DNA from: an uncultured Oscillospiraceae bacterium | GTDB lineage: Bacteria > Bacillota > Clostridia > Oscillospirales > Oscillospiraceae | Assembly (NCBI GenBank): GCA_947584295.1 | Contig: CANPWM010000015.1 | Span: forward strand, 1-38,847 | DNA length: 38,847 nucleotides | Direction of reading: 5' to 3' | Shown: piece after piece, positions 1 to 38,847 of the stretch | Position numbering within the stretch: the stretch's first letter is position 1 | How the letters are laid out: each line of letters begins with the position of its first letter | Translations under genes and position numbers: made by a program | Notes under the pieces: generated by a model | What the model was told of the DNA's origin: nothing | The model's database searches: none | The model's input: the letters and a program-made list of their open reading frames with translations, nothing else

Positions 1-705
1 CCACCGTCATACGCAACGATTTCCCAATAATGATTTTGCTTTCCCCCAACGCACAACCCCCCGTACGGGCCGGACACGTCGTCGCGGAACCGGCTTAACC
101 TCGCGTCCTCGCGCGGCGGGAACGCTTAGGCGCACGGTTCGCTCCTCCTTTCCCCATCGGGCAACGGCCCGATGGGGCCACCAATGCGGCCCGCCTATCG
201 AATTTCGCAACGCCCTCCCAAAAAAGGTTGCGGCTTCTCGCCGCTTATTGAAAAATTGCGGGCCGCCTCTCCAGGCGGCCCGCCGTATTCCCATCAATCT
301 CCCCTTCACCGCCGTACGGGCCGCCTCTTTAGGCGGCCCGCCGTCATACGCAACGATTTCCCAATAAATTTTACGTTTCCCTCAACGCACAATCTACCCG
401 TACGGCCGGACACCCGGCCGGCCCGCCTTCCGAATTACGATTCCGCCTCCCCAACAAGGTTGCGGCGTTGCCGCTTATTGAAAATTTCGGGCCGCCAAGA
501 GAGGCGGCCCCTACAATTTTTGGGGTAGCTTATCTGTAATTCGATGGGCCGTCGTGGGCGGCGGCCCCTACGGCGGTTAAATTAAATTCCCCGTAATTTG
601 TTTGGCGGGCCGGCCGGGTGTCCGGCCCGTACAGGAACCTTGCGCAAAAAACGCAAACCCCGTGCGGGGGAATCGCCTTAATCCCCCCGCCCAAAGGGCG
701 GGCCC
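1..705. repeat. Palindromic (REP-like) repeat array A
   Basis: No gene is credible here. The stretch is a mosaic of GC-rich hairpins, for example GGGCCGCC-loop-GGCGGCCC near 261-283, 320-342 and 491-512, and GGGCCGG-type hairpins near 410-425 and 607-632. Linkers such as GCGGC-GAA-GCCGC followed by AACCTTTTTT recur reversed near 220-245 and 460-480. Most hairpins carry GTAC or GTAG (or the complement CTAC) at one foot. A composite ~115-bp core lies at 61-178 on the minus strand. The same units recur in four other intergenic regions. Short ORFs in this stretch are translations of the repeats and are not counted as genes. The array continues beyond the left window edge. Confidence 0.85.
61..178 (-). 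repeat. Composite repeat core, copy 1
   Basis: Read on the minus strand it begins with a hairpin (CCCATCGGGC / GCCCGATGGG), continues through AAAGGAGGAGCGAACC and ends at CGGCCCGTACGG. The other near-identical copies are at 7586, 16873 and 38495. Compared with them this copy has three differences in the shared reading frame (CTA for CTG, GTT for GTG, CGT for CGC), all synonymous. Confidence 0.85.
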
Positions 706-707
706 CC

Positions 708-938
708 TTATAAACTCCCTTTCCTTTTCCTCACCGCCTCGGTGAGAATATACTCGATCTGCCCGTTGATACTGCGAAAATCCTCCTCCGCCCAGGCGGC
801 GATCTCATTCCACAGGGTATTGGAAAGCCTGAGCGGCACCTGCTTTTTGGCCCCCTCCTTCGCCTTCAGCTCCCGCTCCAGGGCCTCGATGCGCCGGAGC
901 CTCTCCAGCAGGGCCTGTTCGCGCTCCTCCGGGGTCAT
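708..938 (-). CDS. Arc-like ribbon-helix-helix protein, likely repressor of its own operon
   Basis: 76-aa protein. I chose the ATG at 938 because it overlaps the stop codon of the upstream SPFH gene (TGATG), indicating translational coupling; a longer ORF to 989 would run well into that gene. Residues 1-30 are heptad-like and charged, probably a short coiled coil. The C-terminal part looks like a ribbon-helix-helix fold: strand KQVPLRLS, helix NTLWNEIAAWAEEDF, turn RSINGQ, helix IEYILTEAV. RHH proteins bind DNA as dimers, often as cooperative pairs on tandem operators. The operon promoter carries exactly such a tandem site (1980-2010), so autoregulation is the natural inference. The two genes likely form one functional unit, with the RHH protein either purely a repressor or a partner of the membrane protein. 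The family assignment is by pattern only. Confidence 0.8.
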   Translation of the reverse strand: MTPEEREQALLERLRRIEALERELKAKEGAKKQVPLRLSNTLWNEIAAWAEEDFRSINGQIEYILTEAVRKRKGSL

Positions 939-1960
939 CAGTAGATGCTCCCGGAATTGACGATGGGCTGGGCGTCCTTGTTGCCGCACAGCACCACCAG
1001 AAGATTGGACACCATGGCGGCCTTGCGCTCCTCGTCCAGATTCACCACCTCGTTCTCGTTGAGGCGGTCAATGGCCATCTTCACCATGCCCACGGCCCCG
1101 TCCACGATCTTCTGCCGCGCCGCGATAATGGCCACGGCCTGCTGGCGCTGGAGCATGGCGGCGGCGATCTCCTCGGCGTAGGCCAGGTGGGTGATGCGCA
1201 CCTCCTCGATGGCAAGGCCGGCGGAGATCACCCGCTTTTGCAGCTCCTCCCGCATCATGTCCGCGATCTCTATGGCGGAGGAACGCAGGGTCTTCTCCTG
1301 CACGCCGTCGTCGTCATCGTCGTCGTCAAACACGTCGTAGGGGTACAGCCGCGCGATGTTGCGGATGGTGGAGTCGGTCTGGATGTTCAAAAACTCCTGA
1401 AAGTTCTCCACGGCGAAGGCCGCCAGAGTGGGGTTCTCCACGTGCCAGATCACCACCGCGCCGATGATGATGGGGTTGCCCAACACGTCGTTGACCTTCT
1501 GCTTTTGGTTGTTCAGCGTCTGGGTCTTGAGGGAAATGCCCTTGCCCACGCCCACAGAGACCGTGGCCGTCTTGCCCTCCGCCTGCATCTCCTTGCTCTT
1601 GGCCTGGGCGGCGCTGAGGGCCGCGTTGTAGGTGGGGCTGAAGGAGGTGACAAAGGGATTTACATAATAAAACCCGCTCTCCTTCACCGTGCCGTAGTAC
1701 TTTCCGAACAGGGTAAAGACCCGCGCCTCGTTGGGCTTCACGATCTTCAGTCCCGCCAGCAGCACAGGGCAGACGATCCCGCCGAAGAGGAGGCCGACGA
1801 GGGCGAGAAGCACTCCGGGCATGTCCTCCCCGGTACTCACGCTCATGGCGATGCCGACGATGAACACCGCCACCCCCGCCAGTATCCCCACAATCAACAG
1901 GAGCAGCATAAGGCCGCCGGACTTGGGATGGAGCTCTTTTTCTTTGATATCTGTTTTCAT
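938..1960 (-). CDS. SPFH/Band-7 domain membrane protein
   Basis: 340 aa. The N-terminus has two strongly hydrophobic segments (about residues 17-40 and 48-71), followed directly by the SPFH start (LKIVKPNEARVFTLFGKYYG). The body runs through VIWHVENP, the helical region rich in Glu/Ala/Gln (residues 225-300) and a C-terminal hydrophobic patch. Such proteins oligomerise on the cytoplasmic face of the membrane and scaffold lipid microdomains or protease complexes; the exact role here is unknown. An unusual run of seven Asp at residues 212-218, encoded by a GAC/GAT microsatellite near 1309-1329, sits in a loop of the SPFH domain. AGGAGG at 1968-1973 is spaced 7 nt from the ATG. It is the first gene of an operon with the RHH gene, and its promoter overlaps a palindromic operator. 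Confidence 0.88.
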   Translation of the reverse strand: MKTDIKEKELHPKSGGLMLLLLIVGILAGVAVFIVGIAMSVSTGEDMPGVLLALVGLLFGGIVCPVLLAGLKIVKPNEARVFTLFGKYYGTVKESGFYYVNPFVTSFSPTYNAALSAAQAKSKEMQAEGKTATVSVGVGKGISLKTQTLNNQKQKVNDVLGNPIIIGAVVIWHVENPTLAAFAVENFQEFLNIQTDSTIRNIARLYPYDVFDDDDDDDGVQEKTLRSSAIEIADMMREELQKRVISAGLAIEEVRITHLAYAEEIAAAMLQRQQAVAIIAARQKIVDGAVGMVKMAIDRLNENEVVNLDEERKAAMVSNLLVVLCGNKDAQPIVNSGSIY

Positions 1961-1979
1961 GGATTTGCCTCCTTTTGAT

Positions 1980-2010
1980 TTGGTATGATATCATAATGAT
2001 ATCATACCAA
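1980..2010. promoter_or_regulatory. 31-bp perfect palindrome, probable RHH operator
   Basis: Two 15-bp arms are perfectly complementary around a single A at 1995. Each arm contains the self-palindromic decamer ATGATATCAT (1985-1994 and 1996-2005), so the site is also a tandem repeat with 11-bp spacing, about one helical turn. It covers the -10 box and the likely start site of the SPFH-RHH operon. This geometry fits two cooperatively bound RHH dimers repressing transcription. Confidence 0.8.
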
Positions 2011-2024
2011 TATCTCCCTGTCAA
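1996..2024 (-). promoter_or_regulatory. Promoter of the SPFH-RHH operon
   Basis: On the minus strand -35 TTGACA (2024-2019), 17-bp spacer, -10 TATCAT (2001-1996). The -10 lies inside the palindromic operator, so a bound repressor would exclude RNA polymerase. Confidence 0.82.
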
Positions 2025-2042
2025 GGGGTTTTTTGTAAGAAA

Positions 2043-2086
2043 AAAATCCCGAAAAGGCCGACCGCAGGCGGCTTTTTCGGGATTTT
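2043..2086. terminator. Bidirectional rho-independent terminator
   Basis: An 18-bp stem (AAAATCCCGAAAAGGCCG paired with its complement, one G-T wobble) encloses an 8-nt loop; A/T runs at both feet let it work on either strand. On the minus strand it ends the HAD/PcrA transcript before the SPFH promoter. Confidence 0.8.
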
Positions 2087-2119
2087 CAAAAAATAATCAA
2101 AAATATTTTAAAATAATGC

Positions 2120-2148
2120 TTGACAAATGCTTTGCTATATGGTATAAT
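2120..2148 (+). promoter_or_regulatory. Consensus sigma-A promoter with no recognisable gene
   Basis: TTGACA (2120-2125), 17-bp spacer, TATAAT (2143-2148), a perfect match in both boxes and spacing. The next bases hold a weak hairpin with a T run (AAAAAAG-CGGC-CTTTTTTT, 2162-2179) and then the antisense of the HAD gene end. No ORF with a ribosome site follows. It may drive a short RNA or be the relic of a lost gene. Confidence 0.65.
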
Positions 2149-2252
2149 GCGTTCGTAACTGAAAAAAGCGGCCTTTTTTTCCGGCGGGAGAGCGGATTTT
2201 CCCGGCGTCTGGTAAGCGCGCCCTGAAGGGGGCGGCCAACCGGCGGCCAGGC

Positions 2253-2906
2253 TCAGACGCCCAGCAGGCGGCACAGCTCCTCCGGCGTCTCCGCCGTCAT
2301 GACGGCCCCGGCCGTCTCCAGCTCCTCCCGGGTGCCGTAGCCCCAGAGGACGCCGGCGGTGCGGATGCCGAAGGCCGCCGCCCCCTCCACGTCGTACTTC
2401 CGATCCCCCACCATCAGGGTGGCGGACAGGTCGGTGACGGGCAGGGTGTCCAGGATATAGCGGATCACGTCGGCCTTCTCCACCCGGCCCAGGGAGACCT
2501 CCGACCCGGCCATGAAGTCAAAATATTGGCTCAGGCCAAAATGCTCCATGACGATATCCACGCCCTTCTGCCACTTGGAGGAGGCCACCACCAGCCGCTT
2601 CCCGGCCTTTTTGCACCGGGCCAGCAGCTCCTCCACGCCGGGGTAGACGCTGTTTTCGTAGATGCCCCGGGGCAGATAGTACTCCAGATAATACTCCATG
2701 ATCTCGTCATACCGCTCCAGCGGCACGCCATAGGTGACGGTGAAGGAGGTCCTCAGCGGGGGGCCTACCACCTGCTTCAGCTCCTGGTGGCTCTTGGGTT
2801 CGATGCCAAAGGCGCTCAAGGCGTGGTGGAAGGAATTCATGACGCCGGGGGCGGAGTCGGTAACGGTGCCGTCCAGGTCAAAAAGAAGGGTGTCGTAGCG
2901 GGACAT
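2253..2906 (-). CDS. HAD-superfamily hydrolase, phosphoglycolate phosphatase-like
   Basis: 217 aa, the usual length for subclass-I HAD phosphatases of the Gph/PpaX type. Motif I is DLDGT (nucleophile D10, acid/base D12); a four-helix cap follows (about residues 20-88). Motif II is VVASSK (S109/S110), motif III Lys is about K144, and motif IV is GDRKYD (167-172). The predicted reaction is hydrolysis of a small phosphate ester; the substrate cannot be told from sequence. The GDRKYDV form of motif IV resembles phosphatases that act on phosphoglycolate or nucleotides. It starts 9 bp after the pcrA stop codon and is probably co-transcribed with it. A housekeeping clean-up role alongside DNA repair is plausible but is inference. 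Confidence 0.88.
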   Translation of the reverse strand: MSRYDTLLFDLDGTVTDSAPGVMNSFHHALSAFGIEPKSHQELKQVVGPPLRTSFTVTYGVPLERYDEIMEYYLEYYLPRGIYENSVYPGVEELLARCKKAGKRLVVASSKWQKGVDIVMEHFGLSQYFDFMAGSEVSLGRVEKADVIRYILDTLPVTDLSATLMVGDRKYDVEGAAAFGIRTAGVLWGYGTREELETAGAVMTAETPEELCRLLGV

Positions 2907-2915
2907 GGTTTTACC

Positions 2916-5474
2916 TCACAGTTTCTTGATAAAGGCCCCGGCGGCCTTGAGCATCAGGCGTTTTTCCGTACCGGCGAAGTCCACGGTGAGCAGCGCGTCC
3001 CCGGGCATTTTCGTCACCTGGGTGACCGTCCCCTCACCGAAAGCCTTGTGGCGTATCCTGTCCCCCGGGGCAAGCTCCGGGAGGGCCGGGGCGGCGGGGG
3101 CGGAGGCCGCCGGACGGGTGGGCGCGCCGGAGACGACGGAGGCCCTTCTCGCAGGGCCGGAAGGGGGCTGATCGGCGCGTCCAAAGCCGCCGTAACCCCC
3201 CTGATACCCCCCTTGGTATCCCCCTTGACGACCCCCCTGATACCCCCCTTGGGGCCCGCTTCGGGGGGTCTGGGCGGCGCGTCCCCAGGCCGGTTCCCCG
3301 GCGCTCCGGCGCTCCCGGTACTCGTAGTCCAGATACTCCGGGTCCGGCTCGTGGCTGAAGCTGTCCCGAACCGGCAGCTCCGGCTTGTCGATATGCTCGT
3401 CTGGGATCTCCTCCACGAACCGGGAGACGGAATTGGACGTGGTGCGGCCAAAGAGCATACGCCGCCTGGCGGCGGTGAGGGTCAGGCGCTTTTTAGCCCG
3501 GGTCAGGGCCACATAGCAGAGCCTGCGCTCCTCCTCCATCTCCTCCGGCTCGCCGATGGTGCGGGCGGTGGGGAAGATGCCGTCCTCCATACCGGCGATG
3601 AACACCCAGGGGAACTCCAGCCCCTTGGCGGCGTGGACGGTCATCAGCACCACGCTGTCCTCCCCCGCCTCCAGGCTGTCAAGGTCGGTATACAGGGCGA
3701 TCTCGTCCAAAAAGCCCGCCAAGGAGGGGGTCTCCGCCCGGGAGGCGTAGGAGATGATGTTACTTTTCAGCTCCTTGATGTTGTCGATCCTGGCCAGGGC
3801 CTCGTCGCTGTCGCCCAGGGCCGCCAGGTAGCCGGTCTTGTCCAGCATGGCGTCGTAGAAGTCCTCCAGGGGCATCTCCCCGGCCATTTTCCGCAGCTCC
3901 ATCAGCAGCATGATGAAGCCCGTCAGCTTCCCGGCGGCGCTTTTCAGCTCCGGGTAACTGGCCGCGTCGGCGGCGATATCCAGCAGCGGGCGGCCCTTTT
4001 CAGCGGCGACGGCCCGCAGGCGCTCGATGGTGGTGCCGCCGATGCCCCGGGGGGGCGTGTTGATGATCCGCAGAAGCCGCAGATCGTCCGCCGGGTTATG
4101 TATGACACTGAGATAGGCGGTGATGTCCTTGATCTCCATGCGGTCAAAGAACCTGGTGCCGCCCACCACCCGGTAGGGGATACTCATGCGCTTGAAGGCG
4201 TACTCCAGGCGGTTGGACTGGGCGTTCATGCGGTACAGCACCGCGAAATCCCCCCAGCGCATCCCGGCGGCCACGCCGTCCACGATCCTGTCGGCTATGT
4301 AGGCGGCCTCCGCGTCGTCGTTCTCCGCCAGGTAAAGCTTCAGCTTCTCCCCCGCCCCGGCGTCTGTCCACAGCCGCTTGCCCCGGCGCTCCCGGTTGTT
4401 GCGGATAACGCTGTTGGCCGCCTCCAGGATATGGCCGGTGGAGCGGTAATTCTGCTCCAGCTTGATGATCCGGGCGTCCTGGAACCGCTTTTCAAAGCCC
4501 AGGATATTCTCGATGGTGGCCCCCCGGAAGCGGTAGATGCTCTGGTCGTCGTCGCCCACCACGCAGATGTTCCGCGTCCTGCCCGCCAGGTACGACGCCA
4601 GCATATATTGCAGGGCGCTGGTGTCCTGGTACTCGTCCACCAGCACATACTGAAACTGCCTCTGCCACTGCTCCCTGACCTCCGGGCAGTCGTGAAAGAG
4701 CTTGACGGTGTAGAAAATAAGGTCGTCAAAATCCAGCGCGTCGGCGGAGAGGAGACGCCGGGAGTACACGGTATACGCCTGGGCGATGGCCTTTTTCCGG
4801 GCGTCAAAGCCCTTTTCCGCCCCGGCGGCGTAGTCGGCGGCGGAGAGGAAGCTGTCCTTGGCCCGGCTGATCTCCCCTAAGACGCTCTTCACCGGGAACA
4901 CCTTCTCGTCCATGTTCAGCTCCTTCAGCACCCGCTTCATCACCGCCTGGGAGTCGGCGGCGTCGTAGATGGCGAAGGATCTGTCGATGCCCAGCGCGTC
5001 GATGCTCCGGCGGAGGATCCGCACGCAGGCGGAGTGGAAGGTCATGGCCCACACGTCCTCCGCGCCGGCCCCCAGCCGCGCCTGGAGGCGGCTTTTCAGC
5101 TCCCCGGCGGCCTTGTTGGTGAAGGTGATGGCGATGATCCGCCAGGGCTCCACCGGCTCCAGGGCGCAAAGCGCCCGGATCTCCGGGGCGGGGGGCTTCT
5201 TCTCCTGAACGGCCCGCTCCAAAAGGGCCAGCTCCGTCTCCCCCAGCTCCTTGGACACCTCGCCGGAGTCCGAGGCCCTGCCGTAGCGGATAAGGTTGGC
5301 CACCCGGTCGATGAGGACGGTGGTCTTGCCGCTCCCGGCCCCCGCCAGCAGCAGCAGCGGCCCCTCCGTGGTCATCACAGCCTTGCGCTGCATATCGTTG
5401 AGGCGGGCAAAATCCCGGGCGATCAGCTCCCGGCGGGCCGCCACGAACCGTTTTTCAAGCTCCTGTCTTTCCAT
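2916..5474 (-). CDS. pcrA: ATP-dependent DNA helicase PcrA (UvrD/Rep family)
   Basis: 852-aa SF1A 3'-5' helicase for nucleotide excision repair and replication-fork maintenance. The Q motif region (LNDMQRKAV, 25-33) precedes Walker A GAGSGKTT (45-52). Further motifs are DEYQDT (II), GDDDQSIYRFRGA (III), the VHAAKGLEFPWVF motif (V) and VALTRAKKRL (VI). It is about 110 residues longer than Bacillus PcrA. The excess is a low-complexity linker (about 740-797) that starts as Gly-Tyr-Gln-Gly repeats (GGYQGG) and continues Ala/Pro-rich. It leads to a C-terminal Tudor-like domain (about 800-852, DRIRHKAFGEGTVTQV), which in Bacillus PcrA contacts RNA polymerase. The linker DNA (about 3178-3250) is an imperfect tandem repeat and may vary in copy number. 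Confidence 0.95.
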   Translation of the reverse strand: MERQELEKRFVAARRELIARDFARLNDMQRKAVMTTEGPLLLLAGAGSGKTTVLIDRVANLIRYGRASDSGEVSKELGETELALLERAVQEKKPPAPEIRALCALEPVEPWRIIAITFTNKAAGELKSRLQARLGAGAEDVWAMTFHSACVRILRRSIDALGIDRSFAIYDAADSQAVMKRVLKELNMDEKVFPVKSVLGEISRAKDSFLSAADYAAGAEKGFDARKKAIAQAYTVYSRRLLSADALDFDDLIFYTVKLFHDCPEVREQWQRQFQYVLVDEYQDTSALQYMLASYLAGRTRNICVVGDDDQSIYRFRGATIENILGFEKRFQDARIIKLEQNYRSTGHILEAANSVIRNNRERRGKRLWTDAGAGEKLKLYLAENDDAEAAYIADRIVDGVAAGMRWGDFAVLYRMNAQSNRLEYAFKRMSIPYRVVGGTRFFDRMEIKDITAYLSVIHNPADDLRLLRIINTPPRGIGGTTIERLRAVAAEKGRPLLDIAADAASYPELKSAAGKLTGFIMLLMELRKMAGEMPLEDFYDAMLDKTGYLAALGDSDEALARIDNIKELKSNIISYASRAETPSLAGFLDEIALYTDLDSLEAGEDSVVLMTVHAAKGLEFPWVFIAGMEDGIFPTARTIGEPEEMEEERRLCYVALTRAKKRLTLTAARRRMLFGRTTSNSVSRFVEEIPDEHIDKPELPVRDSFSHEPDPEYLDYEYRERRSAGEPAWGRAAQTPRSGPQGGYQGGRQGGYQGGYQGGYGGFGRADQPPSGPARRASVVSGAPTRPAASAPAAPALPELAPGDRIRHKAFGEGTVTQVTKMPGDALLTVDFAGTEKRLMLKAAGAFIKKL

Positions 5475-5512
5475 AAATACCCTGTTCCCTGTCTTTTCTC
5501 GATGTGGTCACC

Positions 5513-5541
5513 ATTATACACCATGCCCGTCCAAAAGGAAA
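5513..5541 (-). promoter_or_regulatory. Putative pcrA promoter
   Basis: A perfect -10 TATAAT (5518-5513) lies about 40 nt before the pcrA start; the best -35 at 17-bp spacing is weak (TTTCCT). The transcript would carry pcrA and the HAD gene. Confidence 0.45.
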
Positions 5542-5555
5542 GCATAAAAATTTGA

Positions 5556-5577
5556 CCGGGGCCCTGACGGGCCCCGG
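5556..5577 (-). terminator. Rho-independent terminator after the UDG-GNAT operon
   Basis: A perfect 9-bp stem CCGGGGCCC/GGGCCCCGG with a 4-nt loop is followed on the minus strand by TCAAATTTTT. It lies about 150 nt after the GNAT stop codon. The AT-rich stretch 5580-5726 between them shows no gene. Confidence 0.65.
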
Positions 5578-5726
5578 CCGATAGAAAAAGAGGATAAAAT
5601 GAAAAAGGTGAGTTATCAGCGTTACTGATGTTATGTTACCTCAAATCTGTTAAGAGAAAAACAGCTTTATGTTGCGAAAGTGTTAAATCGGCATTTAAAT
5701 TTTGTTCATTAAATCATGAGATATTA

Positions 5727-6557
5727 TTAAAGGCTCAATCCGAACCAGGCGTTGTCCGCCGGGGTCTTGACGGAGTCGGCGTGGAGCAGGACGAAGGGGG
5801 CGGACTCGTCCCCCTGCCGCAAGGGCGTTCTGTAAGAAAAATGGGTACAGCCCACGGCCCGGGAGGCCAGGGCGGCGGCGTTGTAGACGCTGCCGGAGGG
5901 GACGATCAGCTCCCGGATAAGGGCCCGCTCCCCCTCCTTTTCCACGGCGGCGCAGCACCGCGCGCCGTCGGAGACCAGGTAATAAAGCCCGCCGCCGGAA
6001 CGCCGGTATTTCCGCTCCAGCACCTCCAGGGCGCGCAGCTCGACGTCGATATACTCCCGCCCGTGGAGCAGCTCCTCCCGCAAGGCGGCGTACCCCCGCA
6101 CCGTCACCAGGGCGGCGCTGCCGTGGAGGGGGATCTCCACATCGGAGCAGTCCTGAACCATGGCGGCAAAGGCGGGGCGGAAGCCGAATTTTTCAAACCA
6201 GCCGAAAAGGGACGGCTCCGTGGGGCAGACGGCCCCCAGGCCGCTGCGGGTGGCCTCCTGGACGGCGGCGGCCAGCACCTTGCCGCCGTAGCCCCGGCCC
6301 CGGAAGGCCGGGTGGGTACCCAGGGCATGGACGATCCGGCAGGGCGTCCAGCTCCCCTCGGAGATAAAATCGCCGATCTTCAGTATGTAGGCGGCGGAGA
6401 CGATCTCCCCGTCCGCCAGGTACACCCAGGCCATGCCGGGGGCGTAGAGTTTTTCAAAAAAGCTGTCGATATGCTCCGGGTCGTCCCGGAACACATCGCT
6501 CCACAGGCGCTTCAGGGCCGCCTCGTCGCCGGGGAGGGATCTTCTCAGTTCTTCCAT
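5727..6557 (-). CDS. GNAT-family N-acetyltransferase
   Basis: 276 aa. The N-terminal half is a GNAT domain: early helix ALKRLWSDVF, strand AAYILKIGDF, and the acetyl-CoA pyrophosphate loop RGRGYG (86-91) preceded by LGTHPAFR. The tail motif FGWFEKFGFRP (118-128) is typical of GNATs. The remaining ~130 residues form a second domain without an obvious acetyl-CoA loop, as in proteins with one active and one degenerate GNAT lobe. It transfers acetyl from acetyl-CoA to an amine; the substrate is unknown. It lies 49 bp after the uracil-DNA glycosylase gene on the same strand and probably shares its promoter. No functional link to DNA repair is evident from the sequence. Confidence 0.85.
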   Translation of the reverse strand: MEELRRSLPGDEAALKRLWSDVFRDDPEHIDSFFEKLYAPGMAWVYLADGEIVSAAYILKIGDFISEGSWTPCRIVHALGTHPAFRGRGYGGKVLAAAVQEATRSGLGAVCPTEPSLFGWFEKFGFRPAFAAMVQDCSDVEIPLHGSAALVTVRGYAALREELLHGREYIDVELRALEVLERKYRRSGGGLYYLVSDGARCCAAVEKEGERALIRELIVPSGSVYNAAALASRAVGCTHFSYRTPLRQGDESAPFVLLHADSVKTPADNAWFGLSL

Positions 6558-6606
6558 AGACGGTAAGTTTCCTTTTCCGAAAGGGTGATGTGGGGGTGAG
6601 GGAAAA

Positions 6607-7182
6607 TCAGCTCCGGCCGTAAGTCTCGGGGCAAAGCTCCAGGATCCTGGCCTGGAGGGCCTTTAAGTCCACGAAGGTGTCCGGCTTTTTCCGGGGATCC
6701 CGCAGGAGGGCCGCCGGGTGGTAGAGGGCGGTGTACTGCACGCCGCCCACGTCAAAGAACTTCCCATGCTCCTGGGTGATCTTGAAGTCGGGCTTTATCA
6801 GCACCTGGGCGGCGATGCGCCCCAGGCACACGACGATCCGGGGCTTTATAAGCTCCATCTGCGCCCGGAGCCAGCCGATGCAGGCCTCCTGTTCGGTACC
6901 CAGGGGGTCGCGGTTCTTGGGGGGGCGGCACTTGACGATGTTGGCTATGTAGACGTTTTTCCGGCGGTCAAGGTCGATGAGGGTCAGCATCACGTCCAGA
7001 AGCTGGCCGCCCCGGCCCACAAAGGGTTCCCCCTGGAGATCCTCGTTCTCCCCGGGGCCCTCGCCCACGAACATCACCCGGGCGTCCCGGACCCCCACGC
7101 CGAACACAAGGTTGGTGCGCGTCTGGCACAGGGCGCATTTGGCGCATTGCTCAGCGGCTTTTTCAAGCTCCTCCCAGGTCAT
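6607..7182 (-). CDS. Type 4 uracil-DNA glycosylase with [4Fe-4S] cluster
   Basis: 191 aa from the ATG at 7182, chosen because GGAGG lies 8 nt upstream and an extended -10 promoter ends before it; a longer reading to 7305 would start upstream of that promoter. Cluster ligands fit C13, C16, C85 and C101 (CAKC...NIVKC-x15-C), the spacing known for family 4 UDGs. Motif 1 is GEGPGENED (40-48) and motif 2 is the HPAA region (155-158). It removes uracil arising from cytosine deamination, starting base-excision repair. It lies upstream of the GNAT gene, one operon. The family is also called SPO1 DNA polymerase-related UDG. Confidence 0.93.
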   Translation of the reverse strand: MTWEELEKAAEQCAKCALCQTRTNLVFGVGVRDARVMFVGEGPGENEDLQGEPFVGRGGQLLDVMLTLIDLDRRKNVYIANIVKCRPPKNRDPLGTEQEACIGWLRAQMELIKPRIVVCLGRIAAQVLIKPDFKITQEHGKFFDVGGVQYTALYHPAALLRDPRKKPDTFVDLKALQARILELCPETYGRS

Positions 7183-7214
7183 AGGCTGTCCCTCCGTTTT
7201 TTCTGTCTTTGCCA

Positions 7215-7242
7215 AGTATAGCACAAATCGGGAAAAATGCAA
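7215..7242 (-). promoter_or_regulatory. Promoter of the UDG-GNAT operon
   Basis: -35 TTGCAT (7242-7237), 16-bp spacer, -10 TATACT (7220-7215) preceded by TGC, an extended -10. About 33 nt of leader precede the UDG start codon. Confidence 0.7.
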
Positions 7243-7299
7243 GGGGATAAGCATGGCTCTCATAGGCGAAACAGCGGGCCGTGTTTCCGAAAAACTATC

Positions 7300-8365
7300 G
7301 TTCAACGCCGTAGGGGCCGGACACCTGGCCGGCCCGCCGGATTGCAGATAGGCTTTCCCATATGTTGTAGGGGCCGCCTCTCCAGGCGGCCCGCCGACAT
7401 ACGCAACGGCCTCCGCTTTTTGCGTTTATTTCGTACAACGATTCCGTAGGGGCCGCCGTCCCCGGCGGCCCGTCCATCGTTGATTGACAGCCCGGATATT
7501 GACCGGGACGGGTCGCCCGGGAGGGCGACCCCTACGGCGGTTATATTAAATTTCCCGTAATTCGTTTGGCGGGCCGCATTGGGGGCCCCATCGGGCCGTT
7601 GCCCGATGGGGAAAGGAGGAACGAACCGTACGCCTGAGCGTTCCCGCCGCGCGGGGACGCGAGGTGAAGCCGGTTCCGCGACGACGCGTCCGGCCCGTAC
7701 GGATAATTTTTACGTTGGGGGGAAGCGAAAAAATTATTGGGAAACCGTTGCGTATGACGGTGGGCCGCCGTGGGCGGCGGCCCGTACAGCCATTAACGAA
7801 ACAGCTCTATTAAACGCCGTAGGGGCCGCCGCCCACGGCGGCCCATATTTTTTAATATGCGGCGAAGCCGCAACCTTTTTGGGGGGCGGCATCGAAATTC
7901 GATAGGCGGGCCGCCAAGAGAGGCGGCCCCTACAAGCCCTAATGAAAGATTTTGCGAAAAATTGAGAAAAAATCTTCCTCAAAAGCCGTAGGGGCGGGTT
8001 CAAAACCCGCCCGAAATGGGAATACGCGGCGAAGCCGCAACCTTTTTGGGGAGGCGAAGCGTAATTCGTTTGGCGGGCCGGCCGGGTGTCCGGCCCGTAC
8101 GGAAATTGGTTCGTTGGGGGAAAATAAAAGATATGGGGAAGATGTTGCGCATGACGGTGGGCCGCCGTGGGCGGCGGCCCGTACGGCCATTAACGAAACA
8201 ACTCAATTAAACGCCGTAGGGGCCGCCGCCCACGGCGGCCCATATTTTTTAATACGCGGCGGAGCCGCAACCTTTTTAGGGGGGCGGCATCGTAATTCGT
8301 TTGGCGGGCCGCCTGGAGAGGCGGCCCCTACAAGGGTATACGAGAGGTTTGCGGGAATTCGGTAG
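7300..8365. repeat. Palindromic (REP-like) repeat array B
   Basis: The ~1.2 kb between the UDG start and the spoVAE stop holds no gene. It contains at least a dozen hairpin units with different stems but a common frame. GTAG feet are visible at 7310 (GGGCCGG stem), 7367 (GGGCCGCCT stem), 7446 (GGGCCGCCG stem), about 7820 and 7988 (GGGCGGGTT stem). Reversed units ending in CCCCTAC lie near 7505-7532, 7907-7932 and 8307-8332. Linkers GCGGCGAAGCCGC-AACCTTTTT occur near 7860, 8034 and 8250. Units alternate in orientation as in BIME-type REP clusters. A composite core lies at 7586-7702. Confidence 0.88.
7586..7702 (+). repeat. Composite repeat core, copy 2
   Basis: This copy is nearly identical to the cores at 61, 16873 and 38495. 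It has GAA for GAG and GTA for GTG in the shared frame, so the GTG that could act as a start codon in the other copies is lost here. Confidence 0.85.
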
Positions 8366-8379
8366 ACCGCCCGCCGCCG

Positions 8380-8751
8380 TCAGCTTTTGTCGCCCGGTTT
8401 GAAGATGACGCTGACCAGGTAGCCGAAGAACACCGCCGCGCCGATGCCGCCCGCGGCGGCGGTGAAGCCGCCGGTGAAGGCACCCAGAAGGCCCTTCTCC
8501 TCCACGGCCTTTTTGACGCCCTTGGCCAGATTGTTGCCAAAGCCGGTCAGCGGCACGGTGGCCCCGGCCCCGGCCCAGTCGGCGAAGGGCTGGTAGATCC
8601 CCAGCGCGCCCAGCAGCACCCCCGCCACCACGAAGGCGGTGAGGATACGGGCGGGGGTGAGCTTTGTCTTGTCGATGAGGATCTGGCCGATGACGCACAG
8701 CGCCCCGCCGGCCACGAAGGCCCTGACGTACTGCATGATGTCGAATTTCAT
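8380..8751 (-). CDS. spoVAE: Stage V sporulation protein AE (SpoVAE)
   Basis: 123 aa, close to the ~116 aa of the Bacillus SpoVAEb family. It is a small membrane protein with about four hydrophobic segments (8-26, 36-54, 84-112 being clearest) and the conserved TGFGNNLAKG stretch around residues 69-78. SpoVA proteins form the channel through which calcium-dipicolinate enters the forespore and leaves at germination. It follows spoVAD with a 12-bp gap and a good ribosome site (GGAGGGACAGGAA). spoVAC, which normally precedes spoVAD, is not in this window. The gene ends at the edge of repeat array B. Confidence 0.92.
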   Translation of the reverse strand: MKFDIMQYVRAFVAGGALCVIGQILIDKTKLTPARILTAFVVAGVLLGALGIYQPFADWAGAGATVPLTGFGNNLAKGVKKAVEEKGLLGAFTGGFTAAAGGIGAAVFFGYLVSVIFKPGDKS

Positions 8752-8763
8752 TTCCTGTCCCTC

Positions 8764-9780
8764 CTATTTCGTCCTGGAGATAGCCACGGAGCAGGCGATG
8801 GAGGGGATACTCTCCCCCTGCATGGTGGTGGTGGGGGAGAGCAGCGCCCCCGTGGCGGTGAACAGGATCCTGTTCCAGCGCCCCTCCCGCATCCCGTTCA
8901 GCAGGTAGCCGCACAGCACCGTGGCTGCGCAGCCGCACCCGGAGCCGCCGGAGTGGACGTCCTGCTTTTTCCTGTCGAAGATCAGCAGGCCGCAGTCGGC
9001 GTGGCGGGGGGCCAGCTCCACCCCGTCGGCGGCGAAGAAATCGCACAGGATCTCGCTGCCCACGGCACCCAGGTCGCCGGTGACGATGAGATCGTAGGCC
9101 TCCGGCCCCACGGACAGATCCTCCAGGTGGCGCTTGATGGTGTCGTAGGCCGCCGGGGCCATGGCCGCGCCCATGTTGTTGGCGTCCGTCACGCCGTTGT
9201 CCACGATCCGGCCGGGGGTCACATGGGTCACATAGGGCCCCGGCCCCTCCGCCGTCAGCACCGCCGCCCCGGAGCCGGTGACCGTCCACTGGGCGGAGGG
9301 GGGCCGCTGGCCGCCGTACTCCAGCGGCGTGCGGAACTGGCGCTCGGCGGAGCAGAAGTGGGAGCTGGTCACCGCCATGGCGCTGTCCGCGAAGCCCCCG
9401 TCCACGGTGAGGGCCGCCAGGGCAAGGCTCTCGGCCATGGTGGAGCAGGCCCCGTAGACCCCGAACAGGGGGATATTGGAGTCCCGCACGCCGAAGGTGG
9501 TGCCGGTGCACTGGTTGAGGAGGTCGCCGCAGAAGAGGCAGTTGATCTGGGCGTTGGACATGGACGCCTTGGACAAGGCGAGGCCCACGGCCTTTTTCAC
9601 CAGGGCGCTCTCCGCCTTCTCCCACGTCTTTTCCCCCAGGAAGGAGTCCTCGCTGATGAAATCGAAGCTGTCCCGGAGGGGGCCTTCGCCCTCCTTCTTC
9701 CCCACCACGCAGGCGTGGCCCGCCAGGGAGGGGGGATTTGAGAGGGCAAAGGTCTGCTTTCCCAAAAGTTTTGATGCCAT
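8764..9780 (-). CDS. spoVAD: Stage V sporulation protein AD (SpoVAD)
   Basis: 338 aa from the ATG at 9780, matching the length of Bacillus SpoVAD; a reading to 9849 adds residues not expected in the family. The protein has a thiolase-like fold: GKQTFALSNPPSLAGHA start, GDLLNQCTGTTFGVR, VYGACSTMAESLALAA and the HSGGSGCGCAATVLCGY stretch. SpoVAD binds dipicolinic acid on the outer face of the forespore inner membrane and is required for its uptake. Expression is expected from SigG in the forespore; I could not define a convincing SigG promoter. A weak GGGTGA lies 6 nt before the ATG. The gene is divergent from guaB. Confidence 0.95.
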   Translation of the reverse strand: MASKLLGKQTFALSNPPSLAGHACVVGKKEGEGPLRDSFDFISEDSFLGEKTWEKAESALVKKAVGLALSKASMSNAQINCLFCGDLLNQCTGTTFGVRDSNIPLFGVYGACSTMAESLALAALTVDGGFADSAMAVTSSHFCSAERQFRTPLEYGGQRPPSAQWTVTGSGAAVLTAEGPGPYVTHVTPGRIVDNGVTDANNMGAAMAPAAYDTIKRHLEDLSVGPEAYDLIVTGDLGAVGSEILCDFFAADGVELAPRHADCGLLIFDRKKQDVHSGGSGCGCAATVLCGYLLNGMREGRWNRILFTATGALLSPTTTMQGESIPSIACSVAISRTK

Positions 9781-9926
9781 ACTATTCACCCGTTGTCTTT
9801 GATTTTTCGCTTCTATTTTTTCACGCCGGGCGCAAATAATACACGGCATCGAAGCCGAGGGCCGGCGTTTGGCGAAATTGCCGGAGCCGCCCGCTTATAC
9901 ACCTTTTATTTTCAGAGAGAAAACGG

Positions 9927-9956
9927 TTGACAGGAGGGGGCAAAAAGTGTTATCCT
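9927..9956 (+). promoter_or_regulatory. guaB promoter
   Basis: TTGACA (9927-9932), 18-bp spacer, TATCCT (9951-9956), then a short leader and GGAGGAG at 9979-9985 before the ATG at 9991. No riboswitch-sized leader is present. Confidence 0.7.
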
Positions 9957-9990
9957 ACCACCAATATAAAGAGAAAACGGAGGAGAGAAT

Positions 9991-11502
9991 ATGGCTTTTT
10001 ATTACAGCGAACCGTCCCGCACCTTCAGCGAGTATCTTCTGGTTCCCGGCTATTCCGGCCCCAACTGCGTCCCCGACAACGTGAGCCTTAAAACGCCCCT
10101 GGTGAAATTCAAAAAGGGCCAGGAGCCGGCTATCTCCATGAACATTCCCATGACCTCCGCCATCATGCAGGCCGTCTCCGATGACAAGATGGCCGTGGCC
10201 CTGGCCCGGGAGGGCGGCGTAAGCTTTATCTACGGCTCCCAGTCCGTGGAGGATCAGGCCGCCATGGTGGCCCGTGCCAAGGCCTATAAGGCGGGCTTCG
10301 TCATCTCCGATTCCAACGTCAAGCCCACCGCCACCCTAAACGAGATGCTGTCCATCGTGGAGCGCACCGGCCACAGCACCGTGGCCGTCACCGAGGACGG
10401 CGGCCCCAACGGCAGGCTCCTGGGCATGGTCACCCGCCGGGACTACCGGCTCTCCCGTATGACCGGCCTTGAGGCGGTGGAGAGCTTCATGACCCCCCTG
10501 GACAAGCTGGTGACCGCCCCGGCCTCCACCACCTTGAAGGAGGCCAACGACCTTATCTGGGAGCATAAGGTCAACACCCTGCCCATCGTGGACGACAAGG
10601 GCGGGCTTATCTATTTCGTCTTCCGCAAGGACTACGACTCCCACAAGGAGAACCCCCTGGAGCTGCTGGACGCGGGCAAGAAATACGTGGTGGGCGCGGG
10701 CATCAACACCCGCGACTACGCCAAGCGCGTCCCCGCCCTGCTGGACGCCGGGGCCGACGTGCTGTGCATCGACTCCTCCGAGGGCTTTTCCGAGTGGCAG
10801 CGCATGACCATCGGCTGGATCCGCGAGCATTACGGCGACAGCGTGAAGGTGGGCGCAGGCAACGTGGTGGACGCCGAGGGCTTCCGTTTTCTGGCGGAGG
10901 CCGGGGCGGACTTTGTGAAGGTGGGCATCGGCGGCGGCTCCATCTGCATCACCCGGGAGCAGAAGGGCATCGGCCGCGGACAGGCCACCGCCCTCATCGA
11001 CGTGTGCGCCGAGCGGGACAGGTATTTCCAGGAGACGGGCGTGTACGTCCCCGTCTGCTCCGACGGCGGCATCGTCCACGACTACCACTTCACCCTGGCG
11101 CTGGCCATGGGCGCGGACTTTTTGATGCTGGGGCGGTATTTCGCCCGGTTCGACGAGTCCCCCTCCCGGCGGGTTTCCATCGGCGGCAACTACATGAAGG
11201 AGTACTGGGGCGAGGGCTCCAGCCGTGCCCGGAACTGGCAGCGCTACGACGTGGGCGGCAAGGAGGGCATGGCCTTTGAGGAGGGCGTGGATTCCTACGT
11301 CCCCTACGCCGGTTCCCTCCACGACAACGTGGCCCTGACGCTCTCCAAGGTGCGGCATACCATGTGCAACTGCGGCGCGGTGACTATCCCGGAGCTTCAG
11401 CGCAAGGCGAAGCTCACGCTGGTGTCCGCCACCTCCATCGTGGAGGGCGGCGCCCACGACGTGGTGCTGAAGGAGAACACCGTCAACGGCGGGAAGAAAT
11501 AA
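9991..11502 (+). CDS. guaB: IMP dehydrogenase
   Basis: 503 aa. It oxidises IMP to XMP with NAD+, the committed step of GMP synthesis. The N-terminal barrel part is followed by two CBS domains (about residues 95-220). The barrel resumes with the catalytic loop [18 protein letters not shown], with Cys319 as the nucleophile that forms the E-XMP intermediate. The mobile flap is [26 protein letters not shown]. The loop form [15 protein letters not shown] is closer to that remembered for some protist enzymes than to the usual bacterial GSICTTR form, suggesting a distinct subfamily. It is a single-gene transcript, with its own promoter and a strong terminator directly after it. Confidence 0.95.
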
Positions 11503-11522
11503 ATTTACGTGATATAAAAGCG

Positions 11523-11554
11523 ATACCACCCATCGGAAGATGGGTGGTATTTTT
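11523..11554 (+). terminator. guaB rho-independent terminator
   Basis: A perfect 12-bp stem ATACCACCCATC/GATGGGTGGTAT with GGAA loop is followed by TTTT. It starts about 20 nt after the guaB stop codon. Confidence 0.92.
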
Positions 11555-11611
11555 CGTAAGGGGGTATTGTGACGCGGGCAGAGATGACGAGAAGGGGGGA
11601 TATTATCCAAA

Positions 11612-11833
11612 AGTTGTAGGGGCGGGTTCTAAACCCGCCCGTCGAATTGCAGAAAAGCTTTTCCATATGTTGTACGGGCCGCCTCTCTTGGCGGCCCGCA
11701 ATTGGGGCCCCATCGGGCCGTTGCCCGATGGGGAAAGGACGAGCCGAGCCTGCGCCTGAGGGCGAATACTTGCAGCCCGAGGTTAAGCGGCTCGCGCGAG
11801 GACGCGGCGGAGCCGCAACCTTTTTCGGCGGGC
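11612..11833. repeat. Palindromic (REP-like) repeat array C
   Basis: It lies between the convergent 3' ends of guaB and dacF. Units in order: GTAG-GGGCGGGTT hairpin (from about 11616), GTAC-GGGCCGCC hairpin (about 11673-11698), a divergent copy of the composite core (about 11707-11800, degenerate after the first hairpin) and the GCGGCGGAGCCGC-AACCTTTTT linker that abuts the dacF stop codon. Confidence 0.85.
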
Positions 11834-11834
11834 T

Positions 11835-13073
11835 TTATTTTTCCCCGTAGAAGAGGAGCTTCAGCATGGATTTGGCCACGTCCCACCAGGTGAGGCGGGC
11901 CACGGCGTCGGCGGCGACGATGGGCGTCTCGGAGAGGACGCTCCCCCGGAGGGTGACGGTCATGACCCCCACCTCCTGGCCAGCCTCCACGGGGGCCTGG
12001 AGCGTCTCGTCCGTCTCCACCTTCACCTCCAGGGCGGAGGCGTCGGTTTTCCGCACCAATAGTCCCGGGGTCTCCGGGATCACAGGCTGGACGAAGCCTG
12101 TCTTGCCCAGGGTCACGGGGATAGGCGGCAGCACTTCGGCGGGGCGGGGGTCTGCCAGGGTGTAGGCTCCGAAGGCGTAGCTTAAGAGCGTCTTGGCGCT
12201 CTCGAACCTGTCCGCCGAGGAGGCGCAGTGGAGCACCACGGCGATATACTCCACCCCGTCCCGCTCCGCCGTGGCGGAGAGGCAATGCCCGGCGGCGGAG
12301 GTATAGCCGGTTTTCAGGCCCGTGGCCCCCGCGTAAAAGCGCACCAGCTTGTTGGTGTTGGACAGGCCGAACTGGCCGTCCCGCACTGTGTCCATCCAGA
12401 TGGTGGTGTACTCCTTGATCCACTCGTGGCGGATAAGCTCGCGGCTCATGATGGCGATGTCCCGGGCGGTGGTCAGATGCTCCGGATCGTCCATAAGGCC
12501 GGTGCAGTTGGTGAAGTGGGTGTTCACCATGCCAAGCTGGGCGGCCCGCTCGTTCATACGGGCGGCGAAGGCCTGCTCAGAGCCGGCCATATGCTCCGCC
12601 ACAGCCACGGCGGCATCGTTGGCGGAGGACACCACGATGCACTTGAGCATCTCCCGGAGGGGCATCTGCTCCCCCTCCTCCAAAAACACCTGGCTGCCCC
12701 CCATACCGGCGGCGTAAGCGGAGCAGGTGATGGTGTCGTCCAGACTCAGCGCACCGGAGTCCACCGCCTCGACGATGAGCAGGATCGTCATGACCTTGGT
12801 GACGGAGGCGGGGCGCAGGCGCTCGTCGGCGTTCTTCTCCCACAGCACCGTGCCGGTCTCCTTCTCCATCAGAATGGCCGAGGGGGCGGGTACGTCCAGG
12901 CCCTCGGCGGTGGTGGGGATCACCCCCTCCTCAAACAGCCCCGCCGGCAGCTCCTCCTCCGGCTCGGACTCCATGGACGTCTCCAGATCGTCCCCCTGGG
13001 CGTAGGCGGCCAAAGCCGTGCCGGTGAACAGCAGCACGGCGGCCAACAGCCCCGACAGTATTTTTTTCCGCAT
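11835..13073 (-). CDS. dacF: D-alanyl-D-alanine carboxypeptidase, DacF-like (S11 family)
   Basis: 412 aa from the ATG at 13073 (AGGAGG about 8 nt upstream). A Sec signal peptide (residues 1-25, cleavage after AYA) is followed by an acidic linker rich in Glu. The penicillin-binding domain has S90-V-T-K93 (SxxK, acyl-serine), S150-A-N152 and K254-T-G256. The C-terminal region (about 310-412) is the beta-rich PBP5 tail with a final amphipathic segment (WWDVAKSMLKLLFYG) that could anchor it to the membrane. It trims the terminal D-Ala of peptidoglycan stem peptides. Among Firmicutes S11 enzymes it resembles sporulation-associated DacF more than DacA by length and motifs; the symbol is a best guess. 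Confidence 0.88.
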   Translation of the reverse strand: MRKKILSGLLAAVLLFTGTALAAYAQGDDLETSMESEPEEELPAGLFEEGVIPTTAEGLDVPAPSAILMEKETGTVLWEKNADERLRPASVTKVMTILLIVEAVDSGALSLDDTITCSAYAAGMGGSQVFLEEGEQMPLREMLKCIVVSSANDAAVAVAEHMAGSEQAFAARMNERAAQLGMVNTHFTNCTGLMDDPEHLTTARDIAIMSRELIRHEWIKEYTTIWMDTVRDGQFGLSNTNKLVRFYAGATGLKTGYTSAAGHCLSATAERDGVEYIAVVLHCASSADRFESAKTLLSYAFGAYTLADPRPAEVLPPIPVTLGKTGFVQPVIPETPGLLVRKTDASALEVKVETDETLQAPVEAGQEVGVMTVTLRGSVLSETPIVAADAVARLTWWDVAKSMLKLLFYGEK

Positions 13074-13132
13074 AGCGCGTCCCTCCTTTTCACGATACAA
13101 GAGAATATGTGGTCAAGTTTTAAATATTCCTC

Positions 13133-13161
13133 TTGAAATTTTCGGAGAGGTGTGGTATAGT
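13133..13161 (+). promoter_or_regulatory. tRNA-Gly(CCC) promoter
   Basis: TTGAAA (13133-13138), 17-bp spacer, TATAGT (13156-13161), ending 9 nt before the mature tRNA 5' end. Confidence 0.82.
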
Positions 13162-13170
13162 AATTGTCAC

Positions 13171-13244
13171 GCGGATATAGTTCATCGGTAGAACGACGGC
13201 TTCCCAAGCCGTAGAGGTGGGTTCGATTCCCATTATCCGCTCCA
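13171..13244 (+). tRNA. tRNA-Gly, anticodon CCC
   Basis: The acceptor stem GCGGATA pairs with TATCCGC (13234-13240). The anticodon arm ACGGC-TTCCCAA-GCCGT reads CCC, decoding GGG. The T arm contains GTTCGATTCC. Discriminator T (13241) and an encoded CCA (13242-13244) follow. It has its own promoter and a hairpin terminator that starts at the final A of CCA. Confidence 0.96.
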
Positions 13245-13279
13245 AAAGAAAACCCCGCCGAAAGGCGGGGTTTTCTTTT
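13244..13279. terminator. Terminator between tRNA-Gly(CCC) and the ABC operon
   Basis: A perfect 16-bp stem AAAAGAAAACCCCGCC with GAAA tetraloop is followed by a T-rich arm on both strands, so it serves both convergent transcripts. The inverted repeat continues outward for 15 more pairs with one bulged T: 13228-13243 (the tRNA 3' end) pairs with 13280-13294. Confidence 0.92.
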
Positions 13280-13300
13280 GGGCGGATAATGGGATACCTT

Positions 13301-14095
13301 TTACCCCAACAGCAATTTGTCGTCGGCCTCGGTGGAGCCGGTGGTCTGGCCGAATTTAGCCAGCAGATCCTCCACGGTCAGGTGCTTCTTGTCCTCGCCG
13401 GAGATATCCAGAACGATCTTGCCCTCGAACATCATGATGAGGCGGTTTCCGTGGTCGATGGCGTCCCGCATATTGTGGGTGATCATCAGGGTGGTCAGGT
13501 TGTCCTTCTTCACCACCCGTTCGGTGGCCTCCAGCACCTTGGCGGCCGTCTTGGGATCAAGGGCGGCGGTATGCTCGTCCAGCAGCAGCAGGTCGGGCCG
13601 CCGGAGGGTGGCCATCAGCAATGTCAGCGCCTGGCGCTGGCCGCCGGACAGCAGGCCCACCTTGGTGGTCAGCCGATCCTCCAGGCCCAGATCCAGGATC
13701 TTCAGCATCTCCTTATACTCGCCCCGCTCCCTGGCGGTGATGCCGCGCTTTAAGGTGCGGCGCTGGCCACGGCGGGCCGCCAAGGCCAGGTTCTCCTCGA
13801 TCTGCATGGAGGCGGCGGTACCCATCATAGGATCCTGAAAGACCCGTCCGATGTATTTGGCGCGCTTATGCTCTGCCAGGTGCGTCACGTCCACGCCGCC
13901 GATGGAGATGGTGCCCTCGTCCACGGGCCACACGCCGGCGATGGCGTTGAGCAGGGTGCTTTTGCCCGCGCCGTTGCCGCCGATGACGGTGACGAAGTCC
14001 CCGTCGTCCAGATGCAGATCGACGCCCCGCAGGGCCGTCTTTTCGTTGACGGTACCCGCGTTGAAGGTCTTGCGGACGCCTGTGACGTCAAGCAT
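13301..14095 (-). CDS. ABC transporter ATP-binding protein
   Basis: 264 aa. Walker A GGNGAGKS (39-46), Q-loop region FQDPMMGTAASM, signature LSGGQRQALT (about 148-157), Walker B LLLLDEHTAALDP and switch His in MITHNMRDAIDHG. It powers import by the adjoining permease. The start codon overlaps the permease stop by 8 bp. It is the last gene of a three-gene operon: binding protein, permease, ATPase. The stop is followed by the terminator shared with tRNA-Gly(CCC). Confidence 0.93.
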   Translation of the reverse strand: MLDVTGVRKTFNAGTVNEKTALRGVDLHLDDGDFVTVIGGNGAGKSTLLNAIAGVWPVDEGTISIGGVDVTHLAEHKRAKYIGRVFQDPMMGTAASMQIEENLALAARRGQRRTLKRGITARERGEYKEMLKILDLGLEDRLTTKVGLLSGGQRQALTLLMATLRRPDLLLLDEHTAALDPKTAAKVLEATERVVKKDNLTTLMITHNMRDAIDHGNRLIMMFEGKIVLDISGEDKKHLTVEDLLAKFGQTTGSTEADDKLLLG

Positions 14096-15035
14096 GGCTC
14101 CGGCCCCCTTTCTTAGCCTTTTTGGTGAAATATTTCTTCTTGAAGTGGGGGATCGCCAGGAACACGGCCACCACGGCGGCGGTCAGGAGCTTCAGATCCG
14201 TGGACTCCAGCCCCAGGCGCAGCACCAGGGTGATGACCATGTAGTAGATGATGGCGCCCAGCACGGCGGACAGCAGCTTCAGGGCGAAGTTGCGGAACAC
14301 CTTTTTGAAAAGCACCTCGCCGATAATGACGGCGGCCAGACCAATGACAATGGCGCCGCGGCCCATGTCGATGGTGTTGCTGCCGGAATACTGGGCCAGC
14401 AGGGCGCCGGACAGGGCCACAAGGCCGTTGGACACCACCAGGCCCAGCACCTTGGTCTTGTCGGTGTTGATGCCCTGGGCCCGGGCCATATTGCCGTTGG
14501 AGCCGGTGGCGCGCAGGGAGGAGCCCAGCTCCGTACCGAAGAACCAGTACAAGAGGGCGATGACCGCCGCTACGGCCAGGATCAGCAGGATCAGCGGGTT
14601 ATTCAGCCCCAGACTGCGCACGAACCGGGAGGACACCAGCAGGGAGTTCCTGTCGGGACTCAGCGCCAGGGACGCCTTGGTAGGCGACGTGTCCCCGATG
14701 GCCATGATGCGCAGGTTCAGGGAGTAGAGCGCCAACTGTGTCAGTATGCCCGCCAGAATGGCCGGTATTCCGCAGGCGGTGTGGAGCAGGCCCGTGACAA
14801 GGCCCGCCAGCATACCGGCGATGATGGCCATCAGCAGGGCCAGCCACGGATCCCACCCCATGGTGATCAAAACGGCGCACACGGCGCCTCCCGTGGTCAA
14901 GGAGCCGTCCACCGTCAGGTCGGCGATGTCCAGGATCTTGTAGGTGATGTATACGCCGATGGCCATGACGCCCCAAATAAGCCCCTGTCCGATGGCGTTG
15001 GGGAGCGAATTGAAAAACGACTGGATCATGTTCAT
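14088..15035 (-). CDS. ABC transporter permease
   Basis: 315 aa with about eight hydrophobic segments in a branched-chain-permease-like arrangement. Visible blocks are AIGQGLIWGVMAIGVYITYKI, then ADLTVDGSLTTGGAVCAVLI, and ALLYWFFGTELGSSLRATGSN. The TELGSSLRATGSN loop is the conserved cytoplasmic coupling region of this family. It forms the membrane channel for the substrate delivered by the lipoprotein encoded upstream. A hairpin in the 90-bp gap before it may lower its expression relative to the binding protein. Confidence 0.92.
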   Translation of the reverse strand: MNMIQSFFNSLPNAIGQGLIWGVMAIGVYITYKILDIADLTVDGSLTTGGAVCAVLITMGWDPWLALLMAIIAGMLAGLVTGLLHTACGIPAILAGILTQLALYSLNLRIMAIGDTSPTKASLALSPDRNSLLVSSRFVRSLGLNNPLILLILAVAAVIALLYWFFGTELGSSLRATGSNGNMARAQGINTDKTKVLGLVVSNGLVALSGALLAQYSGSNTIDMGRGAIVIGLAAVIIGEVLFKKVFRNFALKLLSAVLGAIIYYMVITLVLRLGLESTDLKLLTAAVVAVFLAIPHFKKKYFTKKAKKGGRSHA

Positions 15036-15080
15036 GATTCGTCCTCCTGGATTTCTTTTGCGCGGGAAAATACGAAAAAA

Positions 15081-15110
15081 GTGGGAATGGGATCCCCTTT
15101 CCCGCTTTTT
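15081..15110 (-). terminator. Intercistronic hairpin, possible attenuating terminator
   Basis: An imperfect hairpin (GCGGGAAAGGG / CCCATTCCCAC on the minus strand) is followed by a T run. Placed between the binding-protein and permease genes it would give more binding protein than membrane components, a common arrangement in ABC importers. Confidence 0.5.
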
Positions 15111-15124
15111 AATTAGATGCGCAT

Positions 15125-16093
15125 TTAGTCGGCGATAGCGGTGTAACCCTCGGGAATGGTGATGCCCAGGGCCTCGCAGTTGGCGGCGTTATACATCTTG
15201 TCCAGGGTGGTGTCAAAGGCGATGGCGGACTCGGAGACCTTGGTCTTGCCGTTGAGGATATCGGCGGCCATGCGCCCGGTGATCTGGCCCAGCTCATAGT
15301 AGCTGATGGACAGGGTGGCGACGCCGCAGCCCTTGCAGATACTCTCCTCGCCGGCCACAACGGGCACCTTGGCGGGAAGGACGACGTTGGCGATGGTCTC
15401 GGTGTTGTCGGCGGCGGTGTTGTCCGTGGGGATGTACAGCACGTCGGAGGCGTCACAGGCGGTCTGGGTCACGGAGGGCAGATCGTTCACGTCGGTGAAG
15501 GCGTAAGCGGTGCAGGTGTAGCCCATGGTCTCCAGGTAGCCCTTGATAGTCTCCACCTGGTAGACGGAGTTGGCCTCGGCGGAGCAGTAAAGGAGGCCGA
15601 CGTTCTTGGCCTCGGGGAACAGCTCCTGGATCACGGCCGCCTGCTGGTCCAGGGGGGCCAGGTCGGAGGTACCGGAGATGTTGCCGCCCAGGACCTTGTC
15701 CTCGGTGGTGTCCAGGTTCAGCGCCACGCCGTAGTTGGTGATGGCGGTGCCAAGAATGGGGATAGTGTCGGTGGCCGCGGCGGCGGCGGTGAGGGAGGCG
15801 GTGGCGTTGGCCAGGATCAGATCCACCTTCTCAGAGATGAAGCCGTCCACGATGGTGGTGCAGTTGGCAGGCTCGCCGCCGGCGTTCTGTTCGTCAAACT
15901 TCACCTTGTCGCCAAATTCCTCGGTGAGCGCGTCCTTGAAGCCCTGGGTGGCCAGGTCAAGGGCCGGATGGGGGGCCAGCTGGCAGATGCCCACGTTGAA
16001 GGTCTTGTCCTTGTCGGACTCGCCGCAGGCGGCCAGCGCCAGGATCAGGCTGAGCGCCAGTACGACGGTCAGCAGCCGGGAAAGCTTTTTCAT
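15125..16093 (-). CDS. ABC transporter substrate-binding lipoprotein (ABC_sub_bind/TrpX-like family)
   Basis: 322 aa. Lipoprotein signal with lipobox LAAC (Cys23) and charged MKKLSR start. The mature part begins FNVGICQLAPHPALDLATQGFKD, typical of the ABC_sub_bind (DUF534) family; further on are the NATASLTAAAAATDTIPI and YCSAEANSVYQV stretches. Characterised relatives in Firmicutes include tryptophan importers (TrpXYZ), often under T-box control. Here the leader is only about 60 nt and no T-box is present, so I do not assign tryptophan. It is the first gene of the importer operon and has its own promoter at 16161-16189. Confidence 0.9.
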   Translation of the reverse strand: MKKLSRLLTVVLALSLILALAACGESDKDKTFNVGICQLAPHPALDLATQGFKDALTEEFGDKVKFDEQNAGGEPANCTTIVDGFISEKVDLILANATASLTAAAAATDTIPILGTAITNYGVALNLDTTEDKVLGGNISGTSDLAPLDQQAAVIQELFPEAKNVGLLYCSAEANSVYQVETIKGYLETMGYTCTAYAFTDVNDLPSVTQTACDASDVLYIPTDNTAADNTETIANVVLPAKVPVVAGEESICKGCGVATLSISYYELGQITGRMAADILNGKTKVSESAIAFDTTLDKMYNAANCEALGITIPEGYTAIAD

Positions 16094-16160
16094 AAATTAT
16101 ACTTCCTTCCGAAATTTATTTCTTTACCGTTTTGTGCAGTTAAAGTAACCGACTTTAAAA

Positions 16161-16189
16161 ATATTAACTTATTTTTGCCGCACTGTCAA
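16161..16189 (-). promoter_or_regulatory. Promoter of the ABC importer operon
   Basis: -35 TTGACA (16189-16184), 17-bp spacer, -10 TAATAT (16166-16161). The leader of roughly 60 nt is too short for a T-box riboswitch. Confidence 0.72.
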
Positions 16190-16254
16190 GCGAAATAATG
16201 ACGTTTTTACCCATCATTTCCCGGCCGGGAATTGTGCAGGGAGACATTTCCGCG

Positions 16255-17090
16255 GCAGCCGCGGGGCGGCGGATCGGCGAAATACGCAACGAATTTTCAA
16301 TAATGATTTCGCTTTCCCCCCAACGCACAATTCCCCCCGTACGGGCCGGACGCGTCGTCGCGGAACCGGCCCAATGGGGCCCCAAAATGCGGTCCGCCCA
16401 TCGAATTACTGAACATCTATCAATCAGCCTTGTAGGGGCCGCCTCTCTTGGCGGCCCGCCGTCTTACGCAACATTTCCCCCATATCTTTTATCTCCCCAC
16501 AACGCACCAACCTCCCGTACGGGCCGGACACCCGGCCGGCCCGTCGAACGAATTCCCGGTGCATTACGTTGTATGCACCCGTAGGGGCCGCCGTCCCCGG
16601 CGGCCCGTCCCGATCATTCCCCGGGCGGTCAATCAACGGTGGACGGGTCGCCCGGGAGGGCGACCCCTACGAAAGCGTAAGAATGAGCCGTTACGAAATT
16701 CGATGGTTCCACGGGCCGCCAAGAGAGGCGGCCCCTACAACCACTGACGAAACAGCTCAAATAATCGCCGTACGGGCCGCCGCCCACGGCGGCCCACAAT
16801 GGGAATACGCGGCGGAGCCGCAACCTTTTTGGCGGGCGGAATCGAAATTCGATAGGCGGGCCGCATTGGGGGCCCCATCGGGCCGTTGCCCGATGGGGGA
16901 AGGAGGAGCGAACCGTGCGCCTGAGCGTTCCCGCCGCGCGAGGACGCGAGGTGAAGCCGGTTCCGCGACGACGCGTCCGGCCCGTACGGATAAATTGTTC
17001 GTTGGGGGAAAATAAAAAGATATGGGAAAGATGTTGCGCATGACGTGGGCCGCCGTGGGCGGCGGCCCGTACGGCCATTAACGAAAATTT
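16255..17090. repeat. Palindromic (REP-like) repeat array D
   Basis: It fills the gap between the ABC importer promoter and the tRNA-Gly(GCC) terminator. Units include a reversed composite core with an internal deletion of roughly 70 bp (about 16336-16385), GTAG-GGGCCGCC hairpins near 16432 and 16581, a GGGTCGCCC hairpin (about 16646-16671), a GTAC-GGGCCGCCG unit near 16770, the GCGGCGGAGCCGC linker near 16810, a full core at 16873-16989 and a terminal GGGCCGCCG hairpin at about 17047-17070. No credible gene was seen. Confidence 0.87.
16873..16989 (+). repeat. Composite repeat core, copy 3
   Basis: Same layout as the cores at 61, 7586 and 38495. Its only private difference is GGG for GGA in the shared frame. 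AGGAGG precedes a GTG codon by 8 nt. Confidence 0.85.
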
Positions 17091-17134
17091 TACGGAATGA
17101 ATTACAATACCCGTATGTTCGGAAGGAGGGGGTT

Positions 17135-17163
17135 GGAGGGGGAACCCTGATGGTTCCCCCTCC
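17135..17163. other. Perfect 12-bp hairpin of unknown role
   Basis: GGAGGGGGAACC and GGTTCCCCCTCC enclose a 5-nt loop. There is no clear T run on either strand. It lies between array D and the tRNA terminator. Confidence 0.6.
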
Positions 17164-17178
17164 GATTTGATCCTGCTC

Positions 17179-17224
17179 CACATAAAGAAATCCCTGTCCT
17201 GACGGACAGGGATTTCTTTATGTG
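17179..17224 (-). terminator. tRNA-Gly(GCC) terminator
   Basis: A perfect 21-bp stem with 4-nt loop overlaps the tRNA CCA end (17223-17225 on the plus strand reads TGG). The pairing extends 6 more positions (one wobble) into the acceptor strand. Confidence 0.85.
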
Positions 17225-17298
17225 GAGCGGCCTACGAGGCTCGAACTCGCTACCTCCACCTTGGCAAGGTGGCGCTCTACCAGATGAGCTAAGGCCGC
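17223..17298 (-). tRNA. tRNA-Gly, anticodon GCC
   Basis: Minus strand: acceptor GCGGCCT pairs with AGGCCGC. D arm is TAGCTCATCTGGTAGAGC. The anticodon arm CCACC-TTGCCAA-GGTGG reads GCC, decoding GGC and GGT. The T arm contains GTTCGAGCC. Discriminator T and an encoded CCA follow. Mature length is 76 nt with CCA. Confidence 0.97.
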
Positions 17299-17312
17299 GC
17301 GGAACGGTGTTT

Positions 17313-17341
17313 ATTATAGCCGCTCCGTTTTGGTTTGTCAA
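17313..17341 (-). promoter_or_regulatory. tRNA-Gly(GCC) promoter
   Basis: Perfect consensus: TTGACA (17341-17336), 17-bp spacer, TATAAT (17318-17313), 14 nt before the mature 5' end. It separates the tRNA from the upstream lipoprotein operon. Confidence 0.9.
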
Positions 17342-17361
17342 GAGTTTATCCAAAAATATTT

Positions 17362-18552
17362 TTACCAGCCTGCCGGGGGCGACAGGGGGCCGGGGTTATC
17401 CGCCGGAGGGTCAAACTCCGGGCCGTAGAGGGAGGGGCCGGAACACCAGGGGTAGAGGGTGGCGTCCCACCAGTAACCGGCGGAGTACTGCTGGTCGTCG
17501 TTTTTCAGCGGCGCGGCCTCCGGGTCGAAGGCGGTCATATCCACATGGTAGAGCTGGCCGTTGTCCAGCCGCACCAGGTTCCAGGCGTGGTCGCGGTTAT
17601 AAAAGCGCCCGCGTATGACGCGGCACTCGATGCCCAGCAGGTCGCACAGCAGCTTAAGGCCCATGGCGTAGCCCTCCCCGGCGGCCTTGCCCTGATCCAA
17701 GGCCCCGTAGGCGGTCATGGCGCTGTACCGGCGGGCCTGGGCGTCGGAGGTGTCCACGCTGCCGTCATATTCCACGTTCTGGCTGAAAAACTCCGCCAGG
17801 GCCATCAGGCGCTCCTGGTTGGTACCGGCGGGGATCCCGGCGGCGATCTGGGCGGCCCGGGCGGTCAGGGCGGCCCTGCGCTGCTCCACGGTGGGGTCGT
17901 CGTAGGGGTAAGTAAAGACGATCTCCAGGATCCGCTCCGGCCCTGTCTCCGGGTAGGCGGTCACGGTATAGGTGGGAATGTAAAGGATATCGCCGGGACT
18001 GCCGTAGTAGGCGTTCTCCACGGCGGCTTCCACGGCGTCCTCCCCCATATCCTCCCCGGTGAGCTTCACGGTGACGCTCTCGGCCCGGCGGGCCATGGCC
18101 TCCCGCATCAGCTCCTCCAGGGGCTCTTCCCCGGCGCAGACGGGGATCCCGGCGGCCTCCTCCGGGGTGTGGCGGTAGATCACGGAGACGCTGACCTCAT
18201 AGAAGGACACCAGGCGGTTGACGCTGTAATTGATGAAGTACACGCAGTAGGCGCCCAGGGCGGTATCGTTGGAGGCGGCAAGGCACGCCTCCGCCAGATC
18301 GCCCTCCAGGTTGCCGGGGTAGCTGCCCACCCGTATGACGCCCCGGGACGCGCCGGCGTCTACCAGCTCCTCCACCGCGCGGCAGATCTCCTCGTAATCC
18401 TTGGCCTCGAAGGCCAGCTCCACGTCCCCCGTGCCGCCGCCCTGCACGCCCACGTGTTCCCGGGAGGAGGCGTATTCCCCGCCCAGCAGGGAACCGCAGC
18501 CCGGCAGGGCCAGCAGGAGGGAGAGAAGCAGCAGTATGGCGGTAAATTTACG
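17362..18552 (-). CDS. Transglutaminase-fold lipoprotein lacking the catalytic cysteine
   Basis: About 396 aa. I favour the ATG at 18552, which has GGTGAT just upstream; GTG at 18564 and ATG at 18561 are alternatives. All overlap the parC-like stop. Lipobox LPGC follows a hydrophobic signal, so the protein is anchored outside the cell. The C-terminal region has the transglutaminase-like core: a helix (GKAAGEGYAMGLKLLCDLLG), then DHAWNLVRLDNG with the His, then YHVDMTAFDP with the Asp. In active members the helix reads roughly GKAVCxGYA; here the nucleophile position is Gly, so catalysis is not expected. It may be a binding domain. It is the last gene of the topoisomerase operon; no link to DNA topology is evident. 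Confidence 0.8.
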   Translation of the reverse strand, partial: RKFTAILLLLSLLLALPGCGSLLGGEYASSREHVGVQGGGTGDVELAFEAKDYEEICRAVEELVDAGASRGVIRVGSYPGNLEGDLAEACLAASNDTALGAYCVYFINYSVNRLVSFYEVSVSVIYRHTPEEAAGIPVCAGEEPLEELMREAMARRAESVTVKLTGEDMGEDAVEAAVENAYYGSPGDILYIPTYTVTAYPETGPERILEIVFTYPYDDPTVEQRRAALTARAAQIAAGIPAGTNQERLMALAEFFSQNVEYDGSVDTSDAQARRYSAMTAYGALDQGKAAGEGYAMGLKLLCDLLGIECRVIRGRFYNRDHAWNLVRLDNGQLYHVDMTAFDPEAAPLKNDDQQYSAGYWWDATLYPWCSGPSLYGPEFDPPADNPGPLSPPAGW

Positions 18553-20803
18553 CATTTTCATCACCCGTAAGCAGGGAAAGCTGTTGTTCCTCCCGATCCT
18601 CGTCCTTCAGCACGGCCCCGGCGGCAGGGACGGTGCGAACCCGGTAGCGGGAGACGTTTTTGACGGAGGTCTCGGAGAGCCTTCTGATCTCCCGGACCGT
18701 CCTGTTCTTTTTCAGGGCCACCACAGCCACGCCCTGGGTATTGCGGGTGGGCTTGGGGGCCAGAAGCGCCGTGGAGAAGACCACACACCTGTCGTCGGAG
18801 GTGTAGACCGCCGCCTCGAAATCCTCATAGACGGGCAGGAAGCCCACCAGAGGGCTTTTGTCGGAGTACGCGCCGGTCAGCTTTTTGCGGTTGGTCTTCG
18901 TCTCAAAGCCGGAAAGCTCCACCCTGGCTGCCTTGCCGTTTTCAAACATCAGGAGTATGGAGGCGGAGTAGTCGCCGGGGTCGCACACATAGAGGGCGTT
19001 CTCCCCGTCGTCCATCTTCAATTGCGTGGGCAGATATACGCCCAGGGCGGAAGCCTTGGTGTCGGGGATATCGGAAAGACGCGTCTTGTAGCACTGGCAA
19101 CGGTCGGTAAAGACCAGAAGCTCCGAGGAGTTGTTGGCCTCAAAGGCGCACTGGAGGCTGTCGCCCTCCTTGTATTTCTGCTCCCCGGACATACGCAGGG
19201 ACTGGGGGGTGATCTTCTTGAGATACCCGCCGCGGGTGAAGAACACGGTAACGGGGTAGTCGTCCGCCTCCGGCTCCTCCTCCGCCTCCACGATCTCGTG
19301 GGGGTAGACGATCTGGGTCTTGCGGGGTTCGGCGTATTTTTTGATCACCGCCTCCAGCTCGCGGCGAATGATGGTCTTGATGCGGCGCTTGTTTTGCAGG
19401 ATATCCTCCAGGTCGGCGATCTCCGCCTCCAGCTTCTCGATGTCCTCCAGGCGCTTTAAGATGTACTCCTTGTTGATGTTGCGCAGCTTGATCTCCGCCA
19501 CGAACTCCGCCTGGATCTCGTCGATGCCGAAGCCGATCATCAGGTTGGGGACGACCTCCCGCTCCTCCTCCGTCTCCCGAATGATCCTGATGGCCTTGTC
19601 GATGTCCAGGAGGATCTTCCCCAGGCCGCGCAGCAGATGGAGGCGGTCTTTTTTCTTTGTGAGATCGGCGAACACCCGGCGGCGCACCGATTCCACGCGC
19701 CAGGCCGTCCACTCGGACAAAATCTCCCGCACGCCCATGACCCTGGGGATACCGGCGATGAGGATATTGAAGTTGCAGGCGAAGGCGTCCTGCAGGGGCG
19801 TTGTCTTGAAAAGCTTGGCCATCAGCTTCTCGGGATCCACCCCGCGCTTTAAGTCCACGGTGAGCTTAAGGCCGGAGAGATCCGTCTCGTCCCGCATATC
19901 GGAGATCTCCCGGAGCTTGCCGGTCTTGACCAGATCCTCCACCTTGTCCATGATGGCCTCGGCGGTGGTGGTGTAGGGGATCTCGAAGATCTCGATCAGG
20001 TTCTCCTTCTTGTCGTACCGCCAGCGGGCGCGCAGCTTAATGCTCCCCTTGCCCGTCTCGTAGACCTCCCTCAGCGCCTGCGGCTCATAGATCACCTCGC
20101 CGCCGGTGGTGAAGTCCGGGGCGCGGAGGGTGAGGTATATGTCACAGTCCGGGTCGGAGAGGTACTCGATCTCCGTCCGGCAGACCTCCTCCAGATTGAA
20201 GGAGCAGATGTTGGAGGCCATGCCCACGGCGATGCCGGTGTTGGCAGACACCAGCACATTGGGGAAGGAGGTGGGCAGCAGGGTGGGCTCCTTCATGGTG
20301 GCGTCGTAGTTGTCCACAAAGTCCACGGTGTCGGAGTCGATGTCCCGGAAAAGCTCGGCGCAGATGGGCGAAAGCTTGGCCTCGGTGTAGCGGGAGGCGG
20401 CGTAGCTCAGGTCCCGGGAGTAGACCTTTCCGAAGTTGCCCTTGGAGTCCACAAAGGGGGTCAGCAGCGCCTCGTAGCCCCTGGACAGGCGGACCATCGT
20501 CTCATAGATGGCGGCGTCTCCGTGGGGATTCAAGCGCATGGTCTGGCCCACGATGTTGGCCGATTTCGTCCGCCCGCCGGTCAGGAGGCCCATCTTATAC
20601 ATGGTGTAGAGGAGCTTCCTGTGGGCCGGCTTGAAGCCGTCGATCTCCGGGATAGCCCGGGAGACGATGACCGACATGGCGTAGGGCATATAGTTCACCT
20701 CAAGCGTGTCGGTGATCTCCTGATCCAGCACCGCGGCGTGCAGGCCCATCACGTTGGGGTTGTTCTTTTTGACGTTTTCATCAGGCGATTTTTTCTTAGG
20801 CAT
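18548..20803 (-). CDS. Type II topoisomerase A subunit, ParC-like (non-canonical)
   Basis: 751 aa. The breakage-reunion domain is intact: the MPYAMSVIVSRAIPEIDGFKPAHRKLLYTM start, the helix with NPHGDAAIYETMVRL, and the active-site Tyr139 in AASRYTEAKLSP, which forms the covalent DNA link. A long coiled coil (about 410-480) is followed by a C-terminal beta-pinwheel region (about 500-725). No GyrA box (QRRGGKG-like) is visible, so this is probably a decatenase or relaxase, not a supercoiling gyrase. Its B subunit is encoded 2.2 kb upstream in the same operon, with sdaAB, sdaAA and a transposase gene between them. The start codon overlaps the RAYT stop, and its likely ribosome site (AAAGGA) lies inside the RAYT gene. 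Confidence 0.9.
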   Translation of the reverse strand: MPKKKSPDENVKKNNPNVMGLHAAVLDQEITDTLEVNYMPYAMSVIVSRAIPEIDGFKPAHRKLLYTMYKMGLLTGGRTKSANIVGQTMRLNPHGDAAIYETMVRLSRGYEALLTPFVDSKGNFGKVYSRDLSYAASRYTEAKLSPICAELFRDIDSDTVDFVDNYDATMKEPTLLPTSFPNVLVSANTGIAVGMASNICSFNLEEVCRTEIEYLSDPDCDIYLTLRAPDFTTGGEVIYEPQALREVYETGKGSIKLRARWRYDKKENLIEIFEIPYTTTAEAIMDKVEDLVKTGKLREISDMRDETDLSGLKLTVDLKRGVDPEKLMAKLFKTTPLQDAFACNFNILIAGIPRVMGVREILSEWTAWRVESVRRRVFADLTKKKDRLHLLRGLGKILLDIDKAIRIIRETEEEREVVPNLMIGFGIDEIQAEFVAEIKLRNINKEYILKRLEDIEKLEAEIADLEDILQNKRRIKTIIRRELEAVIKKYAEPRKTQIVYPHEIVEAEEEPEADDYPVTVFFTRGGYLKKITPQSLRMSGEQKYKEGDSLQCAFEANNSSELLVFTDRCQCYKTRLSDIPDTKASALGVYLPTQLKMDDGENALYVCDPGDYSASILLMFENGKAARVELSGFETKTNRKKLTGAYSDKSPLVGFLPVYEDFEAAVYTSDDRCVVFSTALLAPKPTRNTQGVAVVALKKNRTVREIRRLSETSVKNVSRYRVRTVPAAGAVLKDEDREEQQLSLLTGDENA

Positions 20804-21407
20804 GGGTATCGAGTCCTTTGCAATATTTCATATAATGCTTTGAGGCGTTGCAAGTGATATAGTTCCTGGTATTATACAGATCCTCGTCATTTCGGATAAT
20901 ATGCTCATAATATCCTCGATGCCAAAGAGTAAAACCTGCTTTTTTGGCTGTCAATGTCTTGAAAGAATCTATCATCTTCACCAAATCAGCCGTACGGGCC
21001 GCCGCCCACGGCGGCCCACCAACGCCGGGTTCGGTAATTTGAATGATCATATGGACGTGATCCGGCATGATCGTATACACATCTATCCGGGCATTTTCAT
21101 ACACAAAATTTATATTTTCGATATATTTCCTCACCATCTCGCCAATCGGGGTCAAAACGACAATCGGCGGCTCAATTGACGCGTCTCCATAGCCCGGTGC
21201 GGGTGGGCCGCCGTGGGCGGCGGCCCGTACGGCGTTGTTTTGAAGATAAGCGTTTTTGAATGGCGGCACCGGGATAATATGACTTAAAATATCGGCATTT
21301 CTCTCCTGGGTGTTAATTGTAACATAATAATACCCCGGCGTACCATAGTCGTAATCCTTAAGCCTTGGTTTTTTTCTCTCATGGAACTTTCTCTCGTTCT
21401 CAGTCAT
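20796..21407 (-). CDS. RAYT (REP-associated tyrosine transposase, Y1/IS200-like)
   Basis: 203 aa from the ATG at 21407, which overlaps the sdaAA stop (ATGA) and follows GGGAGAGGA. Family features: an N-terminal LKDYDYGTPGYYYVTINTQER strand region, the HUH motif in MPDHVHMII (H117, H119) and the catalytic Tyr region WHRGYYEHIIRNDEDLYNTRNYI (Y166 or Y167). RAYTs are stand-alone domesticated-looking relatives of TnpA that nick REP hairpins. Two segments, about residues 58-70 (NAVRAAAHGGPPA) and 128-141 (GVGGPPWAAARTAD), are translations of identical inverted copies of one of the window's own REP-like hairpins. Both fall in loops, and the frame is kept. No IS-like terminal repeats flank the gene. 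Confidence 0.88.
   Translation of the reverse strand: MTENERKFHERKKPRLKDYDYGTPGYYYVTINTQERNADILSHIIPVPPFKNAYLQNNAVRAAAHGGPPAPGYGDASIEPPIVVLTPIGEMVRKYIENINFVYENARIDVYTIMPDHVHMIIQITEPGVGGPPWAAARTADLVKMIDSFKTLTAKKAGFTLWHRGYYEHIIRNDEDLYNTRNYITCNASKHYMKYCKGLDTHA
20989..21020 (-). repeat. REP-like hairpin unit inside the RAYT gene (distal copy)
   Basis: 32-bp unit with a 9-bp stem GGGCCGCCG/CGGCGGCCC, loop of 4 and GTAC at the foot. It is an exact inverted copy of 21202-21233 and matches units in arrays B, D and E. Confidence 0.9.
21202..21233 (+). repeat. REP-like hairpin unit inside the RAYT gene (proximal copy)
   Basis: Exact reverse complement of 20989-21020 over all 32 bp, about 180 bp away. 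It is read in frame by the RAYT gene as RAAAHGGPP and neighbouring residues. Confidence 0.9.
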
Positions 21408-22268
21408 TCCTCTCCCCATTTTCTCCCCGTCTCTGTGGCCGCGAGGCCGCCTTGGGCGGTCTCGCGCAGGGCGGCGGGCATCATGTCCCCGATCTCCCCC
21501 ATGGCCTCGATCACCTCGTCGGCGGGGATACGGGACTCGATGCCTGCCAGGGCCATTTCGGCGGCGGTGAGGGCGTTGACGGCGCCGATGACGTTGCGCT
21601 TGATGCAGGGGACCTCCACAAGTCCCCCCACCGGGTCGCAGACAAGGCCCAGCAGGGACTTCAGCGCCAGGGCGGCGGCGTTGGCCATCTGCCGGCCCGT
21701 GCCGTCCCGCAGGTGGACGATGGCGGCGGCGGCCATGGCGGAGGCGGAGCCGATCTCCGCCTGACAACCGGACTGGGCGCCGGAGATGCTGGCCTTCCCG
21801 GCGATGATCCGACCGAACCCGGCGGCCACATAGAGGGCCTCCACGAGCTTTTCATCGGGCAGGCCCAGCGTCTCCCCGCAGGGCAGCAGCACGGCGGGCA
21901 AAACGCCGCAGGCCCCCGCCGTGGGGGCGGCTACGATGCGCTTCATGCAGGCGTTGCACTCGCCCATTTTCAGCGCGGCGGCGATCATGCGCCCCACAAG
22001 CGGGCCGGAGACGGATCGCCCGGAGGCCAGATAGTCCTCCATCTTCCCCCCCGTCCCCGCCGGACAGGCCGCTGAGGGAGCGGTGGCGGCGGTCATAGGC
22101 CGCGTCGGCGCTTTTCATAACGGCCAGCATCTGGGCCATTTTGGCCAAGGAGTCCTCCCGGGACATGCTCTGCTCGGCGCAGTCGGTGACCAGCACCGTC
22201 TCCCAGAGGGGCAGGCCCAGGGCCTCCGAAAGCTCCAGCAGCTGAGATACAGACGCGTAATCGCTCAT
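21404..22268 (-). pseudogene. sdaAA: L-serine dehydratase alpha subunit, frameshifted at a G7 tract
   Basis: The first part (ATG 22268, MSDYASVSQLLELSEALGLPLWETV to LSGLSGGDGG) and the rest (KMEDYLASGRSVSGPL to the stop at 21404) are in different frames. The break is at seven G on the coding strand (plus-strand C run 22046-22052). With six G the reading joins exactly as the family expects and gives a 287-aa protein, normal length. Iron-sulfur ligands are present downstream (APTAGACG, GCQAEIG, VEVPCIKRN). The intact enzyme with SdaAB deaminates L-serine to pyruvate. The start overlaps the sdaAB stop (ATGA). The lesion could be an inactivating mutation, a phase-variable tract, a site of transcriptional slippage or an assembly error. 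The rest of the gene is not decayed. Confidence 0.85.
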
Positions 22269-22936
22269 TTTGACTCCTCCCCCGGATTGAGGCGCGTCAC
22301 CTTGCTGACGCCCTCGATGGCGGATATGGCCATTTTCACCCTGTACGGGATCCGCTGGTCGCACTCGATGACCATAATGGCCGTGCCGCCCCGCTGGTCC
22401 CTCTCCACCCGGAGCTTGGACATATTGATGCCCTGGGCGGCCACCACGCCGGTGACGCGGCTGACGTGGCCGGGCCTGTCCTCGCATCGGACGATAAGCG
22501 TAGGCACCTCGCCGGAAAAGGCGGTGGGCAGGCCGTCCAGGGAGAACACCAAGATCCGCCCGCCGCCGGGGGAGGAGGCCCCCACCTCCACCCGCTCGCC
22601 CCGGTCGTTCTCCACGGTCAAAAGGGCGGAGTTGGGGTGGGCGTCCCGCAGGGCGGCGGTGCCGAATCCATAGGCCAGCCCCCGCTCCCGGGCGATCTCA
22701 AAGCTGCGGGGGATACGCTCGTCGTCGGGCATGAAGCCCATAAGGCCCGCCACCAGCGCCCTGGGGGTGCCGTGGCCCGCGCCGGTGGAGGCGAAGGAAC
22801 CGGCCAGCAATATCTTCGCCCGCACCGGCTCGCCGCCTACCAGGCGGCGGGTGATCTGCCCCATACGCACCGCCCCCGCGGTGTGGGAGCTGGACGGCCC
22901 CACCATTACGGGGCCCAGAATATCAAATATGGACAT
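22265..22936 (-). CDS. sdaAB: L-serine dehydratase beta subunit
   Basis: 223 aa from the ATG at 22936 (GGAGG upstream), the usual size; the ORF extends to 23062 but that part overlaps the parE-like gene and lacks homologous character. The N-terminus has the conserved IFDILGPVMVGPSSSHTAGAVR motif, then LAGSFASTGAGHGT and GFMPDDERIP. The C-terminal third (from about residue 145) is an ACT domain (VPTLIVRCEDRPGHVSRVTGVVAAQGINMSKL), a likely serine-sensing module. It pairs with SdaAA. Its start is 34 bp after the parE-like stop codon. Confidence 0.93.
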   Translation of the reverse strand: MSIFDILGPVMVGPSSSHTAGAVRMGQITRRLVGGEPVRAKILLAGSFASTGAGHGTPRALVAGLMGFMPDDERIPRSFEIARERGLAYGFGTAALRDAHPNSALLTVENDRGERVEVGASSPGGGRILVFSLDGLPTAFSGEVPTLIVRCEDRPGHVSRVTGVVAAQGINMSKLRVERDQRGGTAIMVIECDQRIPYRVKMAISAIEGVSKVTRLNPGEESK

Positions 22937-22970
22937 GGACGCCTCCCCCTCCCTAACGTCGCTTATACGA

Positions 22971-24956
22971 TCACGATATATCCGCCAAATCCAGATATTT
23001 ATACCCGTCCGAGGCGATGTGATCCTTCCGGGCCTGGATATTGTCCCCCAGGAGCATATCAAAGACCCGCGCCGTCTCCTCCGCGTCGGTGGGCAGCACC
23101 TTCACAAGCCGGCGCGTCTCCGGGTTCATGGTGGTCATCCACATCATGTCCGGGTCGTTTTCGCCAAGTCCCTTGGAGCGGGCCACGGTGTACTTCTTCC
23201 CCTCCAGACCGGCAAGAATGTCCGCCTTCTCCTTCTCGGTGTAGGCAAACCAGGTCTTGTCGCCGGAGTTGATCTCATAGAGGGGCGACTCGGCGATGAA
23301 CACCCGCCCCTCGTCGATCAGGGCCGGCATGAGCCGGTAGATCATGGTGAGGATCAGCGTCCTGATCTGATAGCCGTCGTAGTCGGCATCGGTGCAGATG
23401 ATGACCTTGCTCCACCGCAGGGAGTCCAGGTCAAAGGCCGTCAGGTCGCTTTTGAGCTTCACCGGCACGCTGACCCCGCACCCCAGGACTTTCACAAGGT
23501 CGGTGATGATGTCGGATTTAAAGATCCTGGCGTAGTCGGCCTTTAAGCAGTTCAGGATCTTCCCGCGCACGGGCATGACGCCCTGGAACTCCGCGTCGCG
23601 GCTGAGCTTCACGCTGCCCAGGGCCGAGTCGCCCTCCACGATGTAAAGCTCCGTCCTGGTGGCGTCGTGGGAGCGGCAGGGGACGAATTTCTGCACCCGG
23701 TTGGCGATGTCGATATTGCCGGAGAGCTTCTTTTTGATGGTGACACGGGCCTTCTCGGCCTGCTCGCGGCTGCGCTTGTTCACCAGGATCTGGTCGCAGA
23801 TCCGATCCGCCTCGGCCTTATGCTCGATGAAGTAGATCTCCAGCTGGGAGCGGAAAAACTCCGTCATGGCCGTCTGAATGAATTTGTTGGTGATGGCCTT
23901 TTTCGTCTGGTTCTCGTAGCTGGTCTGGGTGGAGAAGCAGTTGGTCACCAGGATAAGGCAGTCGGCGATGTCCTGAAAGCCGATCTTCGTCTCGTTCTTC
24001 TGGTATTTGTTCCCCTGCCGCAGATAGGCGTCCACCGCGGAGACGAAGGCGCTTTTGGCCGCCTTGTCCGGCGCGCCGCCATGCTCCAGCCAGGAGGAGT
24101 TGTGGTAATACTCGATGACGTTCACGCTGTTGGAGAAGCAGAAGGCGGCGGAGAGCTTCACCTTATATTCCGGCTTGTCCTCCCGGTCCCGGCCCTTGCG
24201 CTCCCCCTCAATGAAGTAGGGGGCGGTCAGGGGGTTCTCCCCGGCCAGCTCCGTGACGTAGTCCAAAATGCCATGCTCGTATAAAAATTCCTTCTCCTCA
24301 AACCGGCTCCCCGTCTGGAAGCGGAAAACGAATTTCACGCCGGGGTTCACCACGGACTGCTTTTTCAGCACGTCCTCAAAATATTCCCGGGGAATGTTGG
24401 TGTCGGTGAACACCTCCCGGTCAGGCCGCCATTTCATGCAGGAGCCGGTGCGGCGTCCGCTGTACGGCTCGCTGGAAAGGCCCCCGATGTTCTCGCCCTT
24501 TTCAAAGTGGAGGGAGTATTTCTTCCCGTCCCGCCAAACGGTGACGTCCATATACTCGGAGCTGTACTGGGTGGCGCAGGTACCAAGGCCGTTGAGGCCC
24601 AGGGAATACTCATAGTCCCCGCCGTTGTCGTTTTTATATTTGCCCCCGGCGTACAGCTCGCAGAACACCAGCTCCCAGTTGTACCGCTCCTCCACGCTGT
24701 TCCAGTCCACGGGACAGCCCCGGCCAAAGTCCTCCACCTCGATGGAGCCGTCGGAGAAGCTGGTCAGAATGATCTGACTGCCGTGGCCCTCCCGGGCCTC
24801 GTCGATGGAGTTGGAGAGGATCTCAAAAACCGAATGTTCGCACCCCTCCAGCCCGTCGGAGCCGAAAATGACGCCGGGGCGCTTGCGCACCCGGTCAGCG
24901 CCCTTCAGTTGACTGATGCTCTCGTTGCCGTACTCCTGTTTCGCGCCTTTTTTCAT
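22971..24956 (-). CDS. Type II topoisomerase B subunit, ParE-like (non-canonical)
   Basis: 661 aa from the ATG at 24956, which has AGGTGA 5 nt upstream; an in-frame GTG at 24965 is the alternative. The GHKL ATPase motifs are HSVFEILSNSIDEA (ATP-binding Asn and Glu), DFGRGCPVD and LGLNGLGTCATQY. A transducer domain follows, then TOPRIM with EGDSALG (Glu) and DADYDG (metal-binding Asp pair) and the C-terminal ARSKGLGENDPD. Canonical ParE/GyrB has EGDSAGGSAK and PLRGKILN; here these are EGDSALGSVK and PVRGKILN, marking a divergent paralogue. It partners the ParC-like protein of the same operon. It is the first gene of the operon and has its own promoter. Confidence 0.9.
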   Translation of the reverse strand: MKKGAKQEYGNESISQLKGADRVRKRPGVIFGSDGLEGCEHSVFEILSNSIDEAREGHGSQIILTSFSDGSIEVEDFGRGCPVDWNSVEERYNWELVFCELYAGGKYKNDNGGDYEYSLGLNGLGTCATQYSSEYMDVTVWRDGKKYSLHFEKGENIGGLSSEPYSGRRTGSCMKWRPDREVFTDTNIPREYFEDVLKKQSVVNPGVKFVFRFQTGSRFEEKEFLYEHGILDYVTELAGENPLTAPYFIEGERKGRDREDKPEYKVKLSAAFCFSNSVNVIEYYHNSSWLEHGGAPDKAAKSAFVSAVDAYLRQGNKYQKNETKIGFQDIADCLILVTNCFSTQTSYENQTKKAITNKFIQTAMTEFFRSQLEIYFIEHKAEADRICDQILVNKRSREQAEKARVTIKKKLSGNIDIANRVQKFVPCRSHDATRTELYIVEGDSALGSVKLSRDAEFQGVMPVRGKILNCLKADYARIFKSDIITDLVKVLGCGVSVPVKLKSDLTAFDLDSLRWSKVIICTDADYDGYQIRTLILTMIYRLMPALIDEGRVFIAESPLYEINSGDKTWFAYTEKEKADILAGLEGKKYTVARSKGLGENDPDMMWMTTMNPETRRLVKVLPTDAEETARVFDMLLGDNIQARKDHIASDGYKYLDLADIS

Positions 24957-25001
24957 ACTTTTCACCTATATGTTGTGTTTGTTTTACAATTTTGGTAGTT
25001 T

Positions 25002-25030
25002 ATTATACCATATCTTTTGCAATAAATCAA
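25002..25030 (-). promoter_or_regulatory. Promoter of the parE-like/sda/rayT/parC-like operon
   Basis: -35 TTGATT (25030-25025), 17-bp spacer, -10 TATAAT (25007-25002), about 45 nt before the parE-like start codon. Confidence 0.8.
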
Positions 25031-25200
25031 GCCCCGGCGCACATAATAGCCTCAGACGCGGCGCGGCTTTCCATTAGACCGGTGTCCCCGGGGCGAAAGA
25101 CAGACAAACGCCCATAGGACGAATGGTCAAAAGCCGTATGATCGGAGCGCCCCCTGTTCTGGTGACAGGTCGCCTCCTTTTGAAAAACGCGTCTTTAAAG

Positions 25201-25465
25201 AAGGGAGGGGCTTATTATGCTCCTCCCTTTAGTATACTGTCGAAAAAGGCTTAACAGCCTTTTTCCGACAAAAGGGAACGTGCGGGGAAATTTTCTGAAT
25301 TTTGCGAAATTCAGAAAATTTCCCCTGCCGTCACGCCGCGTGCGCCGCAAAGCGGCACACTTGCGTGACAAAAGGGATTTTTTCCGACGTACATGCCGCC
25401 GGAAAAAACATATATGGGGGTTTGTCTACACGCCGAAGGGGCCTCTGCTCCTCCCTTTAGTATAC
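25201..25465. repeat. Complex palindromic element (second repeat family), full copy
   Basis: Several hairpins lie in series: 25201-25229 (AAGGGAGG arms), 25239-25269 (GTCGAAAAAGGCT arms), 25284-25325 (a perfect 19-bp stem with TGCG loop), about 25330-25370 (GTCACGC arms) and 25378-25408 (TTTTTTCCG arms). A 19-bp direct repeat GCTCCTCCCTTTAGTATAC brackets them at 25219-25237 and 25447-25465. A shortened relative lies at 28721-28798. 25031-25200, upstream of the element, shows no gene and no riboswitch I recognise. Confidence 0.8.
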
Positions 25466-25529
25466 GCCGGAAAACGGCAAAAACAGGGAAATATGCCGGT
25501 TGTTTATCGTTTCTTAAAAAAATAACCCC

Positions 25530-25558
25530 TTTATTGTTAAGCCAACTGGGGGTATAAT
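25530..25558 (+). promoter_or_regulatory. Promoter of the two-component operon
   Basis: A perfect -10 TATAAT (25553-25558) lies about 30 nt before the response-regulator ATG. The -35 at 17-bp spacing is poor (TTTATT), suggesting a need for an activator, perhaps the regulator itself. Confidence 0.6.
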
Positions 25559-25588
25559 GGGGACAAATCCGAAAAAGGCGGTGCGTTT

Positions 25589-26284
25589 ATGTATAATATA
25601 CTCATCTGCGACGACGACAGGGATATCGTGGCGGCGCTGAAAATATATCTCTCCGGCCAGGACTACAATCTTTTCGAGGCCTACACCGGCAGGGAGGCCC
25701 TGGAGACGGTGGCCCGGAACGATATCCACCTGATCTTAATGGACATCATGATGCCGGAGCTGGACGGCATCGCCGCCACCTCCAAGCTCCGGGAGGAGTA
25801 CAATATCCCCATCATTCTGCTGACGGCCAAGAGCGAGGACACGGACAAGGTGCTGGGCCTCAACGTGGGGGCGGACGACTACATCACCAAGCCCTTCAAC
25901 CCCGTGGAGGTGCTGGCCCGGGTAAAGAGCCAGCTGCGCCGCTACACCATGCTGGGTGGCATGGAGCGCCGCCCCGACCACTACGTTATCGGCGGCATCG
26001 ACCTGGACGACGCGGGCAAGACCGTCACCGTGGACGGGGAGCCGGTGAGCCTCACGCCCACGGAGTTCGCCATCTTGCGCCTGCTTATGCAAAACCCCGG
26101 CAAGGTGTTCTCCTCCGGGGCCATTTACGCCCACGTCTCCGGCGGCTACGCCCTGTCGGCGGAAAGCTCCATCGCGGTACATATCCGGCATCTGCGGGAG
26201 AAGATCGAGATCACGCCCTCGGAACCGCGCTACATCAAGGTGGTGTGGGGCCAGGGCTATAAGATCGAGGGGGACGTCAAATGA
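25589..26284 (+). CDS. OmpR/PhoB-family response regulator
   Basis: 231 aa. The receiver domain has the acidic pocket CDDD (8-10), phospho-acceptor D52 in LILMDIMMPELDG, T79 and K101 in YITKPF. The winged-helix output domain spans about 130-231, with LTPTEFAILRLLMQNPGKVFSS and VHIRHLREKIE as the recognition region. It controls transcription once phosphorylated by the kinase encoded next. Its stop overlaps the kinase start (ATGA), so the pair is translationally coupled. Sequence style resembles VanR-like regulators of envelope genes; target genes cannot be named. Confidence 0.95.
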   Translation: MYNILICDDDRDIVAALKIYLSGQDYNLFEAYTGREALETVARNDIHLILMDIMMPELDGIAATSKLREEYNIPIILLTAKSEDTDKVLGLNVGADDYITKPFNPVEVLARVKSQLRRYTMLGGMERRPDHYVIGGIDLDDAGKTVTVDGEPVSLTPTEFAILRLLMQNPGKVFSSGAIYAHVSGGYALSAESSIAVHIRHLREKIEITPSEPRYIKVVWGQGYKIEGDVK

Positions 26285-27939
26285 AAAAGCTCACCTGTTC
26301 CTTCCCGGCCAAAGTGGCGGCCATCTTCCTCTGGGTACTCTGCGGCGTGGGCGGCGGGCTGTGCGTGGCCATCGCCTGCCTTGCGTATATGTGCGAGCTT
26401 TACACCGTCCCCTCCTGGTGCGGCTCGCTCCAGGCCGCCGTCAACTGGTTCAGGGCGGAGGATCGCCTGGACAACTATAAGCTGGAGCTGATGGAGGAGC
26501 ACGACCGGGTCTTTTCCATCGTCTTCCACATGCGGGTGTCCTCCATCGTCCTGGCGGTGCTGGCGGTAGTCCTCTTCATTCTGCTGTTCATCTTCCTCAT
26601 GTGCGCCGCCGGCAGGCGGCCCGGGGCGGAGGGGATCACCCTGAGCTTTTTTGATCGGATCCCCCTGGAGATCATTCTGGCCGTCCAGTTCCTCGCCCTG
26701 ATGCTGCTCACGTACGCCTTTGTGGAGACGGGCTATGCCTGGGGCCCCGACGATCCGGTGATCGTGGCGCTGCTGGTGAGCCTGGAGGGGGCGGCGGCGC
26801 TGCTGGTGCTGCTGACGGGGCTTTACACCTTCGCCGCCCGGATAAAGGCCGGCGGCTGGTGGCGCTGCACTCTTATCTATATGTGCCTGCGGCTCCTGTG
26901 GCGGGGCCTGCGGGGGACGTCCCGGTTCCTTCGGCGGCTTTTCCGGGCCCTGCGCCTGGAGTGGCGGGTTGCGCTGGCTTTTGCCGGGTTTTTCTTCGCC
27001 AATCTTTTCGCGCTCTTGATGTATTATAGCAGCGAGGATATGCTGTCGCAGATCATGTTCTGTATCCTGTGGCCTTTCGCCTTTGTGGTCATGGTGTTCG
27101 CCGCCAACCAGTTCCGCCGTCTCCGGGAGGGCGGCAAGAAGCTGGCCGCCGGGGAGCTGGATCACAAGGTGAACACGGACAAGATGTATTTCGACTTCCG
27201 GCTCATGGGCGAGGATCTCAACTCCATCGGCGAGGGTATGAGCGCGGCGGTGGAGCAGCGGATGCGCTCCGAGCGGCTGAAGACCGAGCTGATCACCAAC
27301 GTCAGCCACGACATCAAAACGCCCCTGACCAGCATCGTCAACTACGTGGATCTCCTGCAAAAAGACCACACGCCCCAGGAGGAGGCCCAGTATCTGGACG
27401 TTTTGAAGCGCCAGTCGGAGAAGCTCCGGCGGCTCACCCTGGATCTGGTGGAGGCCAGCAAGGCCAGCACCGGCAACCTGCCCACGGAGCTTGTCCCCAC
27501 CAGCGTCGGGGAGCTGATCAACCAGGCGGTGGCGGAATACGCCGACAGGTTCGCCCAGAGCGGCCTGGATCCCATCGTGACCCTGCCGGAGAAGCCCGTC
27601 TCCGTCCTGGCCGACGGGCGGCACCTGTGGCGGGTGCTGGACAACCTTTTCAACAACGCGGTAAAATACGCCCAGTCCGGGACGCGCGTCTACATCGACA
27701 CGCGCCGCCTGGACGGGGACGCGGTGATCTCCGTGAAGAACATCTCCCGGGATCGGCTCAACGTCTCCTCCGACGAGCTGATGGAGCGGTTCGTCCGGGG
27801 CGACGAAAGCCGCCATACGGAGGGTTCCGGCCTGGGCCTGTCCATCGCCCGCTCCCTGACGGAGCTTATGGGCGGCAAATTTGACATCAGCATCGACGGC
27901 GACCTCTTCAAAGCGGAGATCCGCCTGAGACTTGTATAA
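26281..27939 (+). CDS. Membrane sensor histidine kinase
   Basis: 552 aa. The N-terminal half is unusually rich in membrane segments: about 11-38, 86-110, 130-150, 160-184 and two close helices at 230-275, with a ~45-residue outer loop after the first. A HAMP-like linker (about 275-325) leads to HisKA with phospho-acceptor H343 in NVSHDIKTPLTSIVNYVDLL. HATPase_c has the N box LFNNAVKYA (456-464) and G box GSGLGLSIARS (515-525). The multi-helix input domain suggests sensing at or within the membrane. The co-encoded cysteine peptidase suggests a wall or envelope peptide signal, which is inference. Confidence 0.93.
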   Translation: MKKLTCSFPAKVAAIFLWVLCGVGGGLCVAIACLAYMCELYTVPSWCGSLQAAVNWFRAEDRLDNYKLELMEEHDRVFSIVFHMRVSSIVLAVLAVVLFILLFIFLMCAAGRRPGAEGITLSFFDRIPLEIILAVQFLALMLLTYAFVETGYAWGPDDPVIVALLVSLEGAAALLVLLTGLYTFAARIKAGGWWRCTLIYMCLRLLWRGLRGTSRFLRRLFRALRLEWRVALAFAGFFFANLFALLMYYSSEDMLSQIMFCILWPFAFVVMVFAANQFRRLREGGKKLAAGELDHKVNTDKMYFDFRLMGEDLNSIGEGMSAAVEQRMRSERLKTELITNVSHDIKTPLTSIVNYVDLLQKDHTPQEEAQYLDVLKRQSEKLRRLTLDLVEASKASTGNLPTELVPTSVGELINQAVAEYADRFAQSGLDPIVTLPEKPVSVLADGRHLWRVLDNLFNNAVKYAQSGTRVYIDTRRLDGDAVISVKNISRDRLNVSSDELMERFVRGDESRHTEGSGLGLSIARSLTELMGGKFDISIDGDLFKAEIRLRLV

Positions 27940-27960
27940 CATCGCAAAGGAACATACGCT

Positions 27961-28716
27961 ATGAAAACAAGATCAAAACGCTGGACAGGACTTCTGATCC
28001 TGGCGGCCATTCTCATTCTGCTGTGGGCCACGGTGAACGCCCTGGGCGGCGTGGACGGGATAAAGCGGCTGTGGCATCGGAGCCGCGCCTTCGCGGACAT
28101 CGACGATCAGACCGTCCGGGAGGCGTTTGTGGAGATCAGCGAGAAAAACCCGGAGGCCCAGGTGTACCTGGAGGGCTACCGGGGCATCACGGATTACGAC
28201 CTGACCCTGGATCTCACCGGGGAGCTGACGGCGGGCCAGATCCCCTACTTCACCCAGTGGGACAGCCGCTGGGGCTACTGCCGGTACGGCTCCGGCCTTA
28301 TCGGCTGGACGGGCTGCGGCCCCACGGCCCTATCCATGGTGGCCATGGGCCTCACCGGCAACGGCAAACTGACCCCGGCGTACCTGGCGGATTTCGCCGT
28401 CAACGAGGGCTACTGCGTGGCCGGCAGCGGGACGGCGTGGCTCCTTTTCTCCCAGGGCGCGGAGAAGCTGGGGCTGAAAGCCAAGGAGCTTATACTCTGG
28501 GAGGCCACCATGCGCGCCGAGCTGGAGGCCGGCCGGCCCATCATCTGCATCATGGGGCCGGGCCACTTCACCGAAACGGGACACTATATCGTCCTCACCG
28601 GGGCCACCCCGGAGGGCTTCACCGTCCTGGATCCCTACCGCCCCTCCAACTGCAAGACCTGGGCCTACGACGACATAAAGGACGAGATCAGAAACCTCTG
28701 GTCTTATGAGGTGTGA
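27961..28716 (+). CDS. C39-like cysteine peptidase, membrane-anchored
   Basis: 251 aa. A single N-terminal membrane segment (about 9-28) would place the domain outside the cell. After a linker, the Peptidase_C39_2-type domain starts at IPYFTQWDSRWGYCRYG. C119 is in GWTGCGPTALSMV, H208 in TETGHYIVLTG and D224 in VLDPYRPSN, a papain-like triad. The substrate is unknown; relatives act on cell-wall or signalling peptides. It is the third gene of the regulator-kinase operon (21-bp gap). A hairpin terminator begins 5 nt after its stop. Confidence 0.88.
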   Translation: MKTRSKRWTGLLILAAILILLWATVNALGGVDGIKRLWHRSRAFADIDDQTVREAFVEISEKNPEAQVYLEGYRGITDYDLTLDLTGELTAGQIPYFTQWDSRWGYCRYGSGLIGWTGCGPTALSMVAMGLTGNGKLTPAYLADFAVNEGYCVAGSGTAWLLFSQGAEKLGLKAKELILWEATMRAELEAGRPIICIMGPGHFTETGHYIVLTGATPEGFTVLDPYRPSNCKTWAYDDIKDEIRNLWSYEV

Positions 28717-28720
28717 GGCT

Positions 28721-28798
28721 GTCGAAAAAGCCCTGACGGGCTTTTTCCGACAAGGGGAACGTGCGGGATTTTTCCGACGTACATGCCGCCGGAAAAAA
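28721..28798 (+). repeat. Complex palindromic element, short copy (also operon terminator)
   Basis: The hairpin GTCGAAAAAGCCC-TGAC-GGGCTTTTTCCGAC (28721-28751) follows directly on the peptidase stop. The shared segment GGGAACGTGCGGG comes next, then the TTTTTCCG...CGGAAAAA hairpin with an identical 13-nt loop. Compared with the copy at 25239-25408 the two central hairpins are missing. Confidence 0.8.
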
Positions 28799-28826
28799 TT
28801 TCAAATTTGAGTTTTTTGACAATCTG

Positions 28827-28857
28827 AAACACGTGCGGGTCTGGCCCGCACGTGTTT
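28827..28857. terminator. Bidirectional terminator between convergent operons
   Basis: A 13-bp stem AAACACGTGCGGG/CCCGCACGTGTTT with 5-nt loop and further T on the plus strand. It lies between the peptidase and deacetylase 3' ends. Confidence 0.85.
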
Positions 28858-28872
28858 TTCAGTTTACAAGTC

Positions 28873-30207
28873 TTAAAGGCTCGCCGCCAGGAGCTTCAAA
28901 ACGGCCCCTCTGGTGAGGTTTTCAGGCGTCTCCGGGGCCTTCCCATAGAGGGCCTTGCAGAACGCGGCCAGCGTCTCCCCGGTCGCCGGGGCGTTGGGGT
29001 CGGCCTTCTCCGTTTTCGGAAGGCACCCCCGCTCCATGGCCAGCTCCACCGCCGCGCCGTAGGGGTGGGCGGCGGCAAGGCCGCAGGGCCAGGGGCCGGC
29101 CTTTTGCAAGACGCGCTCCACCCGCGCCTTGGCCGCCTCCCAGCCAAACGCCGTCTCACAAAGCTCCCCCACGGTCATCACCGCCTCCGGGCGCACGGTG
29201 TTGTCCCGGTAGGCGGGGCAGTACCCGCTTTTTACAAGCTTCCTGGCCGCCGGGAAGGCGTCGTCTCCCTCCCCCAAGTCGGCGAAGGGGGACAGCTCCA
29301 TCAGCTCCGACACCGTCACCACCCGGTATCCGGCCCCGGCCAGGAGCTTCAGCTGGATCTCCAGCCCGTCGGCGATGGGGGTGCGGCGGGCCATGTTGAA
29401 CCCGTCCTTCTGGAAGATGATCTGCCCGCACAGGCTGTCCGGGTCGGCGGCCAGGGCCCGCTCCAGGGGCCTCCAGGTGGCCTCCACCTCGGCCTCGTAG
29501 GAGCTCAGCGGCAGCCAGCCCGCGCCGTCGAAGCTGGCGGCCATATACTGATAGCCCATCAGGGCCAGCGCGTCGTAGCTGGAAAGCCCCGGCCCGATCC
29601 TGTCCACATAGTGGGGCGGACGGGACAGGCTGATGGCGTACCCGTGGCGCTCCCGCAGCAGGGTATGGAGCTTTTCAAGGTCGGCCACCGCCTTTTCGAT
29701 GTCCCCCAGGTAGTGCCTCCGGCCGTAGACCAGGGGCTTCCAGCCGTACAGGACGTGGGCGTAGGTGTGGCTGGTGATCTCATGGCCCCCGGAGAGAAGC
29801 CTGTCGATCTCCTCCCGGCAGACCTCCGCGCCGCCCTGGCTGTCGCGGCCGAAATCCGGGTAGTGGTCGTATCTTTTCCCGCCCCAGGAGGCGGAACCCT
29901 CCTTGCCCGGCTCGTCGGGGTAATTCCCGGCAGTGGAACCCACCACGTCAAAGGTACCCCTGGCCCCGTACCGCTCCAGCGTGTCCGCCAGCGTCATGGT
30001 CAGGCCCTTCTCATGGGTTCCCTGGGGGTTGGGGAGCATCTGGCAGGGGCCGTCGTCAAAGGTCATGGCGACGACGCGCTTTGCGGTCTTCACCCGCTCG
30101 ATTCGCCGCACCGGCGACACGTACACGGGGGTGTTGGCCTTGATCTGCGCCTCAAAGCGGTGCTTCACCTTTTTGGCGGCTCCGATACATTTTGTCACGA
30201 CAGACAT
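28873..30207 (-). CDS. Polysaccharide deacetylase (NodB domain) with C-terminal SLH-like region
   Basis: 444 aa. NodB motif 1 is TFDDGP (49-54), with Asp as base and metal ligand; motif 2 is SHTYAH (H147, H151); motif 3 is SRPPHY (195-200). It removes acetyl groups from N-acetylated sugars of wall glycan or capsule. There is no clear signal peptide: the N-terminus is basic (AAKKVKHRFEAQIKANTP). The last ~110 residues (from EAVMTVGELCETAFGW to TRGAVLKLLAASL) look like degenerate S-layer-homology repeats, which in other proteins bind wall polymers. GAGGAG lies 8 nt before the ATG. It is the last gene of a three-gene operon with PHP and ATP-grasp enzymes. Confidence 0.88.
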   Translation of the reverse strand: MSVVTKCIGAAKKVKHRFEAQIKANTPVYVSPVRRIERVKTAKRVVAMTFDDGPCQMLPNPQGTHEKGLTMTLADTLERYGARGTFDVVGSTAGNYPDEPGKEGSASWGGKRYDHYPDFGRDSQGGAEVCREEIDRLLSGGHEITSHTYAHVLYGWKPLVYGRRHYLGDIEKAVADLEKLHTLLRERHGYAISLSRPPHYVDRIGPGLSSYDALALMGYQYMAASFDGAGWLPLSSYEAEVEATWRPLERALAADPDSLCGQIIFQKDGFNMARRTPIADGLEIQLKLLAGAGYRVVTVSELMELSPFADLGEGDDAFPAARKLVKSGYCPAYRDNTVRPEAVMTVGELCETAFGWEAAKARVERVLQKAGPWPCGLAAAHPYGAAVELAMERGCLPKTEKADPNAPATGETLAAFCKALYGKAPETPENLTRGAVLKLLAASL

Positions 30208-30219
30208 AGATCTCTCTCC

Positions 30220-30942
30220 TCAGATGTGTAGGATATCCCTGGCGGCGCAGTAGGCGATATACGCCGCGCCCACGCAGAGATTCTTGACCCCGCCCCGGCG
30301 GCGGGCCGCCCTGAACTGGGACAGACCCTTGCGGGTACGGCAGGTGTTTTTCACGAATACCGGGCGGCACCGCCCCGCCCGCAGGGCGGCCTCCACCGCC
30401 TCCGGGGAGCGGTCCCGGCACTCCAGCGCCGTGTGGCAGTTCCCCACCTCCCCGGCGTGGTGCGCGTCGCTGCCGCCTGTCTCAAAAAGCCCGTGCCGGG
30501 CGGCAAACTCCGCCGCCGTCTGGTTGGCCCGGGGGTTGTGGAAATACGCCCTGGCGTTGGCGCTCTCCACTCCGTCCAGATACCGCTCCTCCCCCTCCCG
30601 GTCTATATCGGCCCGGGTGAAGGGGTGGGCCAGCACCGCCACGCCGCCGTGGCTGTGGATCAGCTCCGCCGCCCCCTCCAGGGACGGCAGCTCCTCCGGC
30701 GGCGCGAAGGGTTCCCCGCAGAAAAGCGCCAGCACATGGCCCGAGCGGGTGGACACCTCGCACCCGGGCAGGAGCAGCACGCCCTCGCGGGTCTCCGGGT
30801 ACGCCAGGGTGAATCGGTTGTGGTCGCATATGGCCACGGCGTCCAGCCCCCGCTTTTTCGCCGCCCGGGCAAGCTCGTCCAGCTCCGAGCGCCCGTCCAG
30901 GGAGGCGGCGGAGTGGACGTGAAAATCTACCTTGACCTCCAT
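30220..30942 (-). CDS. PHP-domain metal-dependent phosphoesterase
   Basis: 240 aa. PHP motifs: DFHVHSAASLDG (motif 1), AICDHN (motif 2), PGCEVSTRSGHVLAL (motif 3), LAHPFTR and the final GGSDAHHAGEVG (motif 4). These ligands usually bind two or three metal ions. It hydrolyses a phosphate ester of unknown identity. The last ~35 residues are basic and then hydrophobic (GVKNLCVGAAYIAYCAARDIL), suggesting membrane association. The start immediately follows the ATP-grasp stop, with the ribosome site GGGAGGGAAG inside that gene. The three-gene set could modify a surface polymer. Confidence 0.87.
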   Translation of the reverse strand: MEVKVDFHVHSAASLDGRSELDELARAAKKRGLDAVAICDHNRFTLAYPETREGVLLLPGCEVSTRSGHVLALFCGEPFAPPEELPSLEGAAELIHSHGGVAVLAHPFTRADIDREGEERYLDGVESANARAYFHNPRANQTAAEFAARHGLFETGGSDAHHAGEVGNCHTALECRDRSPEAVEAALRAGRCRPVFVKNTCRTRKGLSQFRAARRRGGVKNLCVGAAYIAYCAARDILHI

Positions 30943-32091
30943 CTACTTCCCTCCCCGCCTCAAAAGCGACTGATAATACCGCACGGCGGGCCGCGGATCC
31001 CGCCACTCCCACACGCCGTCGGCCACGGCGGGATTCAAAAGATCCCCCACCGCGCCCAGGGCGCGCTTCCTCTGCCCCGCTCGCCAGTACCCCGCCGCCG
31101 CGGCCAGATCCGAGGCGGTAAAGGTCATCTTCCTGCCCTCTTTAAGCGCCGCCTCCGCGGGCGGGAGCGCCCTTTCCGGGTTCCCCTCGTTATAGGCCAG
31201 GCGGAACCACTCCCCGGAGAAGTCCGCCCCGGCGGCGCGGGTCAGGGGGTAGGTGCCCCAGACCCGTGGATTCACCTCCAAAAGATACGGCGTCCCGTCC
31301 CCGTCCAGCTTGAATTCCACCATGCAGGGGCCGGAAAAGCCGGTCCTCTCCATGAGCCTGGCGGCATACGCCTCCAACCGCGGCTCCCGCAGGGCCTGGG
31401 CGCAGGTGGAGGGGCCGCCGCTGACCGGGTACTCCCGGATCCGCCGGTGGCAGAGACAGCGCCGCACCGCGCCCTTTTCCGCGATGACGCTGCACCCCAT
31501 GCCCCCGCCGGTGAGATACCGCTGAATGACCGGCTCCTCCCCCGTCAGGGCGCGGAACCGTTCACAGGCCGCCTCCAGCGCCCCCCTGTCCCGGCAGACG
31601 GCGTACCGCTGGGCGGCGGCAAGGCCGAATCGCTCCCCGCACCGGGGCTTCACCACGCAGGGGAAGACGGCTGAGGAAATCGTAAATTCCTCCGGCGTCG
31701 GGATCCCCAGCTCCCGGCCCAGCCCCGCCACGGCCTCCTTGTCGTTCAGGGCGTCCAGGGCGGCCTTTTCCGGGATCAGCAGGCCGCAGACGGCCCGGAA
31801 CCGCCGGGCGTTCCCAGGCTCCGCCAGCGCCGCCAGGGTGGCCGCGCCCACGGGCAGGAGGGCCGGCTTCTCCCGCTCCCTCTCGGCCGTCTCCCGGCAC
31901 AGCTCGTATAACGCGTCCAGATACCCCCCGTCGGGCAGGGCGCGGAAGCGCGCGCAGTACCGGGAACAGGCCCCCACGGGCCTGTCCTGCCCCTCCTTTT
32001 CACAGCCCACGACCCGAACGCCCCGGCCGCCCAGGTCGCGGATCAGCGCCAGCGACATACGATAGCGCACGTCGGTGACCACCGCCGTCAT
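30943..32091 (-). CDS. ATP-grasp ligase (carboxylate-amine ligase type)
   Basis: 382 aa. The N-terminal pre-ATP-grasp Rossmann part (VVTDVRYRMSLALIRDLGGRGVRVVG) precedes the ATP-binding region with KEAVAGLGRELGIPTPEEF and FPCVVKPRCGERFG. The Mg-binding end is FSGPCMVEFKLDGDGTPYLLEVNPRVWGTYPL (catalytic E and N in LEVNPR). Such enzymes join a carboxylate to an amine through an acyl-phosphate. Closest by pattern are CarB/PylC-like and cell-surface ligases. It is the first gene of the operon with PHP and deacetylase genes, behind its own promoter. The product is unknown. Confidence 0.87.
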   Translation of the reverse strand: MTAVVTDVRYRMSLALIRDLGGRGVRVVGCEKEGQDRPVGACSRYCARFRALPDGGYLDALYELCRETAEREREKPALLPVGAATLAALAEPGNARRFRAVCGLLIPEKAALDALNDKEAVAGLGRELGIPTPEEFTISSAVFPCVVKPRCGERFGLAAAQRYAVCRDRGALEAACERFRALTGEEPVIQRYLTGGGMGCSVIAEKGAVRRCLCHRRIREYPVSGGPSTCAQALREPRLEAYAARLMERTGFSGPCMVEFKLDGDGTPYLLEVNPRVWGTYPLTRAAGADFSGEWFRLAYNEGNPERALPPAEAALKEGRKMTFTASDLAAAAGYWRAGQRKRALGAVGDLLNPAVADGVWEWRDPRPAVRYYQSLLRRGGK

Positions 32092-32185
32092 GCCCCCGCC
32101 CCCTTTCCTGTTGCGTTAATTTATCCTTGTATGCCCGCGCCGCGCCGCCTCCCCGCGGAGGCAAAAGCCGGATCGGGCCTTTTCT

Positions 32186-32214
32186 ATCCTATCACACTTT
32201 CCCCTTAAGTTCAA
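32186..32214 (-). promoter_or_regulatory. Promoter of the ATP-grasp operon
   Basis: -35 TTGAAC (32214-32209), 17-bp spacer, -10 TAGGAT (32191-32186). The -35 overlaps the stop codon of the MATE gene. The ~90-nt leader contains a small hairpin (GCCTCC-GCGG-GGAGGC). Confidence 0.5.
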
Positions 32215-33722
32215 CCCGCGTCGGGGTGGGCGTGCTTGAAGCTGCGGCTGATCTCCTTCCACTTCCCCGAGCGGTAGCGCAGGGCCATGATGAAGGTACG
32301 GGAGCATTGGTCGATGACCAGGGCGATCCACGCCCCCCAGAGGCCCCACTGGAGGTAGTTGATGGTGAGGATCGCCAGGCCGCTGCGCAGGCCCAGGACG
32401 GTGACGGCCATGACCACGGCGGTAAAGCGTGTGTCCCCCGCCCCCCGGAGGCCGCCGGAGACGATGAACTGGTCGGCCTGGAGGGGCTGGGACGCCGCCA
32501 GCAGATAGAGGATAGGCGCCCCCATGTTGATGACCGTGGGATCGTTCTTGAACATGGCGATGATGGGCCTGTTCAAAAGGGCCAGCGCCACCGCCACGAA
32601 CAGCGACGCCACGATCCCCAGATCCCGCGTTCGCCGCATATACACCGCCGACATATCGTACCGCCGCTTGCCGATGGACTGGCCCATCAGGGTGGTGGCG
32701 GCGTTGGCGAAGGCCTGTCCCATCATGAAGCTCATGGACTGAATGGACATCAGGACGTTGTGGGTGGCGTACACCGTGTCCCCCAGGCCCGTGACCTGGC
32801 GGGTGTAGATGATAAGCCCCAGGCGCATCAAAAGCTGTTCCACCATGGAGGGTACGCCGATGTTGACCACGTCCCCCATCAGCCCCCGGTTAAAGACGAA
32901 TTTCTCCCGGAGGTCTATGTAGACGTATTTCCTCTTCCCCAGCGCCACCCACATGGCGATGACAAAGGCCACGGTCTGGCCGATGTTGGTGGCCCAGGAG
33001 GCCCCGGCCACGCCCATCTTGGGACAGCCGAAGTGGCCGTAGATCATCACATAGTTGAAGCCCAGGTTGATGACGTTGGCCACGGTGTTGTAGATCATGG
33101 GGGTCTTGGTGTCGCCGATGCCCCGGAGGGCCGCCGTCACCGTGATGGTCACGCACAGGGGGATAAAGCCGTAGAGCTGGATATCCAGGTACTGCTTGCC
33201 CAGGGCCAGGGCCTCCGCGCTGATGCCCGTGCCGCCCATGAAGCTGATGAGCCACCGGGAGGACGCCAGGCCCACCGCCATAAAGAGGACGCTCATCAGC
33301 AGATTCAGCAGCATGGCGTGCTTGAAAACGTCGTTGCACCGCTCCCGCTTCTGCTGGCCCCGGAACCGGGCGATCACCGCCGTGGCCCCCACGTTCATGG
33401 CCTGCACCATGGTCATCAGCAAAAACTTCGGCTGGGAGGCCAGCCCCACGGCGGTGAGGGCCACGATGCCCTCCTGCCCCGGCAGGTTCCCCACCATCAT
33501 CTGGTCGGCGATGGAGGTGAGCTGTGTCAGCACCAGCTCGATAAGGCTGGGCAGGGCGATGAGGATCACGTCGCGGTAAAGCTCCCGCCGGGTGACCCCC
33601 TCCGGCACGGCTGTCCTGCCCACCCGGCCCGTCTCGCCGGGGTCGCCCTCCCGGCCGTAAGGGAGCCTGTCGAGGGCGGTGATAACGGTCTTTCCCCTGT
33701 GTTCGTGTATCGTTTCCGGCAT
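32211..33722 (-). CDS. MATE-family efflux transporter
   Basis: 503 aa with about 12 membrane segments after a ~48-residue polar N-terminal extension. MATE hallmarks: IALPSLIELVLTQLTSIADQMMVG in helix 1, the ALRGIGDTKTP loop in the first half and the matching GLRGAGDTRFTA loop in the second, a clear internal duplication. It exports drugs, metabolites or cell-surface precursors using Na+ or H+ gradients. It sits upstream of the ATP-grasp operon on the same strand, separated by 119 bp with a promoter, so a functional link is possible but unproven. Confidence 0.93.
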   Translation of the reverse strand: MPETIHEHRGKTVITALDRLPYGREGDPGETGRVGRTAVPEGVTRRELYRDVILIALPSLIELVLTQLTSIADQMMVGNLPGQEGIVALTAVGLASQPKFLLMTMVQAMNVGATAVIARFRGQQKRERCNDVFKHAMLLNLLMSVLFMAVGLASSRWLISFMGGTGISAEALALGKQYLDIQLYGFIPLCVTITVTAALRGIGDTKTPMIYNTVANVINLGFNYVMIYGHFGCPKMGVAGASWATNIGQTVAFVIAMWVALGKRKYVYIDLREKFVFNRGLMGDVVNIGVPSMVEQLLMRLGLIIYTRQVTGLGDTVYATHNVLMSIQSMSFMMGQAFANAATTLMGQSIGKRRYDMSAVYMRRTRDLGIVASLFVAVALALLNRPIIAMFKNDPTVINMGAPILYLLAASQPLQADQFIVSGGLRGAGDTRFTAVVMAVTVLGLRSGLAILTINYLQWGLWGAWIALVIDQCSRTFIMALRYRSGKWKEISRSFKHAHPDAG

Positions 33723-33762
33723 AGCGTCTCTTTCCTTCTCCGCTGTCTTTCTGTATGACAGT

Positions 33763-33790
33763 ATGCTATCACCTTTTTGGGAAAATGCAA
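33763..33790 (-). promoter_or_regulatory. Putative MATE gene promoter
   Basis: -35 TTGCAT (33790-33785), 16-bp spacer, -10 TAGCAT (33768-33763). Both boxes deviate from consensus. Confidence 0.4.
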
Positions 33791-33837
33791 GTGTAAAAAT
33801 TGCGCTCCGGCGGCGGGGCCGCCGCGCCGGGGCGGGG

Positions 33838-35118
33838 CTACACCGTCTTGCGGACGGCGTAGCGGGCGGCCAAGAGCGCCCAGTTCTGGTTGAAGGCTCG
33901 CATGATGTTCCAGTAGCCCACCCCCAACAGGCCGTACTCGTCGGTCAGGGCAAGCTTGGCCTCTATACTGCGCACGTCCTCGAACCAGACGATGTGCTTC
34001 CTCCCGCCGGTGTAATACTCAAAAAACGGCGACTTGGCCGTGTCGTCGAACTGGATCTCCGCCCCGTAGCGGGCGGCCCGCAGAACGGCCCCCTGGTTGC
34101 CGATGTTCTCCGCCCGGGAGACGCCCTGCTCGTAGGGCAGGGTCCAGTCGTAACCGTAGTTGGGTACGCCCAGGAGGATCTTATTGGGCGCGATCTCGCT
34201 GACGGCGTAGCGCGCCACCTGCCGCACCTGGTCGATGGGGGCCACCGCCATGGGCGGGCCGTAGGTGTAGCCCCACTCGTAGGTCATCAGCAGTACCCTG
34301 TCCACGATGGCCCCGATGGCCGGGTAGTCGTGGGCCTCGTAGAGAAGCCCCTGCTGTCCGGCGGTGGTCTTGGGGGCCAGGTCGGCGCTGACCGTGTACC
34401 CCGCGGGGCGCATCACCTCCACCGCCCGGCGCAAAAACGCCTGATACCCCTCCGCGTCCTCCGGGGCGATGTACTCAAAGTCCATATCCACCCCCACATA
34501 GCCCTTCCGGTTCATCGTGTCCAGAAGGTTCCCAAGCACCGTCTCCTGGAGCTGGGGGTCGTTGAACAGCCGGGAGGCCCGGGCGGTGGAGAAGCCGCCG
34601 GACTCGTCCAGGCTGGAAAAGACCAGGATCGGCCCGGCGCTGAACTCATAGGCGGCGGCGATCAGCGCCGCGTCGTCGGCGGGGATCAGCGTGCCGGACT
34701 CGGTAAAGCCGTAGGAGAACACCGCCAGATACGTGAGGAACGGCAGGGCGCGTCGCAAAATCTCCCGCCTGATGGTGGGGTAGGCGTAGCCCTTGGTGAC
34801 CAGCTCCCGTATCTTTCCCCCCTGGAAGCTGACGGTAAGCACCTGTCCGGGCCGGAGGGTGCTGTTCAGGGCCAGCTCCGGGTTATTCTGGATAAGCTCC
34901 ACGGCGGTGAGGCCCAGCCTCCCCGCCACGGAGGCGAGCGTGTCCCCCGCCCGGACGGTGTAGGTGCGGGACGGGAGCGTGACGATCAACGCCTGCCCCA
35001 CCACCAGGGTCTGGTTTTCCGTGAGGCCGTTGTCGGAGCGCAGGCGCGACACGCTGACGCCGTAGCGGCGGGCGATGGAATAGAGCGTATCGCCGCGCCT
35101 GACGATATGGATAAGCAA
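33838..35118 (-). CDS. LysM-LysM-GH18 spore cortex-lytic enzyme, SleL/YaaH-like
   Basis: 426 aa from a TTG at 35118, preceded by AGGGAGG at 8 nt. The ORF continues to 35337 but that part overlaps the divergent yfhO promoter. Two LysM domains (residues 2-47, IHIVRRGDTLYSIARRYGVS; and 52-97, TYTVRAGDTLASVAGRLGL) precede a glycoside hydrolase 18 domain (about 105-426). Its catalytic motif GVDMDFEYI carries D211, D213 and acid E215. Length and layout match Bacillus YaaH/SleL, which cleaves cortical-fragment muropeptides during germination. As in that protein there is no signal peptide, fitting assembly on the spore from the mother cell. SigE control is expected; no clear SigE promoter was found. 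Confidence 0.9.
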   Translation of the reverse strand: MLIHIVRRGDTLYSIARRYGVSVSRLRSDNGLTENQTLVVGQALIVTLPSRTYTVRAGDTLASVAGRLGLTAVELIQNNPELALNSTLRPGQVLTVSFQGGKIRELVTKGYAYPTIRREILRRALPFLTYLAVFSYGFTESGTLIPADDAALIAAAYEFSAGPILVFSSLDESGGFSTARASRLFNDPQLQETVLGNLLDTMNRKGYVGVDMDFEYIAPEDAEGYQAFLRRAVEVMRPAGYTVSADLAPKTTAGQQGLLYEAHDYPAIGAIVDRVLLMTYEWGYTYGPPMAVAPIDQVRQVARYAVSEIAPNKILLGVPNYGYDWTLPYEQGVSRAENIGNQGAVLRAARYGAEIQFDDTAKSPFFEYYTGGRKHIVWFEDVRSIEAKLALTDEYGLLGVGYWNIMRAFNQNWALLAARYAVRKTV

Positions 35119-35241
35119 GCAAGATCCCTCCCTTTCGATCTGCCCTATCCTATGGCGCAGCGGGGCCTCATGTGCCTTTTTTCGCCCCGTCCCGTCATAT
35201 CCCGCCGGAAAATTCGTCTTATTGATGTTCCCGCTAAGGTG

Positions 35242-35283
35242 ACGGATTTGCCGTTTGTTCACACGGATTTGCCGTTTGTTCAC
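35242..35283. promoter_or_regulatory. Two perfect 21-bp tandem repeats upstream of the yfhO promoter
   Basis: The unit starts ACGGATTTGCCG and ends TTTGTTCAC; the copies are identical and adjacent, with a 21-bp period equal to two helical turns. They end 10 bp before the -35 box at 35294, a typical place for an activator. Confidence 0.7.
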
Positions 35284-35293
35284 ACAAATCCTC

Positions 35294-35322
35294 TTTACCG
35301 CCGCCGCCATCGGTGGTAAAAT
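35294..35322 (+). promoter_or_regulatory. yfhO-like gene promoter
   Basis: -35 TTTACC (35294-35299), 17-bp spacer, -10 TAAAAT (35317-35322) with an upstream TGG making an extended -10. Confidence 0.65.
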
Positions 35323-35363
35323 AGGCGGGAACGACAAAAATACGCTGAAAAAGGGGCGACACC

Positions 35364-38249
35364 ATGAACCTGCCGGCGCGTAAACGAAAAAAAATAAATA
35401 CCCTGGCCATCGCCTTTCTCCTGCCCTTTGCGGGTATGCTGATCGTCATGGCGGCCCGGCAGTTTATCCCCTTCGGGCCCTACAATATGCTCTACTCGGA
35501 TATGTACTACCAGTACTACCCCTTTTTTGTGGCCTTCCGTCAGGCCCTGCGGGAAGGGCGGGGGCTTATCTACACCTGGAGCGTGGGCATGGGCCTGGAC
35601 TACCTGGGGCTGATCGCCTACTATATGGCCTCGCCCCTGAATCTGCTCTCCGTGCTGGTGCCGGAGCGGCTCCTGCTGGCCTATTACACCCTCATCATGC
35701 CCGTGAAGCTGGGCCTCGCCTCCCTGTTTTTCGCCGTCTTTCTCAAAAAGCACTTCCGCCGGGACGACCTGTCCGTGGCCCTTTTCGGCGGGCTTTACGC
35801 CCTGTGCGCCTGGGCGCTGGGCTACCACTGGAACGTCATGTGGCTGGACACCTTCGCCCTCCTGCCCCTGGTGGCCCTGGGGACGGTTGCCCTGGTGCGG
35901 GACAAAAAATTCGTCCTCTACACCGTGACGCTGTTTCTCTCCGTCTTTCTCAACTACTACGTGGGCCTGTTCACCTGCGTCTTTGTGTTCTTGCTGTTTT
36001 TCTGCCAGGAGATCTGCCGCTGGCGGGGCTTCCGCCGGTTCCTGGCGGATTTTATCCGCATCGGCTTCTTCTCCGTCCTGGCCATCGGCATGACGGCCCT
36101 GCTGGAGCTGCCCGCCCTGGCGGCCCTGCAAAACACCCAGTCCAGCGTCAACAATTTCCCCCACGGCTTTCAGCTGAACATCGCCGACGAGAACACCTGG
36201 CGGGGTCTTTTGGACGCCATGCGCCAGGTGGCCGGGAACCTGGGCGGGGGCCTGGAACCCACCTTCCGGGAGGGCCTGCCCAACCTCTACTGCGGCGTGG
36301 GGACGGTGTTCCTGGCCTGCCTGTTCCTCACCTCCCGGGAGGTTCGGCTTCGGGACAAGCTGTGCTGTCTTGCCCTGCTGCTCTTTTTCACCGTCAGCTT
36401 CATTATCCGCCAGCTGGACTACATCTGGCACGGCTTCCACTTCACCAATATGCTCCCCTACCGGTTCAGCTTCTTATTCAGCTTCGTCCTGCTCTATATG
36501 GCCTACACGGCCTTCCTGCAGAGGAGCCGCTTCCGGCTGTGGCAGCTTCTCCTCTCCGGGGCGCTGGCCGTCCTGCTTTTCGCCTGCTCCGACCACCGGG
36601 GCGAGGCGGTGTACCTGTCCTACAACCTGGCCTTCTTCCTCCTCTATTTCGTCACCCTGCTGCTGGGTACGGTGCGCCGCCGTCCCCCGCTGGAGACGCC
36701 GGAGGAGGCCGGGGACGAGTACCCGGAGACAGTCGGCGCTGACTCTGAAATCTTTGAAAATATCCCTGAACCCGAAAACGGCGCTGAAATCGTTGATAAT
36801 TCCCCTGAGATCGTTGAAAATCTCCCTGAAATCTTTGAAAATACCGCTGAAACCGCTGAAAACGGTTCCGAGATCCCCGAAACGGACACGGATATCCCCG
36901 AGCCTCCCGCCCTGCCGCCGGAGCCGTTTTTAGGGGAACGGGCGGTGTCGATCCTGCTGTCGGTGATTATGGGGCTGGAGCTGGTGGCGCAGCTGGTGTG
37001 CTTCGGGTGCTGGTTCCCCGGCAACGGCGTCACGGACTTCCCCAAGGGCGGCCAGGACACGGCCCGGGTGGTGGCCCAGATGAAGGCGCGGGAGCAGGAC
37101 ACCCTTTTCTACCGGGCGGACGTGACCCACTCCCAGACCCACAACGACAGCGCCCTCAACGGCTTTGACGGCGTCTCCGTCTACTCAAGCTCCGCCAATC
37201 TGCGGGTGACGGAATACATGCGGGCCATGGGCTTCGTGGCCAGGAACACCTACAACCGCTTCTGCTACGAGGAGACCTCCCCCACCGCCAACCTGTTCCT
37301 CAACCTGAAATATCTGCTGGAGCGGGACGGACGCGAGCCTACCGGCGGCTATTTCACCCCCGTCGCCCAGCAGGGCAAGGCGATGCTTTGGGAGAACAAC
37401 TACTACCTCCCCCTGGGATTCCTGGCGGAGAGCGCCCTGGGGGAGCTGGAATTTTCCGGCGACGGCGACCCCTTCACCTTCCAGAACAAGCTGATGGCCG
37501 CCGCCTCGGGGGTGGAGGGAACGTACCTGTCCGCTGTCCCCACGGCGAATCTTGCCATCACGGCCTCAGAGGGCGTGGAGCTGTCCCCCCAGGTCGGCGG
37601 TCGCTACGCCTCCTACACCGGCGGGGCGAAAAGCGGCACCGTGTCCTTCAGCTACACCGCCCACAAGGAGGGCCTGGCCTGCGTACACGTCTTTCTCTCC
37701 GGGCGGTACAACTTCCGGGTCTATATAAACGGCGTGGAGCAGTACGCGGAGTACTACTACCTGCCCCAGATTTTGGCGGTGGGCCAGGTGGAGCCGGGGG
37801 ACGTCATCGAGGTGCGGCAGAACGTCTCCGCCAACCTGAAGGGTTCCATGACCATCAGGGCCGCCGTGCTGGACCGGGCGCTTTTTGACAAAGCCTACGC
37901 CGTGCTGTCCGCCTCCACCCTGGAGCTTACGGATTTCAGCTCCACGCTGGTGGAGGGGACTATCGACTGCGACCGGGACGGGCTTCTCTACACCTCCGTC
38001 CCCTGGGACGGCAACTGGCAGACCTTCGTGGACGGCGAGGCCGTGGAGAGCGTTCTGGTGGGCGACTGCATGATCGCCCTGCCCCTTACAAAAGGGCCGC
38101 ACACCGTCACCCTGCGCTACCACAGCGCCGCCTTCTCCTTCGGCTGGAAGGTGAGCCTTGTCTGCGCCATCGTATTTCTGGCCGCCGTGCTGCTTCGCCG
38201 CCGCCCGCGCCTCGTCTCCCTCCGCGGCCGCCACACCAAAAAACACTGA
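35364..38249 (+). CDS. YfhO-family multi-pass membrane protein
   Basis: 961 aa, typical of the family. A GT-C-like hydrophobic part with about 11-12 helices fills residues 12-440; early conserved features are YSDMYYQYYPFF and the SVGMGLDY region. One helix follows at about 525-545, then a large extracellular beta-rich domain (about 550-930) and a final helix (935-955). YfhO of Bacillus is linked to glycosylation of lipoteichoic acid, so transfer of sugar from a lipid carrier to an envelope polymer is plausible. An acidic low-complexity insertion (about 450-515) is built of PEIFEN/PEIVEN-like repeats, with AT-richer DNA at 36740-36880. It is a single-gene transcript, and no terminator is evident downstream. 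Confidence 0.9.
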   Translation: MNLPARKRKKINTLAIAFLLPFAGMLIVMAARQFIPFGPYNMLYSDMYYQYYPFFVAFRQALREGRGLIYTWSVGMGLDYLGLIAYYMASPLNLLSVLVPERLLLAYYTLIMPVKLGLASLFFAVFLKKHFRRDDLSVALFGGLYALCAWALGYHWNVMWLDTFALLPLVALGTVALVRDKKFVLYTVTLFLSVFLNYYVGLFTCVFVFLLFFCQEICRWRGFRRFLADFIRIGFFSVLAIGMTALLELPALAALQNTQSSVNNFPHGFQLNIADENTWRGLLDAMRQVAGNLGGGLEPTFREGLPNLYCGVGTVFLACLFLTSREVRLRDKLCCLALLLFFTVSFIIRQLDYIWHGFHFTNMLPYRFSFLFSFVLLYMAYTAFLQRSRFRLWQLLLSGALAVLLFACSDHRGEAVYLSYNLAFFLLYFVTLLLGTVRRRPPLETPEEAGDEYPETVGADSEIFENIPEPENGAEIVDNSPEIVENLPEIFENTAETAENGSEIPETDTDIPEPPALPPEPFLGERAVSILLSVIMGLELVAQLVCFGCWFPGNGVTDFPKGGQDTARVVAQMKAREQDTLFYRADVTHSQTHNDSALNGFDGVSVYSSSANLRVTEYMRAMGFVARNTYNRFCYEETSPTANLFLNLKYLLERDGREPTGGYFTPVAQQGKAMLWENNYYLPLGFLAESALGELEFSGDGDPFTFQNKLMAAASGVEGTYLSAVPTANLAITASEGVELSPQVGGRYASYTGGAKSGTVSFSYTAHKEGLACVHVFLSGRYNFRVYINGVEQYAEYYYLPQILAVGQVEPGDVIEVRQNVSANLKGSMTIRAAVLDRALFDKAYAVLSASTLELTDFSSTLVEGTIDCDRDGLLYTSVPWDGNWQTFVDGEAVESVLVGDCMIALPLTKGPHTVTLRYHSAAFSFGWKVSLVCAIVFLAAVLLRRRPRLVSLRGRHTKKH

Positions 38250-38277
38250 CCGCCGGACAGTTCTTCCGATGGTTTGG

Positions 38278-38306
38278 ATTATACCACAGAGAGGATTATT
38301 TGTCAA
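38278..38306 (-). promoter_or_regulatory. Consensus sigma-A promoter pointing into the yfhO 3' end
   Basis: Minus strand TTGACA (38306-38301), 17-bp spacer, TATAAT (38283-38278), perfect in both boxes. Transcription would run antisense into the end of the yfhO-like gene. A small hairpin with a T run (CTGTCC-GGC-GGTCAG then TGTTTTTT) follows about 25 nt later. No gene fits. Confidence 0.65.
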
Positions 38307-38384
38307 GTAAAAATATTACAAAAATAATTAATTTTTTGTGAACAGAGAAAGATGCCCGCCATATTCCCGGAAAACTATCCCGCA

Positions 38385-38700
38385 AGTTGTAGGGGCCGCC
38401 TCTCTTGGCGGCCCGAAAATTTTAATACGCGGCGAAGCCGCAACCTTTTTGGGGCGGGCGATGCGAAAATTTGTTTGGCGTGCCGCTTTGGGGGCCCCAT
38501 TGGGCCGTTGCCCGATGGGGAAAGGAGGAGCGAACCGTGCGCCTGAGCGTTCCCGCCGCGCGGGGACGCGAGGTGAAGCCGGTTCCGCGACGACGTGTCC
38601 GGCCCGTACGGGGGGATTATACGTTGGGCGAAAATAAAAGATATGGGGAAGCTGTTGCGCAAGACGTGGGCCGCCGTGGGCGGCGGCCCGTACAGCATTG
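38385..38700. repeat. Palindromic (REP-like) repeat array E
   Basis: Units in order: GTAG-GGGCCGCC hairpin (38388-38415), GCGGCGAAGCCGC-AACCTTTTT linker (about 38429-38452), composite core (38495-38611), a linker with AAAATAAAAGATATGGGGAAG, then a GGGCCGCCG hairpin with GTAC (about 38668-38693). The 38250-38384 stretch before it is AT-rich and holds only the orphan promoter; 38701-38847 shows no gene or recognised element. Confidence 0.87.
38495..38611 (+). repeat. Composite repeat core, copy 4
   Basis: Near-identical to the cores at 61, 7586 and 16873. It carries the single non-synonymous difference of the set (TGG for CGG near its start). Confidence 0.85.
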
Positions 38701-38847
38701 GGAGACAGATTGCCGGAAAATCGGTGGGTGCGGTTGAGGAAAGATTACCAGGAATTCCGCGGGCCGCCTGGAGGGACCGTGGCGATAGGGAAACAATGTG
38801 AACCGGGGGGCGAGGCGGTACGGCATATACCGAAAAGACGTAGTCGC

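Follow-up and report, generated by a model that had tools for sequence, protein, structure and literature searches.

REP sequences read in frame inside tnpA_REP genes have been described for subclass 2.4 of these genes, where they generally lie between the HUH and Tyr codons and where changes in the variable region may hardly affect activity, according to the main text of Quentin et al. 2018 (PMC6006769). The same text equates subclass 2.4 with RAYT group 4 of Bertels 2017 and reports it to be abundant in Cyanobacteria and Bacteroidetes and scattered in other phyla. RAYTs flanked by REPs, as well as intragenic REPs in unrelated genes, are covered in the relevant sections of Di Nocera et al. 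2013 (PMC3733652). In-frame read-through, as in the gene analyzed here, is also known for Rickettsia palindromic elements and further intragenic REPs, but the genes listed for them in those sections are unrelated ones and not that of the presumed mobilising enzyme. The E. coli REPtron (rayT plus flanking REPs) contains a related enzyme with a GTAG-foot REP in cis, and 4er8 is the closest solved structure. Our hairpin scan of E. coli rayT revealed no hairpin of this kind inside the gene and one in the downstream flank. A REPtron has its REPs in the gene flanks, whereas the gene described below has them inside instead.

This gene lies in a window (the whole stretch of 38,847 nt of DNA analyzed here) from an uncultured Oscillospiraceae bacterium. 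An initial annotation had proposed that it encodes a RAYT and carries, in frame, two identical and mutually inverted 32-bp hairpins, which were confirmed at 21202-21233 and 20989-21020; the further view that RAYT genes with internal REPs are a novelty had to be given up, as they have already been described for subclass 2.4 (main text of PMC6006769). The relevant features are:

20796..21407, minus strand: RAYT (TnpA_REP) coding sequence, starting with the ATG at 21407; an alternative in-frame ATG upstream at 21419 is possible
21202..21233, minus strand: arm 1, a 32-bp REP unit with GTAC foot, sense in the gene, 5' of the HUH codons, residues 63-73
20989..21020, plus strand: arm 2, an exact inverted copy of arm 1, after the HUH strand, residues 134-144
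21051..21059, minus strand: HUH motif codons (H121, V122, H123), between arm 1 and arm 2
20919..20924, minus strand: W166-H167, the putative guide-reading pair, role assigned from the E. coli counterpart residues (main text of PMC6006769)
20859..20861, minus strand: Y187, invariant, presumed catalytic tyrosine, role inferred by alignment with E. coli TnpA_REP
8156..8187, minus strand: dispersed perfect copy of the unit; the surrounding REP array (about 7.43-8.28 kb) is located between longer frames
16767..17075, containing 16767-16798 (plus strand) and 17044-17075 (minus strand): dispersed copies with 1 mismatch

As in a REPIN, two inverted REPs able to form a long hairpin are found in the window gene; the latter differs from a REPIN in that its inter-arm segment is 181 nt of coding sequence and in that a protein-level search of the genome with the RAYT protein found no second copy of the gene.

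The identification as a RAYT is supported by an HUH motif with a single downstream Tyr and by fold and sequence, both of which are closer to TnpA_REP than to IS200 TnpA; H121, H123 and Y187 were invariant in alignments of 10 and of 62 proteins. The score against NCBIfam NF047646 was 56.7 bits, below the curated cut-off of 80 bits, so that the RAYT name rests on the HUH/Tyr, fold and sequence evidence. A Pfam Y1_Tnp search of the window genome gave four places, the RAYT gene (weak) and three strong ones that we take to be ordinary IS200-type genes. Common to the window gene and subclass 2.4, as the latter is described in the main text of PMC6006769, are an HUH/Y1 enzyme, in-frame REPs in its own gene, a variable HUH-Tyr stretch (here after the HUH strand), long REPs, a G-C stem base and no C-terminal extension. 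In REPs of subclass 2.4, the foot is GT[AG]G and the stem has three G-C pairs at its base; the window unit combines the G-C base (GGG/CCC) with a GTAC foot, and relatives mostly have GTAG. Going by these described features, we would assign the window gene to the subclass 2.4 / RAYT group 4 type.

The in-gene unit is part of a dispersed family. Ten copies with up to 3 mismatches occur in the window versus none in 100 shuffles, and the eight outside the gene (near 0.5, 7.8-8.2, 16.8-17.1 and 38.7 kb) all sit in gaps between longer frames, in agreement with the intergenic arrays noted initially. The 2.35-Mb window genome, a 123-contig assembly, holds 141 copies within 3 mismatches and 0 of the reversed pattern. 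Copy numbers of five in-gene units were determined in 14 genus genomes, allowing up to 1 mismatch and including in-gene copies. Their own genomes had 145 (G000), 43 (G031), 89 (G017), 48 (G027) and 28 (G032) copies; no copies were present in G023, G005, G019 and G024. Sampling of 20-200 kb per genome recovered the in-gene unit among the dispersed hairpins of 8/9 genomes, with a single dispersed copy each in the G022 and G032 samples; G174, the ninth genome, showed no dispersed match in a sample of only 20.6 kb. A copy of the unit in the locus flanks was seen for 17/83 genes versus 140/6806 mismatched combinations, a weak signal. The notion of one REP per species was rejected: several REP families are common to the genus genomes, and the unit found in the gene represents one of these, not always the commonest one, nor one commonest at home. 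Accordingly, the G031 unit has 133 copies in G000 and the G032 unit 146 in G033, each exceeding the number at home, and G013 and G020 contain many REPs with no RAYT found; both observations speak against the explanation favored below.

The RAYT protein had a match in 13/34 genus genomes, and a separated inverted pair was present in 10/12 homologous genus frames examined, the REP type mostly differing. Among 125 distinct homologues, taken from genomes of the genus and family and from named ones, direct comparison revealed such a pair in 83. Dropping four of the 125 genes (short or with no recognizable HUH) left 121 (set 1); set 2, unused in forming the idea, consisted of 80 of the family places listed, minus one skipped and one duplicate, i.e., 78 genes. 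The scan detected a sense hairpin before HUH together with an antisense hairpin after it in 83/121 (set 1) and 61/78 (set 2) genes, increasing to 92/121 and 63/78 when direct comparison was included, and at least one REP at the two places in 109/121 and 70/78. Taken together, 144/199 scored homologues have a REP before HUH and an inverted REP after it; among the 11 further pairs contributed by direct comparison are L125, with both arms before HUH, and L271, with opposite orientation. In these counts, only exact duplicate proteins were removed, near-copies stay in, and one broken gene (G016, L040) was scored in its broken state. Within set 1, the pair was present in 90/109 Bacillota genes (38 of the 109 assigned there by kinship to the window genome) versus 2/12 genes from other phyla.

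No such pair was found in 1250 codon shuffles or in 701 non-RAYT control stretches, 33 of which had any hairpin. The 701 control stretches were run with an earlier scan version; the set 1 gene counts stem from a corrected scan that allows for the palindrome of the window gene and its orthologue being readable also from a GTGG. A first control run had given 5/744 hits, all in RAYT-holding loci (L050, L058, L138, L141, L154), which were excluded from the 701 together with 12 others. On a tree, the state of the pair changed 22 times (shuffled mean 26.1, as low in 10/500). The pair is widespread and its state changed several times; as the deep branches were poorly supported, we used the tree for nothing more. 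L041 carries several in-frame REP copies in loop 1, and in L047 the 3' part of the RAYT gene is tandemly amplified and REP-bounded.

The initial annotation had suggested that the hairpins lengthen two protein loops and had left it to homologues to tell whether relatives lack these segments or encode them by unrelated DNA. The units do lie in two variable segments, and in relatives the same two places are filled by other REPs and not by unrelated DNA. Most of the Clostridia relatives examined also carry in-gene pairs, built from other hairpins, which makes it likely that such a gene brings along its target within its own coding sequence. One could suspect an artefact of assembly or annotation, the draft genome being repeat-rich, with 123 contigs and many REPs. 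We regard this as next to negligible: the arrangement recurs in many assemblies, including those of the named isolates Gemmiger formicilis DFI.6.10 and Ruminococcus flavefaciens SAb67, and also in an orthologue from G022 with 86% protein identity, where a single arm change is mirrored in both arms.

On both sides of the HUH segment, the foot of the hairpin faces outward. Hairpins before HUH were sense in 94 and antisense in 4 cases in set 1 (67 and 5 in set 2), and those after HUH antisense in 98 and sense in 4 (65 and 1 in set 2). The exceptions in set 1 include genes from Fibrobacterota, Pseudomonadota, Chloroflexota and Omnitrophota plus three from Bacillota; those in set 2 lie in five family genes, with a fully reversed pair in L271. 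Since such genes exist, the opposite orientation can be read through. This bears on the main rival explanation, according to which selfish REPs inserted near a transposase gene were tolerated in two accepting segments and homogenized by conversion, with no benefit. We judge it to be unlikely overall, even though several findings are in its favor: both REP-filled segments are low-confidence linkers in the predicted protein structure, intragenic REPs are known in unrelated genes (relevant sections of PMC3733652), insertions in tnpA_REP may have little effect according to Quentin et al. (main text of PMC6006769), and L041 and L047 show REP accumulation and REP-bounded amplification. Tolerated insertion with gene conversion would indeed yield much of the pattern without any benefit, which weakens the explanation favored here, as does the reversed orientation inside the family (L271). 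Against mere tolerance stands an orientation that is nearly fixed although others are readable, as seen in L125, L137, L077 and L271.

The reading frame of the hairpin was nearly constant in loop 1 (92/94 in set 1, 57/67 in set 2) and variable in loop 2 (83/13/2 and 51/14). The variation in loop 2 indicates that it is DNA, not one peptide, that is kept. If the REP-coded peptides themselves were selected as parts of the protein, the constant loop-1 frame would be in line with this; however, the peptide sequence of the segments follows the REP type, the loop-2 frame varies, the segments are predicted with low confidence, and the arms are better conserved as DNA than the coding rest. We therefore consider a peptide-level function very improbable.

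REP types differ between species and the arms of one gene mostly match. In set 1 scan pairs, the arms were equal in 35/83 and had at most 2 mismatches in 72/83 cases; the latter applied to 54/61 in set 2. In 18/144 scan pairs the arms differ by at least 3 bases, which counts against the preferred explanation; in L146, L078, L074 and L113, the REP before HUH is unlike the one after it. Between the window gene and its G022 orthologue, 65/618 nt differ, including 2/64 arm bases at mirrored places; the other 63 differences are distributed 14/11/38 over the codon positions, as for a constrained protein. In ten close gene pairs, chosen from 19 compared with no gene reused (one being two copies in one locus), 13/504 nt differ in the arms versus 945/4692 in the aligned rest. 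In G031, relative to the window gene, both arms have switched to one new unit (5 and 5 of 26). For the other nine of the 19 pairs, which are more distant or overlapping, arm differences range from 0 to 15 out of 23 to 27 positions, in part because of a register shift, a further point against the preferred explanation; in one of these nine, L070 versus L079, 56% of third positions have changed and both arms are identical. Cassette shuffling between the arms was not supported: distance correlations were 0.31 and 0.39 versus 0.31 for N-terminal/C-terminal, and the nearest neighbor agreed for inner and outer protein segments in 17 and 27 versus 18 of 83. As to direct copying from arm to arm past the REP, complementarity extended over a mean of 1.22 nt (5') and 1.26 nt (3'), the nearest bases of which may be REP.

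In RNA folding, the 266-nt two-arm stretch reached -136.4 kcal/mol (z -8.46), with arm pairing with arm. This would be compatible with autoregulation at the RNA level, where pairing of the arms in the mRNA around the HUH codons keeps RAYT synthesis down, with or without bound RAYT. Attenuation could matter at this locus, as the RAYT gene start overlaps the stop of the L-serine ammonia-lyase alpha-subunit gene by 4 nt (ATGA at 21407) and its 3' end overlaps by 8 nt with the beginning of a gene for type II topoisomerase subunit A. But any inverted GC-rich pair folds in this manner, the fold thus being no independent evidence; L146, L078, L074 and L113 carry unlike REPs that would pair less well; and the joint change of foot and guide residue (see below) points to recognition by protein. 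Such autoregulation appears improbable to us, less so than a function of the encoded peptides.

Genes without the pair usually have flanking REPs and genes with the pair usually do not. In set 1, REPs within 400 nt were found for 15/88 pair genes versus 19/26 others (p 1.9e-7; 7 genes had too little flank), and in set 2 for 18/63 pair genes versus 15/15 others (p 2.4e-7), with a stricter hairpin score in set 1 than in set 2. The window gene overlaps both neighbors and consequently has no flank to hold REPs; our hairpin scan of the window found none in 17,072-20,992 or 21,230-38,389. The occurrence of this trade-off in both gene sets is a second argument against tolerated insertion.

A third one is that the foot goes with the guide residue. 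In E. coli TnpA_REP, involvement with the GTAG guide is ascribed to W94, Q95, E100, H101 and R104 (main text of PMC6006769). At the position equal to Q95, Q was present in 154/156 GTAG-foot genes with a scored motif (8 further GTAG genes had none), and H in 4/4 GTAC-foot genes, namely the window gene, its G022 orthologue, L256 and L297, which represent three lineages. The link had been suggested by two set 1 genes, and set 2 added L256 and L297; the association is strong (4/0/2/154, counting the two G549 genes described below; p 5.7e-7, uncorrected for kinship). Six GTGG-foot genes differ, in addition, at the two positions following the Q95-equivalent. Searching 394 order-level and 398 phylum-level genomes (overlapping sets, with the window genome in both) for a pattern that covers part of the possible H-type motifs disclosed three new places in two genomes. 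One is a fragment without HUH or in-gene REP; the others are two near-identical G549 genes, both incomplete at the end of the stretch examined, that carry GTAG in loop 2. A strict code in which H means GTAC is broken by these genes, and this H-type lineage also speaks against the preferred explanation. So far, GTAC would appear to imply H, while H does not imply GTAC.

The initial annotation had presumed the hairpin to be the RAYT's own REP. Judged from sequence, the units are very probably cognate, since they belong to a dispersed family, agree with one another, and have a foot base that goes with a guide-contacting residue. For the presence, position and orientation of the pair, its match to dispersed REPs, its conservation at the DNA level, the trade-off with flanking REPs and the association with the guide residue, all of them observed here, we favor as the probable explanation an internalized REPtron, i.e., a domesticated RAYT whose cognate REP pair has moved from the flanks into the gene and is maintained as DNA. 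Cognate REPs would have shifted from the gene flanks into the gene, and an inverted pair would have settled in two segments that tolerate it, one before and one after the stretch coding for HUH. What then preserves the pair as DNA may be selection acting on a cognate hairpin pair in cis, turnover with the dispersed REPs (conversion or RAYT-driven replacement), or both; sequence and foot of the pair would track enzyme specificity, with position and orientation remaining nearly fixed. The enzyme presumably binds and nicks the in-gene hairpins as single-stranded DNA, and the pair in cis might be useful as a co-inherited substrate or self-regulatory site, rather than being just tolerated. A more far-reaching version of the internalized REPtron, which we put forward as doubtful, is that enzyme and obligatory cognate pair form one self-contained, always co-inherited object, in which specificity shifts within one gene, the pair acts as operator or master copy, and enzyme action removes or locks the HUH segment as a built-in brake.

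Compared with subclass 2.4, it is the architecture, an inverted pair flanking HUH, and not in-gene REPs as such, that appears to be new. The main text of PMC6006769, Figure S10 and the supplements aside, does not mention an inverted pair around HUH, arm identity, a fixed orientation, a flank trade-off or a foot/guide link. Likewise, the open-licence literature, supplements aside, yielded no mention of an inverted pair around HUH, of its orientation, of a link between foot and guide residue or of the flank trade-off.

The findings bear on the questions of how REP families are assigned to individual RAYTs and of what keeps enzymes and repeats matched in the long term. If the in-gene REPs are cognate, each gene would name its own substrate, specificity would be readable from the sequence, and it could be checked by swapping one residue and one base. 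The RAYT genes analyzed here would also provide a natural case of a coding sequence held to a DNA hairpin.

The RAYT gene of the window is tightly set into its surroundings:

20796-21419, RAYT and its neighbours, the gene being wedged between two others

At the 5' side its ATG runs into the stop codon of a gene for the alpha subunit of L-serine ammonia-lyase (ATGA); at the 3' side its last 8 nt also form the beginning of a gene for subunit A of a type II topoisomerase. The latter overlap encodes the C-terminal DTHA, which is present in six genus homologues among those compared.

Elsewhere in the window, dense REP arrays comprise several hairpin families, among them hairpins with GTAC and GTAG feet and a GGGTTCAAAACCC type:

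314-574, dense REP array
7281-8350, dense REP array
11616-11700, dense REP array
16332-17075, dense REP array
38354-38696, dense REP array

An AT-rich palindrome at 1983-2007 (GTATGATATCAT...) differs from the REPs.

At L297, a RAYT locus of the relative genome G179, foot types were mixed:

L297, positions 189, 319 and 690, minus strand, hairpins

Here, the upstream hairpins carry a GTAG foot, whereas the in-gene hairpin has GTAC, alongside a guide residue (the position equal to Q95 of E. coli TnpA_REP) of the H type. In two genomes of the genus (G013 and G020), a RAYT match was absent at the threshold used, yet many REP copies were counted, belonging to the families of in-gene REPs from the window genus; these may represent orphan REPs or reflect loss of the enzyme.

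The RAYT at L041 (genome G033) contains several direct REP copies, in frame, within the first loop, the variable segment preceding HUH, which raise the length of the protein to about 306 residues. At a further locus, L047 (genome G028), the 3' part of a RAYT is repeated:

L047, 1110-1963, tandem array of about four units of 212-216 bp

Each unit contains a REP and the 3' coding part of a RAYT; in this array the transposase gene has had its own end amplified between REPs.
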